Source: Paenibacillus xylanilyticus
GTDB lineage: Bacteria > Bacillota > Bacilli > Paenibacillales > Paenibacillaceae
Direction of reading: 5' to 3'
NCBI RefSeq assembly: GCF_009664365.1
Contig: NZ_CP044310.1
Coordinates: 817,001 to 881,000 of the forward strand
DNA: 64,000 nt
Shown here: positions 1-64,000 of the stretch, in pieces
How the letters are laid out: each line of letters starts with the position of its first letter
How positions within the stretch are numbered: the stretch's first letter is position 1
The notes under the pieces: model-generated
Databases searched by the model: none
What the model was told of the DNA's origin: nothing
Seen by the model: the letters and a program-made list of their open reading frames with translations, nothing else
Translations under genes and position numbers: made by a program

Positions 1-1
1 C

Positions 2-274
2 CCGCGCTGGAAAGAGCAAGGCATCGAAGCAGACGTTATCGTTGTCGATCCGCCGCGTAAAGGCTGCGATCCACGTTTGCTGGATACAATCCTGGAGATG
101 AAGCCGGAGCGTGTGGTGTACGTGAGCTGTAATCCAAGCACCTTGGCACGTGATCTGCGTGTGCTGGAGGATGGCGGTTACCGGACGGTTGAGGTAACGC
201 CGGTGGACATGTTCCCGCATACGGTGCATGTGGAGTCGGTGGCGATGTTGGTGAAGAGTGGTGTAACTCCATAA
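2..274 (+). CDS. rlmD: 23S rRNA (uracil-5-)-methyltransferase RlmD/RumA, 3' end only
   Basis: The frame is open from the window edge and ends at TAA 272-274, so only the last 90 codons are present. The protein shows the class I methyltransferase motif DPPRKGCD, in which the cysteine belongs to the conserved substrate-binding loop, and the family signature [13 protein letters not shown] with the catalytic cysteine. The typical C-terminal [11 protein letters not shown] also follows. The enzyme uses S-adenosylmethionine to make 5-methyluridine in 23S rRNA. The last four codons and the stop (Val-Thr-Pro-stop) come from the transposon end that begins at 262, so the native C-terminus was replaced. 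Joining the flanks with one shared base would give Ser-Gly-stop, which is probably the original ending. The family assignment is firm; the exact specificity (RlmD or RlmCD) is not decided here. Confidence 0.93.
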
Positions 275-336
275 TATACCCGTGCTATTCGTAATAAACT
301 CGTGCTAAAAATCGAATAAAGACGTGATAAATCGTT
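262..336 (+). repeat. Compact Tn7-like transposon end (three TnsB-type sites)
   Basis: Starting at the TGT tip, three motif copies lie 12, 32 and 54 nt inward: AATATACCCGTGCTA, AATAAACTCGTGCTAAAAATC and AATAAAGACGTGATAAATC. The close packing resembles the right end of Tn7, which is the end next to glmS at its attachment site; here the compact end abuts rlmD. The same array occurs at 49690-49764. Confidence 0.72.
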
Positions 337-395
337 GGGGGATAGAGGTGTGGGCATCCATTTATGTCTCCAACCGTCCTATAATTGTAACGACG

Positions 396-447
396 AAGCC
401 GAGCGGAAATCAGGATCTTCCCCTGATCATCGCTTGGCTTTTCTTTT
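396..447 (+). terminator. Terminator-like hairpin inside the 608-bp unit
   Basis: The arms AAGCCGAGCG and CGCTTGGCTT enclose an inner ATCAGG/CCTGAT stem, and a T-rich tail follows. It would insulate rlmD transcription from the cargo. It is duplicated at 49824-49875. Confidence 0.6.
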
Positions 448-708
448 CCCCAGGCTCGCTTTCTACGAAGCCTCAGATGCCATCTAATCCTTTCTTCAGG
501 CTCTTCTTCCTGCATATAAAATAACTGCAATGCCGCATCAGACCTGCATTTCTCAGGCTTCTCCTCGCTCTTTTTCTCCCGCTTTAAATGCTTCCCAGAT
601 CTCTCTCCGCATCTATAATCAGCTCATTACCTGGCTTTGTTTCCTGCTTGCAGTAGTCCTTGAACTGTCCCTAATCCCTATCTTTTTCCCTTGCCTTTCC
701 CTTGCACT

Positions 709-869
709 GTTGTCACGACATTATTCAGATTATAATAAAGTTGTGATACAAAAAGTTGAGTCAAAAGTGGAGAAAAATACGGTTTTTTAGCATGACTTTA
801 TTTATGAGGGCAACGGTGGAATGCGGGTTTGAGGGCTGTTTTTTAGCAGGAGTTTATTCATACTGAACA
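709..869 (-). repeat. Spread Tn7-like transposon end (three TnsB-type sites)
   Basis: Read on the minus strand from the tip at 869, the end begins TGTTCAGTATG. Motif copies start at 12, 68 and 145 nt: AATAAACTCCTGCTAAAAA, AATAAAGTCATGCTAAAAA and AATAATGTCGTGACAAC. Three separated sites over about 160 bp match the layout of the left end of Tn7. The same array occurs at 50137-50297. Confidence 0.72.
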
Positions 870-1418
870 TAGTAGGGACGAAAAAAGGAGAAAAGTTTAT
901 TTTCTCATTTTTCTTTGGACAAAAGAAGGGAATAGAGAGGGGCTGGGAAAGAAGACGTTACAGTCGCTGCACACTTGTTTTTTCTCGGATTCTGATATAT
1001 TCAGTCGATAGGGGGAGGGGAGATTCGATTTATATCAAAGCTAAGGTTTTTTTGTTGTGGTTTATGCCATTTGTACGTACATTTTATAGTAATCAAAGAA
1101 TAACCAAAGGTGCTTTTTGACTGTAACGAGTCTGCTTGCTTTGGGGATGGGGAAAAGGAAATAGAACTTCTAAAAACATACCTTTTCAGAAGTTTGTCCA
1201 AGAAGATCTAAATGGTGAAGGACAACGAGGATGTTATACCTAATTATCAACTTATTCAACTTTTGTGGAACTTTCATATCAAGGAAGAAATAAGCATTAG
1301 TTTTAATACTGTTTTCAAGTATCATGCAAAGCAAGAAATAATCTTCGTATTGGTAGTAAGCCGCATGAATGGGAGATAATAATGCTGGATAAAACTTCCC
1401 TGTTAAGGAGATGTGCTG
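870..1418. other. AT-rich non-coding stretch at the left edge of the cargo
   Basis: No gene with a ribosome site is seen. The first bases, TAGTAGGG, form an inverted repeat with CCCTACTA just before the second 608-bp copy at 49682-49689. A possible promoter for the next gene lies near 988-1010, with poor -35 spacing. Nothing else can be supported. Confidence 0.5.
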
Positions 1419-2975
1419 ATGACGGAACATGATGTACTAAATGTAAATTTAGATGTGCTTCGACAGCTTGATACCAAGTTAAGAAGATTTTCTTTAAAAG
1501 CAAAACTTGAGTTATGTCGTAAACTCTCACATATGATCGATGCCAGATTAGAGGAAAAAAACTTTATTTACTCAACTTTTTCGAATCCAGTCCATGAATC
1601 ATATTTCAACGAATTAAGGTCGCACATTCATCTATTTGAGTTGGATTATATCTCAAGTGTATCTACAGTAAAGGGGGAATGGGATGGTTCATTGAAAAAA
1701 GAAATAAGTTCAAAGGAATTTAGAGATATTATTAATACACTTAAAAGGTACTGTCCCCCAATAATACATAAACGTGATAACGAAGATAACTATTTATTAG
1801 ACTTATTTATCATAAGAACTGCATTTCAGCAATTTTCATATCAATGGCATCCGCTAATTCATTTGTATCGTTACAATTATTTATTTAACTATCATTGTGA
1901 TACATTTAGTGTCAGGGACTTATTTTTACAAGAGTTTGGTGGCACATTTAATGAGTTTGTTAGTTTTATTACAGCATTATTTATGTTATCAAAAAATACG
2001 TATGGAGCTCCATTAACGAGAGAGCAAATAGTAAGAGAAATTGGAAAAGGGAGAGTCTTTACACAAGAAAAGGTATTACAGTTAATGAGTAAATTAGTAA
2101 TGGATCGTGAGACTGCTATAAATAAGTACACTGAATTAAAATCGAAAGATGAACGAATGAGAGTGTATAACTATAATCCATATACTATGAAACCCGTGCT
2201 AATTGATGATGATAATGACAATGTCTTTCTTCCTGTACCACAATTGTTATTTCAAGCAATTACGTCAGGTTTTTATCATATGATGTGTTATAAATTTGGA
2301 AGGAGCTTTAGATCGAATTTTGGTAAATATGCTTTTGAAGAATATATAAACCATGTCCTCTCTTGGAAATCTGGGTACGATATAATTCGTGAATTTGAAT
2401 ATTTTATTAGTGGAAATAGACATGATTCACCAGATTTTATACTCGTCAAAGATCATGATTTGATTCTTGTCGAGATAAAAGCGACTTCCCCAAAAATACA
2501 GTTGAAAGATACAGATGTTGCTACATATATGGACGAATTACATAAGGCTTATGGTGTCGCAATTGTGCAATGTATTAAAAAGGAAAGGCATATAAGAGAA
2601 GGCTTGATTACACATTCGAAAATACCAAATGAAATTAATCGTATATTTTATCTTGTTGTCACATTGGAAGAGTTCTATTTTATTTCTACAGATAATATGA
2701 GATTAGCAATTACCCAATATTGTGAGAGTGAGGGTTTTCCTCTACCAGAAGGAAAAAGGTATCATACACTCGGTTCAGTAACATTGGAGCAAATAATTGA
2801 GACCGATGAACGGGATCTGTTTGCGTTCCTCAAGGAAAAAGAAGACTCAGCAAACTCAGATATGTCATGGACACTTTTAAGGGATTCTGATGAAATGATA
2901 AAAATAAGGGCAATTGAATTTTGGGAAGAAGAGATGGATTTTTTGACGGAAGATCTTTTTGGTGTTAATAAATGA
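1419..2975 (+). CDS. Large protein with a PD-(D/E)XK nuclease-like C-terminal domain
   Basis: The 518-residue protein starts at ATG 1419, eight bases after AAGGAG. I do not recognise the whole family. The C-terminal half contains SPDFILV followed by LILVEIKA, the Asp...Glu-X-Lys arrangement of the PD-(D/E)XK nuclease fold, near residues 330-350. The N-terminal 300 residues are helical-looking without a known motif. It is the first gene of the island and stands apart from its neighbours, on the side opposite the tns genes. A restriction or defence nuclease is plausible. No function is proven, and the nuclease call rests on one motif. Confidence 0.6.
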   Translation: MTEHDVLNVNLDVLRQLDTKLRRFSLKAKLELCRKLSHMIDARLEEKNFIYSTFSNPVHESYFNELRSHIHLFELDYISSVSTVKGEWDGSLKKEISSKEFRDIINTLKRYCPPIIHKRDNEDNYLLDLFIIRTAFQQFSYQWHPLIHLYRYNYLFNYHCDTFSVRDLFLQEFGGTFNEFVSFITALFMLSKNTYGAPLTREQIVREIGKGRVFTQEKVLQLMSKLVMDRETAINKYTELKSKDERMRVYNYNPYTMKPVLIDDDNDNVFLPVPQLLFQAITSGFYHMMCYKFGRSFRSNFGKYAFEEYINHVLSWKSGYDIIREFEYFISGNRHDSPDFILVKDHDLILVEIKATSPKIQLKDTDVATYMDELHKAYGVAIVQCIKKERHIREGLITHSKIPNEINRIFYLVVTLEEFYFISTDNMRLAITQYCESEGFPLPEGKRYHTLGSVTLEQIIETDERDLFAFLKEKEDSANSDMSWTLLRDSDEMIKIRAIEFWEEEMDFLTEDLFGVNK

Positions 2976-3073
2976 CGTTGTACGATTAAATGCTAATTTA
3001 TACTGAAAACATGTCTTTTCGGAAATTTTCAGGGAATTAGGTGTGAATGTGTGATTCAATGAAGTAATTCATT

Positions 3074-3202
3074 GTGAAGAATTTTTCGGATAAACCTATC
3101 TATTTAAACGTATTTAGTGAATTAAGTAAATCTAATAGGGATATCAATGAAACTTTAATTGGATTTTGTGCAATGTTAAATGATAAATTGATAATAGTAT
3201 AA
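3074..3202 (+). CDS. Possible small ORF, 42 residues
   Basis: The frame opens with GTG 3074 and has reasonable codon use and a helical-looking sequence, but no ribosome site. It ends 17 bases before the next gene's start. It may be a short real gene or a remnant; I see no family resemblance. Confidence 0.25.
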   Translation: MKNFSDKPIYLNVFSELSKSNRDINETLIGFCAMLNDKLIIV

Positions 3203-3219
3203 GAAAGGTGAGTTGTATA

Positions 3220-3750
3220 ATGACAATAGAAAGAAGTTTAACAAGACCAGTCAATAGCTATTTTTACCACTACTCATTTAGAAAGCAGTTCTTCAATGAA
3301 GATCAAAATTGGAATATAAGTATTGCAAGTGTAACTTCAGAACCTGAGAACCCATACATTTACAGTAATAACTTTTATGCTATGGCTATCAATCATGAAT
3401 CTAATTTGTTGATCCCATGGATACACTATTATGCAACTGATGAGGACATGGCATTGGAAAAGATGAAAAAGCTAATCAGAAGAAAGATGAAAGTCTCAGA
3501 TAATTCAGAGAAACAGTATGAAGAAACAAAAGCTGTAATGGATACTATTATGTCAAAACATTGCATCAGTTATAATAACGATCAAATAAAAGATTTTCCA
3601 GAACTAATTAATGGAAAGCTTTACGAAAATTACGTCTACTATTACGATGTTATAAAAGACGAAGTCTTTTATACAGAAATCTACAATTTGGATAACTTTT
3701 TAAGTGAGTCCCGATTTGCGGGGAAATATGCTACATTTTCAAACAGATAA
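3220..3750 (+). CDS. Hypothetical protein, 176 residues
   Basis: The start at ATG 3220 is preferred because AAAGGTGAG lies nine bases upstream; a GTG at 3208 is in frame. The protein is rich in aromatic and charged residues and has no membrane segment or motif that I recognise. It is a single gene between AT-rich spacers in the cargo. No function is offered. Confidence 0.6.
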   Translation: MTIERSLTRPVNSYFYHYSFRKQFFNEDQNWNISIASVTSEPENPYIYSNNFYAMAINHESNLLIPWIHYYATDEDMALEKMKKLIRRKMKVSDNSEKQYEETKAVMDTIMSKHCISYNNDQIKDFPELINGKLYENYVYYYDVIKDEVFYTEIYNLDNFLSESRFAGKYATFSNR

Positions 3751-3791
3751 TTCACGTCCATTTCCCGAATAACTATCCCTAACTAAAATAA

Positions 3792-3950
3792 CGAGCCTCA
3801 AACCTCCAAGGACTGGAAAATGCACGGGTTATTCCCCAAGCAGAAGTGAAAATTGAAGTGCTCACAATAAAACAAAATTACACTGGAGAACTGATCAAAC
3901 TTCCGAACAGTCTTGGGATTTTTCGAATTTATGAAAGCGACCTGATATAG
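3792..3950 (+). pseudogene. Coding-like remnant without a start codon
   Basis: A 52-codon open frame bounded by stops reads like protein (IPQAEVKIEVLT, then LIKLPNSLGIFRIYES) but has no start or ribosome site. A weakly similar phrase (IPVDAKCRIEVIT) is readable near 42072-42110, so both may be debris of one family. This is weak evidence. Confidence 0.25.
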
Positions 3951-4087
3951 GCTGATTTTTTGTTGTTGATTAGTTGTCCATTACTTTAATAAACGGACTA
4001 ATTTACAGCTGAACGGGTTTCAAGCATTTGCGCCTGAATTCGTTCGGCTTATTCTATCCACAAATCCCCTTATAATACTAACTACAC

Positions 4088-4456
4088 TCATAACAAGAGA
4101 TGAAATGTGACTATCCCCCTTACTATTGAGTGTAAATCCCTATGATTAAAGTTTGGCGTTTTATCCTCATTGTCATGATGAAACAATAACTTCCCATCTT
4201 TCGAAATCCAATCATAGCTGTAGCCCACGTTGAGCTTCTCGGTGATACAAAGCTTGGTATCGTCGATAAAAGTAATAGTTGCCCGCTGAATCCCCTCCGA
4301 ACTCCGCTCTCTACTTCCGTCTGTGTCCTCCACTAATTTAATGGCAGGGCCAAACTTCTTTGTTAAGACTTCAAGGTCGGTCAACATCTCCAAACTAACT
4401 TCACTCCTCTGTGTGATCGTTAGATCATGTATATTACCATTTTGAAGAAAAAGCAA
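4088..4456 (-). CDS. TumE-like toxin (DUF6516-like), 122 residues
   Basis: The C-terminal half carries YSYDW, DGKLLFHHDNE and a final NHRDLH. This is close to the pattern of the TumE/DUF6516 toxin family (tyrosine-rich, then a dG..i.R.DN stretch, then a histidine pair). Members of that family pair with an HTH antitoxin. No HTH gene lies directly beside it here, so it would be an orphan or have a divergent partner. The family match is by eye only. Confidence 0.45.
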   Translation of the reverse strand: MLFLQNGNIHDLTITQRSEVSLEMLTDLEVLTKKFGPAIKLVEDTDGSRERSSEGIQRATITFIDDTKLCITEKLNVGYSYDWISKDGKLLFHHDNEDKTPNFNHRDLHSIVRGIVTFHLLL

Positions 4457-4644
4457 GATGGAGCTCAGATTATATTCATATAGTTACAAATGTAACGACA
4501 TCGAGATTTTATTTGACGTAATCAAATTCCTTGAGTATTGTCATACAAAGCGAGTCTGTAAAGATCGTATCTTAATGTGAAATGAGGAAAAGAATGTGAT
4601 GGCTCTGGCAATCCTCAAGTCTTTTAGGAGCGGGGGCATAAACG

Positions 4645-5352
4645 ATGCATCTTCCAAAAGAATATTTGGATGATCTTTTAGTACGTATGACTCATCATTC
4701 ATGTACATTAGAAAGTAACAATATCACACTAAGTGAAGCTATTTCCATCCTACTTTATCGAGTGATTCCTGGCAAAATTTCAGTTCGTGAATTTTACGAA
4801 ATAGAAAATCATCGGTTAGCTTTTAAGTTCATTTTTGATAATATCGATCAAGAACTTACGATATCATTAATCCAAGACATTCATTCGATTCTAATGGATA
4901 GACTTCACCATGAACAAGGGCAATTCAAATCAGAGCATAATGCATTTGTAGGAGAGAAATTCTCTACTGCCTCTCCAAAAGAAATAACGTCCCTTATGTA
5001 TCAATGGGTTCAAGAGCTAAACAACCAAATTAAACAAGTGAAATTACCTGATGATATTATTTTCTCAATCTGTTCCAGTCATATTGAATTTGAACGAATT
5101 CATCCATATGGGAATGGACGAACGGGTAGATTAATTATGATGCATCAGTTTTTGCAAAATCAAATTTTGCCCCTTGTTATTATAAAAGAGCACAAGCAAG
5201 AGTATTTTCATTTTCTCGATAATCAAGATGCAGAAGGATTTGCTGTGTACGCTAAAGCAACTATAGATAAAGAACAACAGCGATATAATGCATTCCTAAA
5301 TTCTCTTTCCAAAGAGAAAGGTGGAGAGACTAATGGAAAAAAAGGAAGATAA
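4645..5352 (+). CDS. Fic family protein, 235 residues
   Basis: The core motif at about residues 155-164 is HPYGNGRTGR, the Fic signature. Compared with the usual HxFx(D/E)GNGRxxR it is two residues shorter and lacks the acidic residue that holds the metal ion. Near the N-terminus SCTLESNN resembles the inhibitory (S/T)xxxE(G/N) helix of class II Fic proteins, so it may be self-inhibited. Fic enzymes transfer AMP or related groups to protein hydroxyls. ATG 4645 follows a purine-rich GGAGCGGGGG. Whether the altered loop is active cannot be told from sequence. Confidence 0.82.
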   Translation: MHLPKEYLDDLLVRMTHHSCTLESNNITLSEAISILLYRVIPGKISVREFYEIENHRLAFKFIFDNIDQELTISLIQDIHSILMDRLHHEQGQFKSEHNAFVGEKFSTASPKEITSLMYQWVQELNNQIKQVKLPDDIIFSICSSHIEFERIHPYGNGRTGRLIMMHQFLQNQILPLVIIKEHKQEYFHFLDNQDAEGFAVYAKATIDKEQQRYNAFLNSLSKEKGGETNGKKGR

Positions 5353-5458
5353 TTTTGACGATGATTTCGATGATGGTATATATGCGGTCCCAAGACCGAA
5401 GCGCTGCCGCAATACAGCATACGCAGAATTGCACAGTAGATGGAGAAATATAAGATAG
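5333..5458 (+). CDS. Small acidic ORF overlapping the fic 3' end, 41 residues
   Basis: The ATG lies inside the last codons of fic in another frame, after GGAGAG. The peptide has a run of Asp residues (DNFDDDFDDG) followed by a basic tail. Tight overlap with fic suggests translational coupling, and an acidic small protein next to a toxin-like gene could be an antitoxin. That role is speculation. Confidence 0.35.
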   Translation: MEKKEDNFDDDFDDGIYAVPRPKRCRNTAYAELHSRWRNIR

Positions 5459-5592
5459 GATGTCCGTTAAGTGAAGATGAGTTGGAACAATTCATGATTG
5501 AGCCGAGAGGATTTATTCGCAGACAAGTCAAGACGACGACAATTATAGCTTCTTACTTATCCATATCTGGCTTAAAGGTTGAAGAAACATGA
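5440..5592 (+). CDS. Small ORF, 50 residues
   Basis: The frame runs from ATG 5440 to a TGA that overlaps the next in-frame ATG. It reads like protein (CPLSEDELEQF, then RQVKTTTIIASYL) but has no ribosome site of its own, so coupling to the preceding ORF would be needed. The family is unknown. Confidence 0.35.
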   Translation: MEKYKIGCPLSEDELEQFMIEPRGFIRRQVKTTTIIASYLSISGLKVEET

Positions 5593-5633
5593 AAGTAGGA
5601 AGAAACGGGATACTGATTATAAGGAGAGGAGCG

Positions 5634-5993
5634 ATGTCTATGGTTAATTATTATGATCATCAGCAAACCGTTAAAGAGTGCCTATTAGCATTTATGCGGC
5701 AAAAGGGTTACTCAAGGTTAACCTTTTCAGAATTAACGAATATACCCAGGAGAGCTATTAATCAACTAATGCTTCAGGGCGGGGAAAATATAGATAAATC
5801 GGAATACAATGCTTATATTGTGCAGATCAATCAGACATTTAATTTTGCTGAGGACTACTTACTAACAACGAGAAAAGGTGTAAAGTCGTCGACGACAATT
5901 TCTTCGCTAAAAAGCGAAAGAAGCCCAGAAGCAGAAGAGGCGCATTTTGGACTGGAATGCGTCTTGGACATCTATTCGATGTATATCAAATGA
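5634..5993 (+). CDS. Small protein with HTH-like N-terminus, 119 residues
   Basis: ATG 5634 follows AAGGAGAGGAGCG; an earlier in-frame ATG at 5589 lacks a good site. Residues 10-55 (KECLLAFMRQKGYSRL... LTNIPRRAINQLM) look like a helix-turn-helix. The C-terminal region is Ser/Glu-rich. It may regulate the fic cluster. No named family is recognised. Confidence 0.5.
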   Translation: MSMVNYYDHQQTVKECLLAFMRQKGYSRLTFSELTNIPRRAINQLMLQGGENIDKSEYNAYIVQINQTFNFAEDYLLTTRKGVKSSTTISSLKSERSPEAEEAHFGLECVLDIYSMYIK

Positions 5994-6035
5994 GTATTAC
6001 GTAAATCTTTGATTGTTAGGGATGTGCCCGATTAA

Positions 6036-6161
6036 ATGCTGAGAGAAGCACTATCAAAATGTATCTGCGGTGAGCGATTTTCAAACGGTCCCGACAATAT
6101 TCGCTTTGCAAAACAAGTAAAAGAGGCGGTGGAAATGGGAATAAAAAAGATACGGTTTTAA
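6036..6161 (+). CDS. Possible small ORF, 41 residues
   Basis: The ORF has two cysteines in CICGERF, a helical basic end, and no clear ribosome site. The rest of the 5994-6419 gap holds only this and the hairpin at 6231-6262. Confidence 0.25.
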   Translation: MLREALSKCICGERFSNGPDNIRFAKQVKEAVEMGIKKIRF

Positions 6162-6230
6162 AGATGTGAGAAAAGCAGAAGCCAAGGGAGTGACGATGGG
6201 AGGTTGAGATGCCCGAATTTCACATGGCTG

Positions 6231-6262
6231 AGGACTCGCTGAGGCGGGTCCTTTGTCTTTTT
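6231..6262 (+). terminator. Rho-independent hairpin in a leader
   Basis: AGGACTCGC and GCGGGTCCT pair (with one G-U) and are followed by TTGTCTTTTT. It lies about 160 bases before the next gene and overlaps a short frame that begins after GGGAGG. It is one of several such leaders in this part of the island. Confidence 0.6.
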
Positions 6263-6419
6263 GATATCACGTTGGAAGTGGGTTTTGTTCACCAATTCGT
6301 TAAAAAAACATAAAAAAAGCGTGTGAAAAGAAACCACTGATACATGCCTGTACAAACCATAAATGTGGATATATAATTCGTTCATAACGTCAGGTATTAC
6401 ATAGAATGGAGAGCTTTGT

Positions 6420-7346
6420 ATGAGAGAATTAAGTTACTATAGGAAGAATGAAACGGGTCTATTGGCACAATATATGGATTCCATTATTGATGCATCTGGT
6501 TTGGTGAAAGATATCGATTTCGAGATTGTATCAATGATAGTGATGGACAACGAATTTGATACATTTTCATTGGGTGGCTTTCTTGGGAGCACAAGCAATA
6601 AAATATTCAAAAGTAGCACTGGTTTTTTGGATCAAGCCAAGAATGTTATTAAAGAACAGGGTAAAGAAAAGGATTTGATGTGGGTAGCTCCAACTCAAAA
6701 TGTAGTCAGAGGCAATGTTAAGTTTTATAGGATTAAGGGTGGTATCGATTATGATTTAGCGGCGGAAGTCGGCTTAGGAGTTGTTTCGTATAAGGACGAG
6801 TTTATGATTTACTCACCGCAAGGAAACGACGACCCAATGGATGTAGTACATGAAATGATTAAGTTGAAGGTATATCTTCAATTGATGCATCCAGAAAACG
6901 TGGATATGAAACTTAAAGAATCTTTTGATAAAAATGCTGATTTAATACAATCCTTGCTACTTATTAATTCTTGGAAACACATGGAGCGATTGGAGGATAT
7001 TATATCTGATGATGGGGTCATTGCAAAGGAAACAGATGAAAAGTTGGAGAAACCCAAATTAAACCGTACAGAGCGTATCACGAGTGGGGATATCCTATAC
7101 ATTCTCACCTTTTTAAACGGAAGAAAGGTTGAACGCTACGAGGCATTAAAATTCTTAAAAAATGTTGATGATTGTATCCTTGACGATGTTCAGAATGGTT
7201 CCCTAAAAGCGATTTATACAGCATCTAAACAGAGTTTTTTTAGATATGTCAATTCAAAATACACTAAGCTATTAGAAAATAGAGATATAAGAACTTTTCA
7301 GGAATTAGATGATTATGCAAATCAATACGTAATTAATCATTTCTGA
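6420..7346 (+). CDS. Hypothetical protein, 308 residues
   Basis: ATG 6420 follows GGAGAG. The protein is mixed alpha/beta in appearance, with a charged middle (about residues 200-220) and no transmembrane segment, nucleotide-binding or nuclease motif that I can name. It is a solitary gene beside nuclease-like genes, so a defence role is possible by context only. Confidence 0.65.
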   Translation: MRELSYYRKNETGLLAQYMDSIIDASGLVKDIDFEIVSMIVMDNEFDTFSLGGFLGSTSNKIFKSSTGFLDQAKNVIKEQGKEKDLMWVAPTQNVVRGNVKFYRIKGGIDYDLAAEVGLGVVSYKDEFMIYSPQGNDDPMDVVHEMIKLKVYLQLMHPENVDMKLKESFDKNADLIQSLLLINSWKHMERLEDIISDDGVIAKETDEKLEKPKLNRTERITSGDILYILTFLNGRKVERYEALKFLKNVDDCILDDVQNGSLKAIYTASKQSFFRYVNSKYTKLLENRDIRTFQELDDYANQYVINHF

Positions 7347-7557
7347 ATGTCGGACGAAAAATATAGAAAGTGAGAAATGTAGTTGCTGGACTGTTACAAG
7401 TCTGCACTCCATTACGTCAATTTTGCTTCAGCGGATAATATGCATGAATCCTTATCATGAGGGGTGACAGCAGGATATTAAAAGAAGTTGGGACCATGAT
7501 TAAAGATGCAAATAAAGATAATATGGAGACTTCACTTTACATGGAGGGAATTTTCTT

Positions 7558-8310
7558 ATGGAGATAACTGATGGAATAGGTTATTCCCAATCAGAGATTA
7601 ATTTAAGATTTGACCACGGCTTTATTGTTAATAAGATAATGAAATTTGAGGCTAATTTCCAAAGAGATGAATTAGCAATACTATTATTTAGAAAAAAGAA
7701 TGAATTTTTATTTAGGGATAAGTTATCCTACCTAATTCAACAAGATATTCAGCACTATAACTATATAGTGACCCCAGAATGGAAGGCAAAGAAGTGGGGG
7801 CAATGTGATGGAAATCCATCATTTGATGTGGCAATATTAAAAGAGAAATCGGTTGAGCAAGGGTATCACAACCATCAATACATTCCTCACACATTAATAG
7901 AAATCAAAAATGCATATTCTCCGTTTATTTTAGGATACGAAGCAAGTGATAGTATATGGAAGTACAAAAATGGTGGGGGATTAGCTTCTGACATTAAGAA
8001 AATGTGTGATGCCAGAAGGGGGCACGCAGGCATCGTTGACTTTCATGCAATTCTTGCAGTCAACTGTCCTCGAAAGCATCGTTCAGAAAAGTATCGATTT
8101 ATTGCTTCTGATACCCCCAATTATACGTCATTAAACAAGCTAATGATTGGTTATAAAAATGACTTTAGTAGAATAATCGAAGATTTAACAATTAAACTTC
8201 ATGCTGAGGCGGAAAAGTTCAATCCTACTGACATTTCGTTTGTAACACTCTATGGTGGTCAAGCCTATGAAAATGAAATGGACATTGTATTCATGATACT
8301 TTCTTTTTAG
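7558..8310 (+). CDS. PD-(D/E)XK-like restriction or defence nuclease, 250 residues
   Basis: The start ATG 7558 follows GGAGGG. Residues about 88-120 contain SFDVAIL and then TLIEIKNAY, fitting Asp...Glu-X-Lys of the PD-(D/E)XK fold. The glycine-rich KYKNGGG that follows and the GIVDFHAILAV strand are compatible with a restriction-type core. It has no methylase partner nearby, so it is not a classical restriction-modification pair. The nuclease call is moderately supported; the substrate is unknown. Confidence 0.6.
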   Translation: MEITDGIGYSQSEINLRFDHGFIVNKIMKFEANFQRDELAILLFRKKNEFLFRDKLSYLIQQDIQHYNYIVTPEWKAKKWGQCDGNPSFDVAILKEKSVEQGYHNHQYIPHTLIEIKNAYSPFILGYEASDSIWKYKNGGGLASDIKKMCDARRGHAGIVDFHAILAVNCPRKHRSEKYRFIASDTPNYTSLNKLMIGYKNDFSRIIEDLTIKLHAEAEKFNPTDISFVTLYGGQAYENEMDIVFMILSF

Positions 8311-8403
8311 ACTGCATTTGTAGATAAAAGAAATACTTGTACCTTAATCAGATCTAAACTATACTATTTCTAAAATCATATAATGTTCGGGTTTGTCAGA
8401 AGC

Positions 8404-8444
8404 ACCGCAGTTCTCCTTTCATAAGGGGATGTTGCGGTCTTTTT
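8404..8444 (+). terminator. Leader hairpin upstream of a Cys-rich small gene
   Basis: The outer arms ACCGCA and TGCGGT and the inner arms TCTCCTT and AAGGGGA make a long hairpin followed by CTTTTT. A promoter-like TTGTAC-17-TATACT lies near 8339-8367. The next start codon is only 33 bases downstream, so the hairpin can act as an attenuator. Confidence 0.6.
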
Positions 8445-8476
8445 GCGTTTCCGAGACAAATTGGAGGATAGAGATT

Positions 8477-8620
8477 ATGAAATGCTGTACTTTTTGCTCG
8501 AAAGAGGCTGAGAAGTTGTTCAATCACATGACGCATGATATAGGGTCGCTCTGTCTTAATTGTTACTTGAAATTTCAGGGGTCATGTGCGGTGTGTAGTG
8601 AAAGTCCATGCCTGATGTAG
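8477..8620 (+). CDS. Cys-rich zinc-ribbon-like small protein, 47 residues
   Basis: ATG 8477 follows TTGGAGG. The peptide has CCTFC, CLNC and CAVC pairs, which suggest zinc binding. The TAG stop at 8618-8620 is followed in the same frame by 36 more sense codons (8621-8731) that read like protein and end at TAA. The gene may therefore have been longer, or two coupled ORFs may exist (TTG start at 8621). The function is unknown. Confidence 0.45.
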   Translation: MKCCTFCSKEAEKLFNHMTHDIGSLCLNCYLKFQGSCAVCSESPCLM

Positions 8621-8906
8621 TTGCATGAAGGGATTAAATACAGAGTGGAGTCAAAGTTCATCGGCTTGGGAGAGAAAAATAATATTGTATTTGATGGTTA
8701 TTATGCAGAAATTCGTCGTGGTTTTCCATAAATGATGGTATGAGATGGCAGGAATAACAGTGGATCGGGAAATTGAGTGATATGATAGGTAAGCGTTGAT
8801 TAATACCAATCACAAACTAAGTCACAACCCCCAATTATTTACGGAGATTATGGAGGTAGCCTATAATAGAACGATAGGGAATAACTGGAGTAGGGAGAGT
8901 GGGGAC

Positions 8907-9533
8907 ATGACTTTAAAGGATAAGATCATCAGTTATCTGAAAGACAAGGATGGCTTGACCGATCGTGAAATTGCGAATGGGATATTGGGTTTAAATGAGC
9001 CTCAGCAGGCAGTAAACCAGGTATGCAGGGCTTTGGAAGGCAAAGGGTTGATCAAAAGGGAAAATCGTAGAGATGGATTAATCGGCAACTACTTAGTGAC
9101 TGAGGGCATGCATTCTGTGCCAACTCCAGTCGTTAAGGCAAAGCAGATGACGGTGGAATTCTCGGTATTTAAAGAAGATAATCTCAAGCAGATTTTGAAG
9201 GACTACTTACAAGCAAACGGTTGGGAAACCCAAATAGCTTGGGGGAAGACGCCTGGAATCGATATCTATGCCAATAAAGGAACAGAAAGATGGATTATTG
9301 AGGTCAAAGGGTTAGGATCCTTGAGTGCGATGAACGTGAATTACTTTCTTGGTGTACTGGCTGAAACGCTTCAACGAATGGATGATCCGAATGCAAAATA
9401 TAGTATTGCATTACCCGATGTGAGGCAGTTCCGTAATCTTTGGGGTAGGCTTCCACTGTTAGCAAAGAAGCGAACTGGAATTACAGCAATATTTATTGAT
9501 GAGCAGGGTAATATCGATGAAAGTGAAAATTAA
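8907..9533 (+). CDS. Winged-helix plus PD-(D/E)XK-like protein, 208 residues
   Basis: ATG 8907 follows GGGAGAG. Residues 1-55 look like a winged helix (LTDREIANGIL, then CRALEGKGLIKRE). The C-terminal part has GIDIYANK and then WIIEVKG, the Asp...Glu-X-Lys core of the PD-(D/E)XK fold. Similar fusions occur among restriction-like and recombination nucleases. A longer in-frame extension back to 8796 lacks a ribosome site. Its role is not known; DNA binding and cleavage are inferred. Confidence 0.6.
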   Translation: MTLKDKIISYLKDKDGLTDREIANGILGLNEPQQAVNQVCRALEGKGLIKRENRRDGLIGNYLVTEGMHSVPTPVVKAKQMTVEFSVFKEDNLKQILKDYLQANGWETQIAWGKTPGIDIYANKGTERWIIEVKGLGSLSAMNVNYFLGVLAETLQRMDDPNAKYSIALPDVRQFRNLWGRLPLLAKKRTGITAIFIDEQGNIDESEN

Positions 9534-9966
9534 TGCTCCTTCTTCAGTTCTGCATAAATAAATATCTAAAAAGATTGTTCAAAATATCAAGTTGATTTGT
9601 AATTCACCATGTCAGACAATCCCAGAGGTATGACACCGATTCCCTTCTATGCTTGGTATTTTGCAGATTGCGTATGTTTCTTTACAGTCGTTTTACGTTC
9701 AAGATTACAATTAACGCCTTCGCTTTGCACTATTCTAATGATTGATTGGCAGTCATCATGCGGAAGCCTCATACATAAGATAGATTGCATCCAACGTACT
9801 AAATACAACAAAGCATCGATATACGAGGATCATCTTCACTGAGATGCATATTCGTCATATTAATTGATGTTAACCATCCAAGTCAGGTACCGCACAACAC
9901 TTTAATGCGGTAAACTACTGGAATATTATTCTTCTAAATAAAAGCTTTTATAAGGGAGTGATACGA
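9534..9966. other. Spacer without a supported gene
   Basis: A 77-codon open frame at 9609-9842 has no ribosome site and an unlikely composition. The only clear element is the AAGGGAG site just before the next gene. Confidence 0.5.
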
Positions 9967-10593
9967 ATGAAGATGGATGCGGTATTTGATCCAACAAAGA
10001 AGTACAGATATTTGCTATCTCGTGAGTGGGATGCTTCTTTGCCGAGGTTGTTATACGTCATGTTAAATCCCAGCACGGCAAGTCATGAAGAGGAGGACCA
10101 AACCTCTAAACAGTGTCTTTATTTTGCCAAAAAGTTTGGCTTTGGATCGTTAGAAATCGTTAATCTATATGCTATCATTTCAACAGATCCAAATCAGCTC
10201 AAATTCGTGCACGATCCAATTGGTGATGAGAACGATAAATTCATTCTTGAAGCCGCAAGTAGAGCAACGACAATTATTGTTTCTTGGGGAGAAAAGCATT
10301 TTATCAATCAACGGCATAATAAAGTTGCGAGACTTCTCACCTCCAAGGGACACCAACTACACTGCTTGGGTATAGCTAAATCAGGTCATCCAAGACATCC
10401 CTCCCGCATGAGTCATAGCATCGAATCTCTGACTTTATATTCAACAGACGATTATTTGAGAAAATTGCATGCACCTCAGAAAGTCATTTCGTTAGTGCCC
10501 ACTATTATGAACAGTAAATTGAAGAGTCCAGATGGATATGATCCAGTTACAGGATCCGATTATGATTTTCACAAGGATGTAATGGAGGATTGA
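9967..10593 (+). CDS. DUF1643 family protein, 208 residues
   Basis: The family signature MLNPSTA is present near residue 31, followed by the expected VNLYAI, a later VSWGE and a GHPRHPS stretch. ATG 9967 has AAGGGAG eight bases upstream, which decides it over the GTG at 9958. DUF1643 proteins are common on phages, plasmids and islands; their biochemical role is not settled. The family call is strong, the function unknown. Confidence 0.85.
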   Translation: MKMDAVFDPTKKYRYLLSREWDASLPRLLYVMLNPSTASHEEEDQTSKQCLYFAKKFGFGSLEIVNLYAIISTDPNQLKFVHDPIGDENDKFILEAASRATTIIVSWGEKHFINQRHNKVARLLTSKGHQLHCLGIAKSGHPRHPSRMSHSIESLTLYSTDDYLRKLHAPQKVISLVPTIMNSKLKSPDGYDPVTGSDYDFHKDVMED

Positions 10594-10691
10594 AATAATC
10601 ATTTGTGTTGATGTGGTTTACATTGTAACAACATCCAAATTCTTGTTGACTGGCTAAATGCGATATAATATTCTCATATGGAAAGTGATAG

Positions 10692-10723
10692 GTGCTCGGT
10701 CATGGATGACTGGGCACTTTTTT
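10692..10723 (+). terminator. Leader hairpin before a small two-gene unit
   Basis: GTGCTCGGTCA and TGACTGGGCAC pair fully if G-U is allowed, with a TGGA loop and a TTTTTT tail. A TATAAT lies about 30 bases upstream (near 10664), and the next ORF starts 30 bases downstream. It is likely an attenuator or an insulating terminator. Confidence 0.65.
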
Positions 10724-10752
10724 ATAAAACTTCATTTTAAACGAGGACAAAG

Positions 10753-10932
10753 ATGATGGCTAAGGTAAATCGGAAACCTAAAAAGGATTTGAAATACGAA
10801 ATGCAGACAAGAAAGATAGGACAAAGAGAATTAGAAATGACGCAAGAAGCATTATGTCTGTTGAGAAATCATAAATATCTGGTTCTTGATTGTTATTTGA
10901 GAAGGAAACGAGGAGGGAAGGGAATTGACTGA
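10753..10932 (+). CDS. Small basic protein, 59 residues
   Basis: The ORF has two adjacent ATGs after ACGAGGACAAAG and a very Lys/Arg-rich sequence with a helical middle (RELEMTQEALCLL). It overlaps the next gene by eight bases, so the two are probably co-translated. No family is recognised. Confidence 0.45.
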   Translation: MMAKVNRKPKKDLKYEMQTRKIGQRELEMTQEALCLLRNHKYLVLDCYLRRKRGGKGID

Positions 10933-11497
10933 CGAGATCCACCAATTAATAGACATTCATGATCGAGCTTCTGCTAATGAATGCCTCAGAAGGAGAGATG
11001 AACGTAGGCGTCGGCTTATTGCTTCTCGTATGTTGCAGTTGGGTGAGCGTGATCATAAGTATATCAAACAAATTACTCTTTGCCGTATAGAAGAAATTGA
11101 AGGATTAAAGACATACCTGACGATGGAGCAAGTAATGCATGAGCTTGGGTTATCAGAGATGAGTTTAAAAAAATACATCCGACAATGTGGACTAACTGTT
11201 TATAATCGAATGATTCCTCGATATGCGATTGAACTTGCGAAGGATTCTGTTTATGGAATTCTGATGCAGAAAGAGTATCAGGATAAAAAGTTGAAAACAC
11301 AAACCCAAGAAGAATACCTTCTTGAGATCCAAGAACGAATTGCTGAGTATGAGGAAATATTTTTAGGAGGATTTTGGGAGTTATATGGACATTTAACTGA
11401 TGAAGAGTTAGATTTAATGGACGAAGGTATGGAAATTAAGGCTTGGAAAGTCTTAATTGAGGAGTTGCGGGAAATTCAATCAAGAATAGGGGAGTGA
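10925..11497 (+). CDS. HTH-containing small protein, 190 residues
   Basis: The TTG start at 10925 follows AGGAGGGAAGG. Residues 65-90 (TMEQVMHELGLSEMSLKKYI) fit a MerR/excisionase-like helix-turn-helix, preceded by an arginine-rich helix and followed by an acidic coiled region (EEYLLEIQERIAEYEE). It is probably a DNA-binding accessory factor of the island. The target is unknown. Confidence 0.55.
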   Translation: MTDEIHQLIDIHDRASANECLRRRDERRRRLIASRMLQLGERDHKYIKQITLCRIEEIEGLKTYLTMEQVMHELGLSEMSLKKYIRQCGLTVYNRMIPRYAIELAKDSVYGILMQKEYQDKKLKTQTQEEYLLEIQERIAEYEEIFLGGFWELYGHLTDEELDLMDEGMEIKAWKVLIEELREIQSRIGE

Positions 11498-11503
11498 GAT
11501 ACG

Positions 11504-11683
11504 ATGCGAGCTAAGATCGCACCTATGGGGAAAAAGAGAATCACACATCTATCGAATAAGTCAACGACAAAGATATTCTCCGAATTGACGTCGATGAATT
11601 GGACCGATCAAAGGCTTATTACCTTCAGAAAGTATGGAGGTTTCCGATACAGGTGGGTCATTCCTTCAACTTTTATAATTTGA
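11504..11683 (+). CDS. Small basic protein, 59 residues
   Basis: The ORF begins seven bases after the preceding stop and ends two bases before the next GTG start, so it fits an operon. It is rich in Lys, Arg and aromatics. No homology is recognised. Confidence 0.4.
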   Translation: MRAKIAPMGKKRITHLSNKSTTKIFSELTSMNWTDQRLITFRKYGGFRYRWVIPSTFII

Positions 11684-11684
11684 G

Positions 11685-11966
11685 GTGAGTAAGATATCTA
11701 AATATACTTGTCGTTGCTGTGGATACATTACTTTAGAAAGTGAGATTCATGATATTTGCTCCATTTGCTGGTGGCAGGATGACCCTGCTTGCTGGAATGA
11801 CCTTGACGCAAACGGAGGAGCTAACGGAAGCACATCGCTAAGACAAGCTAAAAAAAACTATATTGAGTTTGGAGCTTGTGATGAATGCATGCTTGACCTT
11901 GTACGTGCTCCAAGTATTGATGATGTTTGGGACCTCAAATGGAAACCATTTGAGGTCAATAGGTAA
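11685..11966 (+). CDS. CPCC-family cysteine-rich protein, 93 residues
   Basis: The N-terminus has CRCCGY, then DICSICWWQDD and NGGANG, which follows the Cys_rich_CPCC pattern closely (usual CPCCGY and ICPICFWEDD). The paired cysteines suggest a zinc site. The family is often found among polymorphic-toxin immunity genes, but no toxin is adjacent here. The GTG start lies one base after the preceding stop. Confidence 0.72.
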   Translation: MSKISKYTCRCCGYITLESEIHDICSICWWQDDPACWNDLDANGGANGSTSLRQAKKNYIEFGACDECMLDLVRAPSIDDVWDLKWKPFEVNR

Positions 11967-12137
11967 TGATATGCACGCTATTTATTTCTCCCCGCCCTCT
12001 CGCTATAACATAGGAATTCAAAAAAAAGCAGTAGGGAGCTACTATGGATTTCTGTTTCCAAGCACCAGGAGAGAGTCGAGCGATATTTCGAAATGGACGA
12101 GACTCATTTGAATGATTTAGAGCGGCAATCGTTATGC

Positions 12138-12485
12138 TTATCCTCTCCTCAGCATTTCCCTGATCAGTACGTAGTCATCGGAGTTCCAATCCCATATAAA
12201 GACTCCTTCCCTACAAACTAAGTGATCTTCCCATGGATAAAGCTCATCATCACAGGACGGTTTCCCATCGCTGTCGAAGCCTGTTTCTAATGCCTTCTTC
12301 TGCTCCTTAATTTCCTCCCGCAGAGCTTCGATACTTGTTAATTCGAGATGATTGATAATTGTAAGCACTCCTACAAGTCCTTCACTGTTATCGCAGTACA
12401 TATATTTAATACTATTATCATCTACTTTTGCTTGATTTTGTAAATTAAATGTTCTCCAGGCATTAAGTTCAATTTTGTTATTCAT
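12138..12485 (-). CDS. Hypothetical acidic protein, 115 residues
   Basis: The minus-strand gene has AAAGGAAA ten bases before ATG. The sequence is acidic, with a Trp-rich end (WEDH, FIWDWNSDD). Its upstream side carries a 17-base homopolymer tract (12503-12519). It follows another minus-strand gene and could be co-transcribed with it. The function is unknown. Confidence 0.5.
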   Translation of the reverse strand: MNNKIELNAWRTFNLQNQAKVDDNSIKYMYCDNSEGLVGVLTIINHLELTSIEALREEIKEQKKALETGFDSDGKPSCDDELYPWEDHLVCREGVFIWDWNSDDYVLIREMLRRG

Positions 12486-12502
12486 TTTGAATTTCCTTTG
12501 AT

Positions 12503-12519
12503 TTTTTTTTTTTTTTTTT
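12503..12519. repeat. 17-base T homopolymer between two minus-strand genes
   Basis: An uninterrupted run of 17 T (A on the coding strand) lies 18 bases before the start codon of the 115-residue gene. Such a tract can slip in length and change expression, so it could be a phase-variable switch. It may also be a sequencing-prone site. Confidence 0.7.
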
Positions 12520-12528
12520 GGATGGTTC

Positions 12529-12807
12529 TCATCTTATTTCAGAAGAGGTAGTATCCTTTACGATCTCATATTCTCCTTTCAATGTGTGTACAAGTCCCAA
12601 CTTAATAGAGTAAACTGTCGTGTTGCAGTGGTACATTTCTCTAAAGGCATATAGTTTGCCGTCTTTTTCGTAAAGGTCTGTGGAATCGGTCCTGAATTTT
12701 CGGTTGTATTTAACCTTACCGATCTCCTTATACCCCTTGTCTGCTAAGGCTTGAGAAGCAAAATAATAATGCTTACTGTCGTCAGTTTTTATAGTAATTA
12801 TCTTCAT
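12529..12807 (-). CDS. Hypothetical protein, 92 residues
   Basis: The ORF has a good GGGGGGA site before ATG 12807. It is a small alpha/beta protein with several Lys-Tyr pairs (KGYKEIGKVKY). It is first of a minus-strand pair. No family is recognised. Confidence 0.5.
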   Translation of the reverse strand: MKIITIKTDDSKHYYFASQALADKGYKEIGKVKYNRKFRTDSTDLYEKDGKLYAFREMYHCNTTVYSIKLGLVHTLKGEYEIVKDTTSSEIR

Positions 12808-13465
12808 GGTGTCCCCCCTCTAAGTGTACTAAAGGGTCGTAATTGCCTCTATAGTATCTTATGCACTTACTTAACTATGATAATTAATCATCAAACGATA
12901 AGTAGAGAGCGTTGGTCGAATTAGGTTTGACCACTTCTCTGCCTTGATTGATTCAAAAATTTCCACCATGGGTGTTTTTACCTTTCTGTAATAGTAGTAC
13001 CATATTAAACGATGAAATGAGGTTCAGGTTGCACCCCCTTGAAATTTTTTGGGAACTGATTGATTGGAAAAAAATACCAATAGCCGTCTTTTTACTTATA
13101 GTAGATTAAGCGTAAGCGTATAGAAGCTCATTTTAGGTCATGTTTTGTTCGAATGCTTTGTTGTTCAATGCCAGTATAATGAAGAGAGGAAGGCAATCGA
13201 GATCTAAATGTCAGTTGGCAAAGGTTTTGTGAGAAATCCGTCAAGAATTTCGAAGTTTGATAAGAAATGCTCGAAGATAAGGTGAGTACGAAGAAAGGGG
13301 CATCGTAGTCGTAATTAGGTATGGCTGTGCCAGTCTAATTCAATCAAACATATACTTGAAAGCCATAGTGCTGTATGTATTTTGTTGCAAAATAGAGGCT
13401 GATTTGAATGCAGTGATGGATTCAAAAAGCAATAAAGTTATAACAGTAACAATATTACATTTTTA
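12808..13465. other. AT-rich spacer, no gene seen
   Basis: Both strands carry frequent stops and no ribosome site with a usable frame. No array of repeats is present. Confidence 0.5.
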
Positions 13466-13494
13466 TTGACTGTCCCCCATTTCCAAATTAGTAT
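13466..13494 (+). promoter_or_regulatory. Sigma-A-type promoter
   Basis: TTGACT and TAGTAT are separated by exactly 17 bases. It drives a leader containing the peptide at 13529 and the hairpin at 13582. Confidence 0.6.
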
Positions 13495-13528
13495 TAGCAA
13501 TGGAATAGTGTAGGGGAGGTGATCGGGA

Positions 13529-13582
13529 ATGACTCCGATGCGTAGTAGTGTATTTAAAAATAACTCAATAAGAATCGAATGA
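13529..13582 (+). CDS. Leader peptide, 17 residues
   Basis: ATG follows the strong site GGGGAGGTGATC. The peptide stops at TGA 13580-13582, exactly where the terminator stem begins, so a ribosome on this frame would cover or free the hairpin. This is the layout of translation-controlled attenuation. Confidence 0.45.
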   Translation: MTPMRSSVFKNNSIRIE

Positions 13583-13620
13583 ACCACTTAGTCGAATGGC
13601 GGCTAAGTGGTTTTGTTTTT
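13582..13620 (+). terminator. Attenuator-like terminator
   Basis: AACCACTTAG and CTAAGTGGTT form a perfect 10-bp stem followed by TTGTTTTT, 40 bases before the ribosome site of the next small gene. Confidence 0.75.
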
Positions 13621-13659
13621 AATGGAGTTTTGATCGCAACAATATTGGAGGTGAAAACG

Positions 13660-13791
13660 GTGAAAATCGTGTTAGGAAGATTGAAGGAGCGGCAATTTGT
13701 ACAGAGCATTGTGATTGAGATCGTGGCTGATCTAACCATGCTTTCAACAGGGATTATAATCGGCTACTATTTTAAGACGATGATGGTTTAA
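13660..13791 (+). CDS. Small membrane-type protein, 43 residues
   Basis: GTG 13660 lies eight bases after GGAGG. The C-terminal half (MLSTGIIIGYYF) could be a membrane helix. A frame running through the hairpin is open back to 13579 but lacks a site. The function is unknown. Confidence 0.4.
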   Translation: MKIVLGRLKERQFVQSIVIEIVADLTMLSTGIIIGYYFKTMMV

Positions 13792-13853
13792 GAACAGGGG
13801 AGGGTGTAGAACCGCATGGCTATAAGGTTGGTAGTCAGTTGCTAATCGTATAT

Positions 13854-14012
13854 ATGGTTGAAATGACAGATGAAAAAAAGAAGGCTGTCGGTGATGCTGT
13901 TATGGATTTGGATGATGATGAGTTTATCATTCTGCTTCAATATAATCAGGCAATCTATGGAGATAAGAAAACTGGCAGGGTCGTTATCAGAGAGGTTATG
14001 AATTATTTTTGA
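13854..14012 (+). CDS. Small acidic protein, 52 residues
   Basis: The frame from ATG 13854 has a Lys-rich start and a DLDDDEF segment, and ends 20 bases before the next start. The ribosome site is poor. It may be part of a small-gene operon. It is unrecognised. Confidence 0.35.
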   Translation: MVEMTDEKKKAVGDAVMDLDDDEFIILLQYNQAIYGDKKTGRVVIREVMNYF

Positions 14013-14032
14013 AGGGTAGGGGGGAAGAATGC

Positions 14033-14368
14033 ATGGGTAAACGATTAATTAAGGATGAAATCAGTTGGGAGTTGGGACAGGCATACGGCATGACGAAGGC
14101 TATCCAAAGATTTATGGATCATTACTTTGACCAGCTAAAGGCAGAGTATTTCAAGATGTTGCGGGAGATAAATGACCTGGATTTGGTTGATCAAATCAAC
14201 GATGTCATATATACAACAAAACCGACACGAGATGATTGCATGTTAATGCTAAATTTGATTCATCAACAGCATATGGAGCAGATGAAGAGGAAACGAGAAG
14301 ATAGTCAAACACCATCTGAGGATGCCAGCAAAATGACGAGAGGGGATAATGGTATGGGGAGAAAGTGA
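14033..14368 (+). CDS. Hypothetical helical protein, 111 residues
   Basis: ATG 14033 follows AGGGGGGAAG. The sequence is mostly helical with many charged residues and a polar tail. No motif is recognised. It is part of the small-gene series at 13.6-15.2 kb. Confidence 0.5.
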   Translation: MGKRLIKDEISWELGQAYGMTKAIQRFMDHYFDQLKAEYFKMLREINDLDLVDQINDVIYTTKPTRDDCMLMLNLIHQQHMEQMKRKREDSQTPSEDASKMTRGDNGMGRK

Positions 14369-14650
14369 GTGATCTTGTGCCAGAGCTTGAGTAACAGGAA
14401 TTAGACGGAGAACCTTGGGACATCCATACGAGCGGTGAGCATAAATGGGAATTGTGGGACGGAGTAGCCCTTTAATCCTGATGGAATCGATAGGGATCGT
14501 CTTACTGTCTGCTTGGTTTATAATATGGGGATACGACACTTTCTTGAGATATTGTATGCGGGTTCAAGGAGCATATTGAAGGATCTTATAGAAGCTGAGA
14601 ACACAGACAGGGATAAAATAAACAATGTTATAATATGCGTAGAGTTGAAA

Positions 14651-14685
14651 CCGCCAGGATATTCGATGTGATTGGTGGCTTTTTT
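14651..14685 (+). terminator. Weak leader terminator
   Basis: CCGCCA pairs with TGGTGG (one G-U) and is followed by CTTTTTT. A TATAAT lies at 14629-14634 and the next start codon 20 bases downstream. The stem is short, so confidence is moderate. Confidence 0.45.
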
Positions 14686-14704
14686 ATACTGATTGGGGGC
14701 TGGA

Positions 14705-15154
14705 ATGTTGAAGTGGGATGAGGATTTCTTCAATCAATATATGGATGATCTTCAAATGCATTTGTTTGGGGGAATGAGCTTAGCAGAGATTATTGACTTG
14801 GCTAAAAGAGATCACCATAGAGCGATGCGGCTACTCAATCTGCATATCTTACGTAACAGAGTAGTATTTCACGATTTCTATAAGAGACGTGAGGAGCATG
14901 GGATTCAATCGATATTTGATCAGGTCATTTCAGCTCTATTTCATGAGATGGAGAGGAGCCCTGTAAAGCACGAGATTGTTAAGGTACTTGGAATCGAAGA
15001 AAGCATGATTGAAAGTAAGGTGGGAAAATATGAGCTTAAAGAGTTTCAGAAAGATCTCTTGGCATACGGAATGTACTGGAGGAAAAGGAAAGGCGACTTA
15101 GCCAACCTTAGACAAAAAATCCAGGACGAGAGGAATTTGGGGGAACTGGAGTAG
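14705..15154 (+). CDS. Hypothetical helical protein, 149 residues
   Basis: ATG 14705 has GGGGGCTGG just upstream. The protein is mostly helical and charged, resembles its upstream neighbour in style (DQ.. HR.. MR.. L), and has no named domain. The leader hairpin ahead suggests conditional expression. Confidence 0.5.
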   Translation: MLKWDEDFFNQYMDDLQMHLFGGMSLAEIIDLAKRDHHRAMRLLNLHILRNRVVFHDFYKRREEHGIQSIFDQVISALFHEMERSPVKHEIVKVLGIEESMIESKVGKYELKEFQKDLLAYGMYWRKRKGDLANLRQKIQDERNLGELE

Positions 15155-15448
15155 TAGTTATGCAGATATTATGACCATATGCATAAGACATTCATAACAG
15201 TTATTAACAAGTGGAGATGTATTTATGTGGGACGCTTCAGTCCTTATGTATAAGTTAAGATAGAGTTATGAGGATGTACGAAACAGGTATGAAGATGTAC
15301 GATCAATTGTGAACAATTCTAATCAAATGAAGAAGCGACTGTATTAGCCTGTGGATGAAACCTTAGTAACTAATCCTGACTCCACTATTTTACTGATTAA
15401 TATTCCCCCTCAGTTGATACGGTGTGTGTGATTTCATTTAGACAAGCA

Positions 15449-15477
15449 TTGTTTACGTCTCGAACGCTTGTTATAAT
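15449..15477 (+). promoter_or_regulatory. Promoter upstream of the RecB/Cas4-like nuclease
   Basis: TTGTTT and TATAAT are 17 bases apart. LexA-like boxes overlap the -10 and the start region. The stretch from 15155 to this promoter holds no gene that I can support. Confidence 0.6.
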
Positions 15478-15496
15478 TGAACCGAACGTATGTTCT
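15461..15496 (+). promoter_or_regulatory. Two LexA (DinR)-like SOS boxes
   Basis: CGAACGTATGTTCT at 15483-15496 matches the Gram-positive LexA consensus CGAACRNRYGTTYC at 13 of 14 positions. A weaker copy, CGAACGCTTGTTAT, at 15461-15474 covers the -10. Control of the downstream nuclease by DNA damage is a reasonable inference. Confidence 0.6.
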
Positions 15497-15517
15497 TATA
15501 AAGGGGTGGAGATCTAT

Positions 15518-15619
15518 ATGCAGTACCGAGTCACACGAGACAATAATATATTCAGTAGTATTCAGAAGCATGCCTCCAGTATCAGGAATGGAGAGCGTGC
15601 TTTTTTTATATCGTTGTGA
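15518..15619 (+). CDS. Leader peptide overlapping a terminator, 33 residues
   Basis: ATG follows GGGGTGGAG. The frame reads through the hairpin at 15566-15602, as in other leaders of this region. It has no recognisable function as a protein. Confidence 0.35.
   Translation: MQYRVTRDNNIFSSIQKHASSIRNGERAFFISL
15566..15608 (+). terminator. Leader terminator before the nuclease gene
   Basis: AAGCATGCCTCCA and TGGAGAGCGTGCTT pair with minor bulges and are followed by a T run. Confidence 0.6.
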
Positions 15620-15724
15620 TGAGAACGGTATAGGAATGAGTATTTGAAATGATTTTAGGTTATATGGAACCAAATCATGACAGGGCGTGCCTTATTTTGA
15701 ATGTAAACAGTATGCGAGGGGGGA

Positions 15725-16663
15725 GTGAGGGAAGTGAATATAAAATATCCTGAGTTCTCATGGAGTTTGAGCCGCCATAAAACGTTATCCGAGTGTGCCC
15801 GTCGCTACTACTTCAGTTACTATGCCTCTCCCATTGGAAGACGAAGGAATGCGTCCAACCTCCAAAAGCATGCTTGGAGACTGAAGAATCTGCAATCACT
15901 GGCAATGGTCTTCGGCTCTTCAGTGCACGAACAAATACATCGAATTGTAAATTCATTAGATGAACTGAAGGAACTGCCTCTACAGCTTGAGATTATGGCG
16001 AATATAAGCTCAGACTTGAACAAATCTTATTGTGATTCAAAGTATCGCCAGAATCTATGGTTAGAGATGCCGAGTGATTATTTGATTTTGTCTGAAATCT
16101 ACTTTGATGGTGAATTATCGCTTGAAGCAATTTCGGAATATCAACAAAGATTTCCAGATACAGTTCACAATCTAATTTCCTGCAATACGGTTAATGACTT
16201 GTTTCGGCGGCGGAAAGATACGAAATTGATAGCGTCAGAACGGTTCGGATTTATTGAAGTTAGGGGCGTTAAGGTTTGGATCGTAATGGATCTTTTGTAC
16301 AGGCACTTGGGGAATGGAAAGTATGGTATAACTGATTTCAAGACTGGCAAGAGAAGTGAAAATGATCGAACACAGCTCGCCCTTTATGCCAAGTTCGTAA
16401 AAGAATCATTCCAGATCGTCACTGAGGATCAGATTGAGCTTCGGAACGAGTATCTAAACGATGGTTCATTTGTTTCATTCGCCCCAACTCGCTACGATTT
16501 TCAAAATATTGATTATCTCATTCATACCAGCATCGATTGGATGCAGTCTTACTTACAGGATATTTAGAATAATGTGCCGCTCGAAATGGAGGCGTTTGAG
16601 CAGACAAAGTACGAGCCAACGTGTAGGAGCTGTCAGTTTAGGGAGCTGTTTGGGAAAGCGTGA
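15725..16663 (+). pseudogene. RecB/Cas4-like PD-(D/E)XK nuclease with in-frame amber codon
   Basis: Residues 1-280 read as a RecB-family nuclease: LSECARRYYFSYY with the N-terminal cysteine, the GSSVHEQIH motif, VWIVMDLLYR and ITDFKTGK (Asp...Asp-X-Lys), then a TQLALYA helix typical of motif QxxxY. A TAG at 16565-16567 stops the frame, but 31 further in-frame codons end in EPTCRSCQFRELFG, the place where family members have their Fe-S cluster cysteines. The last cysteine expected there is Phe. The gene is therefore truncated or needs read-through. GTG 15725 or 15734 follows GGGGGGAG. LexA-like boxes lie upstream. Cas4, AddB or a standalone exonuclease are possible relatives; no CRISPR is near. 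Confidence 0.75.
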
Positions 16664-16669
16664 GCATTC

Positions 16670-16692
16670 TAAAAGTTGTATCTGGACGTTCG
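16670..16692 (+). repeat. Left 23-bp terminal inverted repeat
   Basis: The repeat starts TAAAAGTTGTATCTGGACG and matches the reverse complement of 36900-36922 at every base. Further copies of its first half lie at 16734-16745 (same direction) and 16782-16793 (inverted), and a perfect 16-bp palindrome lies at 16888-16903. The remaining bases up to 17172 hold no gene. Confidence 0.8.
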
Positions 16693-17172
16693 CTTTTGTA
16701 AACCTGAATGTTATTGCATCAATCCCTGAATGAAAAAGTTGTATCTAATTTACCTTCTATAAGGAAGCAGGATGAAATTCAGTACAACTTTTAGTTTTGA
16801 TCAGAATTCTGGAGTAGATTTCCCAAGAGATTTTCATTGAAATCAGGAATTCAAATGTTGCCTAATACTTCAAGATGATTGAATTCCGTTGTCTTAAGAC
16901 AACAGCTAAGTGTTACTGTATTGTCCCTTGAGTAATTGATAAAAACAATGTCTCAATAAATGAATTGTTGATTTAAACACCAAAGGAGATTGCCATTCTT
17001 CAACTGGTAATTCATTTGTTAAACGTCCAAAGACAACATCGTCTGCACTCATCAAAATTTAGATAACTGATGCTTCAAGTGTTATTGAAACGCAGGTCAA
17101 TGCTTATGATAAAAGGTTCTACAGAACAAAGGATTCTCACTACGAGGAAAAGCAGAAAGGAGCCATTTAAGA

Positions 17173-17679
17173 ATGGTAGATGACAAAAAGAAAGACAACA
17201 CAGCTTCAGGTTTAGCAATTGAGGATGGCAACCATGTAGGAGGATATACAGTTTCGGAGAGCTTCGGAATCTTGATTCGACACTACAGAATGCGAGTGAA
17301 AAATCTCTCGCTAAAGCAACTGGAGGAAATGAGCCAAGTCTCAAGCTCTTATATTAATCGACTCGAACGAGGGGAAAAAACGTCGCCCACACTACCAGTC
17401 GTGTTTTCGCTTGCGGAGAGCCTCGATATCCCCTATTCCGTCTTAATGGCGACTATTTTCCAAAAGGCAGACGACAAAGGGCAAGCACCGCCTTCAATAT
17501 CAGATGTGCTGATCCAAAGTAACTTCGCCTTGAACGATCAAGAGCTTAGTAAAGAAGCACGTTCCATTCTAATAACGATTAACGAGTTCATCGTGGATTG
17601 TAAGTGGGATGCTGGGACTAAAGTGAAGGAATTGTACATGCTGTCTGAGATGTTGGACGAGTTTAAAGCGGTTGTATAA
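17173..17679 (+). CDS. XRE-family HTH transcription regulator, 168 residues
   Basis: Residues about 33-90 form a classic XRE helix-turn-helix (LSLKQLEEMSQVSSSYINRL, then ERGEKTSPTLPVVFSLAESL). The C-terminal 75 residues are helical and probably allow dimerisation. ATG 17173 has AAAGGAG ten bases upstream. It is the first gene inside the nested element and reads toward the BREX operon, so it may control it or the element. It is not a WYL-type BrxR. Confidence 0.85.
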   Translation: MVDDKKKDNTASGLAIEDGNHVGGYTVSESFGILIRHYRMRVKNLSLKQLEEMSQVSSSYINRLERGEKTSPTLPVVFSLAESLDIPYSVLMATIFQKADDKGQAPPSISDVLIQSNFALNDQELSKEARSILITINEFIVDCKWDAGTKVKELYMLSEMLDEFKAVV

Positions 17680-17736
17680 ATGGAAAAGCAGGGATGTGTT
17701 TTCGTTCCTTTTCTACTTTATGGAGTGTGATGATGA

Positions 17737-18687
17737 ATGAGTAAAAACGGATCCGAGAAAGAATTTATTCTGACTCTGTTTCTCTTAAAGTATCCCGAAT
17801 ACCTGGAGGATCTAATTGGATGGAAGTTAGGGTTTGCGGAAGCAGAGGTTCCAATAGGCAGACGTAAAGTGGATATGTATGCGGTAAATGTGTCTCGGAG
17901 ATTGCCAATATTCATTGAATCTCAGGTCAACCAATCGGATCAACGCCATTTAGAGAAAATACTTGAAATATTAGATGCAACTTCGGAGGGAACAATAATT
18001 TGGATTGCTTTAGGATTCGATGAGGGGCATCTTCGACGGGTTAAATCATACCTGAAGAGCCGTAAACACAAGTATATAAATTTTTGTGCCGTGTGTTTAC
18101 ATGAAGAAGCAATTGCGCGGGCAAGTGATCTTAACAAGCTGTACAAGCTTGACGTATGGGACAATTTAGATAATATTAGGGGTTCGGAATATCTTCCACT
18201 GAAACTATATGACTCTTATTCACAAGTTCCACCAACCCATACTGGACGAGTAGCTGTAACCAAAGATTATAATTTTGAGCGGGTTGAAGACATAAAGCAA
18301 TACATGCTCGAAAAGTTTAGAGAATACGTGCCTTACTTAACCAATGTGTGGAAAGCAAAGAAGCACAATAGTCAAGATTGTCAGCTCTCGTTTGGTGGTG
18401 GTCGCAATGGTGTTAATTTCAAAGTGAGTGCCCGAAACAAATTTAGACTGGCATCGATTTATCTGCATTTTGAGCAATCTCAAGCGGAGTTGTATTATTT
18501 ATTTGAGAGTAAGATACAGGAGCTTCAGAAAAATATACACCCTGTACTCATGGCGAAGGATCGAAAAATAGGATTAAGTTTTCATCCACAAGCTGAACTG
18601 GACGAAACAATTAGAAAGTTAGCCAATATCCTTGAGAAGATGTTAAAGGTAATGGGACCCGAATTGTATTTAGGAAAAAAGTGTTGA
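17737..18687 (+). CDS. DUF4268-like / PD-(D/E)XK-like protein, 316 residues
   Basis: The N-terminal 150 residues contain VDMYAV and then PIFIESQ, an Asp...Glu-X-Gln pattern as in variant PD-(D/E)XK folds. The tail contains a DUF4268-like alpha/beta region (FGGGRNGVNFKVSARNKF, then LYYLFESK). ATG 17737 follows GGAGTG. The gene lies between the regulator and the BREX genes in the same direction, but a terminator follows it, so it is probably a separate defence or accessory gene. The family call is by resemblance. Confidence 0.55.
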   Translation: MSKNGSEKEFILTLFLLKYPEYLEDLIGWKLGFAEAEVPIGRRKVDMYAVNVSRRLPIFIESQVNQSDQRHLEKILEILDATSEGTIIWIALGFDEGHLRRVKSYLKSRKHKYINFCAVCLHEEAIARASDLNKLYKLDVWDNLDNIRGSEYLPLKLYDSYSQVPPTHTGRVAVTKDYNFERVEDIKQYMLEKFREYVPYLTNVWKAKKHNSQDCQLSFGGGRNGVNFKVSARNKFRLASIYLHFEQSQAELYYLFESKIQELQKNIHPVLMAKDRKIGLSFHPQAELDETIRKLANILEKMLKVMGPELYLGKKC

Positions 18688-18693
18688 CCTCGA

Positions 18694-18720
18694 ACCGCTG
18701 AACAAGCGGTTTTTCTTTTT
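18694..18720 (+). terminator. Rho-independent terminator before the BREX operon
   Basis: ACCGCT and AGCGGT with a GAACA loop are followed by TTTTCTTTTT. A TATACT at 18732-18737 just after it is a possible -10 for the BREX transcript. Confidence 0.75.
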
Positions 18721-18797
18721 GGAGTGATCCTGTATACTAAAAAAGTAAGAGTAGAGTAATAATGAAGTATAAGCATTTTTTGTGCGAGGTGGTTAAT

Positions 18798-19076
18798 TTG
18801 GAACTGAAACTTTTTTATAAAACCCAAAGGGAACTCGCTACGGCATTAAACGAGATCGTTGATGCTTATTGGGATAATACCGTAAGCGAAGATTCGCTAA
18901 TGCAGAGTGTGTCGAATATGTACATAAACAACCCGAACAAGATTTTAAAGCAAGAACAGTTTACAACGATACTTAAACAACAATGCGGGAAGCGACGACT
19001 GGAGGTTGTCGAACGGGTACTATCAATGACTGGAATGATGAAGGATCAAAATACTATTGTAAAAGCAGGGAGTTGA
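18798..19076 (+). CDS. TIGR04540-like small protein at the head of the BREX operon, 92 residues
   Basis: The TTG start at 18798 is preferred because GAGGTGG lies just before it; an ATG at 18762 is in frame without a site. The start KLFYKTQRELATALNEIV and the overall length resemble the TIGR04540 family. It ends three bases before brxA, so it is in the same transcript. Its function is unknown; a regulatory or structural role with BREX is a guess from position. Confidence 0.55.
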   Translation: MELKLFYKTQRELATALNEIVDAYWDNTVSEDSLMQSVSNMYINNPNKILKQEQFTTILKQQCGKRRLEVVERVLSMTGMMKDQNTIVKAGS

Positions 19077-19079
19077 GTT

Positions 19080-19679
19080 ATGTCTACAGAATTAGAATAT
19101 AGTGCTACATTAACAGGGGCTTCATTCCTATTTTTCGAGTTCAAGCAGGTCGTGAGCCTTAAAGTACAGGGCTTAAATGAGCAAGAGATAAGGGAGAAGG
19201 TACTATCAGAGAACTTATTTCAGTATCAGGTCAGTGCAAGCCTTAAAAGAAGCATACCGTCGGTAATACGGAGGACAAGCATTCTCGATAATACATTATG
19301 TCAGTTGGTGCTGGAGCATTCGCTGGAGTCGGGAAAGATTATCAACCTTTATGCCATAATGAAAACAGACAGGCTCTTTTATGAATTCATGAATGAGGTC
19401 ATTCGTGAGAAGCTTGAATCGAATATTTATTTCTTGGAGAAGAAGGATCTTAATCTTTATTTTAACTCTAAAGCGGAGCAAGACGAAGGTATTGCTGGAT
19501 GGACGGAACAAACCGTTACGAAGCTAAAGAATGTCATACAACGAATCTTACTTGAGTCAGGTGTGTTGAAGGACAAGAAGACAGGCGAGTTAAACAGGAT
19601 TATGATGGACGAACAGTTGAAACAACATTTGATCCAAATCGGAGACATTGCTTATATTCGAGCAATGGGTGAGGTATAG
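19080..19679 (+). CDS. brxA: BREX protein BrxA (DUF1819), 199 residues
   Basis: Length, sequence style (YSATLTGASFLFFEFKQV at the start, then SLKRSIPSVIRRT) and position as first core gene of a brxA-brxB-brxC-pglX-pglZ-brxL cluster identify BrxA, a small helical DNA-binding component of type 1 BREX. GGGAG lies upstream of ATG 19080. It is followed by brxB after three bases, so the genes are co-translated. Confidence 0.93.
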   Translation: MSTELEYSATLTGASFLFFEFKQVVSLKVQGLNEQEIREKVLSENLFQYQVSASLKRSIPSVIRRTSILDNTLCQLVLEHSLESGKIINLYAIMKTDRLFYEFMNEVIREKLESNIYFLEKKDLNLYFNSKAEQDEGIAGWTEQTVTKLKNVIQRILLESGVLKDKKTGELNRIMMDEQLKQHLIQIGDIAYIRAMGEV

Positions 19680-19682
19680 CGT

Positions 19683-20249
19683 ATGGCGAATATAAAAAGT
19701 AGGCTTGATAAAATAATACCGAAGATCAGAGAAGAGAAGTTCATTGAGGGCAGAGGCTTGGGGAACGAAATTAGCTTCTATGTCTTTGATTATGAGGCTG
19801 AGAACGAACTGTTGGTTCGGGATTATATCCAACATATATTGAGGGAGTTCGGTCATGAGGGTTCTGGACGCAGACTCATTGAGTTTGATTTATATAAGAT
19901 GCTCATTGAGATCGCCAAGGAAAAAAGAATCTTTGATCGGATTCCTCAAATGGAAGAGAAGCAGGGGAAGGGTGCTTTGTTTAAAGCGATGGCTAACTTT
20001 GCAAAACCTGAAGTGTTTCTTCAAAAGATAAAGGAACAATTGGCCGATAATAATGTTGTGCTCATTACTGGTGTTGGAAAGGTGTATCCATTCGTACGTT
20101 CCCACAATATTCTTAACAATCTTCAAGAGGTGCTGGATAAAACTCCTGTCATTATGTTTTTCCCAGGGAAATACGATGGATTATCATTACGCTTATTTGA
20201 TCGCTTCAAAGATGATAACTATTATAGAGCATTTCGTTTAGTGGATTAA
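19683..20249 (+). CDS. brxB: BREX protein BrxB (DUF1788), 188 residues
   Basis: The 188-residue protein has the DUF1788 pattern, including VVLITGVGKVYPFVRSH and PVIMFFPGKYDG. It is essential in studied type 1 BREX systems, with an unknown biochemical role. It starts three bases after brxA and is followed by brxC after 18 bases with GAGGGGGAAG. Confidence 0.93.
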   Translation: MANIKSRLDKIIPKIREEKFIEGRGLGNEISFYVFDYEAENELLVRDYIQHILREFGHEGSGRRLIEFDLYKMLIEIAKEKRIFDRIPQMEEKQGKGALFKAMANFAKPEVFLQKIKEQLADNNVVLITGVGKVYPFVRSHNILNNLQEVLDKTPVIMFFPGKYDGLSLRLFDRFKDDNYYRAFRLVD

Positions 20250-20267
20250 TTTCGAGGGGGAAGACTT

Positions 20268-23200
20268 GTGCAAATTAAAGACATGTTTGTAAAAGACATC
20301 GAACGTAGCATTAAAGGCGTAATCAAGGTCGCTCAGACGGATGAGAATAACATTTACCAAGAACTCGATGAGTATGTCGTGACACGAGAACTCAATAAGC
20401 ACTTATCCAAATTTTATGAAAATTATCAGCAAGGCATCGATGGAAATACTGATAAAATGGGCGTTTGGATTTCGGGCTTCTTCGGTTCGGGTAAATCTCA
20501 TTTTTTGAAAATTCTTGCTTACTTACTTGAGAACAAGAAGGCGAAAGATAAACGTGCAGTCGATTTCTTTATTGATAAAATTCAAGATCCAATTGTTCTC
20601 GCTAATATGAAAAGAACGGCTAATGTAGAAACTGAGGTCATCCTTTTTAACATCGATTCTAAAAGCTCTTTGGATAACAAGTCGAAAGAGGATGCGATCC
20701 TTCGGGTATTCACTAAAGTGTTCTACGAACACCAAGGGTTCTACGGTGATATTCCTGGTGTTGCAGAGATGGAAAAGTATCTGACCAAAGAAGGCGTATA
20801 TGAAGACTTTAAGAGGGAGTTTAAAGCGGCGGCAGGCGAGGAATGGGTAGATCGTCGTAATACCTTCTATTTTGATGCTGATTATGTGATTGGAGCATTG
20901 ACTAAGGTTACTACTATGTCCGAAGATACTGCTCGTAACTGGTTCGAGAATGGTGTAAACAACTTTGAGATCAGCATTGAGAAGTTCTCGAAGGACGTAA
21001 AAGAGTACATTGCTCAGAAAGGGAGCAACTTCCACCTCATTTTCCTGGTCGATGAGATTGGTCAATACATAGGTGACAGTAGACAACTGATGCTTAACTT
21101 GCAAACGCTGGCGGAGGATCTCGGAACACATTGCTCAGGCAAAGTATGGATTATGGTCACTTCACAGGAAAGTATTGATAGTATTGTGAAGGTGAAAGGT
21201 GATGACTTCTCTCGTATTCAAGGACGCTTCGATACCAGACTATCGCTTTCATCGATATCGGTTGATGAGGTTATCAAAAAGCGGATTCTTGAAAAGAAGG
21301 AGCATGTTGCCGATAAGTTGAAGCTTCTTTCTCATGAAAAGAGTGCTTCTCTTAAAAACCTGATTAGCTTTAAGGAAAGCACAGCGGATTTACGAGGCTT
21401 TGAAAATGATCTGGAGTTTGTGGATGTCTATCCGTTCCTTCCTTATCAATTCAAATTGCTTCAAAACGTTTTTGAACAAGTGCGTAAGCATGGCAGTTCA
21501 GGCAAGCACTTGTCCGAGGGTGAACGTTCAATGCTTTCGGCATTTAAAGAAGCTGGACTTCGTTATAAGGATCAGGAAGAAGGCGCACTCATCCCGTTTT
21601 ATGCATTCTACGATACCATTAAGGAGTTCCTAAACCCTACAATCGCAAGGGTTATTGAAGGTGCATATGAGAACCCTGCCCTACGTGACGATGAGTTTAA
21701 CATGGATCTGCTGAAAGTGCTGTTCATGATTAAATACATCAAAGAACTTCCAGCGAATATCGACAATATTGCTACACTTATGGTCACACAGATTGATGAA
21801 GATAAGTTGGCTTTGAAGGAAAAAATTAAGGTTGCTCTTCGCAAGCTGATTTCGCAGACACTCATTCAAAAGAACGGTGAATTCTATTTGTTCTTGACGG
21901 ATGACGAGCAGGATATTAACCGTGAGATCAAAGCAATGAAGATTGAAGAAGATGTCCTCAAACGTGAACTTGCGAATTACATCTATCAAGACTTGTATGA
22001 TGACAAGAGATACCGCTATTCGGCTCAGTATCAATTCCCGTACAATCAGAAGATGGACGAGAAGAACATCGGTAATCAAACATCGAGTATCGGAATCAAT
22101 ATTCTCTCGCCGCTGTCTGATCATTACGCAAAATCTGAACAAGAACTAATGCTTATGTCGTCTGGTACAGGCGAGATGATTCTGAAATTGGGTGCGAATG
22201 AGGCTTATGTTGAGGAGATGGAAGAGGTCCTAAAAATTGAGGAGTATCGGAAGAAGAAAAATCCGACTCAGCTTCCAGAGAGTATTCAGAACATCCTGAA
22301 CAATAAACAAGCTGAAGCAAGAGATCGTAAGCGTCGTGTACGGGATATGCTGGAAGAGGCTATCAGGGGCGGTACGTTTTACATCAATGGCAGTAAAGCG
22401 GAGTTTAAGGGTTCGACAATTAAAGAGCGGATTAACGCTGGATTCCTTTTCTTAGTGGAAAATGTGTATACGAAGTTGGGATATGTAAAGAATTTTATGG
22501 AGTCGGAAAGGGATCTTCTCACGATTCTGCGGAGAAATACTGAACAATTGACTATTGATGGATCTTTAAATGCCAATGAACTTGCTATAAAAGAAGTTAT
22601 GGACTTCATCAGCTTGCAGGATAGTATTCAAAAGCAAATACGTGTAAAAACACTGTTGGATCGCTACAAGGAAAAGCCTTATGGCTGGAAGGATCTCGAT
22701 ATAGCGGGTTTGATTGCGGAGTTAATGAAACAACAGCGGATTCGCTTGCGATTAAATTCAGAATACATGGAACCTGAAGATGGTAATATTCTAAATGCTT
22801 TGACCAAGGCGAGTGAGATCGATAAAGTAATTATCGTAAAGCGGCATTTCGTTGATGAGTCGTTATTGAGAGTTGCGAAAAACATTTGTAAGCAAGTGTT
22901 TAACAAAACGGATGTTGCTGATGACGAGGATGGTCTGATTAAGGATATTCGTCATCTTATTGATCAGCAAGTGATTGAGATCAAAGCACTCAAGAGCCGT
23001 TATGAAGGAAGAAAATATCCTGGTGCCAGTCTCCTCGACAAAGGACTTGAATACTTCGGTGATTTTACCAAAGGATTAGACAATGTATCGTTTTTCACCA
23101 AGCTTCGTGACCTGGAGGATAACCTCCTGGATTGGGAAGAAGACGTTACCTATGTGAAGAGTTTCTTTGCTTCTCAAAAGGATATTTTCGACAAAGGGCT

Positions 23201-23834
23201 TCGAGCGATTGATAAGTATAAAGAAAATGATGTTTACTTATCGGGCAACGAGATCAAAGGTTATGCTGACAAGTTGCAAGGGATCTTAACGGAAGTACAA
23301 CCTTATCGCAAGATCAAGGATATTCCTGAGTTAGTAAATAAAATTGAAGAGCAGATTCAGGGAGTGCTTGAAGAAAAGAAAGTAGCGGCGAAAAATGTTA
23401 TTCAAGTGGATATTAATTATCTAACGTTACGAGCGAATGAGGATGGGGTATCCGAGGATACAAAACAACGAGTTAAAGCCTATTACGAGAACCTGTTGAG
23501 TAGTATGATTGATCTTACCGATATCTTTAAGGTGGATGCAACAATAACACAAAGCTCAGCTTTCAAAGACAAACAAGAACTTATTATTAATCAAGAAATT
23601 CTTGAGTTTGAAGAGAAGCAACAAATGGAGCCTCCAGTTATAGGAAGTGGTAGAGAAGATAAACCTCCAGTCATAGTAAAGCATGTTTCTCAGAGGGAAC
23701 GAGTGAAAGTGAATGACCTGCTTGCTACAAAGACTTTACGTACGGAAGCGGATGTGGATATGTTGCTGGACACATTGTCGGTAAAGCTGAAACAGATTAT
23801 AAAGAGCAATAAACAAATCGAGTTTATTAATTAG
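20268..23834 (+). CDS. brxC: BREX P-loop ATPase BrxC, 1188 residues
   Basis: Walker A GFFGSGKS lies at residues 70-77 and a Walker B-like HLIFLVDEIG near 265. The length of about 1200 residues is normal for BrxC/PglY. It is a large ATPase needed for BREX phage defence and methylation. The start is GTG 20268 with GAGGGGGAAG. The frame is intact with no internal stop. Downstream a 27-base hairpin precedes pglX. Confidence 0.95.
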   Translation: MQIKDMFVKDIERSIKGVIKVAQTDENNIYQELDEYVVTRELNKHLSKFYENYQQGIDGNTDKMGVWISGFFGSGKSHFLKILAYLLENKKAKDKRAVDFFIDKIQDPIVLANMKRTANVETEVILFNIDSKSSLDNKSKEDAILRVFTKVFYEHQGFYGDIPGVAEMEKYLTKEGVYEDFKREFKAAAGEEWVDRRNTFYFDADYVIGALTKVTTMSEDTARNWFENGVNNFEISIEKFSKDVKEYIAQKGSNFHLIFLVDEIGQYIGDSRQLMLNLQTLAEDLGTHCSGKVWIMVTSQESIDSIVKVKGDDFSRIQGRFDTRLSLSSISVDEVIKKRILEKKEHVADKLKLLSHEKSASLKNLISFKESTADLRGFENDLEFVDVYPFLPYQFKLLQNVFEQVRKHGSSGKHLSEGERSMLSAFKEAGLRYKDQEEGALIPFYAFYDTIKEFLNPTIARVIEGAYENPALRDDEFNMDLLKVLFMIKYIKELPANIDNIATLMVTQIDEDKLALKEKIKVALRKLISQTLIQKNGEFYLFLTDDEQDINREIKAMKIEEDVLKRELANYIYQDLYDDKRYRYSAQYQFPYNQKMDEKNIGNQTSSIGINILSPLSDHYAKSEQELMLMSSGTGEMILKLGANEAYVEEMEEVLKIEEYRKKKNPTQLPESIQNILNNKQAEARDRKRRVRDMLEEAIRGGTFYINGSKAEFKGSTIKERINAGFLFLVENVYTKLGYVKNFMESERDLLTILRRNTEQLTIDGSLNANELAIKEVMDFISLQDSIQKQIRVKTLLDRYKEKPYGWKDLDIAGLIAELMKQQRIRLRLNSEYMEPEDGNILNALTKASEIDKVIIVKRHFVDESLLRVAKNICKQVFNKTDVADDEDGLIKDIRHLIDQQVIEIKALKSRYEGRKYPGASLLDKGLEYFGDFTKGLDNVSFFTKLRDLEDNLLDWEEDVTYVKSFFASQKDIFDKGLRAIDKYKENDVYLSGNEIKGYADKLQGILTEVQPYRKIKDIPELVNKIEEQIQGVLEEKKVAAKNVIQVDINYLTLRANEDGVSEDTKQRVKAYYENLLSSMIDLTDIFKVDATITQSSAFKDKQELIINQEILEFEEKQQMEPPVIGSGREDKPPVIVKHVSQRERVKVNDLLATKTLRTEADVDMLLDTLSVKLKQIIKSNKQIEFIN

Positions 23835-23839
23835 TAGAG

Positions 23840-23866
23840 TGTGCCGTGGTCTAAGGTCACGGCATT
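23840..23866 (+). other. Intergenic hairpin between brxC and pglX
   Basis: GTGCCGTG and CACGGCAT form a short strong stem without a T run. It could protect or process the mRNA between the two genes rather than end it. Confidence 0.45.
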
Positions 23867-23911
23867 CTCGCTATCTAAACACATTCCAATATGGGTTGGT
23901 GGACAGCAGAT

Positions 23912-26900
23912 ATGAATAAGACAGCACTAAAAAACTTTGCGACTAATGCACGAAAAGAATTGATTGAGAAAGTAAAAGCTAAGGCTTTTAGAATAGGGAT
24001 TACTGAAGAAATCATAAAGAAAGCTCAATTCGAGAGTTCGGATGTTATATATATTGATGGAAAACAACTTTTAGCAACAGAGAAAAAACAACGGGAGAAA
24101 CTTATTTCACGTATAAAGGAGATCGGGTATAAGCAAGTAGTCGAAGAAGTAGCATATACCTGGTTTAACCGTTTTACAGCATTACGTTTTATGGAGGTTA
24201 ACAATTACCTTCCTTCCAAGGTAAAAGTGTTATCCTCCAGCAATCCTGAGAGTTCTGAACCTGATATTATCAAAGAAGCGTTAACGGTTGACTTAGATAT
24301 TGATAAAGAGCTGGTTTATGAACTGAAGCTAAATAATAAGACAGAGGAATTATTTAAGTATTTGGTTATCAAGCAATGTAATAGTTTGAATACCACTCTT
24401 CCTTTCATGTTTGAGACAATCGATGATTATAAGGAAATTCTATTTCCTGATGGGGTGCTGGCGAAGGATTCATTTCTTCGTGAAATGACTAATGTGTCAT
24501 CTATTCCAGAATCAGATTGGGAACAAGTTGAGGTTATTGGCTGGCTTTATCAATTTTATATTTCTGATGAAAAAGATAGGGTTTTTAAAGAAAAGGCGAA
24601 GTTTAAAGCTGAAGAAATTCCATATGCAACACAACTCTTTACACCTGATTGGATTGTCCGATATATGGTGCAAAATTCTCTTGGGCGTTACTGGATTGAA
24701 GCACATTCTGAACACAAGGATTTAAAAGAAAATTGGGAGTTCTATCTTGAAGAAAAAAATCAAGAATCTGATTTGGAGAAAAAGTTATCTCCATTTATTA
24801 ACAAAGAATTGAACGTTGAGGACATAAAATGTTTCGATCCTGCAATGGGAAGCGGTCATATTCTTGTTTATATGTTTGATGTGCTTTATGAAATTTATTG
24901 TAAATGCGGGTATGTAGAACGTGAAATACCAAAACTTATAATTGAAAACAACTTATTTGGACTTGATATTGACGATCGTGCTTATCAACTTGCTTGTTTT
25001 TCAGTTGTTATGAAAGCTATGGAATATAACAAACGTTTCTTTAGAAGTATTGAAAAAGAAGGATTGCGGCTGAATTTGGCTTCTATCCAAGAATCAAATA
25101 GTCTTACAAAAGAAGAAATTACGTTTATAGCTGGGGAGAATATCGGAAACAAGTTTGATCAAACAAAAGAGTTCATTGAACTGTTTAAAGAAGCAAAGAC
25201 AATTGGTTCTCTAATTAAAGTAAGTGTTTACCCACGTGAACTATTAGAAAGTAGATTGAAAATTATCAAGGAACAACCAGTTGATGATTTGTTTATGATG
25301 GCAACAAGAGAGAAATCCATAGAACTTCTATCACAATTAATAAAACAAGCTAATATCATGTTCAATCATTACGATGTTCTCATCACCAATCCACCCTATA
25401 TGAGTTCAAAAAATATGAATGCTGTCTTATCAACTTTTTTAGGTAAGCATTACCCCGAATCAAAAGCGGATTTGTTTGCATCCTTTATGGAAATTGACCA
25501 TTATTTGAAAGATTATAGTTTTTATGCAAGTATTAATCAGCATTCATGGATGTTCTTGTCAAGTTTTGAAAAATTAAGAAGAAAGGTGATTTTAAATAAG
25601 TCAATCGATACTATGTTGCACTTAGGTCCAAGAGCATTTGAGGAAATAGGTGGAGAAGTAGTTCAATCCACAGCCTTTGTACTCCGAAATGTTGCTGTAG
25701 AACAAAATAAGGGGATTTATGTTCGCTTGACTGATGAAAAGACAGCAAAAGAAAAAAGAGAAAAAACATTAGAGATTTCTCAAAATTCGGCAGTATCCTA
25801 TCGATATTTATTCGATCAAAAGGACTTTGAAAAGATCCCAGGGTGTCCAATTGCTTATTGGGCCTCTAAATCTATTCAAAACATGTTTTTTGAAAATTCA
25901 TCTTTATCTGAAATTGCCGAACCGAGACTTGGGATGGCAACTGCAGACAATAATAGATTTTTGAGGTATTGGTACGAGGTTGATATAAATACAATAAAAT
26001 TTTCTGCTGTTAGTAGAGAGGAAGCGAAGTATAGTAACTGTAGATGGTTTCCTTACAATAAGGGTGGGGAGTTCAGAAAGTGGTATGGTAATAATGAATA
26101 TGTTGTAGATTGGGAGGCTGATGGCAAAAGGATTAGAAATTTTGTTGATGAAAAAGGAAAAGTTAGGTCACATAATTTTAACTTGGAGTATATATTTAAT
26201 CCTTCTATTACATGGTCTGCACTTAGTTCAGGTTCATTTAGTTCAAGGTATTCTCCTCAAGGATACTTATTTGATAATGCAGGATCTTCTTTATTTTGCA
26301 ATGACATAAATTCTTTATATATTATTCTGGGGTTTCTTTCAACCAAGATTATCGACCGATTGTTTCCTTTGATTAATCCAACACTTAATTATCAACCAGG
26401 AACAATTGGTACTATTCCTATGAAAATGTCATTAAACGAAAATGAAATTAACAGTATCACCACTATTGTAAAAGAAAATATTGAAATTGCGAAAAGAGAG
26501 TGGGATTCCTTTGAGATATCTTGGGGATTTTTACGTCATCCGTTATTAAAAGAAAACAACAATATAACAAACATAAAGTCGGCATTCTTAATGTGGAATA
26601 AATACAACGATACTCAGTATGACAAGCTAAAAAATAACGAGGTAGAGTTGAACAAACTTTTCATTAATATTTATAACTTGCAGAATGAGTTGCGTCCTTT
26701 AATCGATGATAAAGATTTATCATTTAGAAAAGCAAATATAGAGAGAGAAATTAAGAGTTTTATCTCTTATGCTGTTGGATGTATGTTTGGAAGATATTCA
26801 CTTGATGAATTAGGTATTGTCTATGCAGGGGGGAAGTTTGAACCCGAAGTGTACCAAACATTCAAACCAGATAGTGATGGTGTAATCCCTATTTTATCAG

Positions 26901-27457
26901 GTGTATACTTTGAGGACGATATAGTATCCAAATTCATCGATTTTGTTTTAATAACATTTGGTGAAGAAACAATAACTGAGAATCTGGAGTATATCGCTGA
27001 TGCAATTGGTAAGAAAGAAGGTGAAACAGCCAAGGAAATGCTGAGAAAATACTTTATTAATGATTTCTTTAAGGATCACCTCCAAACATATAAGAAGAAA
27101 CCAATTTATTGGTTATTTACATCAGGCAAGCAAAAGGCATTTAACTGTCTAATCTATATGCACCGTTACGATAAGTCTACTCTTTCGAGAATCAGAACGG
27201 ATTATCTGCATGAACTTCAAATTCGGATGGAAGCAGAGAAGAAAACTCTTCTTGATATTATTAATGGAGAAGGTGCGACAAAAGAAATCACCAATGCGAA
27301 AAAAGAGCTGAAGTCACTTGAATTGAAGATTGAGGAACTTCGTGCTTACGATGAGAAGCTTCATCACATGGCAGACATGCAAATTGAGATAGATCTCGAC
27401 GACGGCGTTGCTATAAACTATGCTAAATTTGAAGGCTTACTCGCTCCAATCAAATAA
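23912..27457 (+). CDS. pglX: BREX adenine-specific DNA methyltransferase PglX, 1181 residues
   Basis: ATG 23912 gives the usual PglX start MNKTALKNFA; a longer frame to 23891 lacks the family start. Motif I DPAMGSGH is at about residues 309-316 and the catalytic NPPY at 493-496, both intact, as in N6-adenine methyltransferases. PglX marks host DNA and gives BREX its sequence specificity; the C-terminal 500 residues are the likely recognition part. The gene is noticeably more AT-rich than brxC, pglZ and brxL, which fits frequent exchange of specificity genes. Confidence 0.95.
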   Translation: MNKTALKNFATNARKELIEKVKAKAFRIGITEEIIKKAQFESSDVIYIDGKQLLATEKKQREKLISRIKEIGYKQVVEEVAYTWFNRFTALRFMEVNNYLPSKVKVLSSSNPESSEPDIIKEALTVDLDIDKELVYELKLNNKTEELFKYLVIKQCNSLNTTLPFMFETIDDYKEILFPDGVLAKDSFLREMTNVSSIPESDWEQVEVIGWLYQFYISDEKDRVFKEKAKFKAEEIPYATQLFTPDWIVRYMVQNSLGRYWIEAHSEHKDLKENWEFYLEEKNQESDLEKKLSPFINKELNVEDIKCFDPAMGSGHILVYMFDVLYEIYCKCGYVEREIPKLIIENNLFGLDIDDRAYQLACFSVVMKAMEYNKRFFRSIEKEGLRLNLASIQESNSLTKEEITFIAGENIGNKFDQTKEFIELFKEAKTIGSLIKVSVYPRELLESRLKIIKEQPVDDLFMMATREKSIELLSQLIKQANIMFNHYDVLITNPPYMSSKNMNAVLSTFLGKHYPESKADLFASFMEIDHYLKDYSFYASINQHSWMFLSSFEKLRRKVILNKSIDTMLHLGPRAFEEIGGEVVQSTAFVLRNVAVEQNKGIYVRLTDEKTAKEKREKTLEISQNSAVSYRYLFDQKDFEKIPGCPIAYWASKSIQNMFFENSSLSEIAEPRLGMATADNNRFLRYWYEVDINTIKFSAVSREEAKYSNCRWFPYNKGGEFRKWYGNNEYVVDWEADGKRIRNFVDEKGKVRSHNFNLEYIFNPSITWSALSSGSFSSRYSPQGYLFDNAGSSLFCNDINSLYIILGFLSTKIIDRLFPLINPTLNYQPGTIGTIPMKMSLNENEINSITTIVKENIEIAKREWDSFEISWGFLRHPLLKENNNITNIKSAFLMWNKYNDTQYDKLKNNEVELNKLFINIYNLQNELRPLIDDKDLSFRKANIEREIKSFISYAVGCMFGRYSLDELGIVYAGGKFEPEVYQTFKPDSDGVIPILSGVYFEDDIVSKFIDFVLITFGEETITENLEYIADAIGKKEGETAKEMLRKYFINDFFKDHLQTYKKKPIYWLFTSGKQKAFNCLIYMHRYDKSTLSRIRTDYLHELQIRMEAEKKTLLDIINGEGATKEITNAKKELKSLELKIEELRAYDEKLHHMADMQIEIDLDDGVAINYAKFEGLLAPIK

Positions 27458-27470
27458 ATTGGGTACAATG

Positions 27471-27507
27471 GGGATATACCAGTTATTCTTGGTATATCCC
27501 TGTTTTT
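27471..27507 (+). terminator. Strong terminator between pglX and pglZ
   Basis: GGGATATACCA and TGGTATATCCC pair over 11 bp and are followed by TGTTTTTA. It splits the BREX operon after pglX, so pglZ-brxL must depend on read-through or on their own promoter. Confidence 0.8.
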
Positions 27508-27535
27508 AGCCTGATGAAAAAGGTGTTGATGAATA

Positions 27536-30094
27536 ATGAATATGGATGAAGTTACAAAGGCACTGCAAGAAGCTTTTCTACAGCCTCTTAAAGAGGGGGA
27601 GCAACGCAAGATTATTTTCTGGTTTGATAAAGACCAAGAATTTGTTGAATATATACATGAAATCTCTATAGAGAGTGTCAAGGTACATACATTGACTGAA
27701 GGGAACAGCTTTTATACGAAGGTATTGCTCGAAGAAGAGGATCCGACCTCAAATTACTTGATCTATTCCAACATGGACATGAGGTTGGAGGATAACTGGT
27801 TGTTGGATACGATTCTATACTCGAAGACCTTCTATGCGGACAAGCTATCCCTTATCATGAATGAGCTAAACATTGATCCTTCTCTACGAAGTACGGTTAA
27901 GAAATACGAGAAGTTTTTTGGGAGTAAGGATAGGGTCAAGAAGTTTAAAGGGTTTGAGGTTAGGGAGTTTACTGAGAGCACTATTGAACTGGTAATGATG
28001 AGTGCGTTGTGCAATCTCAGAACGCCTGATTTCGAGGCTGTCTTGAAGATTATACTGATGGATTCTCTTGATGACAGTGAAAATAAGTACCTGGATTCGA
28101 TTGCGAAGTATATTGGGTTAGAGGTATTTTGGAATGCAATAGCCGAGCGGTATGGTTATGAGCCAACCCAAAAGTCACTAAAAACGCTGTTCATTCACTT
28201 AACCATTACTGCACTAAGCCATACGGTAAATGAGGAGCACCTTTCGCTTATCAAAAACTATATTGCTACTCGAAACAAATCAAATGCTCTGGTGTTCATC
28301 GACCACTGGATGCATCATAAATCGGATTATCAATTGTATGACCAGTATGCTGAAATGGTTGAGAAAGAAATCAAGCTTACGGATATCGTAAATCAGCTTC
28401 CTGTTGAGGAATTCAAAGCGTCGGATACGTTCCCGTATTTTGATAAGGCCATTATTATCTACATCGCAAACAGCTTGGAAGATAGGCTGGAGGATTATGA
28501 TACCTATACGAAGCTGATTAACCTACGGAGAGCGAAGCACTACTACAAGCAATATCAGTTCATCTATGAAGCACTTTACTATACCGTTAAGATGTTTGAA
28601 TTCCATAAGAAGTACAGCATGGGCATTCCGAGAAAACAAGCGGTGGATATGTATAAAGCATATGTTAATGATTATCACCAAATGGATATGTTCTATCGAA
28701 AGTTCTATGTTGCTTACGACAATGAATCGAATAGCGAAATCCTAAAAAAACTCAAAGTGATGGTCGAGAACCTATATACGAACTGGTATATGAGCGAATT
28801 AAGCTCACACTGGTCCGCCGCTGTGCACGATGAGATGAAATCAAGTTGGGTTCTGCCAGGGATTCAAAACCAGAAGGATTTCTATCGAAGCTTTGTTGAT
28901 CCGAAAATCTCCAATGGTGATCGAGTATTTGTTATCATATCAGATGCCCTGCGTTATGAGATAGCGGCGGAGTTGGCGGATAAGTTGAATTCGGAGACAA
29001 CGGGAGCTTGCGACATTCAGCCATTGTTAGGCGTACTTCCGTCCGTCACGAAATTGGGTATGGCATCACTTCTGCCGCACAAGAACTTAGAGATCGACTT
29101 GAGTGGTAATGTATTAGTGAATGGCAAGTCTTCAAGTGGCACCGAAAATCGAATTGGAATTCTCCAATCAGCAGTACCTGATAGCACGGCAATACATTTT
29201 CAAGAGCTGAAGAATATGAACAAGGCTGGTCGCAGGGAGACATTAAAGGGTAAGAAACTGGTATATATTTATCACGACAGCATTGATGCAACGGGAGATA
29301 AGGCATCGACCGAGGTCTATACGTTCACAGCGGCTGAGAAAGCTATTGATGAATTGTACGATATAGTTAAAATCATCAAGGATGATTTGAGCGGTACAAA
29401 CATTTTCATCACTGCGGATCATGGGTTCGTTTGTCAACGTGATGCATTGGAAGAGAGTGACAAGATTGAAAAGGAGGGTATTCAAGCGTTTGAGGTCAAA
29501 CGGAGACATCTTTTCTCACAAGAAAATGGAGAACGAAGCGGTCTCCTTGATATCAACATGGATAGTTTAATTAAGAATGAGCATAAGATCACCACTTATG
29601 TTCCGAAGGCGACTATTCGTTTTAAAATTCAAGGTGCTGGTGCTAATTTTGTTCATGGGGGAGCCAGTCTTCAAGAGATCGTTGTGCCGCTCATACAATT
29701 TAAGAACATTCGAGCTGGGCAGAAGAACAGTCGTGAAATCGAGAAAGTGGATGTAAAGCTCACAAATACCACCAGAAAGATCACGAATAGCCTGTTCAAC
29801 CTTACCTTCTTCCAGACGGAGAAAGTGGAGGACAAGCGGCTTCCTCGAACGGTTAAGATCTATATGGTGGATGATGCTGATAACGTGATTAGTAACGAGG
29901 AAATGCTCATCTGTGATCGCACATCAGATAAGCCAGACGAGCGTATATTTAAGCTTCGCTTTGCGTTAAAGTCGATACCATATGATAAGAATAGTAACTA
30001 TTACCTCATTACAAAAGATATTGAGACAAATATCGTCAATGAAAAAACGCAGTTCACAATCAATTTGGGCATTGTTAGTGACTTCGATTTTTAG
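27536..30094 (+). CDS. pglZ: BREX alkaline-phosphatase-fold protein PglZ, 852 residues
   Basis: VIISDALRYE (Asp about 470) and ITADHGF (Asp-His about 628-629) are the metal-binding motifs of the PglZ domain. The length is normal for type 1 BREX. PglZ is essential for both methylation and phage exclusion in studied systems. ATG 27536 follows AAAGGTG. brxL starts 18 bases after its stop with GGAAAGGAGAGG. Confidence 0.95.
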   Translation: MNMDEVTKALQEAFLQPLKEGEQRKIIFWFDKDQEFVEYIHEISIESVKVHTLTEGNSFYTKVLLEEEDPTSNYLIYSNMDMRLEDNWLLDTILYSKTFYADKLSLIMNELNIDPSLRSTVKKYEKFFGSKDRVKKFKGFEVREFTESTIELVMMSALCNLRTPDFEAVLKIILMDSLDDSENKYLDSIAKYIGLEVFWNAIAERYGYEPTQKSLKTLFIHLTITALSHTVNEEHLSLIKNYIATRNKSNALVFIDHWMHHKSDYQLYDQYAEMVEKEIKLTDIVNQLPVEEFKASDTFPYFDKAIIIYIANSLEDRLEDYDTYTKLINLRRAKHYYKQYQFIYEALYYTVKMFEFHKKYSMGIPRKQAVDMYKAYVNDYHQMDMFYRKFYVAYDNESNSEILKKLKVMVENLYTNWYMSELSSHWSAAVHDEMKSSWVLPGIQNQKDFYRSFVDPKISNGDRVFVIISDALRYEIAAELADKLNSETTGACDIQPLLGVLPSVTKLGMASLLPHKNLEIDLSGNVLVNGKSSSGTENRIGILQSAVPDSTAIHFQELKNMNKAGRRETLKGKKLVYIYHDSIDATGDKASTEVYTFTAAEKAIDELYDIVKIIKDDLSGTNIFITADHGFVCQRDALEESDKIEKEGIQAFEVKRRHLFSQENGERSGLLDINMDSLIKNEHKITTYVPKATIRFKIQGAGANFVHGGASLQEIVVPLIQFKNIRAGQKNSREIEKVDVKLTNTTRKITNSLFNLTFFQTEKVEDKRLPRTVKIYMVDDADNVISNEEMLICDRTSDKPDERIFKLRFALKSIPYDKNSNYYLITKDIETNIVNEKTQFTINLGIVSDFDF

Positions 30095-30112
30095 AGGAAA
30101 GGAGAGGAACGA

Positions 30113-32167
30113 ATGGAGTCAATAAGCGAAGGACAAACGATCGATTTAGATAGGAAACTGAATGATGTCTTTTCAGGCAGGGTTGTTCGAAAAGACCTGA
30201 CAAAGCTAATGAAAGAGGGGGCAAATGTCCCTGTTTATGTTCTTGAATATCTTCTTGGTATGTATGCCGCTACAGATGATGAAGATAACATTCAAGAAGG
30301 GATTCAACGGGTAAAGAAGATCCTCTCAGAGAATTTTGTTAGACCAGATGAAGCGGAGAAGGTAAAATCGAGAATTCGGGAACTTGGGCAATATTCCGTT
30401 ATCGATAAGATAACGGTAACGCTCAATGAGAAGATCGATTCCTATGTGGCAGAGTTCTCTAACTTGGGACTAAAAGGGGTTCCGATCTCGCCGAACTATG
30501 TCAAAGAGTACGACAAGCTCTTGGCAGGCGGGATCTGGTGTATGCTGAAGATGGAATACTTCTTTGATGAAGAGGCCAAGAACAACAATCCGTTCAGCAT
30601 CAGTAGCTTGAAGCCGATTCAAATGCCGAACATGGATTTGAACGAGGTGTTTGAGGGTAGGAAGAGCTTCTCGAAAGAGGAATGGATCGATGTACTTATT
30701 CGCTCTACAGGTATGGAGCCGACCCAACTTGAGGACAGAGTGAAGTGGCATCTACTACTTCGACTTGTACCACTTGTTGAAAATAACTATAACATGTGTG
30801 AACTCGGTCCAAGGGGGACTGGTAAATCACATGTGTATAAAGAAATATCGCCTAACTCGATTCTCGTCTCTGGTGGACAATCGACGGTTGCTAACCTTTT
30901 TTACAACATGTCTTCGAAAAAAGTAGGACTTGTTGGAATGTACGATGCGGTGGCATTCGATGAAGTAGCGGGTATAACCTTTAAGGACAAAGATGGTATA
31001 CAAATCATGAAGGATTACATGGCATCGGGATCATTTGCACGGGGAAGAGAAGAGAAGGCTGCTTCTGCTTCCATGGTATTTGTAGGGAACATCAACCAAA
31101 GTCTTGATTCACTAATCAAGACATCCCATCTATTTGCACCGTTCCCTGAAGCAATGGCGAATGACTCTGCATTCTTTGATCGGATGCATTACTACCTCCC
31201 AGGCTGGGAAGTCCCGAAGATGCGACCTGACTTCTTCACAAATAAGTATGGTTTCATCGTCGATTACATGGCTGAATATTTTAGAGAGATGCGGAAGCGT
31301 TCGTTTTCAGATGCTCTGGATCGGTATTTTAGGCTTGGTAACAACCTGAACCAACGTGATGTAATTGCAGTGCGTAAAACGCTATCAGGGTTAGTGAAGC
31401 TTCTGTATCCAGACGGGGAGTATACGAGAGACGACATCGAGGAGATCTTGAAGTATGCTCTCGAAGGTAGAAGAAGGGTCAAGGAACAGCTCAAAAAAAT
31501 AGGCGGGATGGAGTTTTACGATGTCCATTTCTCTTATATCGATAAGGAAACAATGAGCGAAGAATATGTGTCAGTGCCAGAACAAGGCGGTGGAAAGTTG
31601 ATCCCTGAAGGAATGGGCAAACCAGGACATGTATATACGGTTGGTCATGGAGATTCTGGCATGATCGGGGTTTACAAATTGGAGAACCAAGTCGTTTCGG
31701 GGACAGGGAAGTTTGAGAAGTCGGGTGTCGGATCCCATCGAGGAGCTAAAGAGAGCCTGGATACCGCCTTCCGCTACTTCACTTCAAACAGTAAGAGTAT
31801 CAGCGGCTCGATTAGCACGAAGACCAAGGATTATTTGATGCATATTAGTGATTTGCAAGGTATTGGTTTGACGGATGAACTCGCTATAGCTGAATTGATC
31901 GGATTATGTTCTGGTGCATTGGAACGTCCCGTTCAGGAGAATATGGTTGTGCTCGGTAACATGACTGTTGGTGGAACTATTGCAAAGGTCGATGAGTTTG
32001 CTAATACGCTTCAGGTTTGTGTGGATGCAGGAGCGAAGAAAGTTCTGATTCCTGCTTCCTCTGTAGTAGATTTTCAAACGGTTCCTGCTGACCTGTTGAT
32101 AAAGGTTCAGCCTGTATTTTACTCGGATCCAACTGATGCTGTCTTTAAGGCTCTGGGGGTTGTATAA
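30113..32167 (+). CDS. brxL: BREX Lon-like AAA+ protein BrxL, 684 residues
   Basis: A GPRGTGKS Walker A lies at about residues 232-239 and YDAVAFDEVAG supplies Walker B. The C-terminal 200 residues align with the Lon proteolytic domain (MTVGGTIAKV, then GAKKVLIP). By eye, the positions of the Lon Ser-Lys dyad read Thr and Ala, so protease activity is not supported; the domain may be structural. BrxL is the last core gene of type 1 BREX and acts in phage exclusion. The order here is the standard one, and all six genes are intact. Confidence 0.94.
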   Translation: MESISEGQTIDLDRKLNDVFSGRVVRKDLTKLMKEGANVPVYVLEYLLGMYAATDDEDNIQEGIQRVKKILSENFVRPDEAEKVKSRIRELGQYSVIDKITVTLNEKIDSYVAEFSNLGLKGVPISPNYVKEYDKLLAGGIWCMLKMEYFFDEEAKNNNPFSISSLKPIQMPNMDLNEVFEGRKSFSKEEWIDVLIRSTGMEPTQLEDRVKWHLLLRLVPLVENNYNMCELGPRGTGKSHVYKEISPNSILVSGGQSTVANLFYNMSSKKVGLVGMYDAVAFDEVAGITFKDKDGIQIMKDYMASGSFARGREEKAASASMVFVGNINQSLDSLIKTSHLFAPFPEAMANDSAFFDRMHYYLPGWEVPKMRPDFFTNKYGFIVDYMAEYFREMRKRSFSDALDRYFRLGNNLNQRDVIAVRKTLSGLVKLLYPDGEYTRDDIEEILKYALEGRRRVKEQLKKIGGMEFYDVHFSYIDKETMSEEYVSVPEQGGGKLIPEGMGKPGHVYTVGHGDSGMIGVYKLENQVVSGTGKFEKSGVGSHRGAKESLDTAFRYFTSNSKSISGSISTKTKDYLMHISDLQGIGLTDELAIAELIGLCSGALERPVQENMVVLGNMTVGGTIAKVDEFANTLQVCVDAGAKKVLIPASSVVDFQTVPADLLIKVQPVFYSDPTDAVFKALGVV

Positions 32168-32171
32168 GCTT

Positions 32172-32327
32172 ATGGAGGGTAAGATACGATCTTTTCTGAA
32201 CTTGACTATGGATCTGCTTACACCGTTACCTATATCGACCCTGAGGGGAAGTAAAAGTGATATGATTTTTTGGTTAGATAAAGAGGACACTATATACCGT
32301 CTTCAGACCATTTATTCACTTGAATGA
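32172..32327 (+). CDS. Possible small ORF after brxL, 51 residues
   Basis: The ATG lies five bases after the brxL stop without a proper ribosome site. The adjacent frame also reads like protein (AYTVTYIDPEGK), so this may be a frameshifted remnant of a larger gene rather than a real small one. Confidence 0.3.
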   Translation: MEGKIRSFLNLTMDLLTPLPISTLRGSKSDMIFWLDKEDTIYRLQTIYSLE

Positions 32328-32574
32328 AAACCAGAAGAGATTGGGGAGACCGCGGGGTACAGCAAGACTGAAACAACAAGGAAATTGATTGAGATGTCTG
32401 TAAATGATCAGTTCCATGTATGTGAAATCGACTGAAAATGAAAGTTGTCAGGTCGTTGGAAGGGTGGTTTTCGGACTTTTTGGGGATTTACTGCCTGAGA
32501 AAATTCCACTTTCGTTTTTTTTTGAGGTAACTCCCCTGGGATCTTGATCGTTGTCAAAAACATGTAAGTTGCTA

Positions 32575-32626
32575 AAAACCCTGCTGATTATGCTCAAATT
32601 GAGCAAAAAGGCAGGGTTTTCGTTTG
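32575..32626 (+). terminator. Terminator downstream of the BREX operon
   Basis: AAAACCCTGC and GCAGGGTTTT pair around an inner TGCTCAAATTGAGCA hairpin. A moderately T-rich tail follows. The stem works on either strand. Confidence 0.65.
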
Positions 32627-32639
32627 AATACAAGTGAAA

Positions 32640-32831
32640 TCAGAAGAGTTGTGATAAAAGCTCGACATCCTCTTTGGAAATTTGGTTATCTGGAGGAGGA
32701 GGTGGCTGTATAAAAGTCTGAGGCATATTACTTTGCTCGCGTAGGATTTGCAAGACCATCTTCCTGACTTCGTTCGAAACGGATAATTGTCCGCCGTCGT
32801 TGAACAATAACAGTTCGGATAGACAGAGCAT
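32640..32831 (-). CDS. Possible small protein, 63 residues
   Basis: The ORF is open from ATG 32831 with no clear ribosome site. It has a helical middle and a run of five prolines (QPPPPPDNQ). It could be a fragment. It is unrecognised. Confidence 0.3.
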   Translation of the reverse strand: MLCLSELLLFNDGGQLSVSNEVRKMVLQILREQSNMPQTFIQPPPPPDNQISKEDVELLSQLF

Positions 32832-33045
32832 TTTTAAGTTGTCTTAGAGCAAGAAGGTGGGTTTTCTATCATTATATCGAAAATTAGATGAAGGTACAGT
32901 CTAAATCTTAATCATCCCCGAGTTCGATCCAGTGAAACAACGACAAGGGAAAAGTGAGAAACATCCCCCCCAATATCGTACTTATTGCGAGAATTTCACA
33001 AAAACAAAGGGGATTTTGCTAAAAATCAAGTATTCTTCCCTACCT

Positions 33046-33531
33046 TTAGTATTTCTCGATGAAATCCAACAAGGATTGTGCGATAAGGTCCTGGAGTCTG
33101 AAGTGAGGGAACTTCTCAACACAATTTTGGGTGAACCTTCCATAGATTTCTTCGTTCATTTTAATACTCTTTACTAAGAACTGTGAGTTTTTTGAATATA
33201 TCTTCTGATCCAAAACTAATATCGAATTATCATTTTTGTTTTTGACCAAGCTCCTCAACTTCTCTAAATTCTCCTTTAGAAAAATTAGTTCCTCCGAATC
33301 CACGATAGTTTGCTTTTTTGGAGGCATGCTGAATGGATCTCGTAAGAATTTGTAATAGCGGTTATCACGTTTAATAAAAACATAATCTCCAGCTTGCATG
33401 TCTTTGGTAAAGGTACTATAGCTGACCCCGATTTTTTCAGCGACCTCATCTAACGTAAATGACTGAAGTAATTTATTTACCTCCTCAGCTCTTTTATCGT
33501 GTTGCATAGTAAAGAATGTTTCTTTGTTCAT
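33046..33531 (-). CDS. Repressor-like DNA-binding protein, 161 residues
   Basis: AAAGGAG lies ten bases before ATG. Residues 20-45 (FTLDEVAEKIGVSYSTFTKDM) look like a helix-turn-helix and the C-terminal 40 residues (VKSIKMNEEIYGRF, then LQDLIAQSLLDFIEKY) like a ribbon-helix-helix domain. Two ATTC-N3-GAAT palindromes lie just upstream at its own promoter. It probably regulates itself and the divergent genes at 33873 onward. Confidence 0.6.
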   Translation of the reverse strand: MNKETFFTMQHDKRAEEVNKLLQSFTLDEVAEKIGVSYSTFTKDMQAGDYVFIKRDNRYYKFLRDPFSMPPKKQTIVDSEELIFLKENLEKLRSLVKNKNDNSILVLDQKIYSKNSQFLVKSIKMNEEIYGRFTQNCVEKFPHFRLQDLIAQSLLDFIEKY

Positions 33532-33571
33532 TAGTACAGCTCCTTTCTTTTTATATGATGATAGTATTATA

Positions 33572-33602
33572 GATTCGAAGAATCATATTATTCCGAGAAT
33601 AA
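33572..33602. promoter_or_regulatory. Paired palindromic operator candidate
   Basis: GATTCGAAGAATC (33572-33584) and TTATTCCGAGAATAA (33588-33602) share ATTC-N3-GAAT and lie 16 bases apart, beside a minus-strand TATAAT. The rest of the divergent region up to 33872 shows no gene. Confidence 0.5.
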
Positions 33603-33872
33603 GATTTAATACCGCTGTATGAATATGACAATGAAGTGCAAAGTAGTCGTTGCTTTGGTTGCCGCAGGTACATCTGCAAATATCCTAATGTTGACCTGAT
33701 TACATAGCTTATTCACTATTTTACATCCCTCCAATTAATCACTCGATGTACTCACACTCCAGAATTACCTTCTTTGTCAACCCCATTTTGCTCCGACCTG
33801 GTTCGAAGCTTATTGCCTCTCGGATAATTACTTTTTTCGTATTATAGGGAGAGAGTGATAGGGGGAATAAGT

Positions 33873-34667
33873 ATGATTCAAACGATCGGTTGTGAAATAA
33901 ATAGAGCCGAATACACGGTAGATTTAATTTATCTGCGAGATATGATTAGCGGTATTATCCAAGAAGGTGAAGGGTTACGTGAAGAGCTGAATCAAATTGT
34001 AAAGAGGTATGGCGTCCAGGTAGATCTTCGGTCTACAGAAGATGTCACTCGGTTTATTAAGTATGTGCTTAAAGCAGAGGTGGTTAAAGAAAAAAAATTA
34101 ACGAATGAAGCCTTGGACAGATGGTTTGAACAAACCAGGGACGTGTTTTTCATCAAGCTGAAACAGTATAGACGATGCCGTGAAAGATATCAAAAGATAG
34201 CTAAGTTTATCAAGACTCTTACAGTTGCTTTAGATGAATGGAGCAAAAACAGTGTAAAGGTCTTTATAAATTCGAGCTTGAAAAAGACAACTGTTAAACC
34301 TGTGTCCACAGTGAACAAGAATGGCGGTGTATCGATATCACAGCCTGCCTTGCCGTTTTCGATTACAGAGGTTGTAGGATTATTAAACTTCAATGTGGCG
34401 ATTCACTTCAAATCGAACGTTGAAATGGTAAGTTTTTTGAATATGTACGGCGACATTATATGGGAAGACGGCATGGGGAAGCATTTGCTGGTCAGTGGGG
34501 AGATATTATATGCCCAGATGATATTAAGCGAATACGAGATTATCCCGTTCTCGAACAGCGAGGATAAGATGAAACGATTGATTGAGCAGTTCAAACTGGA
34601 GTACAGCAATCCATTAGAAATATCACCAAAGACCATTATCAAAAATAAAAATAGCTCGCCATTATAA
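33873..34667 (+). CDS. Hypothetical protein, 264 residues
   Basis: ATG 33873 has AGGGGGAA upstream, preferred over GTG 33855. The N-terminal 130 residues are helical and basic; residues about 155-230 are alpha/beta (VVGLLNFNVAIHF, then SFLNMYGDIIWEDG). No family is recognised. It is followed by the helicase-like gene in the same direction, so the two may form one unit in the nested element. Confidence 0.55.
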   Translation: MIQTIGCEINRAEYTVDLIYLRDMISGIIQEGEGLREELNQIVKRYGVQVDLRSTEDVTRFIKYVLKAEVVKEKKLTNEALDRWFEQTRDVFFIKLKQYRRCRERYQKIAKFIKTLTVALDEWSKNSVKVFINSSLKKTTVKPVSTVNKNGGVSISQPALPFSITEVVGLLNFNVAIHFKSNVEMVSFLNMYGDIIWEDGMGKHLLVSGEILYAQMILSEYEIIPFSNSEDKMKRLIEQFKLEYSNPLEISPKTIIKNKNSSPL

Positions 34668-34781
34668 ATGCTAAGCAAGGGGCTTAGACGCTATAGAACC
34701 ATAAAGCCATATCCAGGCATTGCAATCTACTATATCCTCTTTATGCAACAGAACATAATGCATAAAGAAGGGGAGATATAA

Positions 34782-36503
34782 ATGAAAGTAAAAGAGAACT
34801 ACTTCAGTGAACTTTCTGAACAGATCACTAATAAAGAAAAATGGAGTCGGGAAAGGTTTGTGGTCTTTAATCATGAGGCTGGAACAGGCAAAAGCAGAAA
34901 TGCCCATCAGATAATCGGCGAGAAGACCAAAGATCTGGACCGTCGAGTTCTATACGTGCAACGCTTTATTAAGGATATTAAAGTAACTGTTGATTTTATT
35001 AATCAGCACGCTGGCAAGAAAGTGGCGGTAAGCTACACGAGTGAGGATACCAGAAAAGTGAAAGTGAAGGAGTTACTTATAAACCGTCAGGTTATTTGTA
35101 TCAGTCATCAAATGTACATTCAGATCTGTAAGGGAGAGCATCAATACTTGGTAAATGGTCGGGATATTTTAATTATCGATGAATATCCTGACTTACTTGA
35201 GAAGATCAAAATATCGAGTAGTGAAATAGGTCAGCTCTGGTTCGAGTGTAACAAATGGAATGTTCCTGAAATTGGTGAATGGGCATTAATACTACGTAAT
35301 TTGAAAGATGAAAAGTCTGCATGTACTCAAGAAATGAAATTCATGGATTTTTCTGAGAATAGGTTTAGGTTAGCCAAATTGATTAGATCAGCAATTGGTA
35401 GGATGAATGACAAGCGTACTGATGAATACAAGGGCATTTTGCAAAAAAGTATTCACCTGTTAGAGAATGGTGGATATTTGTTTGAGGATGGGTTCCACAC
35501 TTTTGATGGTAGTCATCAATATAGTCATTTAAAGAATAATATCATTCTCGATGCGAATGCGGCGTTCGATTATCGATATAAGCTATGTGATAAGTTTAAT
35601 GTCCGTGAGCAAGAGAAGATCTACGATTATGCAAAGGATACATTACATCACATACAAGTTAAAACGACTAAGAAGGGTATACAAAAATTCAGTGAGTTTG
35701 CTCAGGAAGTGTTGGGAAAACTTCAGATTGAGGGGAAAAATGGAATTCTATTTATTACAGAAAAGGCTAATGTTGAAAAGCTAAGAGATGAGATCGTGCA
35801 ATTCTTCTCCGAATATGGAAGTAGTATTGAAGAAATTGAAAGACGACTGAATTGTAAAATCGGCATCGACTATTTCGGGAATATTATAGGAGTTAATCAT
35901 TACCGTGAATATGATTGCGTTGTTCTGCTCAAAACCCCTCATTACGATTATCTCACTTATACTTCGACATACCACTTTTATAAGTGGATGAATCACCAAC
36001 CTGTCGATGATGTTAAATTGTTCAAGCATAAAGAGGTCGAGGCAATACGGAGAAGCACGGTGGCAGGTGAAATGTATCAGGCAATAAAACGGGTTAATCG
36101 GGACAATAGCAGACGCATGGACGTGTATGTTTTTACCGACTATCAAGAAGCGGTAGATTTAGTGATAGAGCAAATGCCGAATATTCAGTACAACAAAGAA
36201 GATCTTGGAGAAAAGCAGAATAGTGGGAGAAATTATGACAAAACGAAGAGAGAGAAATCCTCTAAAAGTGAAAAGGCTAAAACTATACTTCTCGAAGCTA
36301 AACAGAGTGGTATAGAAATGATGCAAAAGTTGGAGTTAAGGAACTTATTGGAGATAAAAAGTGGAGGGAATCTCACCAAGATACTGGATAAGTTGGAGGC
36401 TTTCATAAAAGAACACGGGATAAGTCACACTGGTCAGCAAATTTGGTTTCATGATAATTTGAGGGATCGTGATAATAAGGATGATCTCAATGAGTCTGCT
36501 TAA
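34782..36503 (+). CDS. Helicase-like P-loop ATPase, 573 residues
   Basis: Walker A EAGTGKSR lies near residues 29-36 and the DEAD-type Walker B ILIIDEYPD near 128-136, so it belongs to superfamily 2-like ATPases. A second half with GILFITEKANVEKLRDEI fits the RecA2 lobe. The C-terminal 90 residues are Lys/Glu-rich. ATG 34782 follows GGGGAGAT. It could drive replication or transposition of the nested element or act in defence; motif VI is not obvious. Confidence 0.65.
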   Translation: MKVKENYFSELSEQITNKEKWSRERFVVFNHEAGTGKSRNAHQIIGEKTKDLDRRVLYVQRFIKDIKVTVDFINQHAGKKVAVSYTSEDTRKVKVKELLINRQVICISHQMYIQICKGEHQYLVNGRDILIIDEYPDLLEKIKISSSEIGQLWFECNKWNVPEIGEWALILRNLKDEKSACTQEMKFMDFSENRFRLAKLIRSAIGRMNDKRTDEYKGILQKSIHLLENGGYLFEDGFHTFDGSHQYSHLKNNIILDANAAFDYRYKLCDKFNVREQEKIYDYAKDTLHHIQVKTTKKGIQKFSEFAQEVLGKLQIEGKNGILFITEKANVEKLRDEIVQFFSEYGSSIEEIERRLNCKIGIDYFGNIIGVNHYREYDCVVLLKTPHYDYLTYTSTYHFYKWMNHQPVDDVKLFKHKEVEAIRRSTVAGEMYQAIKRVNRDNSRRMDVYVFTDYQEAVDLVIEQMPNIQYNKEDLGEKQNSGRNYDKTKREKSSKSEKAKTILLEAKQSGIEMMQKLELRNLLEIKSGGNLTKILDKLEAFIKEHGISHTGQQIWFHDNLRDRDNKDDLNESA

Positions 36504-36899
36504 AGTATGGAGCGAGTACCTTGCCTGTGTTATGTACGCTACATTCTTGTTCTGAACGTTCGAGAACATTTATCCTGTTAATTGCGGCATTCTGAACAAA
36601 GATACGAAGCTGATATCTCCACCCAAAAGCAGATTTTAATTGAAACGATGGTTTTATCCTCTTCGATTTGATGCTTCAATTCTTATGGTTTTGGTTGCCA
36701 TAAGGCAACCGTATATATCAGTGGTTAATGCCTAACTCTTGAAGGAAAATCGTACTGCTATGATTGCATAATCAGTTCGTGATGCCAATTAATAAAAGTT
36801 GTATCAAAATTAGCCATTCCTCTTATATAGGAAGAATTAAATACAACTTTCTAAGTAAAACCCAATTGATGAAGCGGAAAACTCTGAGGATTAATAGAA
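36504..36899. other. Right subterminal region of the nested element
   Basis: It holds GGTTGCC-ATAA-GGCAACC (36693-36710), AAAAGTTGTATC at 36794-36805 and its inverted copy at 36841-36850, mirroring the left end. A cluster of GAAC/GTTC half-sites lies at 36549-36567. No gene is seen. Confidence 0.6.
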
Positions 36900-36922
36900 C
36901 GAACGTCCAGATACAACTTTTA
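36900..36922 (-). repeat. Right 23-bp terminal inverted repeat
   Basis: It is the exact reverse complement of 16670-16692. The outside flank is CTGTAGCA, which does not match the left flank, so no target duplication is visible. Confidence 0.8.
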
Positions 36923-37038
36923 CTGTAGCATAATTTATACTCGAACGGGGTACGACACAAAAAGCCTTTTTACGCATTGCAAAGAAAGATAGAGTATTGA
37001 TATCAACAAAAGAACTTACTACAGGGGGAATATAATCA

Positions 37039-37527
37039 ATGCTATCGGTTGGAACAATTATTGACGGAAGTGAAAACATGAAACCAGCAATTAGTTTGCA
37101 AGAAGCAAGAGAAACGATAAAGCACTATAAAATGGAGAAGCTCTTTGAACTTGCCTGGGAAGCGTACTCGAAGGAATGGGATCACGGCTATGCGTGGTTC
37201 GACCTTAAAAATGGGAAAGTAGTGAGCGGTCACGAACATCTCATCGATCCGAAGCATTCCTATCTGATATTGCTGAAAATAAGCGAGGCAGACTACCTTT
37301 TCGAATGGGACGATTATGATGAAGAATCCGAATACGAAAAGTTTAAGGAACGATTATCTTTACGTGAGTGGTGTGAATTAAAGGGATTTGATTATCGGGG
37401 ACGCATTAGGACGGAGGTATTGCGTGATCCAGGCAGGTGGAACGAATATCATCAGTTACATTCTAAGCTATATATTGGATTAAACGATTGGTATCGTAAG
37501 CATGATGTAACTGTTCAAACGGAGTAA
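37039..37527 (+). CDS. Hypothetical acidic protein, 162 residues
   Basis: ATG 37039 follows AGGGGGAATA; a second ATG at 37078 is possible. It contains many Trp, Tyr and acidic residues (LFEWDDYDEESEYEKF). No domain is recognised. It lies just outside the nested element. Confidence 0.5.
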   Translation: MLSVGTIIDGSENMKPAISLQEARETIKHYKMEKLFELAWEAYSKEWDHGYAWFDLKNGKVVSGHEHLIDPKHSYLILLKISEADYLFEWDDYDEESEYEKFKERLSLREWCELKGFDYRGRIRTEVLRDPGRWNEYHQLHSKLYIGLNDWYRKHDVTVQTE

Positions 37528-37572
37528 TCTACACAAAATTATCAAGTCGATAATAAAGCAAGGAATGAGCAA

Positions 37573-37974
37573 TTGGGAGAATCAAAGGAGAAAGCTTTTT
37601 TTTTAAGGGATTTCAAGACATTGATCTTGTACAAAAAGGCTGTAGAGCTGGAGGATATGATTGATAAATTAGCTGAGTCCTTTCCAATTGATGAGAAGTA
37701 TCGCTTAACTGATCAGTTGATTCGATGTGTTACAAGTATCGGTGCAAACGTTGCGGAGTCAAATGGCGGTCAGTATGCTGGCAGGGAGAAATACCATTTA
37801 GGCGTTGCCTTCCAATCTGCAAACGAGGTTAGATACTGGGTTGAACGGGCGTTTCGGAAGAAGTACATTGATAAAATAACGTATGAGCGGCTGGATGAAA
37901 TGGCACAAGAGCTGAGAAGAATAATGGTCGGGATGTTCAAACGCTTAGATGGTTTAAATGGTGAATCGGTTTAA
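37573..37974 (+). CDS. Four-helix-bundle protein (S23/IVS type), 133 residues
   Basis: FRDFKTLILYKKAVELEDMI, then RLTDQLIRCVTSIGANVAESN, then KYHLGVAFQSANEVRYWVERA follow the pattern of the 23S-intervening-sequence/four-helix-bundle family, whose members include the Avd partner of diversity-generating retroelements. No reverse transcriptase is present in this window. It starts at TTG 37573; a nine-T run at codons 8-11 could slip. Its role is unknown. Confidence 0.8.
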   Translation: MGESKEKAFFLRDFKTLILYKKAVELEDMIDKLAESFPIDEKYRLTDQLIRCVTSIGANVAESNGGQYAGREKYHLGVAFQSANEVRYWVERAFRKKYIDKITYERLDEMAQELRRIMVGMFKRLDGLNGESV

Positions 37975-38208
37975 AACAATGCAAGAACCATGGAGGGGAT
38001 TACTTCCATGGCATACATAGATCTATTCATTTTGTCCAGAGTTTGATGTGAACGGTGGTGGTAGATTAAAAGATTGTCATAGAAGTTACTGACCATCTTT
38101 TATTAAGAGCGATCAACATTTCAATATTGGACAGGCAACTCCGCCAGCAATTGGACAATAATTGCGACAGATTCTGATAAATAAATGTCCGATTATTTTA
38201 TCTATCCA

Positions 38209-38427
38209 TCACTCGAAGCAATCGGATAATCGTTCCTCGAAATACTCATCTTCATGATCCGCACCTTCTCTATAATTCTCGCTTAACTGAACGTTATTGT
38301 CGTCATCTATGCAAAAAAGGCACACGCAATGAGTATTAACATAAATCCGAACCCCTGTTACCTCGGAAATTAGTACCTTTATTTTCTTGCCCTCACCATT
38401 GCATGGAATTTCGCATACATTCATCAT
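38209..38427 (-). CDS. Hypothetical small protein, 72 residues
   Basis: AGAGGAG lies upstream of ATG ATG 38427. A Cys/Val-rich strand region (IYVNTHCVCLFCIDDD) precedes an acidic tail. It is unrecognised. Confidence 0.5.
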   Translation of the reverse strand: MMNVCEIPCNGEGKKIKVLISEVTGVRIYVNTHCVCLFCIDDDNNVQLSENYREGADHEDEYFEERLSDCFE

Positions 38428-38574
38428 CTGTAAATTCTCCTCTTCTGACTTTTCCCAATACTGTTACCTTTCAAACTCCGATGAGAATATGCGTTCCCAT
38501 TCGCTTGGAGATAGTATAATCGACATTTTTTAGATTGGCAACAGACTGTTTTCATAAGGTGGGTATTATTCAAA

Positions 38575-38704
38575 TTCACACGTTATGTTGATTGTGCTAT
38601 ACTGATGTCAAAATTCATTTGTAAAAGTATAGGTACATCATCTAAGGTATTGGACTGGTAAAAAAAACCAGACGCATTGCCTGAAGAGTGAAGTATCTCT
38701 TTTT
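38575..38704 (+). ncRNA. Possible small RNA with its own promoter
   Basis: TTCACA-17-TATACT (38575-38603) is followed by about 100 bases without a coding frame, an internal hairpin CTGGT/ACCAG (38655-38671) and a weak AGAG/CTCT stem with TTTTT at 38701. The stretch from 38428 to 39060 holds no gene, so a short untranslated RNA is the best reading, with low certainty. Confidence 0.3.
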
Positions 38705-39060
38705 GTTGTCTAATAGGAAATTTAACAGATTAGGATGGTGAGATGCCCAGTGTGAAGGCAGTCTGAGAAGTCGAGCTGATTGAAAAGTGGTCTAAATAAG
38801 TTATGTACCGAGTTTTGTTTGGCTTAATTGATTTTTCGAAACGAAGGAATGCGGCTTCATAGATTTTGAAATGAGAGACTCTCTACAGAATTGATAATTA
38901 TGTTAAAAGTGACCCTAAAGTCATGGATCGCTTTTATTCGTTAATTTGTTCTGAAAATTTGTTGTAATAGTTTGACTGTACGATCATAGTCTGCCCTCAT
39001 TATACTTTAATTAAATTCATGCAAGAGAACGGAGAGAATGCGTGATCCTCTCCGAACACT

Positions 39061-39597
39061 TTAGTTGAAAAAGTCCTCAGCTTGTTTCCGATGTTCATCC
39101 GTGATATGGGTGTTTATGCTATTGAACGCTACCCAGAAAGCGGCGGCATCGTCAGTGTACCCAAGAATCAAGATGAAATCAGGAATTAAATCAATTGGAA
39201 GTACAACATATGCTAACGCACCAATAGCAATTGCTTTTGCTTTCATAGGTGTTTTAATATCGATCGCACAGTAATACATAGCTAATGCATCTTTGGCAAA
39301 GGGGATTTTTGATGCATGTTTTTTTAATTTTTTCAGAAAATTATCTTTAACATACTTTTCTTGCTCATTTGAATCGCCAATTTCTGCTATCCAAGTTTTC
39401 GTGTCAATTTTTTTATCTTTAGAATAGGCGTGGTCTGTTGCTAATGCAGTAGCTAATTCTTGTTCTGACTTATATACACTTAGTTCTACATCCTCACTAA
39501 ATTTGGATTTGCATGTACCGCAGATTGCTTGTACAAAACTTTCAGTATCGATGTTATTGATTTGACCACAATTTTGACACTCCATTTGTCTAATCAA
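39061..39597 (-). CDS. Zinc-ribbon DUF1232 (YkvA-like) membrane protein, 178 residues
   Basis: The N-terminus has CQNCGQ and CGTCKSK, a zinc ribbon. Residues 115-165 carry the YkvA/DUF1232 signature YVVLPIDLIPDFILILGYTDD with a hydrophobic helix. A TTG start at 39597 follows AAAGGGG. It lies 64 bases behind the dynamin-like gene on the same strand and is probably its partner. DUF1232 proteins are small membrane proteins of unknown role. Confidence 0.75.
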   Translation of the reverse strand: MIRQMECQNCGQINNIDTESFVQAICGTCKSKFSEDVELSVYKSEQELATALATDHAYSKDKKIDTKTWIAEIGDSNEQEKYVKDNFLKKLKKHASKIPFAKDALAMYYCAIDIKTPMKAKAIAIGALAYVVLPIDLIPDFILILGYTDDAAAFWVAFNSINTHITDEHRKQAEDFFN

Positions 39598-39661
39598 CGT
39601 ATATTATCCCCTTTAAAATGATGATGGAATCTAAAATTAATAAGAGAGAATATGAAGTCTG

Positions 39662-41914
39662 TTATATTGACATTGACATGTTTTGAGTAGGTAATGCCTT
39701 TAAATTTTCACTGCCTTCCCAGGGGAGTTGTCCGAAAAAATCTTCTAAGCCTTTATTTATTGTAATCATATCTTCAATTGTTCGTGGATCACTGGTTTCA
39801 ATAATCGTTTTCAAGTTATCCAAGTGTTCTTCAATTTTTTGCAGAATTCCTGCGACAACTTCATTTAACCCAATCTTACTATCATCCCAAAACTTAGTGA
39901 TTGCATCCGAATAAGAGTTAATAACCTTTTCCTTTTCCAGAGTTTTAATCACTTCTTTTGCCAACCTTTTTTTCCAACCATCACCAAAGAGAGATGTAAC
40001 AATTGCAAATGCTCCAATAGCTAATGCTATACCAATAGTAATTGGCCCTCCAATCATTGCTACGAAAGAAGCCGCCGCCGCAGTTCCACCTACTGAAATT
40101 CCTAAAGCGCTCAGTAAGCTGACACCTTTTGCAACAAGAATATATCCACCAAGGTTTCCAACAGTTGCCGCCCATAATCCTAATCCACCAAGTACACTTG
40201 CTCCAGCGATTCCTCCTGCGAGTGCACCTTTAAAATCAAAGGGTATTTGAACGTTACCGACAGATATTTTACTCAATGAATTTGCTTTCTTCTCAACATC
40301 TTTAAAAAATTGAGTCAACATGGTGTTGAACTCTGAGGCACTGCCTTTAAGTATCTCCTGCATCTTTGCATAATAAAGATCAGAGATGTTGGAGAGAAGA
40401 TACTCTTTAGCCTGTTTTTTATCGTAGTTTTTCTCATTTATTAAATTTATAATGTATTTTTCGGTGATGGTCTCCTTTTCCCAAAGTTTTATTTCGAGTG
40501 TGTTGCTTTTTTGGGACTTATCAATGAACGAGATAAGCTGGTTTCGAAGGGCGTTTATCTCCTCGAACTTTTGAGGCTTTTCTCGAATGGCTTTCTCATA
40601 CTCCTTTTTGGAGTTTTCACGGTCTCGCAAAATGGTCTCATATTTTTGGACTTCATTTGCAAATAAGGTGCGAGATTCATCTTTAAAATCCTCAATAGCT
40701 TGGTTTAATCTTGCCTTTCGAATAGTAGGTAATGAATTCACAAGCAATTCTCTGAATGCATTTTCAAATTCTTCACGGAGAACTGGGGTATCAAGTGAGT
40801 ACGAGAAAAATCTTGTTTTAAATATTTCAACAAATTCTCTTTTACTAACATTAAAGATTTGTTTAATCAATTCGTCAGAGAGTTGCTCTGAAAAAGCAAT
40901 GGATCTTGTTTCTAATACTTGTGGAATTTTTTCAGGACCTACAACATGTGACTGAGAAGCTATTACAAATAAATTTGAAAGCAACGGAACTTCTTTTGTG
41001 TTCAAAACTGGCAATGTGCGGATTACATCTTTTAGGAACAAAATATCAGATTGCTTATTTAAGAAACTGTTGCTCTGGCATAAGAACAAAACAATATCTG
41101 CCTCGTCTTTAGCCCTTTGCGCTCTAACCGTATCATCCATTTCTTCAGTTCCGAAGCCTGGAAGATCAACAATGTCGCAAGACAGTAAGATGTTTGAATC
41201 TAAATAAACGACAGCGGAATCCACCTCTTTATGAAGTTTGTTTGAGTTTCTATTACAGTATTTTTCTAATATATCGTAGTTTCCTACGTGCAGTGCATGA
41301 TTCCTGCAATACTCTATATCATGAATTCTTCTGAAATTCCAGCCTTTGTCATGAGCTTCTGCTTTGAAAATACTAACATGGTTTTCACCCATCCAAGCTG
41401 GTTTGTCATTAATATGTTTCACGTAGACGGTTGATGACGTTGTCGGTGTCCATTGAGACAAAAGCGCATCAATTCCTGTGAGGCTATTGATCATTGTGCT
41501 TTTCCCAGCATCAGATGGACCGAGCAAAGCAACGAGGGGTTTTGCTCCGTAAATGTTAATTAAATCATCTAATTCAGATATTTTCTTAATAGCCGTCTGA
41601 TATTCAGGTTTTTCCTTGAAAAGTTCCACTGTTGGAGCTATGTAATATTTTAAGGCGTTTTTCTTTAAGCTCTCTTCTCCATAAACATTAGGAATATCAA
41701 GGGCTTTAGGTTGTTCTAATTTAAAATTACTCAAAACATCGTTTGGTAGCATGCGAGCTACACTGCACAGATTCATAAAGAATTCGAGTGACATGTTTCC
41801 AGGATTACTTTCCATTCTGGAGATATAGTCTTGTCCGCATTGAAGAGCAGAAGCAAGTTCAGCTTGGGTGTATCCTAACTTTTCTCTAAGACCTTTTAGA
41901 TCAAAATCTTTCAT
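39662..41914 (-). CDS. HTH-dynamin-like GTPase fusion, 750 residues
   Basis: Residues 1-60 form an XRE-type helix-turn-helix (LGYTQAELASALQCGQDYI). A dynamin-type GTPase domain follows: G1 GPSDAGKST at 132-140, a G2 threonine in TPTTSSTVYV, and G3 DLPGFG at 250-255; a classical NKxD is not obvious. Coiled helices fill 430-540, and a glycine-rich hydrophobic segment at about 561-645 could enter membranes. AAAGGCG precedes ATG. Joining a DNA-binding head to a membrane-remodelling GTPase is unusual and suggests a stress or phage-sensing effector. Confidence 0.8.
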   Translation of the reverse strand: MKDFDLKGLREKLGYTQAELASALQCGQDYISRMESNPGNMSLEFFMNLCSVARMLPNDVLSNFKLEQPKALDIPNVYGEESLKKNALKYYIAPTVELFKEKPEYQTAIKKISELDDLINIYGAKPLVALLGPSDAGKSTMINSLTGIDALLSQWTPTTSSTVYVKHINDKPAWMGENHVSIFKAEAHDKGWNFRRIHDIEYCRNHALHVGNYDILEKYCNRNSNKLHKEVDSAVVYLDSNILLSCDIVDLPGFGTEEMDDTVRAQRAKDEADIVLFLCQSNSFLNKQSDILFLKDVIRTLPVLNTKEVPLLSNLFVIASQSHVVGPEKIPQVLETRSIAFSEQLSDELIKQIFNVSKREFVEIFKTRFFSYSLDTPVLREEFENAFRELLVNSLPTIRKARLNQAIEDFKDESRTLFANEVQKYETILRDRENSKKEYEKAIREKPQKFEEINALRNQLISFIDKSQKSNTLEIKLWEKETITEKYIINLINEKNYDKKQAKEYLLSNISDLYYAKMQEILKGSASEFNTMLTQFFKDVEKKANSLSKISVGNVQIPFDFKGALAGGIAGASVLGGLGLWAATVGNLGGYILVAKGVSLLSALGISVGGTAAAASFVAMIGGPITIGIALAIGAFAIVTSLFGDGWKKRLAKEVIKTLEKEKVINSYSDAITKFWDDSKIGLNEVVAGILQKIEEHLDNLKTIIETSDPRTIEDMITINKGLEDFFGQLPWEGSENLKALPTQNMSMSI

Positions 41915-41954
41915 TTAAGCACGCCTTTCTACTGGGAAATTTATGTACAAGATA

Positions 41955-41983
41955 TTTATACCATATTGCTTTTTAGATGTAAA
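41955..41983 (-). promoter_or_regulatory. Promoter of the HTH-dynamin gene
   Basis: On the minus strand TTTACA and TATAAA are 17 bases apart. TGGAT-N8-ATCCA immediately upstream (41987-42004) is a possible operator for the protein's own HTH domain. Confidence 0.6.
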
Positions 41984-42202
41984 TATTGGATATGCAAAAA
42001 TCCATATTATAATGTACGAATAACGAAAAAAGGGATGCATCAAGACATATTTGATTGAATGGTCAGGTATCCCTGTTGATGCGAAATGCCGAATCGAAGT
42101 GATTACTTGGCAAAATGATCGAACCTTACTTAATCTGATTAAGAAAACCTTATAATCCTATAAAATAGGGATTTATAAAATTAGCCAAAAACAACTTGGC
42201 CA

Positions 42203-42232
42203 TTGAATCTTCTTCAAGGGTCCTGATACAAT
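42203..42232 (+). promoter_or_regulatory. Promoter of the recombinase-tns transcript
   Basis: TTGAAT and TACAAT are 18 bases apart, about 100 bases ahead of the tyrosine recombinase gene. Confidence 0.5.
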
Positions 42233-42264
42233 AGTTTTATATGATTGGAATTTTTTGAGGGTGC

Positions 42265-42289
42265 GAGTCGATCTTATCAAGATTGACTC
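42265..42289. repeat. Inverted repeat upstream of the recombinase
   Basis: GAGTCGATCTT and AAGATTGACTC are 11-base arms with one G-U and a 3-base centre. No T run follows, so it is not a good terminator. It may be an operator or part of a recombination site for the adjacent tyrosine recombinase. Confidence 0.45.
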
Positions 42290-42337
42290 TTGACCTTCCT
42301 GACTTTTAATAAAGCGGGGCAGTGAGGATGAGGACGA

Positions 42338-42907
42338 ATGAAGATGGTTTACCCGATCCGAGATAAAAAACAAATCGAGCTTGTAAAGAGTTATCTAAAG
42401 TCAAAGAGTCTGAGAAATTATCTTATGTTTCAAGTCGGCATATCGTCAGCCCTTCGCATATCAGATATTTTGAGTCTTAAAGTGAAGCATGTATGGAACA
42501 ACAAGCGGCCTTCCGAATTTATTGAAGTAAATGAGAAAAAGACAGGGAAGTACAAAAGGTTTCCTGTAGCACCCAATCTTGCGAAAGCAATTAAAGAATA
42601 TGCCGCTGTGTATGACATGAGCGATTCAGAGTTATATCTGTTTCGAAGCAGAAAAGGAGAAAATAAGCCGATCACCAGGCAACAAGCTCGGGATATATTA
42701 GATCATGCTTGTGATATGTGCGGAATTCCCGATAAGTTCGGGAGCCACGGTCTTCGGAAGACCTGGGGATACTTCGCATTCAAACAGGGCATTTCGTTGG
42801 ACTATATTTCTATAGCTCTAAACCATAGATCAATTGCTGAAACCAAACGATACCTTGGTTTACTTCAAGAAGATCTGGATGATATTTATTTTCAGATCAA
42901 TTTATAA
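42338..42907 (+). CDS. Minimal tyrosine recombinase, 189 residues
   Basis: All catalytic residues are readable: Arg40 in ALRIS, Lys71/73, His137 and Arg140 in HGLRKT, His163 in LNHRS, and Tyr172. The protein is only the catalytic domain; the usual N-terminal arm-binding domain is missing. It lies 178 bases before tnsA on the same strand. By analogy with resolvases such as TnpI it could resolve cointegrates made by the tns genes, or act on an attachment site. ATG 42338 follows GAGGATGAGGA. Confidence 0.85.
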   Translation: MKMVYPIRDKKQIELVKSYLKSKSLRNYLMFQVGISSALRISDILSLKVKHVWNNKRPSEFIEVNEKKTGKYKRFPVAPNLAKAIKEYAAVYDMSDSELYLFRSRKGENKPITRQQARDILDHACDMCGIPDKFGSHGLRKTWGYFAFKQGISLDYISIALNHRSIAETKRYLGLLQEDLDDIYFQINL

Positions 42908-43085
42908 TAGTGTACAAGTTATTAAAATCACTTCATGTTCGTGTGCTTCAATAAATTCATATGCAATCAGTGATAAAGCATTGGATATAGGTTGTGCCGC
43001 AAAAAAAAGCGGACTAATTGCCTATAATACCAATGCTTTTTTGCATTGCATGTTAGGCAATGACCTGCTACTTGGAGGTAAGATT

Positions 43086-43880
43086 GTGAGCAACTGGAAC
43101 AAGGAAAAGCTTGGGAGATATATAAACGAAGGAAGGGGACAGGGCGAAAAATCCTGCTATATCCCGTTGACTAAAACCCATGAGTTCTCTTCAAAAGGCA
43201 GAGCATCAAGGATATTTGGAATCAAGACTCAACGTATACACCATTTTCACTCTGACAATCAGTTAAGGGCATTCCATATGTATGAATGGGTAAATGATAA
43301 CGTGGTTGATATAAGGGAATGTTTCCCCTTATTGGACGTTATGGAGGTTATTGATGATAAAGATAATCTACGATTTGATAAATTTCGTGATAAAGAGTCT
43401 GGGGAGCAGTTGGTGCTGACAACCAGTTTCCTTTTAACAAGTAGGGACTCGGATGGAAAAGAGCGATATCTCGCAAGATCAATAAAAGATTCATCTGAAT
43501 TAATAAGGAAAATTACTTTAGAAAAGCTTGAGATAGAAAATCGGTATTGGAAAGCCAAAGGGATTGACTGGAAGATAACTACAGATAAACAGCTATCGAG
43601 GCAATTAGCCAAGAATATCGAGTGGGTTAGAGAGACATTATTATCGAACGAACAACAGGATATTAATAAAGATCAGCTTTCGGATGATTTACTGAATCAT
43701 CTTCTAATCAATCCTGATTCAGCAATACGAGATAGTTTAAGGGACTTCGATAACAAGGCGGGAGTTTCTAATGGTGTTGCTCTTTACTTGTTCCGATATC
43801 TAATAGCCAAGAAAGAGATCAATATTGATATGAGAAATAAAATCGATACAGCATCAAGAATTACTGACCTAATGCTGTGA
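43086..43880 (+). CDS. tnsA: Tn7-like TnsA with substituted catalytic residues, 264 residues
   Basis: GTG 43086 after GGAGG gives the typical start SNWNKEKLGRYINEGRGQG; the family then shows KGRASRI, RIHHFHSD, DIRE and a C-terminal KLEIENRYWKAKGIDW. In Tn7, Glu63, Asp114 and Lys132 form the endonuclease site that cuts the 5' ends. Here the aligned residues are Gln59 (CAG 43260-43262), Ser114 (AGT 43425-43427) and Lys134. Two of the three are lost while the fold-defining parts remain, so the protein may only bridge TnsB and TnsC. It ends 13 bases before tnsB. Confidence 0.9.
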   Translation: MSNWNKEKLGRYINEGRGQGEKSCYIPLTKTHEFSSKGRASRIFGIKTQRIHHFHSDNQLRAFHMYEWVNDNVVDIRECFPLLDVMEVIDDKDNLRFDKFRDKESGEQLVLTTSFLLTSRDSDGKERYLARSIKDSSELIRKITLEKLEIENRYWKAKGIDWKITTDKQLSRQLAKNIEWVRETLLSNEQQDINKDQLSDDLLNHLLINPDSAIRDSLRDFDNKAGVSNGVALYLFRYLIAKKEINIDMRNKIDTASRITDLML

Positions 43881-43893
43881 CTGGGGGATACCT

Positions 43894-46026
43894 GTGAAAT
43901 TCATGACGAATATGTTGTTTAGGTATGGAGACGGCAAAGTAATAAGAGTGCTCTATATTAACCGTGTTTCTTCTATTATATATGTGATCGATATGGCGAG
44001 TAATAGATGGGCATATCCTCTTAGGTTAGATGATTTGAGGATTCTTCAAGAGCAATCAGAAATTATAATGCTGGAAGAAGACATTTATTGCAGAGTTTTC
44101 TTTGAAGAGGATTTAAGCGAAGCGGAAAAAATGAAAAGGGAACACGACTGGGAGATCGTACAATATTTACTGAATTGTCTTGAAGCTGAGGAGAATTTGT
44201 ACATCAGTAAATATAGAGAAAAAGCATTAAAGGAAGCGATGCAGATATTTCAGTTAAGTTATAACGGTGTAAAAAACTTACTTATTCGCTATTGGCATGG
44301 AGCACAGACTAAAAATAGCCTATTGCCAAGCTACCATAGATGCGGAGCTAAGCAAAGGGATAGAAAGAGTAGTAATAAAAAACGTGGGAAACCACGCAAT
44401 GATGAAAAGAGCATCGGTGTAAATGTTGACGATAATATGAAAAAGTTATTTAAGGTGGCGCTCAATCGTTATTACTACTCCGAACGGAATAATTCATTAA
44501 AAATAACGTATGAGTTGATGCTCAGGGATTCTTTTGTTAAAGAGAAAGTTGAACACAATGGTATTAACTTGCCTGTACTATTAGACAAATCCAAAATGCC
44601 AACATATCAACAGTTTTTGTACTGGTTCAAGAAAATGAATAATGCCAAAATGGAGATCTCGAAAAGAAGTGGAACCAGGGCATATCAGCAAAATTATAGA
44701 ACAATTATTGGGGACTCAACGCAAGATGCTGGCGGAGCTTGCGGCTCTTTATGGCAAATTGATAGCACATTATTCGATATATACCTCGTGTCCAGCGTCT
44801 CCAGGGACATCACAGTTGGTCGTCCGATCGTTTTCTTGGTGATAGATGTGTACTCCCGCCTCATAATGGGGGTCAATATTAGTTATGAATCATTAAATTC
44901 ATATAGTGGTGCTATGGTTGCACTTGCGAATAGTATGTCATCTAAGAAAGAGTTTGCTTCAAGGTATGGTATAAGCATAGAAGATGAGGAGTGGCCATAC
45001 TGTGTTCCACTCCGTGTAATGGCAGATCGTGGAGAACTGGTTGGCAAACAGATTGAGAATGCAATTCAAGGCTTGGGGATTACAATACAAAACAGCCCAC
45101 CTTACCATGCAGATTATAAAGGAATCATTGAGTCAGCATTTTCAGTATTGAATTCGAGAGTCAAGCCTTTTGCTGATGGGGTTGTAATCAATGGGAAAGG
45201 AAATAAAGAGAGAGGTGAATCCGATTATCGTTTAAAGGCGAATTTAACGATTGAGGATTTTTGTAAAATTGTAATAAAATGTGTGTTATTTCACAATAAA
45301 AACCACGTGCTAACTGATTACGTGTTAGATGAGTCCATGTTGGAAGAGAAAATTGAAAAGATACCCCTTCAAATTTGGAATCATGGAGTAAAGAATAGAA
45401 AGGGGCAATTGAGGCTTTTACCAGAAGAAATGATTAAGACACATCTTTTCCCGATGGATAAGGCTACTGTTACTGCCAGAGGAGTTTCTTATAAGAAGAT
45501 GTTGTATGCTTCAGGTTACACATTAAAAAATGATTGGTTTCAGAAGGCACGAATAAATGGTAGCTGGCGAGTAAACATTTGCTACGATCCACGGGATTTA
45601 ACAAATATCTACGTGAGGGATGAGGGAGAGGAGGGCTTACTTAAACTGACACTATTGGATCACCTAACGAAATATGCAAATAAGGGAATTGAAGAGATAG
45701 AGAAGATTGCAACACATGAACAAAAAATCGACGAGAAGAGCAAGGAGAGAGAATTGCAGGAAAAGGTCCAGCTTTTCACAGAAATTGAGCACATCGTTGA
45801 GAATGCCAAAAGAAAAACTGATTCCGAAAAAGATTATGGTAAGAGTAAGACACAGCGATTATCTGGTATTAAGGAAAACCAACGAAATGAGCGTTTGTTG
45901 CATCGGGCAAGTGAATCTAAAGAAACATCAATTGTTGAAACAATCACTGTTCATGAATCAAATGATGACATCGATGACTTACACTTGTTTTTCAATAATG
46001 AAGATGGTGATTACGATGAAGAATAA
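43894..46026 (+). CDS. tnsB: Tn7-like transposase TnsB, 710 residues
   Basis: The DDE integrase core is intact: Asp290 in WQIDST, Asp378 in MADRGEL and Glu413 in KGIIESAF, with the classic 35-residue spacing. N-terminal DNA-binding domains precede it, and a charged C-terminal tail of about 120 residues is the expected TnsC-contact region. TnsB joins the 3' transposon ends to the target and would bind the motif arrays at 262-336 and 709-869. GTG 43894 follows GGGGGAT. It overlaps tnsC by 11 bases. Confidence 0.93.
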   Translation: MKFMTNMLFRYGDGKVIRVLYINRVSSIIYVIDMASNRWAYPLRLDDLRILQEQSEIIMLEEDIYCRVFFEEDLSEAEKMKREHDWEIVQYLLNCLEAEENLYISKYREKALKEAMQIFQLSYNGVKNLLIRYWHGAQTKNSLLPSYHRCGAKQRDRKSSNKKRGKPRNDEKSIGVNVDDNMKKLFKVALNRYYYSERNNSLKITYELMLRDSFVKEKVEHNGINLPVLLDKSKMPTYQQFLYWFKKMNNAKMEISKRSGTRAYQQNYRTIIGDSTQDAGGACGSLWQIDSTLFDIYLVSSVSRDITVGRPIVFLVIDVYSRLIMGVNISYESLNSYSGAMVALANSMSSKKEFASRYGISIEDEEWPYCVPLRVMADRGELVGKQIENAIQGLGITIQNSPPYHADYKGIIESAFSVLNSRVKPFADGVVINGKGNKERGESDYRLKANLTIEDFCKIVIKCVLFHNKNHVLTDYVLDESMLEEKIEKIPLQIWNHGVKNRKGQLRLLPEEMIKTHLFPMDKATVTARGVSYKKMLYASGYTLKNDWFQKARINGSWRVNICYDPRDLTNIYVRDEGEEGLLKLTLLDHLTKYANKGIEEIEKIATHEQKIDEKSKERELQEKVQLFTEIEHIVENAKRKTDSEKDYGKSKTQRLSGIKENQRNERLLHRASESKETSIVETITVHESNDDIDDLHLFFNNEDGDYDEE

Positions 46027-47503
46027 AATTTACCTACCGAATGGGACGGAAGCTCAGGAAGCTTGTTACAGTGAATTTCCAATTGAAGAATACAATACAA
46101 ACCCTTTTATTCAGGCGTTACCACCTATAGCTGATAAGAAGACCATTATTAAGAAGTTAATGACGATTCCAACATTTAAAGAAGTGGAACGTGAGTTGGA
46201 TAGCTCTTATAGAATGCATATTGTTAAACGATTGTATAAGCTTTTTCAGCCCTTGCCGCAACATGTCCGAATTTGGAATATGGTATTTTCGCTTGTATTC
46301 CAGGGATACTTGGCGAGGAATCCATTTGATAAGGAGTACATTAGATATGTGAATGCAACAGGTAAGCAAATAATCAATAGAACGTATGATTTAAGCAATA
46401 AAACGGATTTTAGAACAACAGCCAATTGTGGGCTTTTGATTGGTTATTCAGGCATGGGGAAAACAACAACTATGAATAAAATCCTCAATAATATTCCTTC
46501 GGTTATTGTTCATGATACGTATCGGGGTCAGCATTATAACCAAACGCAATTGGTGCACATTACTTTACAGACCCCGCATAATTCGAGTTTAAAAGCATTA
46601 TCACTTCAGTTTTTTATGAAAGTAGATGAGATACTCGGAACAAACAATTTTAAGAAATATGTCTCACGAAATTTAAGTGTAGATGCTATGCTCCCGCTAA
46701 TGGGGATTGTATCGCAAAATATAGGGCTGGGTTTAATGGTAATTGACGAGGTGCAACATTTACAAAACCGTGGTGTTCTACAAATGATGAATTATTTTGT
46801 TACGATGATGAATTCGTTCGGAGTCCCTGTAATCTTCATTGGTACGCCAGCTTCATATCCCATTTTTCAAAACGAGCTGAGGATAGCAAGAAGAGTAACG
46901 GGAAGTGGTGAAATCATCTGGAACAACATGGGGAATGACAATGAATTTCGTCTGTTTTTGGAGTCAGTTTGGAAATATCAATGGAATCGAAAATTTACGC
47001 CTTTGAGCGAAGAGCTGATCCAGATCTTTTATGAAGAGACGCAGGGGATATCAGACCTCATCATCAAGTTGTTTGTAAATGTTCAGCAAATGGCAATTTA
47101 TAGTGGGAAAGAAGAAATTACGATAGAAATTGTGAAAAGGACGGTCAAAGAAAGCTTTAAAATGATGAAGCCTATGTTGGATGCATTAAGATCAGGGAAT
47201 CCCTACAAGATCGCTAAATATGAGGATTTGAGAAGATTAGAAGAGACACATAATAAGAAAACCGAGAGGGTAGAACAGCCAGTAAAAATAATAAAAAAGG
47301 AGATAATTAAGGGAAATCAGATGGTAAATCTATTGACCGTCTCAAATAATCCAAAGCAAAAAATACAGCGGGATTATACGGATGATGATATTAGGCAAGT
47401 TTACATTAAAGCAAATAAATTAGGTGTTTCGCCGTATCAACTTCTCTTAGAGAAAGGATATATCGATGAGATGAGCTTTGGGCAAGGGGATGATTTCTTA
47501 TGA
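46016..47503 (+). CDS. tnsC: Tn7-like AAA+ regulator TnsC, 495 residues
   Basis: Walker A GYSGMGKTT lies at residues 143-151 and Walker B VIDEVQH with Asp244; FIGTPAS fits sensor I. TnsC links target-bound TniQ/TnsD to the TnsAB transposase. ATG 46016 lies inside the end of tnsB, and the stop overlaps the tniQ start by four bases, so the set is translationally coupled. The protein has no internal defect. Confidence 0.93.
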   Translation: MKNKIYLPNGTEAQEACYSEFPIEEYNTNPFIQALPPIADKKTIIKKLMTIPTFKEVERELDSSYRMHIVKRLYKLFQPLPQHVRIWNMVFSLVFQGYLARNPFDKEYIRYVNATGKQIINRTYDLSNKTDFRTTANCGLLIGYSGMGKTTTMNKILNNIPSVIVHDTYRGQHYNQTQLVHITLQTPHNSSLKALSLQFFMKVDEILGTNNFKKYVSRNLSVDAMLPLMGIVSQNIGLGLMVIDEVQHLQNRGVLQMMNYFVTMMNSFGVPVIFIGTPASYPIFQNELRIARRVTGSGEIIWNNMGNDNEFRLFLESVWKYQWNRKFTPLSEELIQIFYEETQGISDLIIKLFVNVQQMAIYSGKEEITIEIVKRTVKESFKMMKPMLDALRSGNPYKIAKYEDLRRLEETHNKKTERVEQPVKIIKKEIIKGNQMVNLLTVSNNPKQKIQRDYTDDDIRQVYIKANKLGVSPYQLLLEKGYIDEMSFGQGDDFL

Positions 47504-49017
47504 TGAATTTTCTACCCCGCTTACATCAAGATGAACTGCTCTATAGCGTAATAGCCCGATACAAAAGAATGTGTGGAATGGTAAGCAAAATTGCATTAGT
47601 CAGAGACTTGTATGACGAAAAAACTGTATTTAAATCAACGTTATTTCCACAACATTTGAATAAGCTGATAGCTAATTTTCCCTATAATTCAAAAATTGGG
47701 GTGAACGAGCTTATCAATAATCATACTCCGTTTAATTTCTACACTGCCTTTTTATCCAGTCAGCTTACGGAAACAATATCAGATGGAATGATAAATGGTA
47801 AAGGAACAGGCATCGAAGCTTTAGTTGGTATCGCAGGTAGTAGAGTGAAATTAAACGATCATCTGAAAGTGTGTCCCGCCTGTCTTGTAGAGGATGTGGA
47901 AAGCTTAGGTGAAGGTTTTTGGAAGAGATCCCATCAAATTGTCGGAGCATTGTTTTGCTTAAAACATGAAGTTCCTTTAGTAAATAGTAAAGTTGGAAGC
48001 TCTGATAACATTGTTGATTTTATTTGTGCGGATGAGGATGTCTACGACACTGAAAATAGTTTACCCGTTATTTACTCAGCAGAGATTAAGAAGCTTAATT
48101 TAAGCTACCTTCGAAACGTTTCATATTTACTGAATGTTAATCAGAAGAGAAAGAACCTCTCTTTCATTATTGATTATTATATCGATCGTTTGAGGGAGAA
48201 AGGTTTTGCTTCAAAAAGCGGCAACTTATACATTACTGAATTGGTTGAAGTTTTTGGTAGTTTTTATCCTACTGAATACTTAGAGCTTATGCAAAGCACG
48301 ATAGATATTAAAAGCGAGACGAATTGGTTGAGGCTTTTTGTCAGAAATAACAATAAGAACAGAAGTCCGTTGAGACATCTCTTATTGTTACAGTTTTTAG
48401 GTTTAGATGTCTCGGAGCTATTTGATTGGAATTCAACAATTGGAAAGATCACGATTAAGTCTAATCGGAAGCCGAAGTATGAGTTGAGCGAACGAAAAAG
48501 CGAATGGTTAAAGCTGATTAATGAAAATCAGGGTGCTACGAGGGCTGAGCTGAAAGAGAAGGGAAAAGGGCTTCATACTTGGATTTTTGCTCACGATAGA
48601 GTGTGGTATGAAGATGTAACACCCAGGATTAAAGCAAGAAAAAATAAGAGAGCGGCAATTGATTGGAATCAAAGAGACGAAGAGTGTTTAAAGCTTGCAA
48701 AGAAGGCTGTCAAAGGAATTTTGAGCTTTGATGGAAAACCAATTAGGATTATTCCAGCTAACATCAGGAGAGCGGCGGGAGTTAAGAAGTGGTTTCTCCA
48801 TAAAAAACTTAATAAGACATGGCAGTATATAGAGGAAGTAAGTGAGGATATAAACAGCTATCGTATCAGAAAAATTAATTGGGCTATATCTGAATTAATG
48901 AGGAAGCATGGAAAGGCAACTGCATACCAAGTTCAGTTGTATGCTGGATTCGGAGGGAAGAATGACGAAGTAAGAAAGATCATTAATGAAGTTCTTGAGA
49001 GTAATAGAGATATATAA
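47500..49017 (+). CDS. tniQ: TniQ/TnsD target-selector, 505 residues
   Basis: The TniQ start (LPRLHQDELLYSVIARY) is followed by a zinc site with Cys125, Cys128, Cys153 and His156 (CPAC and CLKH). The length of 505 is that of a TnsD-type protein with a C-terminal DNA-binding half, not of a short TniQ. It probably recognises the chromosomal target; the position of the island implies the rlmD 3' end. It is the last gene of the tns operon, before a strong bidirectional terminator. Confidence 0.9.
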   Translation: MMNFLPRLHQDELLYSVIARYKRMCGMVSKIALVRDLYDEKTVFKSTLFPQHLNKLIANFPYNSKIGVNELINNHTPFNFYTAFLSSQLTETISDGMINGKGTGIEALVGIAGSRVKLNDHLKVCPACLVEDVESLGEGFWKRSHQIVGALFCLKHEVPLVNSKVGSSDNIVDFICADEDVYDTENSLPVIYSAEIKKLNLSYLRNVSYLLNVNQKRKNLSFIIDYYIDRLREKGFASKSGNLYITELVEVFGSFYPTEYLELMQSTIDIKSETNWLRLFVRNNNKNRSPLRHLLLLQFLGLDVSELFDWNSTIGKITIKSNRKPKYELSERKSEWLKLINENQGATRAELKEKGKGLHTWIFAHDRVWYEDVTPRIKARKNKRAAIDWNQRDEECLKLAKKAVKGILSFDGKPIRIIPANIRRAAGVKKWFLHKKLNKTWQYIEEVSEDINSYRIRKINWAISELMRKHGKATAYQVQLYAGFGGKNDEVRKIINEVLESNRDI

Positions 49018-49075
49018 TGCAGTCAGCGATTGCTTAACTTAAATACTTAGCACCGTTACTTCATTATCGACTTTT

Positions 49076-49117
49076 GATTATAATAAACCCACCATCACTG
49101 GTGAGTTTATTATAATC
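49076..49117. terminator. Bidirectional terminator after tniQ
   Basis: GATTATAATAAAC...CACC and its mirror GGTG...GTTTATTATAATC form a nearly perfect 42-base inverted repeat that works for tniQ and for the minus-strand gene that ends at 49154. Confidence 0.8.
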
Positions 49118-49153
49118 AGTATCGTTAACAACATTGATTAAAATTGTTTCTCA

Positions 49154-49525
49154 TTAGTGCACGAGTAGTTTTAATCTGGTCCAATAACATTGATCTTCGA
49201 AAAACTCAATTAGCATTTTTCGCTGTTCTTTGTCGTTTATTTTATTTTCCACTTCTGCAGGTATATCAGGGTGAAGTGAATAAATACTTTCTATGTAATA
49301 ACCTTCATCGTCGCTTTTTATTAACTTCATTCTAAAATTGTATGTTTCATCATCTGTGCACTTTAGTCCAAATTTAAATTCAAACATGCGATCTTGCTCA
49401 ATTTGCGTTGGTTCATTTAATGTACCGATCTTTACTACATTAGATCTGTTTTTTAATAACTTTTTTAAATTTTCAATTTTTAAATCATTTAAAAGAACTT
49501 CATAAATACCGTCATCTTCATACAT
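49154..49525 (-). CDS. Hypothetical protein, 123 residues
   Basis: ATG 49525 has GGAGG 12 bases before it; a GTG at 49543 is in frame. It is a small alpha/beta protein with an acidic start, and no family is recognised. It is the last gene before the second 608-bp copy, so it could be a passenger of the element end. Confidence 0.5.
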   Translation of the reverse strand: MYEDDGIYEVLLNDLKIENLKKLLKNRSNVVKIGTLNEPTQIEQDRMFEFKFGLKCTDDETYNFRMKLIKSDDEGYYIESIYSLHPDIPAEVENKINDKEQRKMLIEFFEDQCYWTRLKLLVH

Positions 49526-49689
49526 GTAAAGTCCTCCACTCAAAACTCGGAATTTTTCTCTTAATAATCTTAACCAATATTGAGAAAAATTTAAAGTATT
49601 TTTATGAATTCCGTTTATCTATCCCTCCTGTACCCTTTCCAATTACTATAGAGATAACAGAGCCAAAACATAAAACCAATCCCCTACTA

Positions 49690-50297
49690 TGTAACTCCAT
49701 AATATACCCGTGCTATTCGTAATAAACTCGTGCTAAAAATCGAATAAAGACGTGATAAATCGTTGGGGGATAGAGGTGTGGGCATCCATTTATGTCTCCA
49801 ACCGTCCTATAATTGTAACGACGAAGCCGAGCGGAAATCAGGATCTTCCCCTGATCATCGCTTGGCTTTTCTTTTCCCCAGGCTCGCTTTCTACGAAGCC
49901 TCAGATGCCATCTAATCCTTTCTTCAGGCTCTTCTTCCTGCATATAAAATAACTGCAATGCCGCATCAGACCTGCATTTCTCAGGCTTCTCCTCGCTCTT
50001 TTTCTCCCGCTTTAAATGCTTCCCAGATCTCTCTCCGCATCTATAATCAGCTCATTACCTGGCTTTGTTTCCTGCTTGCAGTAGTCCTTGAACTGTCCCT
50101 AATCCCTATCTTTTTCCCTTGCCTTTCCCTTGCACTGTTGTCACGACATTATTCAGATTATAATAAAGTTGTGATACAAAAAGTTGAGTCAAAAGTGGAG
50201 AAAAATACGGTTTTTTAGCATGACTTTATTTATGAGGGCAACGGTGGAATGCGGGTTTGAGGGCTGTTTTTTAGCAGGAGTTTATTCATACTGAACA
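49690..50297 (+). mobile_element. 608-bp miniature Tn7-like element, right copy
   Basis: It is identical in reading to 262-869, with TGT and ACA tips and the same six motif copies. The inner flank CCCCTACTA is an inverted match to TAGTAGGG at 870. The outer flank is the native terminator of rlmD. Two direct copies around the cargo allow loss of the island by recombination. Confidence 0.78.
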
Positions 50298-50310
50298 GCT
50301 AAACATAAAC

Positions 50311-50353
50311 AGAAGGGGTTCGAGAATTCATATATGATTCTCGAACCCCTTCT
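50311..50353. terminator. Native bidirectional terminator of rlmD and the LRR gene
   Basis: AGAAGGGGTTCGAGAAT and its exact complement form a 17-bp stem with T-rich DNA on both sides. It marks the original downstream flank of rlmD. Confidence 0.85.
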
Positions 50354-50410
50354 TGTCTTTGTTTTAATACCATCCATTAATTTGTGAGTAATTCTGGAGT
50401 GAGGCGGTAA

Positions 50411-52276
50411 TTAATATACTCGCACACCCGTACCAAGCACCGATTTGTTTTGTACAGAATTACCGGATAGATATACCTTTTGCAGTTTAGGCAGCTGGCT
50501 TAGGGTCTCGATATTGGAAATGGCATTGTTCTCGAGATGAAGCTCTTCTATGGCCTGCCAGTTACTCATAAATTCGAGAGAAGCCAAATTGCTGTCTTGC
50601 AGAGTGAAGGAACGCAGAGCGGACAGTTTGGCAAAGTAAGGCATCATTTGGTCAACTTCATTAACAGAGGTGTTATTTATGCTGAAATACGGTTGCTCTA
50701 AGGTCAAATGTTCAAGCACGCTGTTCTCCGCAGCCGCCTGTTGTTCAAAGTTCAACCGGCACTCGGAGCACATCAGAGATTTGACCTGCTTCAAACGAAA
50801 TAAAGCATCGCTCTCCTGATATAGTGACGAGTCATAAATGCTTAGGGCCTCCAGGCTGGACAAGCCGTCCAGGGCGCCTAGACGGGTTACTTCACTGACC
50901 TCCGAGAGGGAGAGCTGCTTCAGTTTCGGAAATTTCCCCAGCGCCGCCAAATTCAACTCTCCACTTCCGCCACGGAGCGTCAGGCTGGTTGCGGAGGGCG
51001 CTTTCAGCCCGGGGAGAAAGGAGCTCGGAATTTCTACTCGCTCTACTTTAGGCAGTGTCAGCGCTTCTGCATTCTCGTAGTAGCCGGACAACGTTAATTC
51101 CCGCAAAGAGGATAGGCTATTGATGGGCTTTACTGAACTAAGTTGACTTAGAGAAGCCAGGCGTAGTTTCGTGATGGAGGCCTTGCCAGCCAGGGGCTCC
51201 AGACTGGAGAAATTTACATTTTCAATATCCAGTGATTGTAAAGCAGGCATATTTTGCACAAAGTCGATGGACTTTACATTCGTTAAAAAGGACAACTGAA
51301 GCTCCTGAAGCTGAGTTAAGGCGTATAGCGGCTGCAGGTCTGTGGCTTCACTGTAATTGATGGACAGGGAAGTCAGCCCGGTCATAGACGACAACCATCC
51401 CAGTTCATTGGTATAGGTGAGCGACAGGGACTTGAGCGGCAGTTTGTTCAATAAAGAAAAATCCGTTACCGATTCATCCACATAGGTAATGGATAACGAG
51501 TTCAGATTAGGGAATTCCAACAGCAGGGCCAATTCCTGATTGCTTCGTAACTGGGTAGAGAGGTGCGTAACTTTAGACTTGTCACCAAAGAAGTCAGAAA
51601 ACGTGCTGAAAGATTCGTTAAAAGCGCCTCCGTAGCTTTTTAATCCGGACATATGAGCAAACGTGGTTTGGTTCGACTGGGAGATTTCATAGGTATTCGT
51701 CAGGTCCAACGCCGTCAGTCCCTTAAAAGCTTCAAAATCTCGCTGATCAATCTGCTGGCTATTCAGTTTTTTGTCCTGAGTAACATACGTAATCTTCTCG
51801 GCCTGTTCATCGCTGAAGGGATCGGAGAGGCTATATGTAAACTTCCACTGATCATTCTCCGAATGCTCTACGGTTAAATAGCGAAGGCGAGCCAATTCCT
51901 CCTCTGTCGGCAGGGCAGACCCTTTATCGAAGATATCCCGCAAAAAGGAGAGCAGAACCTCGCTTTCAGGCATCTTTCGCACAGGCAGATTGGCTTCTGC
52001 TTGGGGATGAGTGGAGCTGACGCTGTAATAAAAATAAGTACCGATGGCCCCGGTTAGGAGCAGCATCAATATCAGCAGCAGCCTTACAGAGACGTTCAGC
52101 TTCGGTGCTGTTTTTGGGGGCGTTCCATGGTAGTGATTAATGGTCTGGTCCACGTAATAGACATGATTTTGCTTCAATAAAAGCTCTGTTTCACAATAGG
52201 GACACTTTAATATCTCACCCTCTTTGTATTCAATTCTTCCGTTGCAATTGGGACAGTTTAACGGGATAAAAGCCAC
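50411..52276 (-). CDS. Membrane-anchored leucine-rich-repeat protein with zinc ribbon, 621 residues
   Basis: GTG 52276 lies six bases after AAGGAGGGG and is preferred over the ATG at 52306. The N-terminus has CPNC and CPYC (zinc ribbon), followed near residue 65 by a single membrane helix (VRLLLILMLLLTGAIGTYF). The rest is made of about 15 leucine-rich repeats of the LxxLxLxxxx type, likely outside the cell. It could be a receptor or adhesion protein. The gene belongs to the core genome. Confidence 0.75.
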   Translation of the reverse strand: MAFIPLNCPNCNGRIEYKEGEILKCPYCETELLLKQNHVYYVDQTINHYHGTPPKTAPKLNVSVRLLLILMLLLTGAIGTYFYYSVSSTHPQAEANLPVRKMPESEVLLSFLRDIFDKGSALPTEEELARLRYLTVEHSENDQWKFTYSLSDPFSDEQAEKITYVTQDKKLNSQQIDQRDFEAFKGLTALDLTNTYEISQSNQTTFAHMSGLKSYGGAFNESFSTFSDFFGDKSKVTHLSTQLRSNQELALLLEFPNLNSLSITYVDESVTDFSLLNKLPLKSLSLTYTNELGWLSSMTGLTSLSINYSEATDLQPLYALTQLQELQLSFLTNVKSIDFVQNMPALQSLDIENVNFSSLEPLAGKASITKLRLASLSQLSSVKPINSLSSLRELTLSGYYENAEALTLPKVERVEIPSSFLPGLKAPSATSLTLRGGSGELNLAALGKFPKLKQLSLSEVSEVTRLGALDGLSSLEALSIYDSSLYQESDALFRLKQVKSLMCSECRLNFEQQAAAENSVLEHLTLEQPYFSINNTSVNEVDQMMPYFAKLSALRSFTLQDSNLASLEFMSNWQAIEELHLENNAISNIETLSQLPKLQKVYLSGNSVQNKSVLGTGVRVY

Positions 52277-52461
52277 GAATGTCCCCTCCTTCATTATGAT
52301 GGTCATGAGATCATGCTGAACGGTCAGCTAATTGCATTATACCTTGTGAATTTACGTTTGATGAGAGAAAGAAGTTTCGCATAGCGAAGGAGCAGGGAAA
52401 CCCTGCTCCTCTTTGATCTTTTTAAAAGGGCGGCTTGTTGTGGGCATGATTACATAAGTCA

Positions 52462-53343
52462 TTAAGCGATCGAAGTAATCGGATGTTTAACTTGCACAGG
52501 GTAGAGAAGATCACCAGGTTTTTTTACAAATAAGCCATCATTGGTGAGGGTACTTTTTAGAACGAGATGTTCTGTTGCATCTGGTGTGAAATGGAAGGTT
52601 ATTGTCCCTGTATCCTCATCTGCAATCTGATGTAAAATATCGATCATATGGACTTCGTTTAAACCAATAACATCGAAGAGGTCAATATTATTGTCTTCCT
52701 TCTGATAAATCACGATGACCTTTTTATTTTCTAAGTAATAAATATCGTTACTGAACACATTCAGGCAGTAATACATGAGTATGCCTTGAGTCTGGGCGGT
52801 TCCGAAATGTTGCGAAACAGGTAGCCTTTCGGATGCAAATTTAAGAATAAGGCGTAAATCCTCCGCATTAGTAACATCGAGTTTTCGAAGGTTCGCAGGC
52901 TCGGGTGATTTTTTTGCCTTATAATCCATTGAAAAAAGATGTTCTTCCACCGGTTTAAACCCAAACTTGGGGTAAAAATCAAGCACCGATTCATTGGCAA
53001 AAAGGTACATGAGATCGTACTTGTTGTCGTATTCCTCTAAAATCTTGTTCATTAAACGAGTGGATAGTCCTTTCCCTCGATAATCGGGATGTGTCATCAC
53101 CGTGCCGATTTGAATTGCTTTTTTCTTCTCCCCGTGAATGATGAGTTCAAGGATGTTAACAGAAGCGTTGGCAATAACCTGGTCTCCATCTACAAATGAA
53201 AAAGGTATGTATCCTTCTCCCCAAAACCCTTGTTGGTACCAGTTTTCAAACTTTAAATCAAAAGTGTTAGCAGCAAGTTCGAAGAAACTCTTTCGAAAGA
53301 CTTCATTGTTTTTATAATCCTTCTTAAATATAAATTCCTGCAT
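52462..53343 (-). CDS. GNAT-family N-acetyltransferase, 293 residues
   Basis: The acetyl-CoA motif appears as IGTVMTHPDYRGKGLSTRLM at about residues 80-99, followed by YLFANESVLDFYPKFGF as expected. A C-terminal domain of about 140 residues resembles that of Eis-like or similar two-domain GNATs. GGGGGGG precedes ATG. The substrate is unknown. Confidence 0.85.
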   Translation of the reverse strand: MQEFIFKKDYKNNEVFRKSFFELAANTFDLKFENWYQQGFWGEGYIPFSFVDGDQVIANASVNILELIIHGEKKKAIQIGTVMTHPDYRGKGLSTRLMNKILEEYDNKYDLMYLFANESVLDFYPKFGFKPVEEHLFSMDYKAKKSPEPANLRKLDVTNAEDLRLILKFASERLPVSQHFGTAQTQGILMYYCLNVFSNDIYYLENKKVIVIYQKEDNNIDLFDVIGLNEVHMIDILHQIADEDTGTITFHFTPDATEHLVLKSTLTNDGLFVKKPGDLLYPVQVKHPITSIA

Positions 53344-53711
53344 TCTATGCCCCCCCCTTAATGTTCAAAAGTGACTGGCTGTATATTATTGGTATTATCT
53401 AGTACATGACCTGATATATCAAGCATCGGATTCACGGAAACGCTTGAATGTGGATTTGATGTATTTGATAGAGGTTGATCATGGTATTGAACATAACAAT
53501 TTGGTGACGAGTAATGAATCACCGTTTCAGCTTATATAGCTTCTCGAGTCTATCTGCCGTGGCTGATCATCGGACGAAAAGTATGTCCATACCCTTATCA
53601 GACTTGATATAGTCCTGAAATAATCTAGGATTCACCTTTAATTTGGAGTAAGAATTCTCTTCCATGAAGTGGTATTATCTGGTGAGAAAGGAGGCTGGTT
53701 ACAGTAAATTA

Positions 53712-53726
53712 TGTAAGCGCTTTACA
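53712..53726 (+). promoter_or_regulatory. Imperfect cre-like (CcpA) palindrome
   Basis: TGTAAGCGCTTTACA differs from the cre palindrome by one extra base. Its place just before the xylanase gene suits carbon catabolite control. The rest of 53344-53764 holds no gene that I can support. Confidence 0.4.
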
Positions 53727-53764
53727 TGGTTTATAAAAAATTTGGTATGGGGGGAAGGCTTCGA

Positions 53765-56700
53765 ATGAGGAAATCATTTAAGCAGGTCGTTTCCGGGTTA
53801 CTCGCAGTGGCTCTGCTTCTTCCGGGCGGCTTGACGGCTCAGGCAGTAAGTGCAGCAGATCCAGCAGCATCGAATTCACAGATTGTCTATCAGGAAACAT
53901 TCCAGAATGGTAAGGGCAAAGCAACTCAATCCGGCGGTGCCCAGCTGGAAGCTGTCACAGGCAAGTCGTTTGAGGGCAATGATGATGGAGCAGCGCTAAA
54001 AGTCAGTAACCGATCCAATAACTATGATGGCGTGGATCTTGCATTCACAGATCTTGGTTTGACCGATGGCAAACATTATTCTGTAACCGCTTCCGTTTAT
54101 GTCGATACGGATATTAATCCACCTGCAGCCGGGAAGGCTGTCCTGGAGGTTGTGAGCAATAAGGGCGTTGATGGATCTGAGGCATACACTGGAATTAGCT
54201 CTGCTGACTTTATAGCCGGCCAAGGCATTACGCTAACCGCTGATCTCTCCGTTAACAGTGTGGACAAGACAGCTCTGCGAATCAAGTCTGATGAAGCAGG
54301 TAAGGGTGTCTCATTCTATATTGGAGATATCACGATTACCCAGGCAGCAGCACCTGTCGAACCCACGGTAGTCCTTAACCAAAGTTTTGAGGACGGCAGT
54401 ACTGGTGGATGGGGCAAGCTGGGTTGGGGATCAAGCGGCGATACTGCGGTCGTTGACGACGTAGCCTCCGGAGGTACGAAGTCTCTGAAGTTCTACAATC
54501 GGGCCGATGAGAAAGCCGTTCCTGCCCTCGTACTTACAGGCAAGATGAAATCCGACCGTAAGTACGATATCTCCCTCAAGGTTAGACTCGGTTCTGGTGA
54601 AGGCCAGTTCCATCTGGCTTCCAAGATCGATTCTGAAATTCTAGCGGATGATCAGAAGTATCCTTGGATTATAGGGAACAAAATTGTAACCGCTTCCGAA
54701 TGGACTTTATTTGAAACCAAAGGCTACGAAGTGCCTTCTAAAACGAATGAGGTCATCATCTATGTTGAACCATCAAACAATACGTTAAAATCCGATATTT
54801 ACATTGATGAAGTCATCATCACTGATGTAACTCCTGGTGAAACCGCACCAGAGATTGTGGATAAAACAGGAATCACTGCAGACTTTGAGAGCGGTCTGGA
54901 TGGATTCAAAGCACGCAATGGCCGTGAAACAGTAGACCTCTCCCAAGACGATAATCATACACCTGACGGCAAGCAAAGCTTGCTTGTAACGACTACGGCA
55001 CAATATGATGCAGCATTGGTTGATGCTACAGGCAAAATGGCGAAGAATCACGAATATGAGCTATCTGCATGGGTGAAAATGGCACCAGGCGAGGCGCCTA
55101 CAACACTTCGTATTAGTGTTCAATACGCGGAGAGTGGCTATGCGAACGTTTCACAAAATGCAACGGTTACAGATCAAGATTGGGTACATCTAACAGGAAA
55201 GTATACACTCACGACGACTCCAAGCGTACTCAATGCGTATATTGAAACGGCAAATGACGATGGTGGGAACCGTACCTTCTTCCTGGATGATTTTGCTCTA
55301 AAATATGTGGGTCCTGTAACTGCTGCCCCTCCGATTCAAGAGGACCTTCCTGATCTGAAGGAGGTTTACAAGGATCATTTCCTGATCGGTAACATTGTTA
55401 ATCCGGCGACCTTTGACGAGACCCGGCTCAAGCTGCTGACGAAGCATCATAATGTCGTCACGTTTGAGAATGATATGAAGCCGGATTATGCGTATAACGC
55501 GGACAGACAATTTGATTTCTCTGCAGAAGATGCACTTGTCCAAAGAGTACAGGATGCAGGCCTTGATCTGCACGGTCACGTGCTCGTATGGCATGCGCAG
55601 TCTCCTACATGGCTGCATACGGCAGCAGACGGCCAACCTTTGAGCCGTGAAGAAGCTCTGGAGAACCTGAGAACACATGTTCAAACGGTCGTTCAACACT
55701 TTGGTGACAAAGTCATCTCCTGGGACGTTGTTAACGAAGCCATGAACGACAACCCAGCTAATCCGCAAGATTGGGAAAATGCATTGCGTAACTCTGGCTG
55801 GTTACAGGCCATCGGCCCTGACTATCTTGAGCAGGCATACCGTGCAGCCAAAGAAGTCATTGACGAGAATGGCTGGGATATCAAGCTTTACTACAATGAC
55901 TACAACGATGACAACCAGAATAAATCTACAGCGATCTACAGCATGGTGAAAGAGATCAATGAAAATTACGCCAAAGATCACCCTGGCGAGAAACTGATTG
56001 ATGGCATCGGCATGCAAGCCCACTACAATTTGGGTACGAGATTGGACAATGTGAAGATGTCACTCGAACGTTTCATTTCCTTGGGTGTGGAAGTCAGTGT
56101 TACCGAATTGGACATTATGGCAGGCACGAACTCTGCAATCACTGAAAAAGAAGCGAAGCAGCAGGCTTATCTGTATGCCTCATTGATGGATCTCTACAAG
56201 AAGAACAGCGAGCATATTCCGCGTGTGACTTTCTGGGGATTGAATGACAGCACGAGCTGGAGAGCCGAGCAGAATCCAACCTTGTTTGACAAGGATTTTC
56301 AAGCCAAAGAAGCGTTCTACGGGGTCGTTGATCCGGAGAAGTATCTGGCAGAACATCCACCCGAAGAACTTGATTACAAGAAATCAACTGCCCTCTATGG
56401 GACACCATCCATTGATGGTTCTGTAGACAGCATATGGAGCAAAGCTCCTGAGTTGAAACTGGATACGAAGCAAATGGCGTGGTCCGGTGCAACAGGAACG
56501 GCAAGAGTACTGTGGGATGACGACAATCTCTATGTGCTTGCTCAAGTCAGAGACGATCAACTGAACAAGACCAATCCAAATGTATGGGAGCAGGATTCCG
56601 TCGAGGTGTTCGTCGATGAAAATAACGGCAAAACGTCCAGCTTCCAGGATGATGATGGACAATACCGAGTGAACTTCGAGAACCTTGCTACCTTTAATCC

Positions 56701-58210
56701 TGCAGAAATCGCAGCAGGTTTCGAATCCAAAGTCGCTGTTTCCGGTACCAACTACACGGTCGAGATGAAAATTCCATTCAAAAAGGTGAAGCCTGCGAAT
56801 AATGCCAAGATCGGCTTCGATGCGCAGATTAACGATGCCAAAGACGGCAACAGAATCAGCGTAAACGCATGGAATGATGCATCCGGTCAAGGTTACCAGG
56901 ATACGTCCGTATTTGGTGAATTGACGCTCACGGGCAAACCTTCTCCAGGAGGAAACGACGGTGGAGGAAACAACAGTGGCGGGAATAATGGTGGCAGCAA
57001 TGGCGGATCGAACTCCGGTACTACTCCGCAGCCGCAACCACAGCTTCCAGGCAGCGACTCGGCAATTGTGCCAGTAGTGAAAGTCGAAAATGGAACAGCC
57101 ACAGCAACCATTTCAAGCGACAGCCTGAATAAAGCGATTGAACAGGCTTCCCCAGGTACAAATGGCAAGAAACAGGTTAGCATCGAAGTGCCGAAGCTGG
57201 CTAATGCCCAATCCTATGTGGTGCAGCTGCCAACTTCAAATCTGCAGAGCAATAATAATGTTGAGTTTGTACTTAAGACAGAGCATGCAGCACTTCTAAT
57301 TCCGTCCAACATGCTGTCTAATATTACGGAACAAGCGGGCCAAGTCTCTATTCAGATTAGCAAAGTCTTGGCAGATCGCTTGAGTGCAGAAGTCCGCGCC
57401 AAAGTGGGCAGCCGTCCGGCGATCGACCTTAGCATCAAAGCTGGGGACCGTGTGCTGGCATGGAATAATCCAGCAGCGCCTGTAACGGTATCAGTGCCGT
57501 ACACACCTGCTGGCCAAGAACTTGCCAATGCACATCAACTGGTGGTCCTGAATATTGACAGTCAAGGGAAGGCAGCAGTTGTACCGAACGGACGATACGA
57601 TGCTAAATCCGGATCGGTTGTGTTCAAGACAACGGAATTCAGCACGTATGCCGTAGCCTACGTAACCAAGTCTTTTGCCGATGTACAGCATGTCCTATGG
57701 GCAAAAGAAGCCGTCGAAGCAATGGCGGCGCGCGATATTATTAAAGGCATATCGGATGAGAGCTTTGCTCCTGCAGCTTCCATCACGAGAGCTGACTTTA
57801 TCACCCTGCTGGTGAGAGCCCTTGAATTGAAGGGCAAGGACATGAACACGGCAGCCTTCAGCGATGTACAGCCTACTGCTTATTATGCACAGGCCGTGGC
57901 CATTGCCAAGGAGCTGGGGATCGCCTCTGGATTTGAAGACAACATGTTCAAACCAGGCAGCAGCATTTCCCGTCAAGACATGATGGTTCTTACAGCGAAA
58001 GCCCTGAAAGCAGCAGGTAAGCCATCTGTCGGCAGCGGAAATCTGGCTTCGTATTCCGATGCTGCGAGTATTTCTAATTATGCGGTGGATAGCGTAGCTT
58101 CCCTCGTAGAAAGCGGAATCGTCAACGGAAAAGGTGGCAAAATCGCACCAACTGAATTATTGACCCGTGCTGAAGCAGCGGTGATTCTGTCCCGCATCTG
58201 GAACATGTAG
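53765..58210 (+). CDS. Secreted SLH-anchored multi-domain GH10 endo-1,4-beta-xylanase, 1481 residues
   Basis: ATG 53765 follows GGGGGGAAGG and starts a signal peptide (basic, then VVSGLLAVALLLPGG, cleavage near AQA/VSA). Three carbohydrate-binding modules of the CBM4/9/22 type follow (about 40-520), then the GH10 catalytic domain (about 528-860) with acid/base Glu658 in WDVVNEA and nucleophile Glu781 in VTELD. A CBM9-like module (about 877-1058), a Gly/Asn linker, a domain of about 220 residues and three SLH domains (about 1302-1481) come after. The enzyme is likely held on the cell surface and cuts xylan. It is intact and of core-genome composition. Confidence 0.95.
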   Translation: MRKSFKQVVSGLLAVALLLPGGLTAQAVSAADPAASNSQIVYQETFQNGKGKATQSGGAQLEAVTGKSFEGNDDGAALKVSNRSNNYDGVDLAFTDLGLTDGKHYSVTASVYVDTDINPPAAGKAVLEVVSNKGVDGSEAYTGISSADFIAGQGITLTADLSVNSVDKTALRIKSDEAGKGVSFYIGDITITQAAAPVEPTVVLNQSFEDGSTGGWGKLGWGSSGDTAVVDDVASGGTKSLKFYNRADEKAVPALVLTGKMKSDRKYDISLKVRLGSGEGQFHLASKIDSEILADDQKYPWIIGNKIVTASEWTLFETKGYEVPSKTNEVIIYVEPSNNTLKSDIYIDEVIITDVTPGETAPEIVDKTGITADFESGLDGFKARNGRETVDLSQDDNHTPDGKQSLLVTTTAQYDAALVDATGKMAKNHEYELSAWVKMAPGEAPTTLRISVQYAESGYANVSQNATVTDQDWVHLTGKYTLTTTPSVLNAYIETANDDGGNRTFFLDDFALKYVGPVTAAPPIQEDLPDLKEVYKDHFLIGNIVNPATFDETRLKLLTKHHNVVTFENDMKPDYAYNADRQFDFSAEDALVQRVQDAGLDLHGHVLVWHAQSPTWLHTAADGQPLSREEALENLRTHVQTVVQHFGDKVISWDVVNEAMNDNPANPQDWENALRNSGWLQAIGPDYLEQAYRAAKEVIDENGWDIKLYYNDYNDDNQNKSTAIYSMVKEINENYAKDHPGEKLIDGIGMQAHYNLGTRLDNVKMSLERFISLGVEVSVTELDIMAGTNSAITEKEAKQQAYLYASLMDLYKKNSEHIPRVTFWGLNDSTSWRAEQNPTLFDKDFQAKEAFYGVVDPEKYLAEHPPEELDYKKSTALYGTPSIDGSVDSIWSKAPELKLDTKQMAWSGATGTARVLWDDDNLYVLAQVRDDQLNKTNPNVWEQDSVEVFVDENNGKTSSFQDDDGQYRVNFENLATFNPAEIAAGFESKVAVSGTNYTVEMKIPFKKVKPANNAKIGFDAQINDAKDGNRISVNAWNDASGQGYQDTSVFGELTLTGKPSPGGNDGGGNNSGGNNGGSNGGSNSGTTPQPQPQLPGSDSAIVPVVKVENGTATATISSDSLNKAIEQASPGTNGKKQVSIEVPKLANAQSYVVQLPTSNLQSNNNVEFVLKTEHAALLIPSNMLSNITEQAGQVSIQISKVLADRLSAEVRAKVGSRPAIDLSIKAGDRVLAWNNPAAPVTVSVPYTPAGQELANAHQLVVLNIDSQGKAAVVPNGRYDAKSGSVVFKTTEFSTYAVAYVTKSFADVQHVLWAKEAVEAMAARDIIKGISDESFAPAASITRADFITLLVRALELKGKDMNTAAFSDVQPTAYYAQAVAIAKELGIASGFEDNMFKPGSSISRQDMMVLTAKALKAAGKPSVGSGNLASYSDAASISNYAVDSVASLVESGIVNGKGGKIAPTELLTRAEAAVILSRIWNM

Positions 58211-58251
58211 GTAATTGTAAAGGACATTCTGAAATAACGAGGCAACTCATT

Positions 58252-58289
58252 AAAGCTGCTGTCTGTACTTTACAGACGGCAGCTTTTTT
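58252..58289 (+). terminator. Terminator after the xylanase gene
   Basis: AAGCTGCTGTCTGTA and TACAGACGGCAGCTT pair over 15 bases and are followed by a T run. Confidence 0.88.
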
Positions 58290-58463
58290 CAAATCCCATG
58301 GCCCTCGATCATGATTGTAATATAGATCGTTAACCAACCAATTCCATTTGCAGTTCAGCAAAAATCATTCGTTTAGGTGATTTATGATAGGAGGGAGCCG
58401 CTACTCCATGCTGAATATTGTCGATCCAACACATAGACATCATAAATTTTACTTTTTTCCACT

Positions 58464-58491
58464 TTGCAATAAAGAGGGAATCTGATAGGAT
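58464..58491 (+). promoter_or_regulatory. Promoter of cysD-cysN
   Basis: TTGCAA and TAGGAT are 16 bases apart, and cysD follows about 50 bases later with AAGGAGG. No S-box riboswitch is visible in the leader. Confidence 0.5.
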
Positions 58492-58543
58492 AAGTTTATA
58501 AATACGATGGTTTTAGTGAGGATTAAAAGGAGGCCGCCTTGCC

Positions 58544-59443
58544 ATGCAAGAACTAACACATCTGGATCAACTTGAGGCTGAAGCGATATACATTATCAGA
58601 GAAGTAGCAGCGGAGTGCGAGAAACCGGTCATGTTATATTCCATCGGCAAGGACAGCTCGGTCATGCTGCACTTGGCCCTAAAGGCTTTTTACCCCGAGA
58701 AGCCGCCGTTCCCATTCATGCATATCGATACGACCTGGAAATTTAAGGAAATGATAGAGTTCCGCGACCGGAAGGCGAAGGAATTTGGTATCGAGATGAT
58801 CGTGCACTCTAATGAAGAGGCTATTCAACAAGGAATCAACCCTTTCGACCATGGTTCCGCATATACCGACATTATGAAAACCACAGCCCTGAAGCAGGGA
58901 TTGGATAAATACGGATTCACGGTTGCGTTCGGTGGCGGAAGACGTGATGAGGAGAAGTCGCGTGCGAAGGAGCGGATTTTCTCGTTCCGGAACAAGAACC
59001 ACTCGTGGGACCCGAAGAACCAACGTCCGGAGATGTGGAAGCTGTTCAACACGCGAATCAACAAGGGAGAGAGCATTCGAGTCTTTCCGCTGTCCAACTG
59101 GACTGAGAAGGATATCTGGCAATACATTCGTCGGGAGAACATCGATATTGTTCCGCTGTACTCCGCGGACGTAAGACCGATCGTTAATCGTGACGGGCAT
59201 ATCATCATGGTGGATGACGAGCGGATGAAGCTTGAGCCTGGCGAGAAGATCGAAATGAAGAAGATTCGCTTCCGCACGTTGGGTTGTTACCCGCTCACGG
59301 GCGGAGTCGAGTCCGATGCTGTTACGCTGGACGAGATCATTGAGGAGACATTGGGTGCGTTATCCTCCGAACGGACCAGTCGGGTTATCGATCAAGAAGC
59401 AGCGGGAAGCATGGAACGACGCAAACGGGAGGGCTATTTCTAA
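58544..59443 (+). CDS. cysD: Sulfate adenylyltransferase subunit 2 (CysD), 299 residues
   Basis: The PP-loop [18 protein letters not shown] and the sequence [16 protein letters not shown] identify CysD, which with CysN activates sulfate to adenosine 5'-phosphosulfate using ATP. ATG 58544 has AAGGAGG eight bases upstream. The stop is one base before the cysN start, so the two subunits are made together. The length is normal. Confidence 0.96.
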
Positions 59444-59444
59444 C

Positions 59445-61118
59445 ATGAAGAGTCTACTTAAATTCATTACCTGCGGAAGTGTGGATGACGGCAAGTCCAC
59501 GCTGATCGGACATATGCTCTATGACGCCAAGCTGCTGTTCGCCGATCAAGAGCGCGCACTTGAGCTCGATAGTCGATTGGGAAGCCGAGGCGGCAAGATT
59601 GACTACTCGCTGCTCCTCGATGGTTTGCTGGCCGAACGCGAACAAGGGATTACCATTGATGTGGCTTATCGTTATTTTACGACGTCTCATCGTTCCTTCA
59701 TCGTGGCTGACACACCGGGACACGAAGAGTATACGCGCAACATGGCTGTAGGTGCTTCCTTTGCCGATCTAGCCATCATTCTGGTGGACGCTACCAAAGG
59801 CATCATTACCCAAACCAAACGCCATGCCCGGATCTGCGCCCTGATGGGGATCAAGCATCTTGTATTGGCTGTGAACAAGATGGATCTGGTTGGCTTTGAT
59901 CAGGGGACATTCGAGGCGATCAAGGAAGAGTTCATCCAAACGACGGCCGAATTCCAAATCAAGAGCATTCAGGTCATTCCCGTGTCCGCTACGGAAGGGG
60001 ACAACATCACAACTAAGTCGCCAAATAGCCCATGGTACGAAGGGTTAGCTTTATTGCCTTATTTGGAAAATATAGATGTTCATACTACCGATGATACGAA
60101 GCCTTTCATGATGCCGGTTCAGCGTGTAAGCAGACCGGACCATACGTTCCGTGGGTTCCAGGGCCAGATCGAGGCTGGAAAGGTTTCGGTCGGAGACGAA
60201 CTCATGACGCTGCCAAGTCGGGAAAAAGCAAAGGTTAAGCGGATTTTGGTGACGGACCAAGCTCAGGATTCGGCTTATGCTGGCCAACCGGTTACGATAC
60301 AACTGGACCGCGAAGTTGATGTCTCGAGGGGTTGCGTGCTCACGACGGACAATCAAGTCCAAGAAGCTGACAGCTTCGCTTCTACGATCCTGTGGATGGA
60401 CGATTCTGTTCTGACTCCGGGCAAGCATTATTGGGTCAAGGTCGGAACGAAGACTCTTCCAGGCACTGTAACGGCAATTACTCATAAAATTGACATTAAC
60501 ACGGGCCAGACCGTTCCGGCGGATCAGATTGTTAAGAACGAATTGGCCAAGTGTGAATTCACGCTGTCGGATCAGATCGTCTTCGATTCCTTTGAACACA
60601 ATAAGAGCATCGGAGGTTTTATCCTCATTGATCGTGTCACCAACATGACGTCCGCTTGCGGAGTCATCGATCAAGCGCTGAAGGGAGACAGCCGATTTGC
60701 CACGCTGGATACGGGGATCACGAGAGAAGTTCGCGCCCAGCAGAAAGGACAATCGCCGCTCACAGTCTGGTTTGCTGGCTCGGATACGGTAGCTCTCGCC
60801 AAGGAAGTGGAGAAGCGACTGGTGTCATCCGGTTACCATACGATGCTGCTTGAGAGCGTCAGTGGAGAAACGCTCCGCGGAACGGCGGAGATGGCAAAGG
60901 TGTTGAACGACGCCGGCCTGATCTCATTGGTATCCCATGATTCTATCAGTGCGGGCGAACTTGAGACAGCACGAGAGATCATTGGGGGCAAAGGATTTAT
61001 CGAAGTTAACGCAGATGAGATCGGCGGAATTTCCATCCAGGATGCCGCAAAATCCGTGGTTAAACGAGTCGTGCAATCCGTTATCGATCACAGTCCTTCG
61101 AATAACTACGACATTTAA
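59445..61118 (+). CDS. cysN: CysN GTPase subunit fused to a degenerate APS-kinase-like domain, 557 residues
   Basis: Residues 1-440 are CysN, with G1 GSVDDGKST, G3 DTPGHE and G4 NKMD of EF-Tu type, followed by beta-barrel domains. Residues about 440-557 resemble the CysC half of CysNC (TVWFAG, then RLVSSGYHTMLLES, LNDAGLISLVSH and GKGFIEVNA), but the kinase P-loop GxxGxGKS is replaced by GSDTVALAKE and the DGD substrate motif is missing. The fused domain is therefore probably not a working kinase, and APS kinase must come from elsewhere. Confidence 0.94.
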   Translation: MKSLLKFITCGSVDDGKSTLIGHMLYDAKLLFADQERALELDSRLGSRGGKIDYSLLLDGLLAEREQGITIDVAYRYFTTSHRSFIVADTPGHEEYTRNMAVGASFADLAIILVDATKGIITQTKRHARICALMGIKHLVLAVNKMDLVGFDQGTFEAIKEEFIQTTAEFQIKSIQVIPVSATEGDNITTKSPNSPWYEGLALLPYLENIDVHTTDDTKPFMMPVQRVSRPDHTFRGFQGQIEAGKVSVGDELMTLPSREKAKVKRILVTDQAQDSAYAGQPVTIQLDREVDVSRGCVLTTDNQVQEADSFASTILWMDDSVLTPGKHYWVKVGTKTLPGTVTAITHKIDINTGQTVPADQIVKNELAKCEFTLSDQIVFDSFEHNKSIGGFILIDRVTNMTSACGVIDQALKGDSRFATLDTGITREVRAQQKGQSPLTVWFAGSDTVALAKEVEKRLVSSGYHTMLLESVSGETLRGTAEMAKVLNDAGLISLVSHDSISAGELETAREIIGGKGFIEVNADEIGGISIQDAAKSVVKRVVQSVIDHSPSNNYDI

Positions 61119-61134
61119 TAAGCATGTCAGATAC

Positions 61135-61170
61135 AGCGGTTGCCGATCAGGCAGCCGCTTGTTTGCTTAA
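61135..61170 (+). terminator. Terminator after cysN
   Basis: AGCGGTTGCC and GGCAGCCGCT pair with one G-U and are followed by TTGTTTGCTT. Confidence 0.75.
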
Positions 61171-61270
61171 GATTAATGAGCAGTTAAAAATCTTGGGAAT
61201 TCTTATGTAAGAGTCGGTGTGAAAGAATATAAAGCACAAGTTTGAAAAAGTAGATCACAAAACAAAGCAA

Positions 61271-61301
61271 AAACCGGATTGAATATAAATCAATCCGGTT
61301 T
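61271..61301. terminator. Terminator for the minus-strand YrzA-like gene
   Basis: AAACCGGATTGA and TCAATCCGGTTT form a perfect 12-bp stem; T-rich DNA follows on the minus strand. Confidence 0.78.
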
Positions 61302-61332
61302 CTGCTGTTCCCATTTATTTACCTGTACTCCA

Positions 61333-61539
61333 TCAATCAACGGCAAAATGCACAACGGCACTATATAACATCTTGTTGTGAATGGGGTGGTACGTCACTT
61401 GATGCTGAACCTGCTTCACTCGCAGCATCAGCGCTTTGTTGATTCCGATTCGGTCTTCAATCGTACGCTCCAGTTCTTTGAAGTCATAAGCCTGCAGGCA
61501 TTCGACTTTGTCTTTGATCATATCCAATGAAATTTCCAT
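61333..61539 (-). CDS. DUF2536 (YrzA-like) small protein, 68 residues
   Basis: The length and LDMIKDKVECLQAYDFKELE, then ALMLRVKQVQHQV and YSAVVHF match the YrzA/DUF2536 family of Bacillales. The function is unknown. It is a single minus-strand gene between terminators. Confidence 0.72.
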   Translation of the reverse strand: MEISLDMIKDKVECLQAYDFKELERTIEDRIGINKALMLRVKQVQHQVTYHPIHNKMLYSAVVHFAVD

Positions 61540-61720
61540 GTTTGATTCAGGCCACCTTCATGTCACGATTTGCAGGTACAAAAGCCTGCCGAGCTTTAAT
61601 TGTAGAGGAGCTCGTTCGGTTCGGCAAGAGCGGACAGCGAGAATCATTAGAACGAAGGAGCCGGTTTGATTTATATATGGGGGAGGCAAAGCGGGAGTTG
61701 AGTTAGGCTTTGAGACATGA

Positions 61721-61766
61721 CGAATAAACTCGTGCTGAAAATCAGCTTGAGACGTGATAAAATTAG
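61721..61766 (+). repeat. Isolated Tn7-like end motifs (probable relic)
   Basis: AATAAACTCGTGCTGAAAATC and GAGACGTGATAAA reproduce the second and third motif of the compact end at 262 with identical spacing. The terminal TGT and first motif are missing and no partner end is recognised nearby, so this may be a decayed insertion. A host regulatory motif is the alternative. Confidence 0.55.
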
Positions 61767-61823
61767 AGAAAGGACAAATGGAGTAGGGGAAACCCGGATC
61801 CAAGTTCCATTGGGTAAATAGCC

Positions 61824-61850
61824 AAGAGGGGCATCGCCCCTCTTTTTTAT
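61824..61850 (+). terminator. Terminator between the relic and dus
   Basis: AAGAGGGGC and GCCCCTCTT pair and are followed by a T run. The 60 bases before it have no coding frame. Confidence 0.8.
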
Positions 61851-62080
61851 GCGGCCATGAAAAAACTTTGCGTCTGTTCAGATTAAAATGTATTCGTTTG
61901 GACGCGGCTTTAACATATAATGCTGTTTGAACTACGCTGCGGTAACATGGTATAAGTGAAGATGGTGTAATTGAAGAAGAAGCAGTAACATTCGTACCCA
62001 ATGGATGAACTAGGGAATGAACAGATATTTACTATTCTCGGGGCCATGTTGGTCCCGGTATATATAGAGGAGTTTTTAAG

Positions 62081-63070
62081 ATGAAAGACAATTTTTGGCG
62101 TGAATTGCCACGACCATTTTTTATATTGGCACCGATGGAAGATGTAACGGATGTTGTGTTTCGCCATGTTGTGAGTGCAGCGGCCAGACCGGATGTATTT
62201 TTTACGGAGTTTGCGAATACGGAGAGTTACTGTCACCCGGAGGGGAACAAAAGTGTACGCGGGCGTTTGACGTTTACAGAGGATGAACAGCCCATGGTAG
62301 CTCATATCTGGGGAGATAAGCCGGAATTCTTCCGGGAAATGAGCATCGGTATGGCGAAAGAAGGCTTTAAAGGCATCGACATCAACATGGGTTGTCCTGT
62401 AGCCAATGTGGCGGAGAACGGGAAGGGCAGCGGGCTGATCTGTCGTCCTGAAACGGCTGCGGAAATTATCCAGGCTGCGAAAGCCGGGGGACTGCCCGTA
62501 AGTGTAAAAACAAGACTTGGTTTCACTGAAGTGGACGAATGGCGCGACTGGTTGACCCATATTTTGAAACAAGACATCGTGAATCTCTCGATTCATCTGC
62601 GCACAAGAGAAGAAATGAGCAAGGTAGATGCTCACTGGGAACTGATTCCGGAGATTAAAAAACTTCGTGATGAGGTAGCACCCAATACTCTGCTGACCAT
62701 TAATGGGGATATTCCTGATCGTCAGACTGGGTTGAAGCTCGCTGAGCAATATGGTGTGGATGGCATTATGATTGGGCGTGGTATTTTCCAGAACCCGTTT
62801 GCTTTTGAAAAAAAGCCGAAGGAACACACCAGCGAAGAACTGCTTGGTCTGCTGCGGCTTCATCTTGATCTCTATGATCAATATTCCGCACAGGAGCCGC
62901 GTTCGTTCAGCCCGCTTGCTCGCTTCTTCAAAATCTATGTTCGTGGATTCCGCGGGGCAAGTGAACTTAGAAACAGCTTAATGAACGCCAAATCCACAAA
63001 AGAGGTGCGCACGCTGCTAGATGAGTTTGGAAGCAAGAATCATGATGAGGTTGAGGTACAAGGAAATTAA
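62081..63070 (+). CDS. dus: tRNA-dihydrouridine synthase (DusC/DusB-like), 329 residues
   Basis: [13 protein letters not shown] at the start, INMGCPV with the conserved cysteine at about residue 107, [19 protein letters not shown] and [12 protein letters not shown] are the hallmarks of the FMN-dependent Dus barrel. It reduces uridine to dihydrouridine in tRNA. ATG 62081 follows GAGGAG. The length is normal. Confidence 0.92.
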
Positions 63071-63241
63071 GATGCAGTAGGTTGGCGTAACAATAGACTA
63101 ACCTTGGGAAAACATGGCCGACTTGGCTGTGTTTTTTCTTTTGAAGACCACATCATAGAGGATAAGCACAGGTTATTGTATGATGGATTGTAGAGAAGCC
63201 ACCTAAAAGTTGGTTATGAATATTGAACAAGGGAGAAATCA

Positions 63242-63811
63242 ATGTCCTGGAGTAAATTGAAGCAAAATCTAGAGAGTTTCCTCTGTCCAGCATTAGTAGG
63301 AAGGGTGGAATACCGATCAACCAGCTATCGCTATTCATCTGATCGACCAGGAAACTGTTACCTTGCCGTAGATAAGAAGAACATACTCAATATGAGTGAC
63401 TCAACAACCCCAATCCGCTGGTACCAGACGGAGCAGGAGATCAAGAACGATCCGAATATTGAAATTCCTGTGGATGATGAAGAGATTGAAGCGATTCGAA
63501 AAGAGAGCAAAGGAGCCATTCCAGAGGATCGCCTGCACGTCATTGCAAGAAGCAGAAAAATCTCTGTCCTGGCCAAAGAGCTTTTGTCAGCTCAGTCATC
63601 ATTAAGCAAATCCAATTTTACGGCTGCAGCGACTACGTTTTTATCAAGACCTATTGAAGAAAGTTTGGAGAGTCAAGATATCTTGCTGAACATTCTGGCT
63701 TTGGTAGACAGACGCGTTGGCAAAAAACGAATTTTGAACATGTCCGAGAAGATCAAGTTAAAGCATCCAGCCGTGCAATATTTTTATGAAATTCGGCGTA
63801 GGACGCTGTGA
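63242..63811 (+). CDS. SF0329-like hypothetical protein, 189 residues
   Basis: The start SWSKLKQNLESFLCPALVGRVEYRSTSYR and a later VDKKNILNMS resemble the SF0329 family. The C-terminal half is helical. ATG 63242 follows AAGGGAG. It is a core-type gene of unknown role. Confidence 0.6.
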   Translation: MSWSKLKQNLESFLCPALVGRVEYRSTSYRYSSDRPGNCYLAVDKKNILNMSDSTTPIRWYQTEQEIKNDPNIEIPVDDEEIEAIRKESKGAIPEDRLHVIARSRKISVLAKELLSAQSSLSKSNFTAAATTFLSRPIEESLESQDILLNILALVDRRVGKKRILNMSEKIKLKHPAVQYFYEIRRRTL

Positions 63812-63920
63812 TTTAGTTGAGAGTTAGATGGATATCATTTTTTTCTACGCCTGCTAAGCCATGAATTGAATTCCTCATTCGTCATGTTATAATAAGGGCA
63901 TGAACAGCTTATAATGCAAA

Positions 63921-63946
63921 GAGAGCCGTGCTGTAACACGACTCTC
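63921..63946 (-). terminator. Possible terminator for a minus-strand gene beyond the window
   Basis: On the minus strand GAGAGTCGTG and CACGGCTCTC pair (one G-U) and are followed by TTTGCATT. Nothing else is seen from 63812 to the window end. Confidence 0.45.
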
Positions 63947-64000
63947 CGCGCAATAGCCGCTTTTAAGGGCGGTGGGCTTAACAAGAGGATATACGTCAAG

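Follow-up and report, generated by a model that had tools for sequence, protein, structure and literature searches.

A Tn7-like lineage of Bacillota with a putative pseudo-nuclease TnsA and both transposon ends in flanking cassettes

Tn7 carrying the TnsA exchange D114A reportedly forms cointegrates instead of simple insertions, a mutant also cited in PMC8649781. For TnsA D90A of a Tn7-like CAST, PMC8188705 reports vector backbone between duplicated mini-transposons in >95% of reads. Among natural elements, replicative transposition was predicted where tnsA is absent and a resolvase is present (Benler 2021, PMC8649781), and the presence of tnsA in transposons outside two replicative branches was taken there as not supporting a replicative role of their serine resolvases. 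The section concerned mentions neither catalytically dead TnsA nor duplicated end cassettes. Likewise, we found no account of a natural lineage with dead TnsA, or of the cassette layout described below, in the open-access literature, subscription papers and supplements being outside the scope of this search. Here, we describe a window, meaning the whole analysed stretch of 64,000 nucleotides, in which TnsA, TnsB, TnsC and a TnsD/TniQ-type protein are encoded in one operon, as in Tn7-like elements (Table 1).

TnsA without its catalytic acids

The tnsA product matches Pfam families PF08722 (1.6e-16) and PF08721 (1.2e-14) and the Tn7 TnsA structures 1f1z/1t0f (E 3e-31). Judging by eye, the initial annotation had placed Gln and Ser where Tn7 TnsA has Glu63 and Asp114, and HMMER alignment to Tn7 TnsA bears this out (Gln59, codon 43260-43262; Ser114, codon 43425-43427). 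The fold and the catalytic Lys, Tn7 Lys132, are retained as it had stated, the latter as Lys134, and the residues of the cut-and-paste enzyme, Glu63/Asp114/Lys132, thus read Gln/Ser/Lys in the window. Gln130 of Tn7 TnsA, two residues before the Lys, has a catalytic role; the Ser found there in the window is uninformative, since most intact relatives have Thr or Ser at this place too. The TnsB triad, also described earlier as intact, is indeed complete in the window and in all 29 of 29 aligned TnsBs.

Loss of the acids extends well beyond the window. In an alignment of 121 rows, comprising the window and 120 listed of 645 matches, the Glu place holds Gln (113), Met (6), Asn (1) or Ile (1) and the Asp place Asn (97), Ser (22) or Thr (2), with no Glu or Asp at these places among the matches listed, and Lys is retained in 118 of the 121 rows. 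Because both acids are absent in 121/121 rows, their loss is more than chance. The check proposed with the initial annotation, whether close relatives carry a different set of acids instead, found no acid at either place among the listed relatives, one of which (P0002, 98%) is probably the protein of the window itself. Close relatives were not found on plasmids, where all 497 records had <60% identity and the three inspected were Glu-Asp-Lys, nor in phages and viral contigs.

A second set was obtained by reducing 112 TnsA ORF rows to 69 Bacillota TnsAs that are no shorter than 215 aa, have TnsB downstream and differ from one another in their last 200 residues. Glu-Asp-Lys is present in 39 of these, and Asp is absent from 30 (Q-N-K in 13, Q-S-K in 7, Q-T-K in 4, E-T-K in 5 and E-T-R in 1), which form one clade on the tree (support 100/98) and are referred to here as dead TnsAs. 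The loss thus marks an old lineage, clade-wide, and the state of the whole clade rules out one recent mutation or a sequencing error in a single copy. As Asp is gone throughout the clade (30/30), whereas Glu is lost in 24/30 and remains in 6, the residues suggest that Asp was lost before Glu.

The dN/dS between tnsA relatives was 0.076-0.096 in seven of seven pairs, with synonymous sites near saturation, and 0.031-0.096 in the nuclease domain of dead TnsAs, with dS near 1 or more; these ratios are rough, and with this roughness they rule out that tnsA is a pseudogene. Since the dead nuclease domain is under purifying selection, TnsA appears to be kept for something besides cutting, which fits a retained structural role; the initial annotation had predicted a bridge to TnsC.

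Table 1. Features of the window element and of comparable small ORFs (positions in the window unless a locus is named)
Feature	Position	Strand	Remarks
rlmD (rumA) 3' end, insertion target	1..274	+	frame extends 12 bases into cassette
Left end cassette LR1	262..869	+	TGT...ACA; 608 bp, 100% identical to 49690-50297
End-like sites in LR1	293, 784, 840	+, -, -	
Backbone between cassettes	870..49689	+	48,820 bp; begins TAGTAG, ends CTACTA; similar flanks in most relatives
BREX operon, cargo	19080..32167	+	brxA/brxC/brxL tested
brxA	19080-19679	+	PF08849 3e-57
brxC	20268-23834	+	BrxC domains
brxL	30113-32167	+	PF13337 2.5e-147
Small protein upstream of recombinase	37573-37974		also L018 7826-8665, L026 1824-2036, L027 7812-8237, L030 8279-8944
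Short tyrosine recombinase, candidate resolvase	42338..42907	+	189 aa; PF00589 1.7e-23
tnsA	43086..43880	+	GTG start, 264 aa; Gln59 and Ser114 replace catalytic Glu and Asp; Lys134 kept
tnsB, DDE transposase	43894..46026	+	PF09299; triad D290, D378, E413
tnsC, AAA+ ATPase	46016..47503	+	PF13401 5.4e-17, PF05621 4.7e-10
tniQ/tnsD target selector	47500..49017	+	PF15978 3.8e-40, PF06527 3.1e-19
Right end cassette LR2	49690..50297	+	orientation as LR1; then chromosomal flank

End cassettes, target site and recombinase

Inverted end-like sites gave 7 matches in the window, with 0.03 expected. Six lie within LR1 and LR2, and the seventh, at 61723 with 1 mismatch, is the sole end site outside both cassettes. 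Both transposon ends sit in each 608-bp cassette, and the tns genes and the BREX cargo, which presumably has brxB, pglX and pglZ between its tested genes, lie outside those ends; only the outermost ends enclose machinery and cargo as a single left-right pair. Repeated inverted end sites, as expected of a Tn7-like element, are clear in the window and only partly recognisable in other cassettes, and a simple pattern found no reverse-strand end site in 2/9 cassettes. The cassettes differ in their middle part. That of the window (335-692) has ~314 extra bases relative to the 294-bp P. vini cassette and overlaps an 86-aa ORF; other cassettes carry a hairpin-like GGGGAAA...TTTCCCC stretch there, followed by T's.

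Direct repeats of 293-608 bp with 98.7-100% identity surround the element in 8 of the 11 regions with dead TnsA, window included, and in 0 of 14 regions with intact TnsA, for which a repeat of at least 290 bp and at least 98% identity was demanded. Besides the window, they were found in A. soli (463 bp), C. kochii (340 bp), P. glycinis (293 bp), G022 (499 bp), G584 (505 bp), P. acanthi (474 bp, 98.7%) and N. citreus (344 bp, 98.8%). G584, known as two pieces only, has tandem cassettes, and its outer flanks lie within an older, diverged cassette. In A. mengziensis, with two operons, no flanking repeat was found around either element in 160 kb, although a left end may lie outside, and the right ends have diverged tandem cassettes only. 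The P. xylanilyticus region comes from a contig that starts and stops inside cassettes, and O. chungangensis has no flanking repeat within 40 kb. These three were left out of the Fisher test, which used 8/8 vs 0/14. The best direct repeats among the controls were 114 bp at 95.6% (G032) and 339 bp at 86.7% and 121 bp at 85% (both G448). Conventional inverted ends were recognised in 3/14 controls (G260, G193, G267), with one weak match in 2 more; in those three, end sites immediately before tnsA and further ones 18-25 kb downstream of it give the conventional layout. Cassettes are near-identical within an element and divergent between elements, the window and P. vini sharing 81-89% over the alignable parts.

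The target of the window element was identified as rlmD by its profile (L011, 8523-10274; TIGR00479, E 6.6e-168), a test made for the window only. By protein motif, the left flank encodes the C-terminus of rlmD in 6 of the 8 regions with repeats (window, A. soli, C. kochii, P. glycinis, P. acanthi and N. citreus). Outside the cassettes, a 5-bp duplication is present in 5/8 (A. soli TGTGT, C. kochii ATATA, P. acanthi GCAAT, G022 GGATG, G584 CCAAG). The outer flanks of the window (AGTGG vs GCTAA) and of P. glycinis show no matching duplication, and those of N. citreus agree by 4 bases only, out of register. Inner flanks are conserved in 6/7, with CTACTA or a near form before the right cassette and TAGT(AG) after the left; G022 differs. 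In this element, whose TnsA is E-T-K, the left outer flank places the insertion at the end of a gene other than rlmD, which we take to encode a SpoU-type RNA methyltransferase, and the target thus seems to vary within the clade.

Further rlmD sites were found empty (G003), with a single cassette and no TnsA match (G020, without a 5-bp duplication), or with two cassettes and no TnsA match (G213). The G213 cassettes (L258, 1153-10044) are 8.65 kb apart without tns genes, each preceded by rlmD-end-like sequence, and are perhaps stacked decayed or non-autonomous elements. Additional cassettes abut the right side directly in A. soli and G022. In A. salilacus, GAAAA separates a pair of cassettes. 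These extra cassettes are layers of older insertions. The match at 61723-61761 of the window (39 bp, 85% like the cassette left end) has counterparts of 32-40 bp once each in many genomes of the genus, in G003 at the same distance from the rlmD site (~11.4 kb) as in the window, and is either an old end remnant or an unrelated conserved site.

A recombinase gene lies at most 0.7 kb upstream of tnsA on the same strand in 27/30 loci with dead TnsA vs 0/39 with intact TnsA, a contrast whose weak point is that the recombinase profiles were built from dead-TnsA loci, and whose Fisher value (3.6e-16) is too strong since the rows are related. Across a gap of this size another small ORF may intervene, and the 27 include two truncated genes (L004, 86 aa; L019, 160 aa). 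The gene occupies the same place in 18/18 relatives of the genome_contigs set, and Pfam confirms a recombinase in 19/19 (these relatives and the window), 14 of the tyrosine and 5 of the serine type, the family having switched about 5 times on the TnsA tree. For 59 ORFs that precede the 39 intact tnsA genes, no recombinase family appears among the 25 of 35 Pfam families shown, the other 10 being single-member families; 12 of the 59 ORFs encode SIS (glmS-like) proteins. The counts of 27/30 and 0/39 rule out the recombinase as a chance neighbour. The three exceptions are A. soli (L087), with a serine recombinase of 209 aa ~2 kb upstream on the opposite strand; G022, in whose 80 kb no recombinase was found although the cassette repeat is present; and G085 (L100), for which 1.5 kb is covered.

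Searches of the cassettes and of the region upstream of the recombinase gene for a recombination site found none, and in 4/4 elements the two share no 11-base word. The window and P. vini have similar cassettes although their recombinase families differ. Since the family changes while the cassette stays alike, and no such word is shared, the recombinase may act on something other than the cassettes. Beside it, on the other strand of the window (39061-41914), are genes for a 750-aa HTH-dynamin-like GTPase and for a DUF1232 protein, perhaps a defence module; L017 has an HTH-dynamin-like GTPase gene at the same place. Several elements encode small proteins of one apparent kind upstream of the recombinase (Table 1), presumably akin to the '23S rRNA-intervening sequence' family of four-helix bundles.

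Cassette transposition and alternative explanations

The expectation that this element copies itself instead of being cut and pasted is supported by the recombinase association and the cassette repeats, two features predicted for a replicative mode that accompany the loss of the acids, as far as sequence can indicate it. The initial annotation had overlooked the recombinase, the 608-bp repeats, the position of both ends together outside the tns genes and the age of the lineage. We consider it probable that the integrated Tn7-like element in the window belongs to a Bacillota lineage with a pseudo-nuclease TnsA and that its cassette moves by replicative transposition, carrying the backbone with it. 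The unit of TnsB would be the small LR cassette of about 240-610 bp, whose left and right ends point inwards, with recombinase, tnsA, tnsB, tnsC, tniQ and cargo outside it. TniQ would steer insertion to the rlmD 3' end, and TnsB, by analogy with its family, would nick and join the 3' ends of LR, with TnsA unable to cut the 5' strands. Copying through LR would then yield a cointegrate LR-backbone-LR as the resident form. Recombination of LR with LR, by host or element, could free the backbone as a circle that retains one LR, the other staying behind as a solo copy; either the free circle would come first, or a donor-target cointegrate would later be recombined between cassettes. A functional TnsA would excise the empty cassette alone, and because cutting would part cassette from cargo, TnsA would have had to lose catalysis, probably being retained for a structural function in the complex. 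Each integration would make two new identical copies, which would explain why cassettes are identical within and divergent between elements.

We are evenly divided on the more far-reaching claim of an integration mode for which the literature searched has no precedent among Tn7-like elements: the actual transposon would be a nearly empty end-cassette with machinery and cargo outside it, the cointegrate a stable resident form, TnsA a pseudo-enzyme, and the solo cassettes scars of excision resembling solo LTRs. Cassette transposition is further favoured by the outer duplications in 5/8, the near-confinement of end sites in the window to the two cassettes, the P. xylanilyticus contig with both termini inside a cassette, and the solo cassette of G020. 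Several observations count against it: no free circle or transposition product was seen, the flanks of the window and P. glycinis are mismatched and those of N. citreus out of register, A. mengziensis and O. chungangensis show no flanking repeats in the 160 and 40 kb covered, the G020 cassette lacks a duplication, the recombinase may not act on the cassettes, and none was found in the 80 kb of G022.

The main rival explanation is a classical replicative transposon, as in Tn3/Tn5053, in which the outermost ends, those at the left of LR1 and at the right of LR2, are used, all 50 kb are copied, the recombinase next to tnsA resolves the donor-target cointegrate at a site close to its own gene, and the inner ends are passengers. 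This accounts better for the recombinase, both for its association with dead TnsA and for its exchange between families while the cassette remained unchanged, and it fits the outer 5-bp duplications equally well. It accounts worse for the cassettes, leaving unexplained why two near-identical copies occur in 8/11 regions, why the inner ends have not decayed and why the inner flanks are conserved, and we regard it as unlikely, if a serious contender. The tnsA-less cassettes at rlmD ends in G020 and G213 invite another explanation, in which the cassette acts as an attachment site: an older insertion would have left a solo cassette at rlmD, and an incoming circle would recombine with it, either site-specifically or homologously. 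This would permit outer flanks that do not match, as seen in the window, but the outer duplications in 5/8 mark transposition, the cassette sequence does not track the recombinase family, and no recombinase was found in G022 despite its repeat, all of which makes such an entry improbable. Even less credible is that the element is still cut and pasted, with TnsA cutting through a rearranged site or another nuclease cutting the 5' strands. The retained Lys and fold and the strong constraint on the nuclease domain would suit an active enzyme, but the clade lacks Asp throughout and mostly Glu, the operon from tnsA to tniQ contains no extra gene in the 15/18 relatives in which it is complete, and cutting predicts neither the recombinase nor the duplicated cassettes.

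If cassette transposition is correct, a laboratory trick, killing TnsA to obtain cointegrates, would have become a natural evolved strategy, with an enzyme selected after losing its chemistry. This would alter boundary calling for such elements, with both ends together and the cargo outside, as well as the reading of tnsA-bearing elements with resolvases. It would also offer naturally cointegrating systems for studies of large-DNA integration, and it opens the question of the roles of TnsA besides cutting.

Relation to known systems

IS26 forms translocatable units, circles with one small element that integrate replicatively and give direct repeats around the cargo. In IS26, the transposase gene is inside the repeated element, whereas in the window the repeat consists of ends only, the machinery lies outside it and the target is the rlmD end. 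Tn5053-type and other tnsA-less Tn7-like elements share with the window clade TnsB-, TnsC- and TniQ-type proteins, a serine or tyrosine resolvase and a predicted replicative pathway, and by Pfam the window element likewise has a candidate site-specific recombinase of its own; Tn5053-type elements have no tnsA, whereas the window clade has a tnsA that is present, conserved and dead. Type V-K CASTs also lack TnsA activity and form cointegrates, but they are RNA-guided and without tnsA gene or resolvase, unlike the window clade (PMC8188705, PMC11406308). Closest in layout are the Tn7 and CAST TnsA mutants, in which TnsA catalysis is lost, TnsB remains active and the backbone comes to lie between duplicated mini-transposons. 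The LR-backbone-LR arrangement matches this cointegrate product. The mutants are laboratory constructs with an artificial mini-transposon, whereas the window clade is a natural lineage with that layout, in which the machinery occupies the place of the vector backbone in the CAST D90A product.
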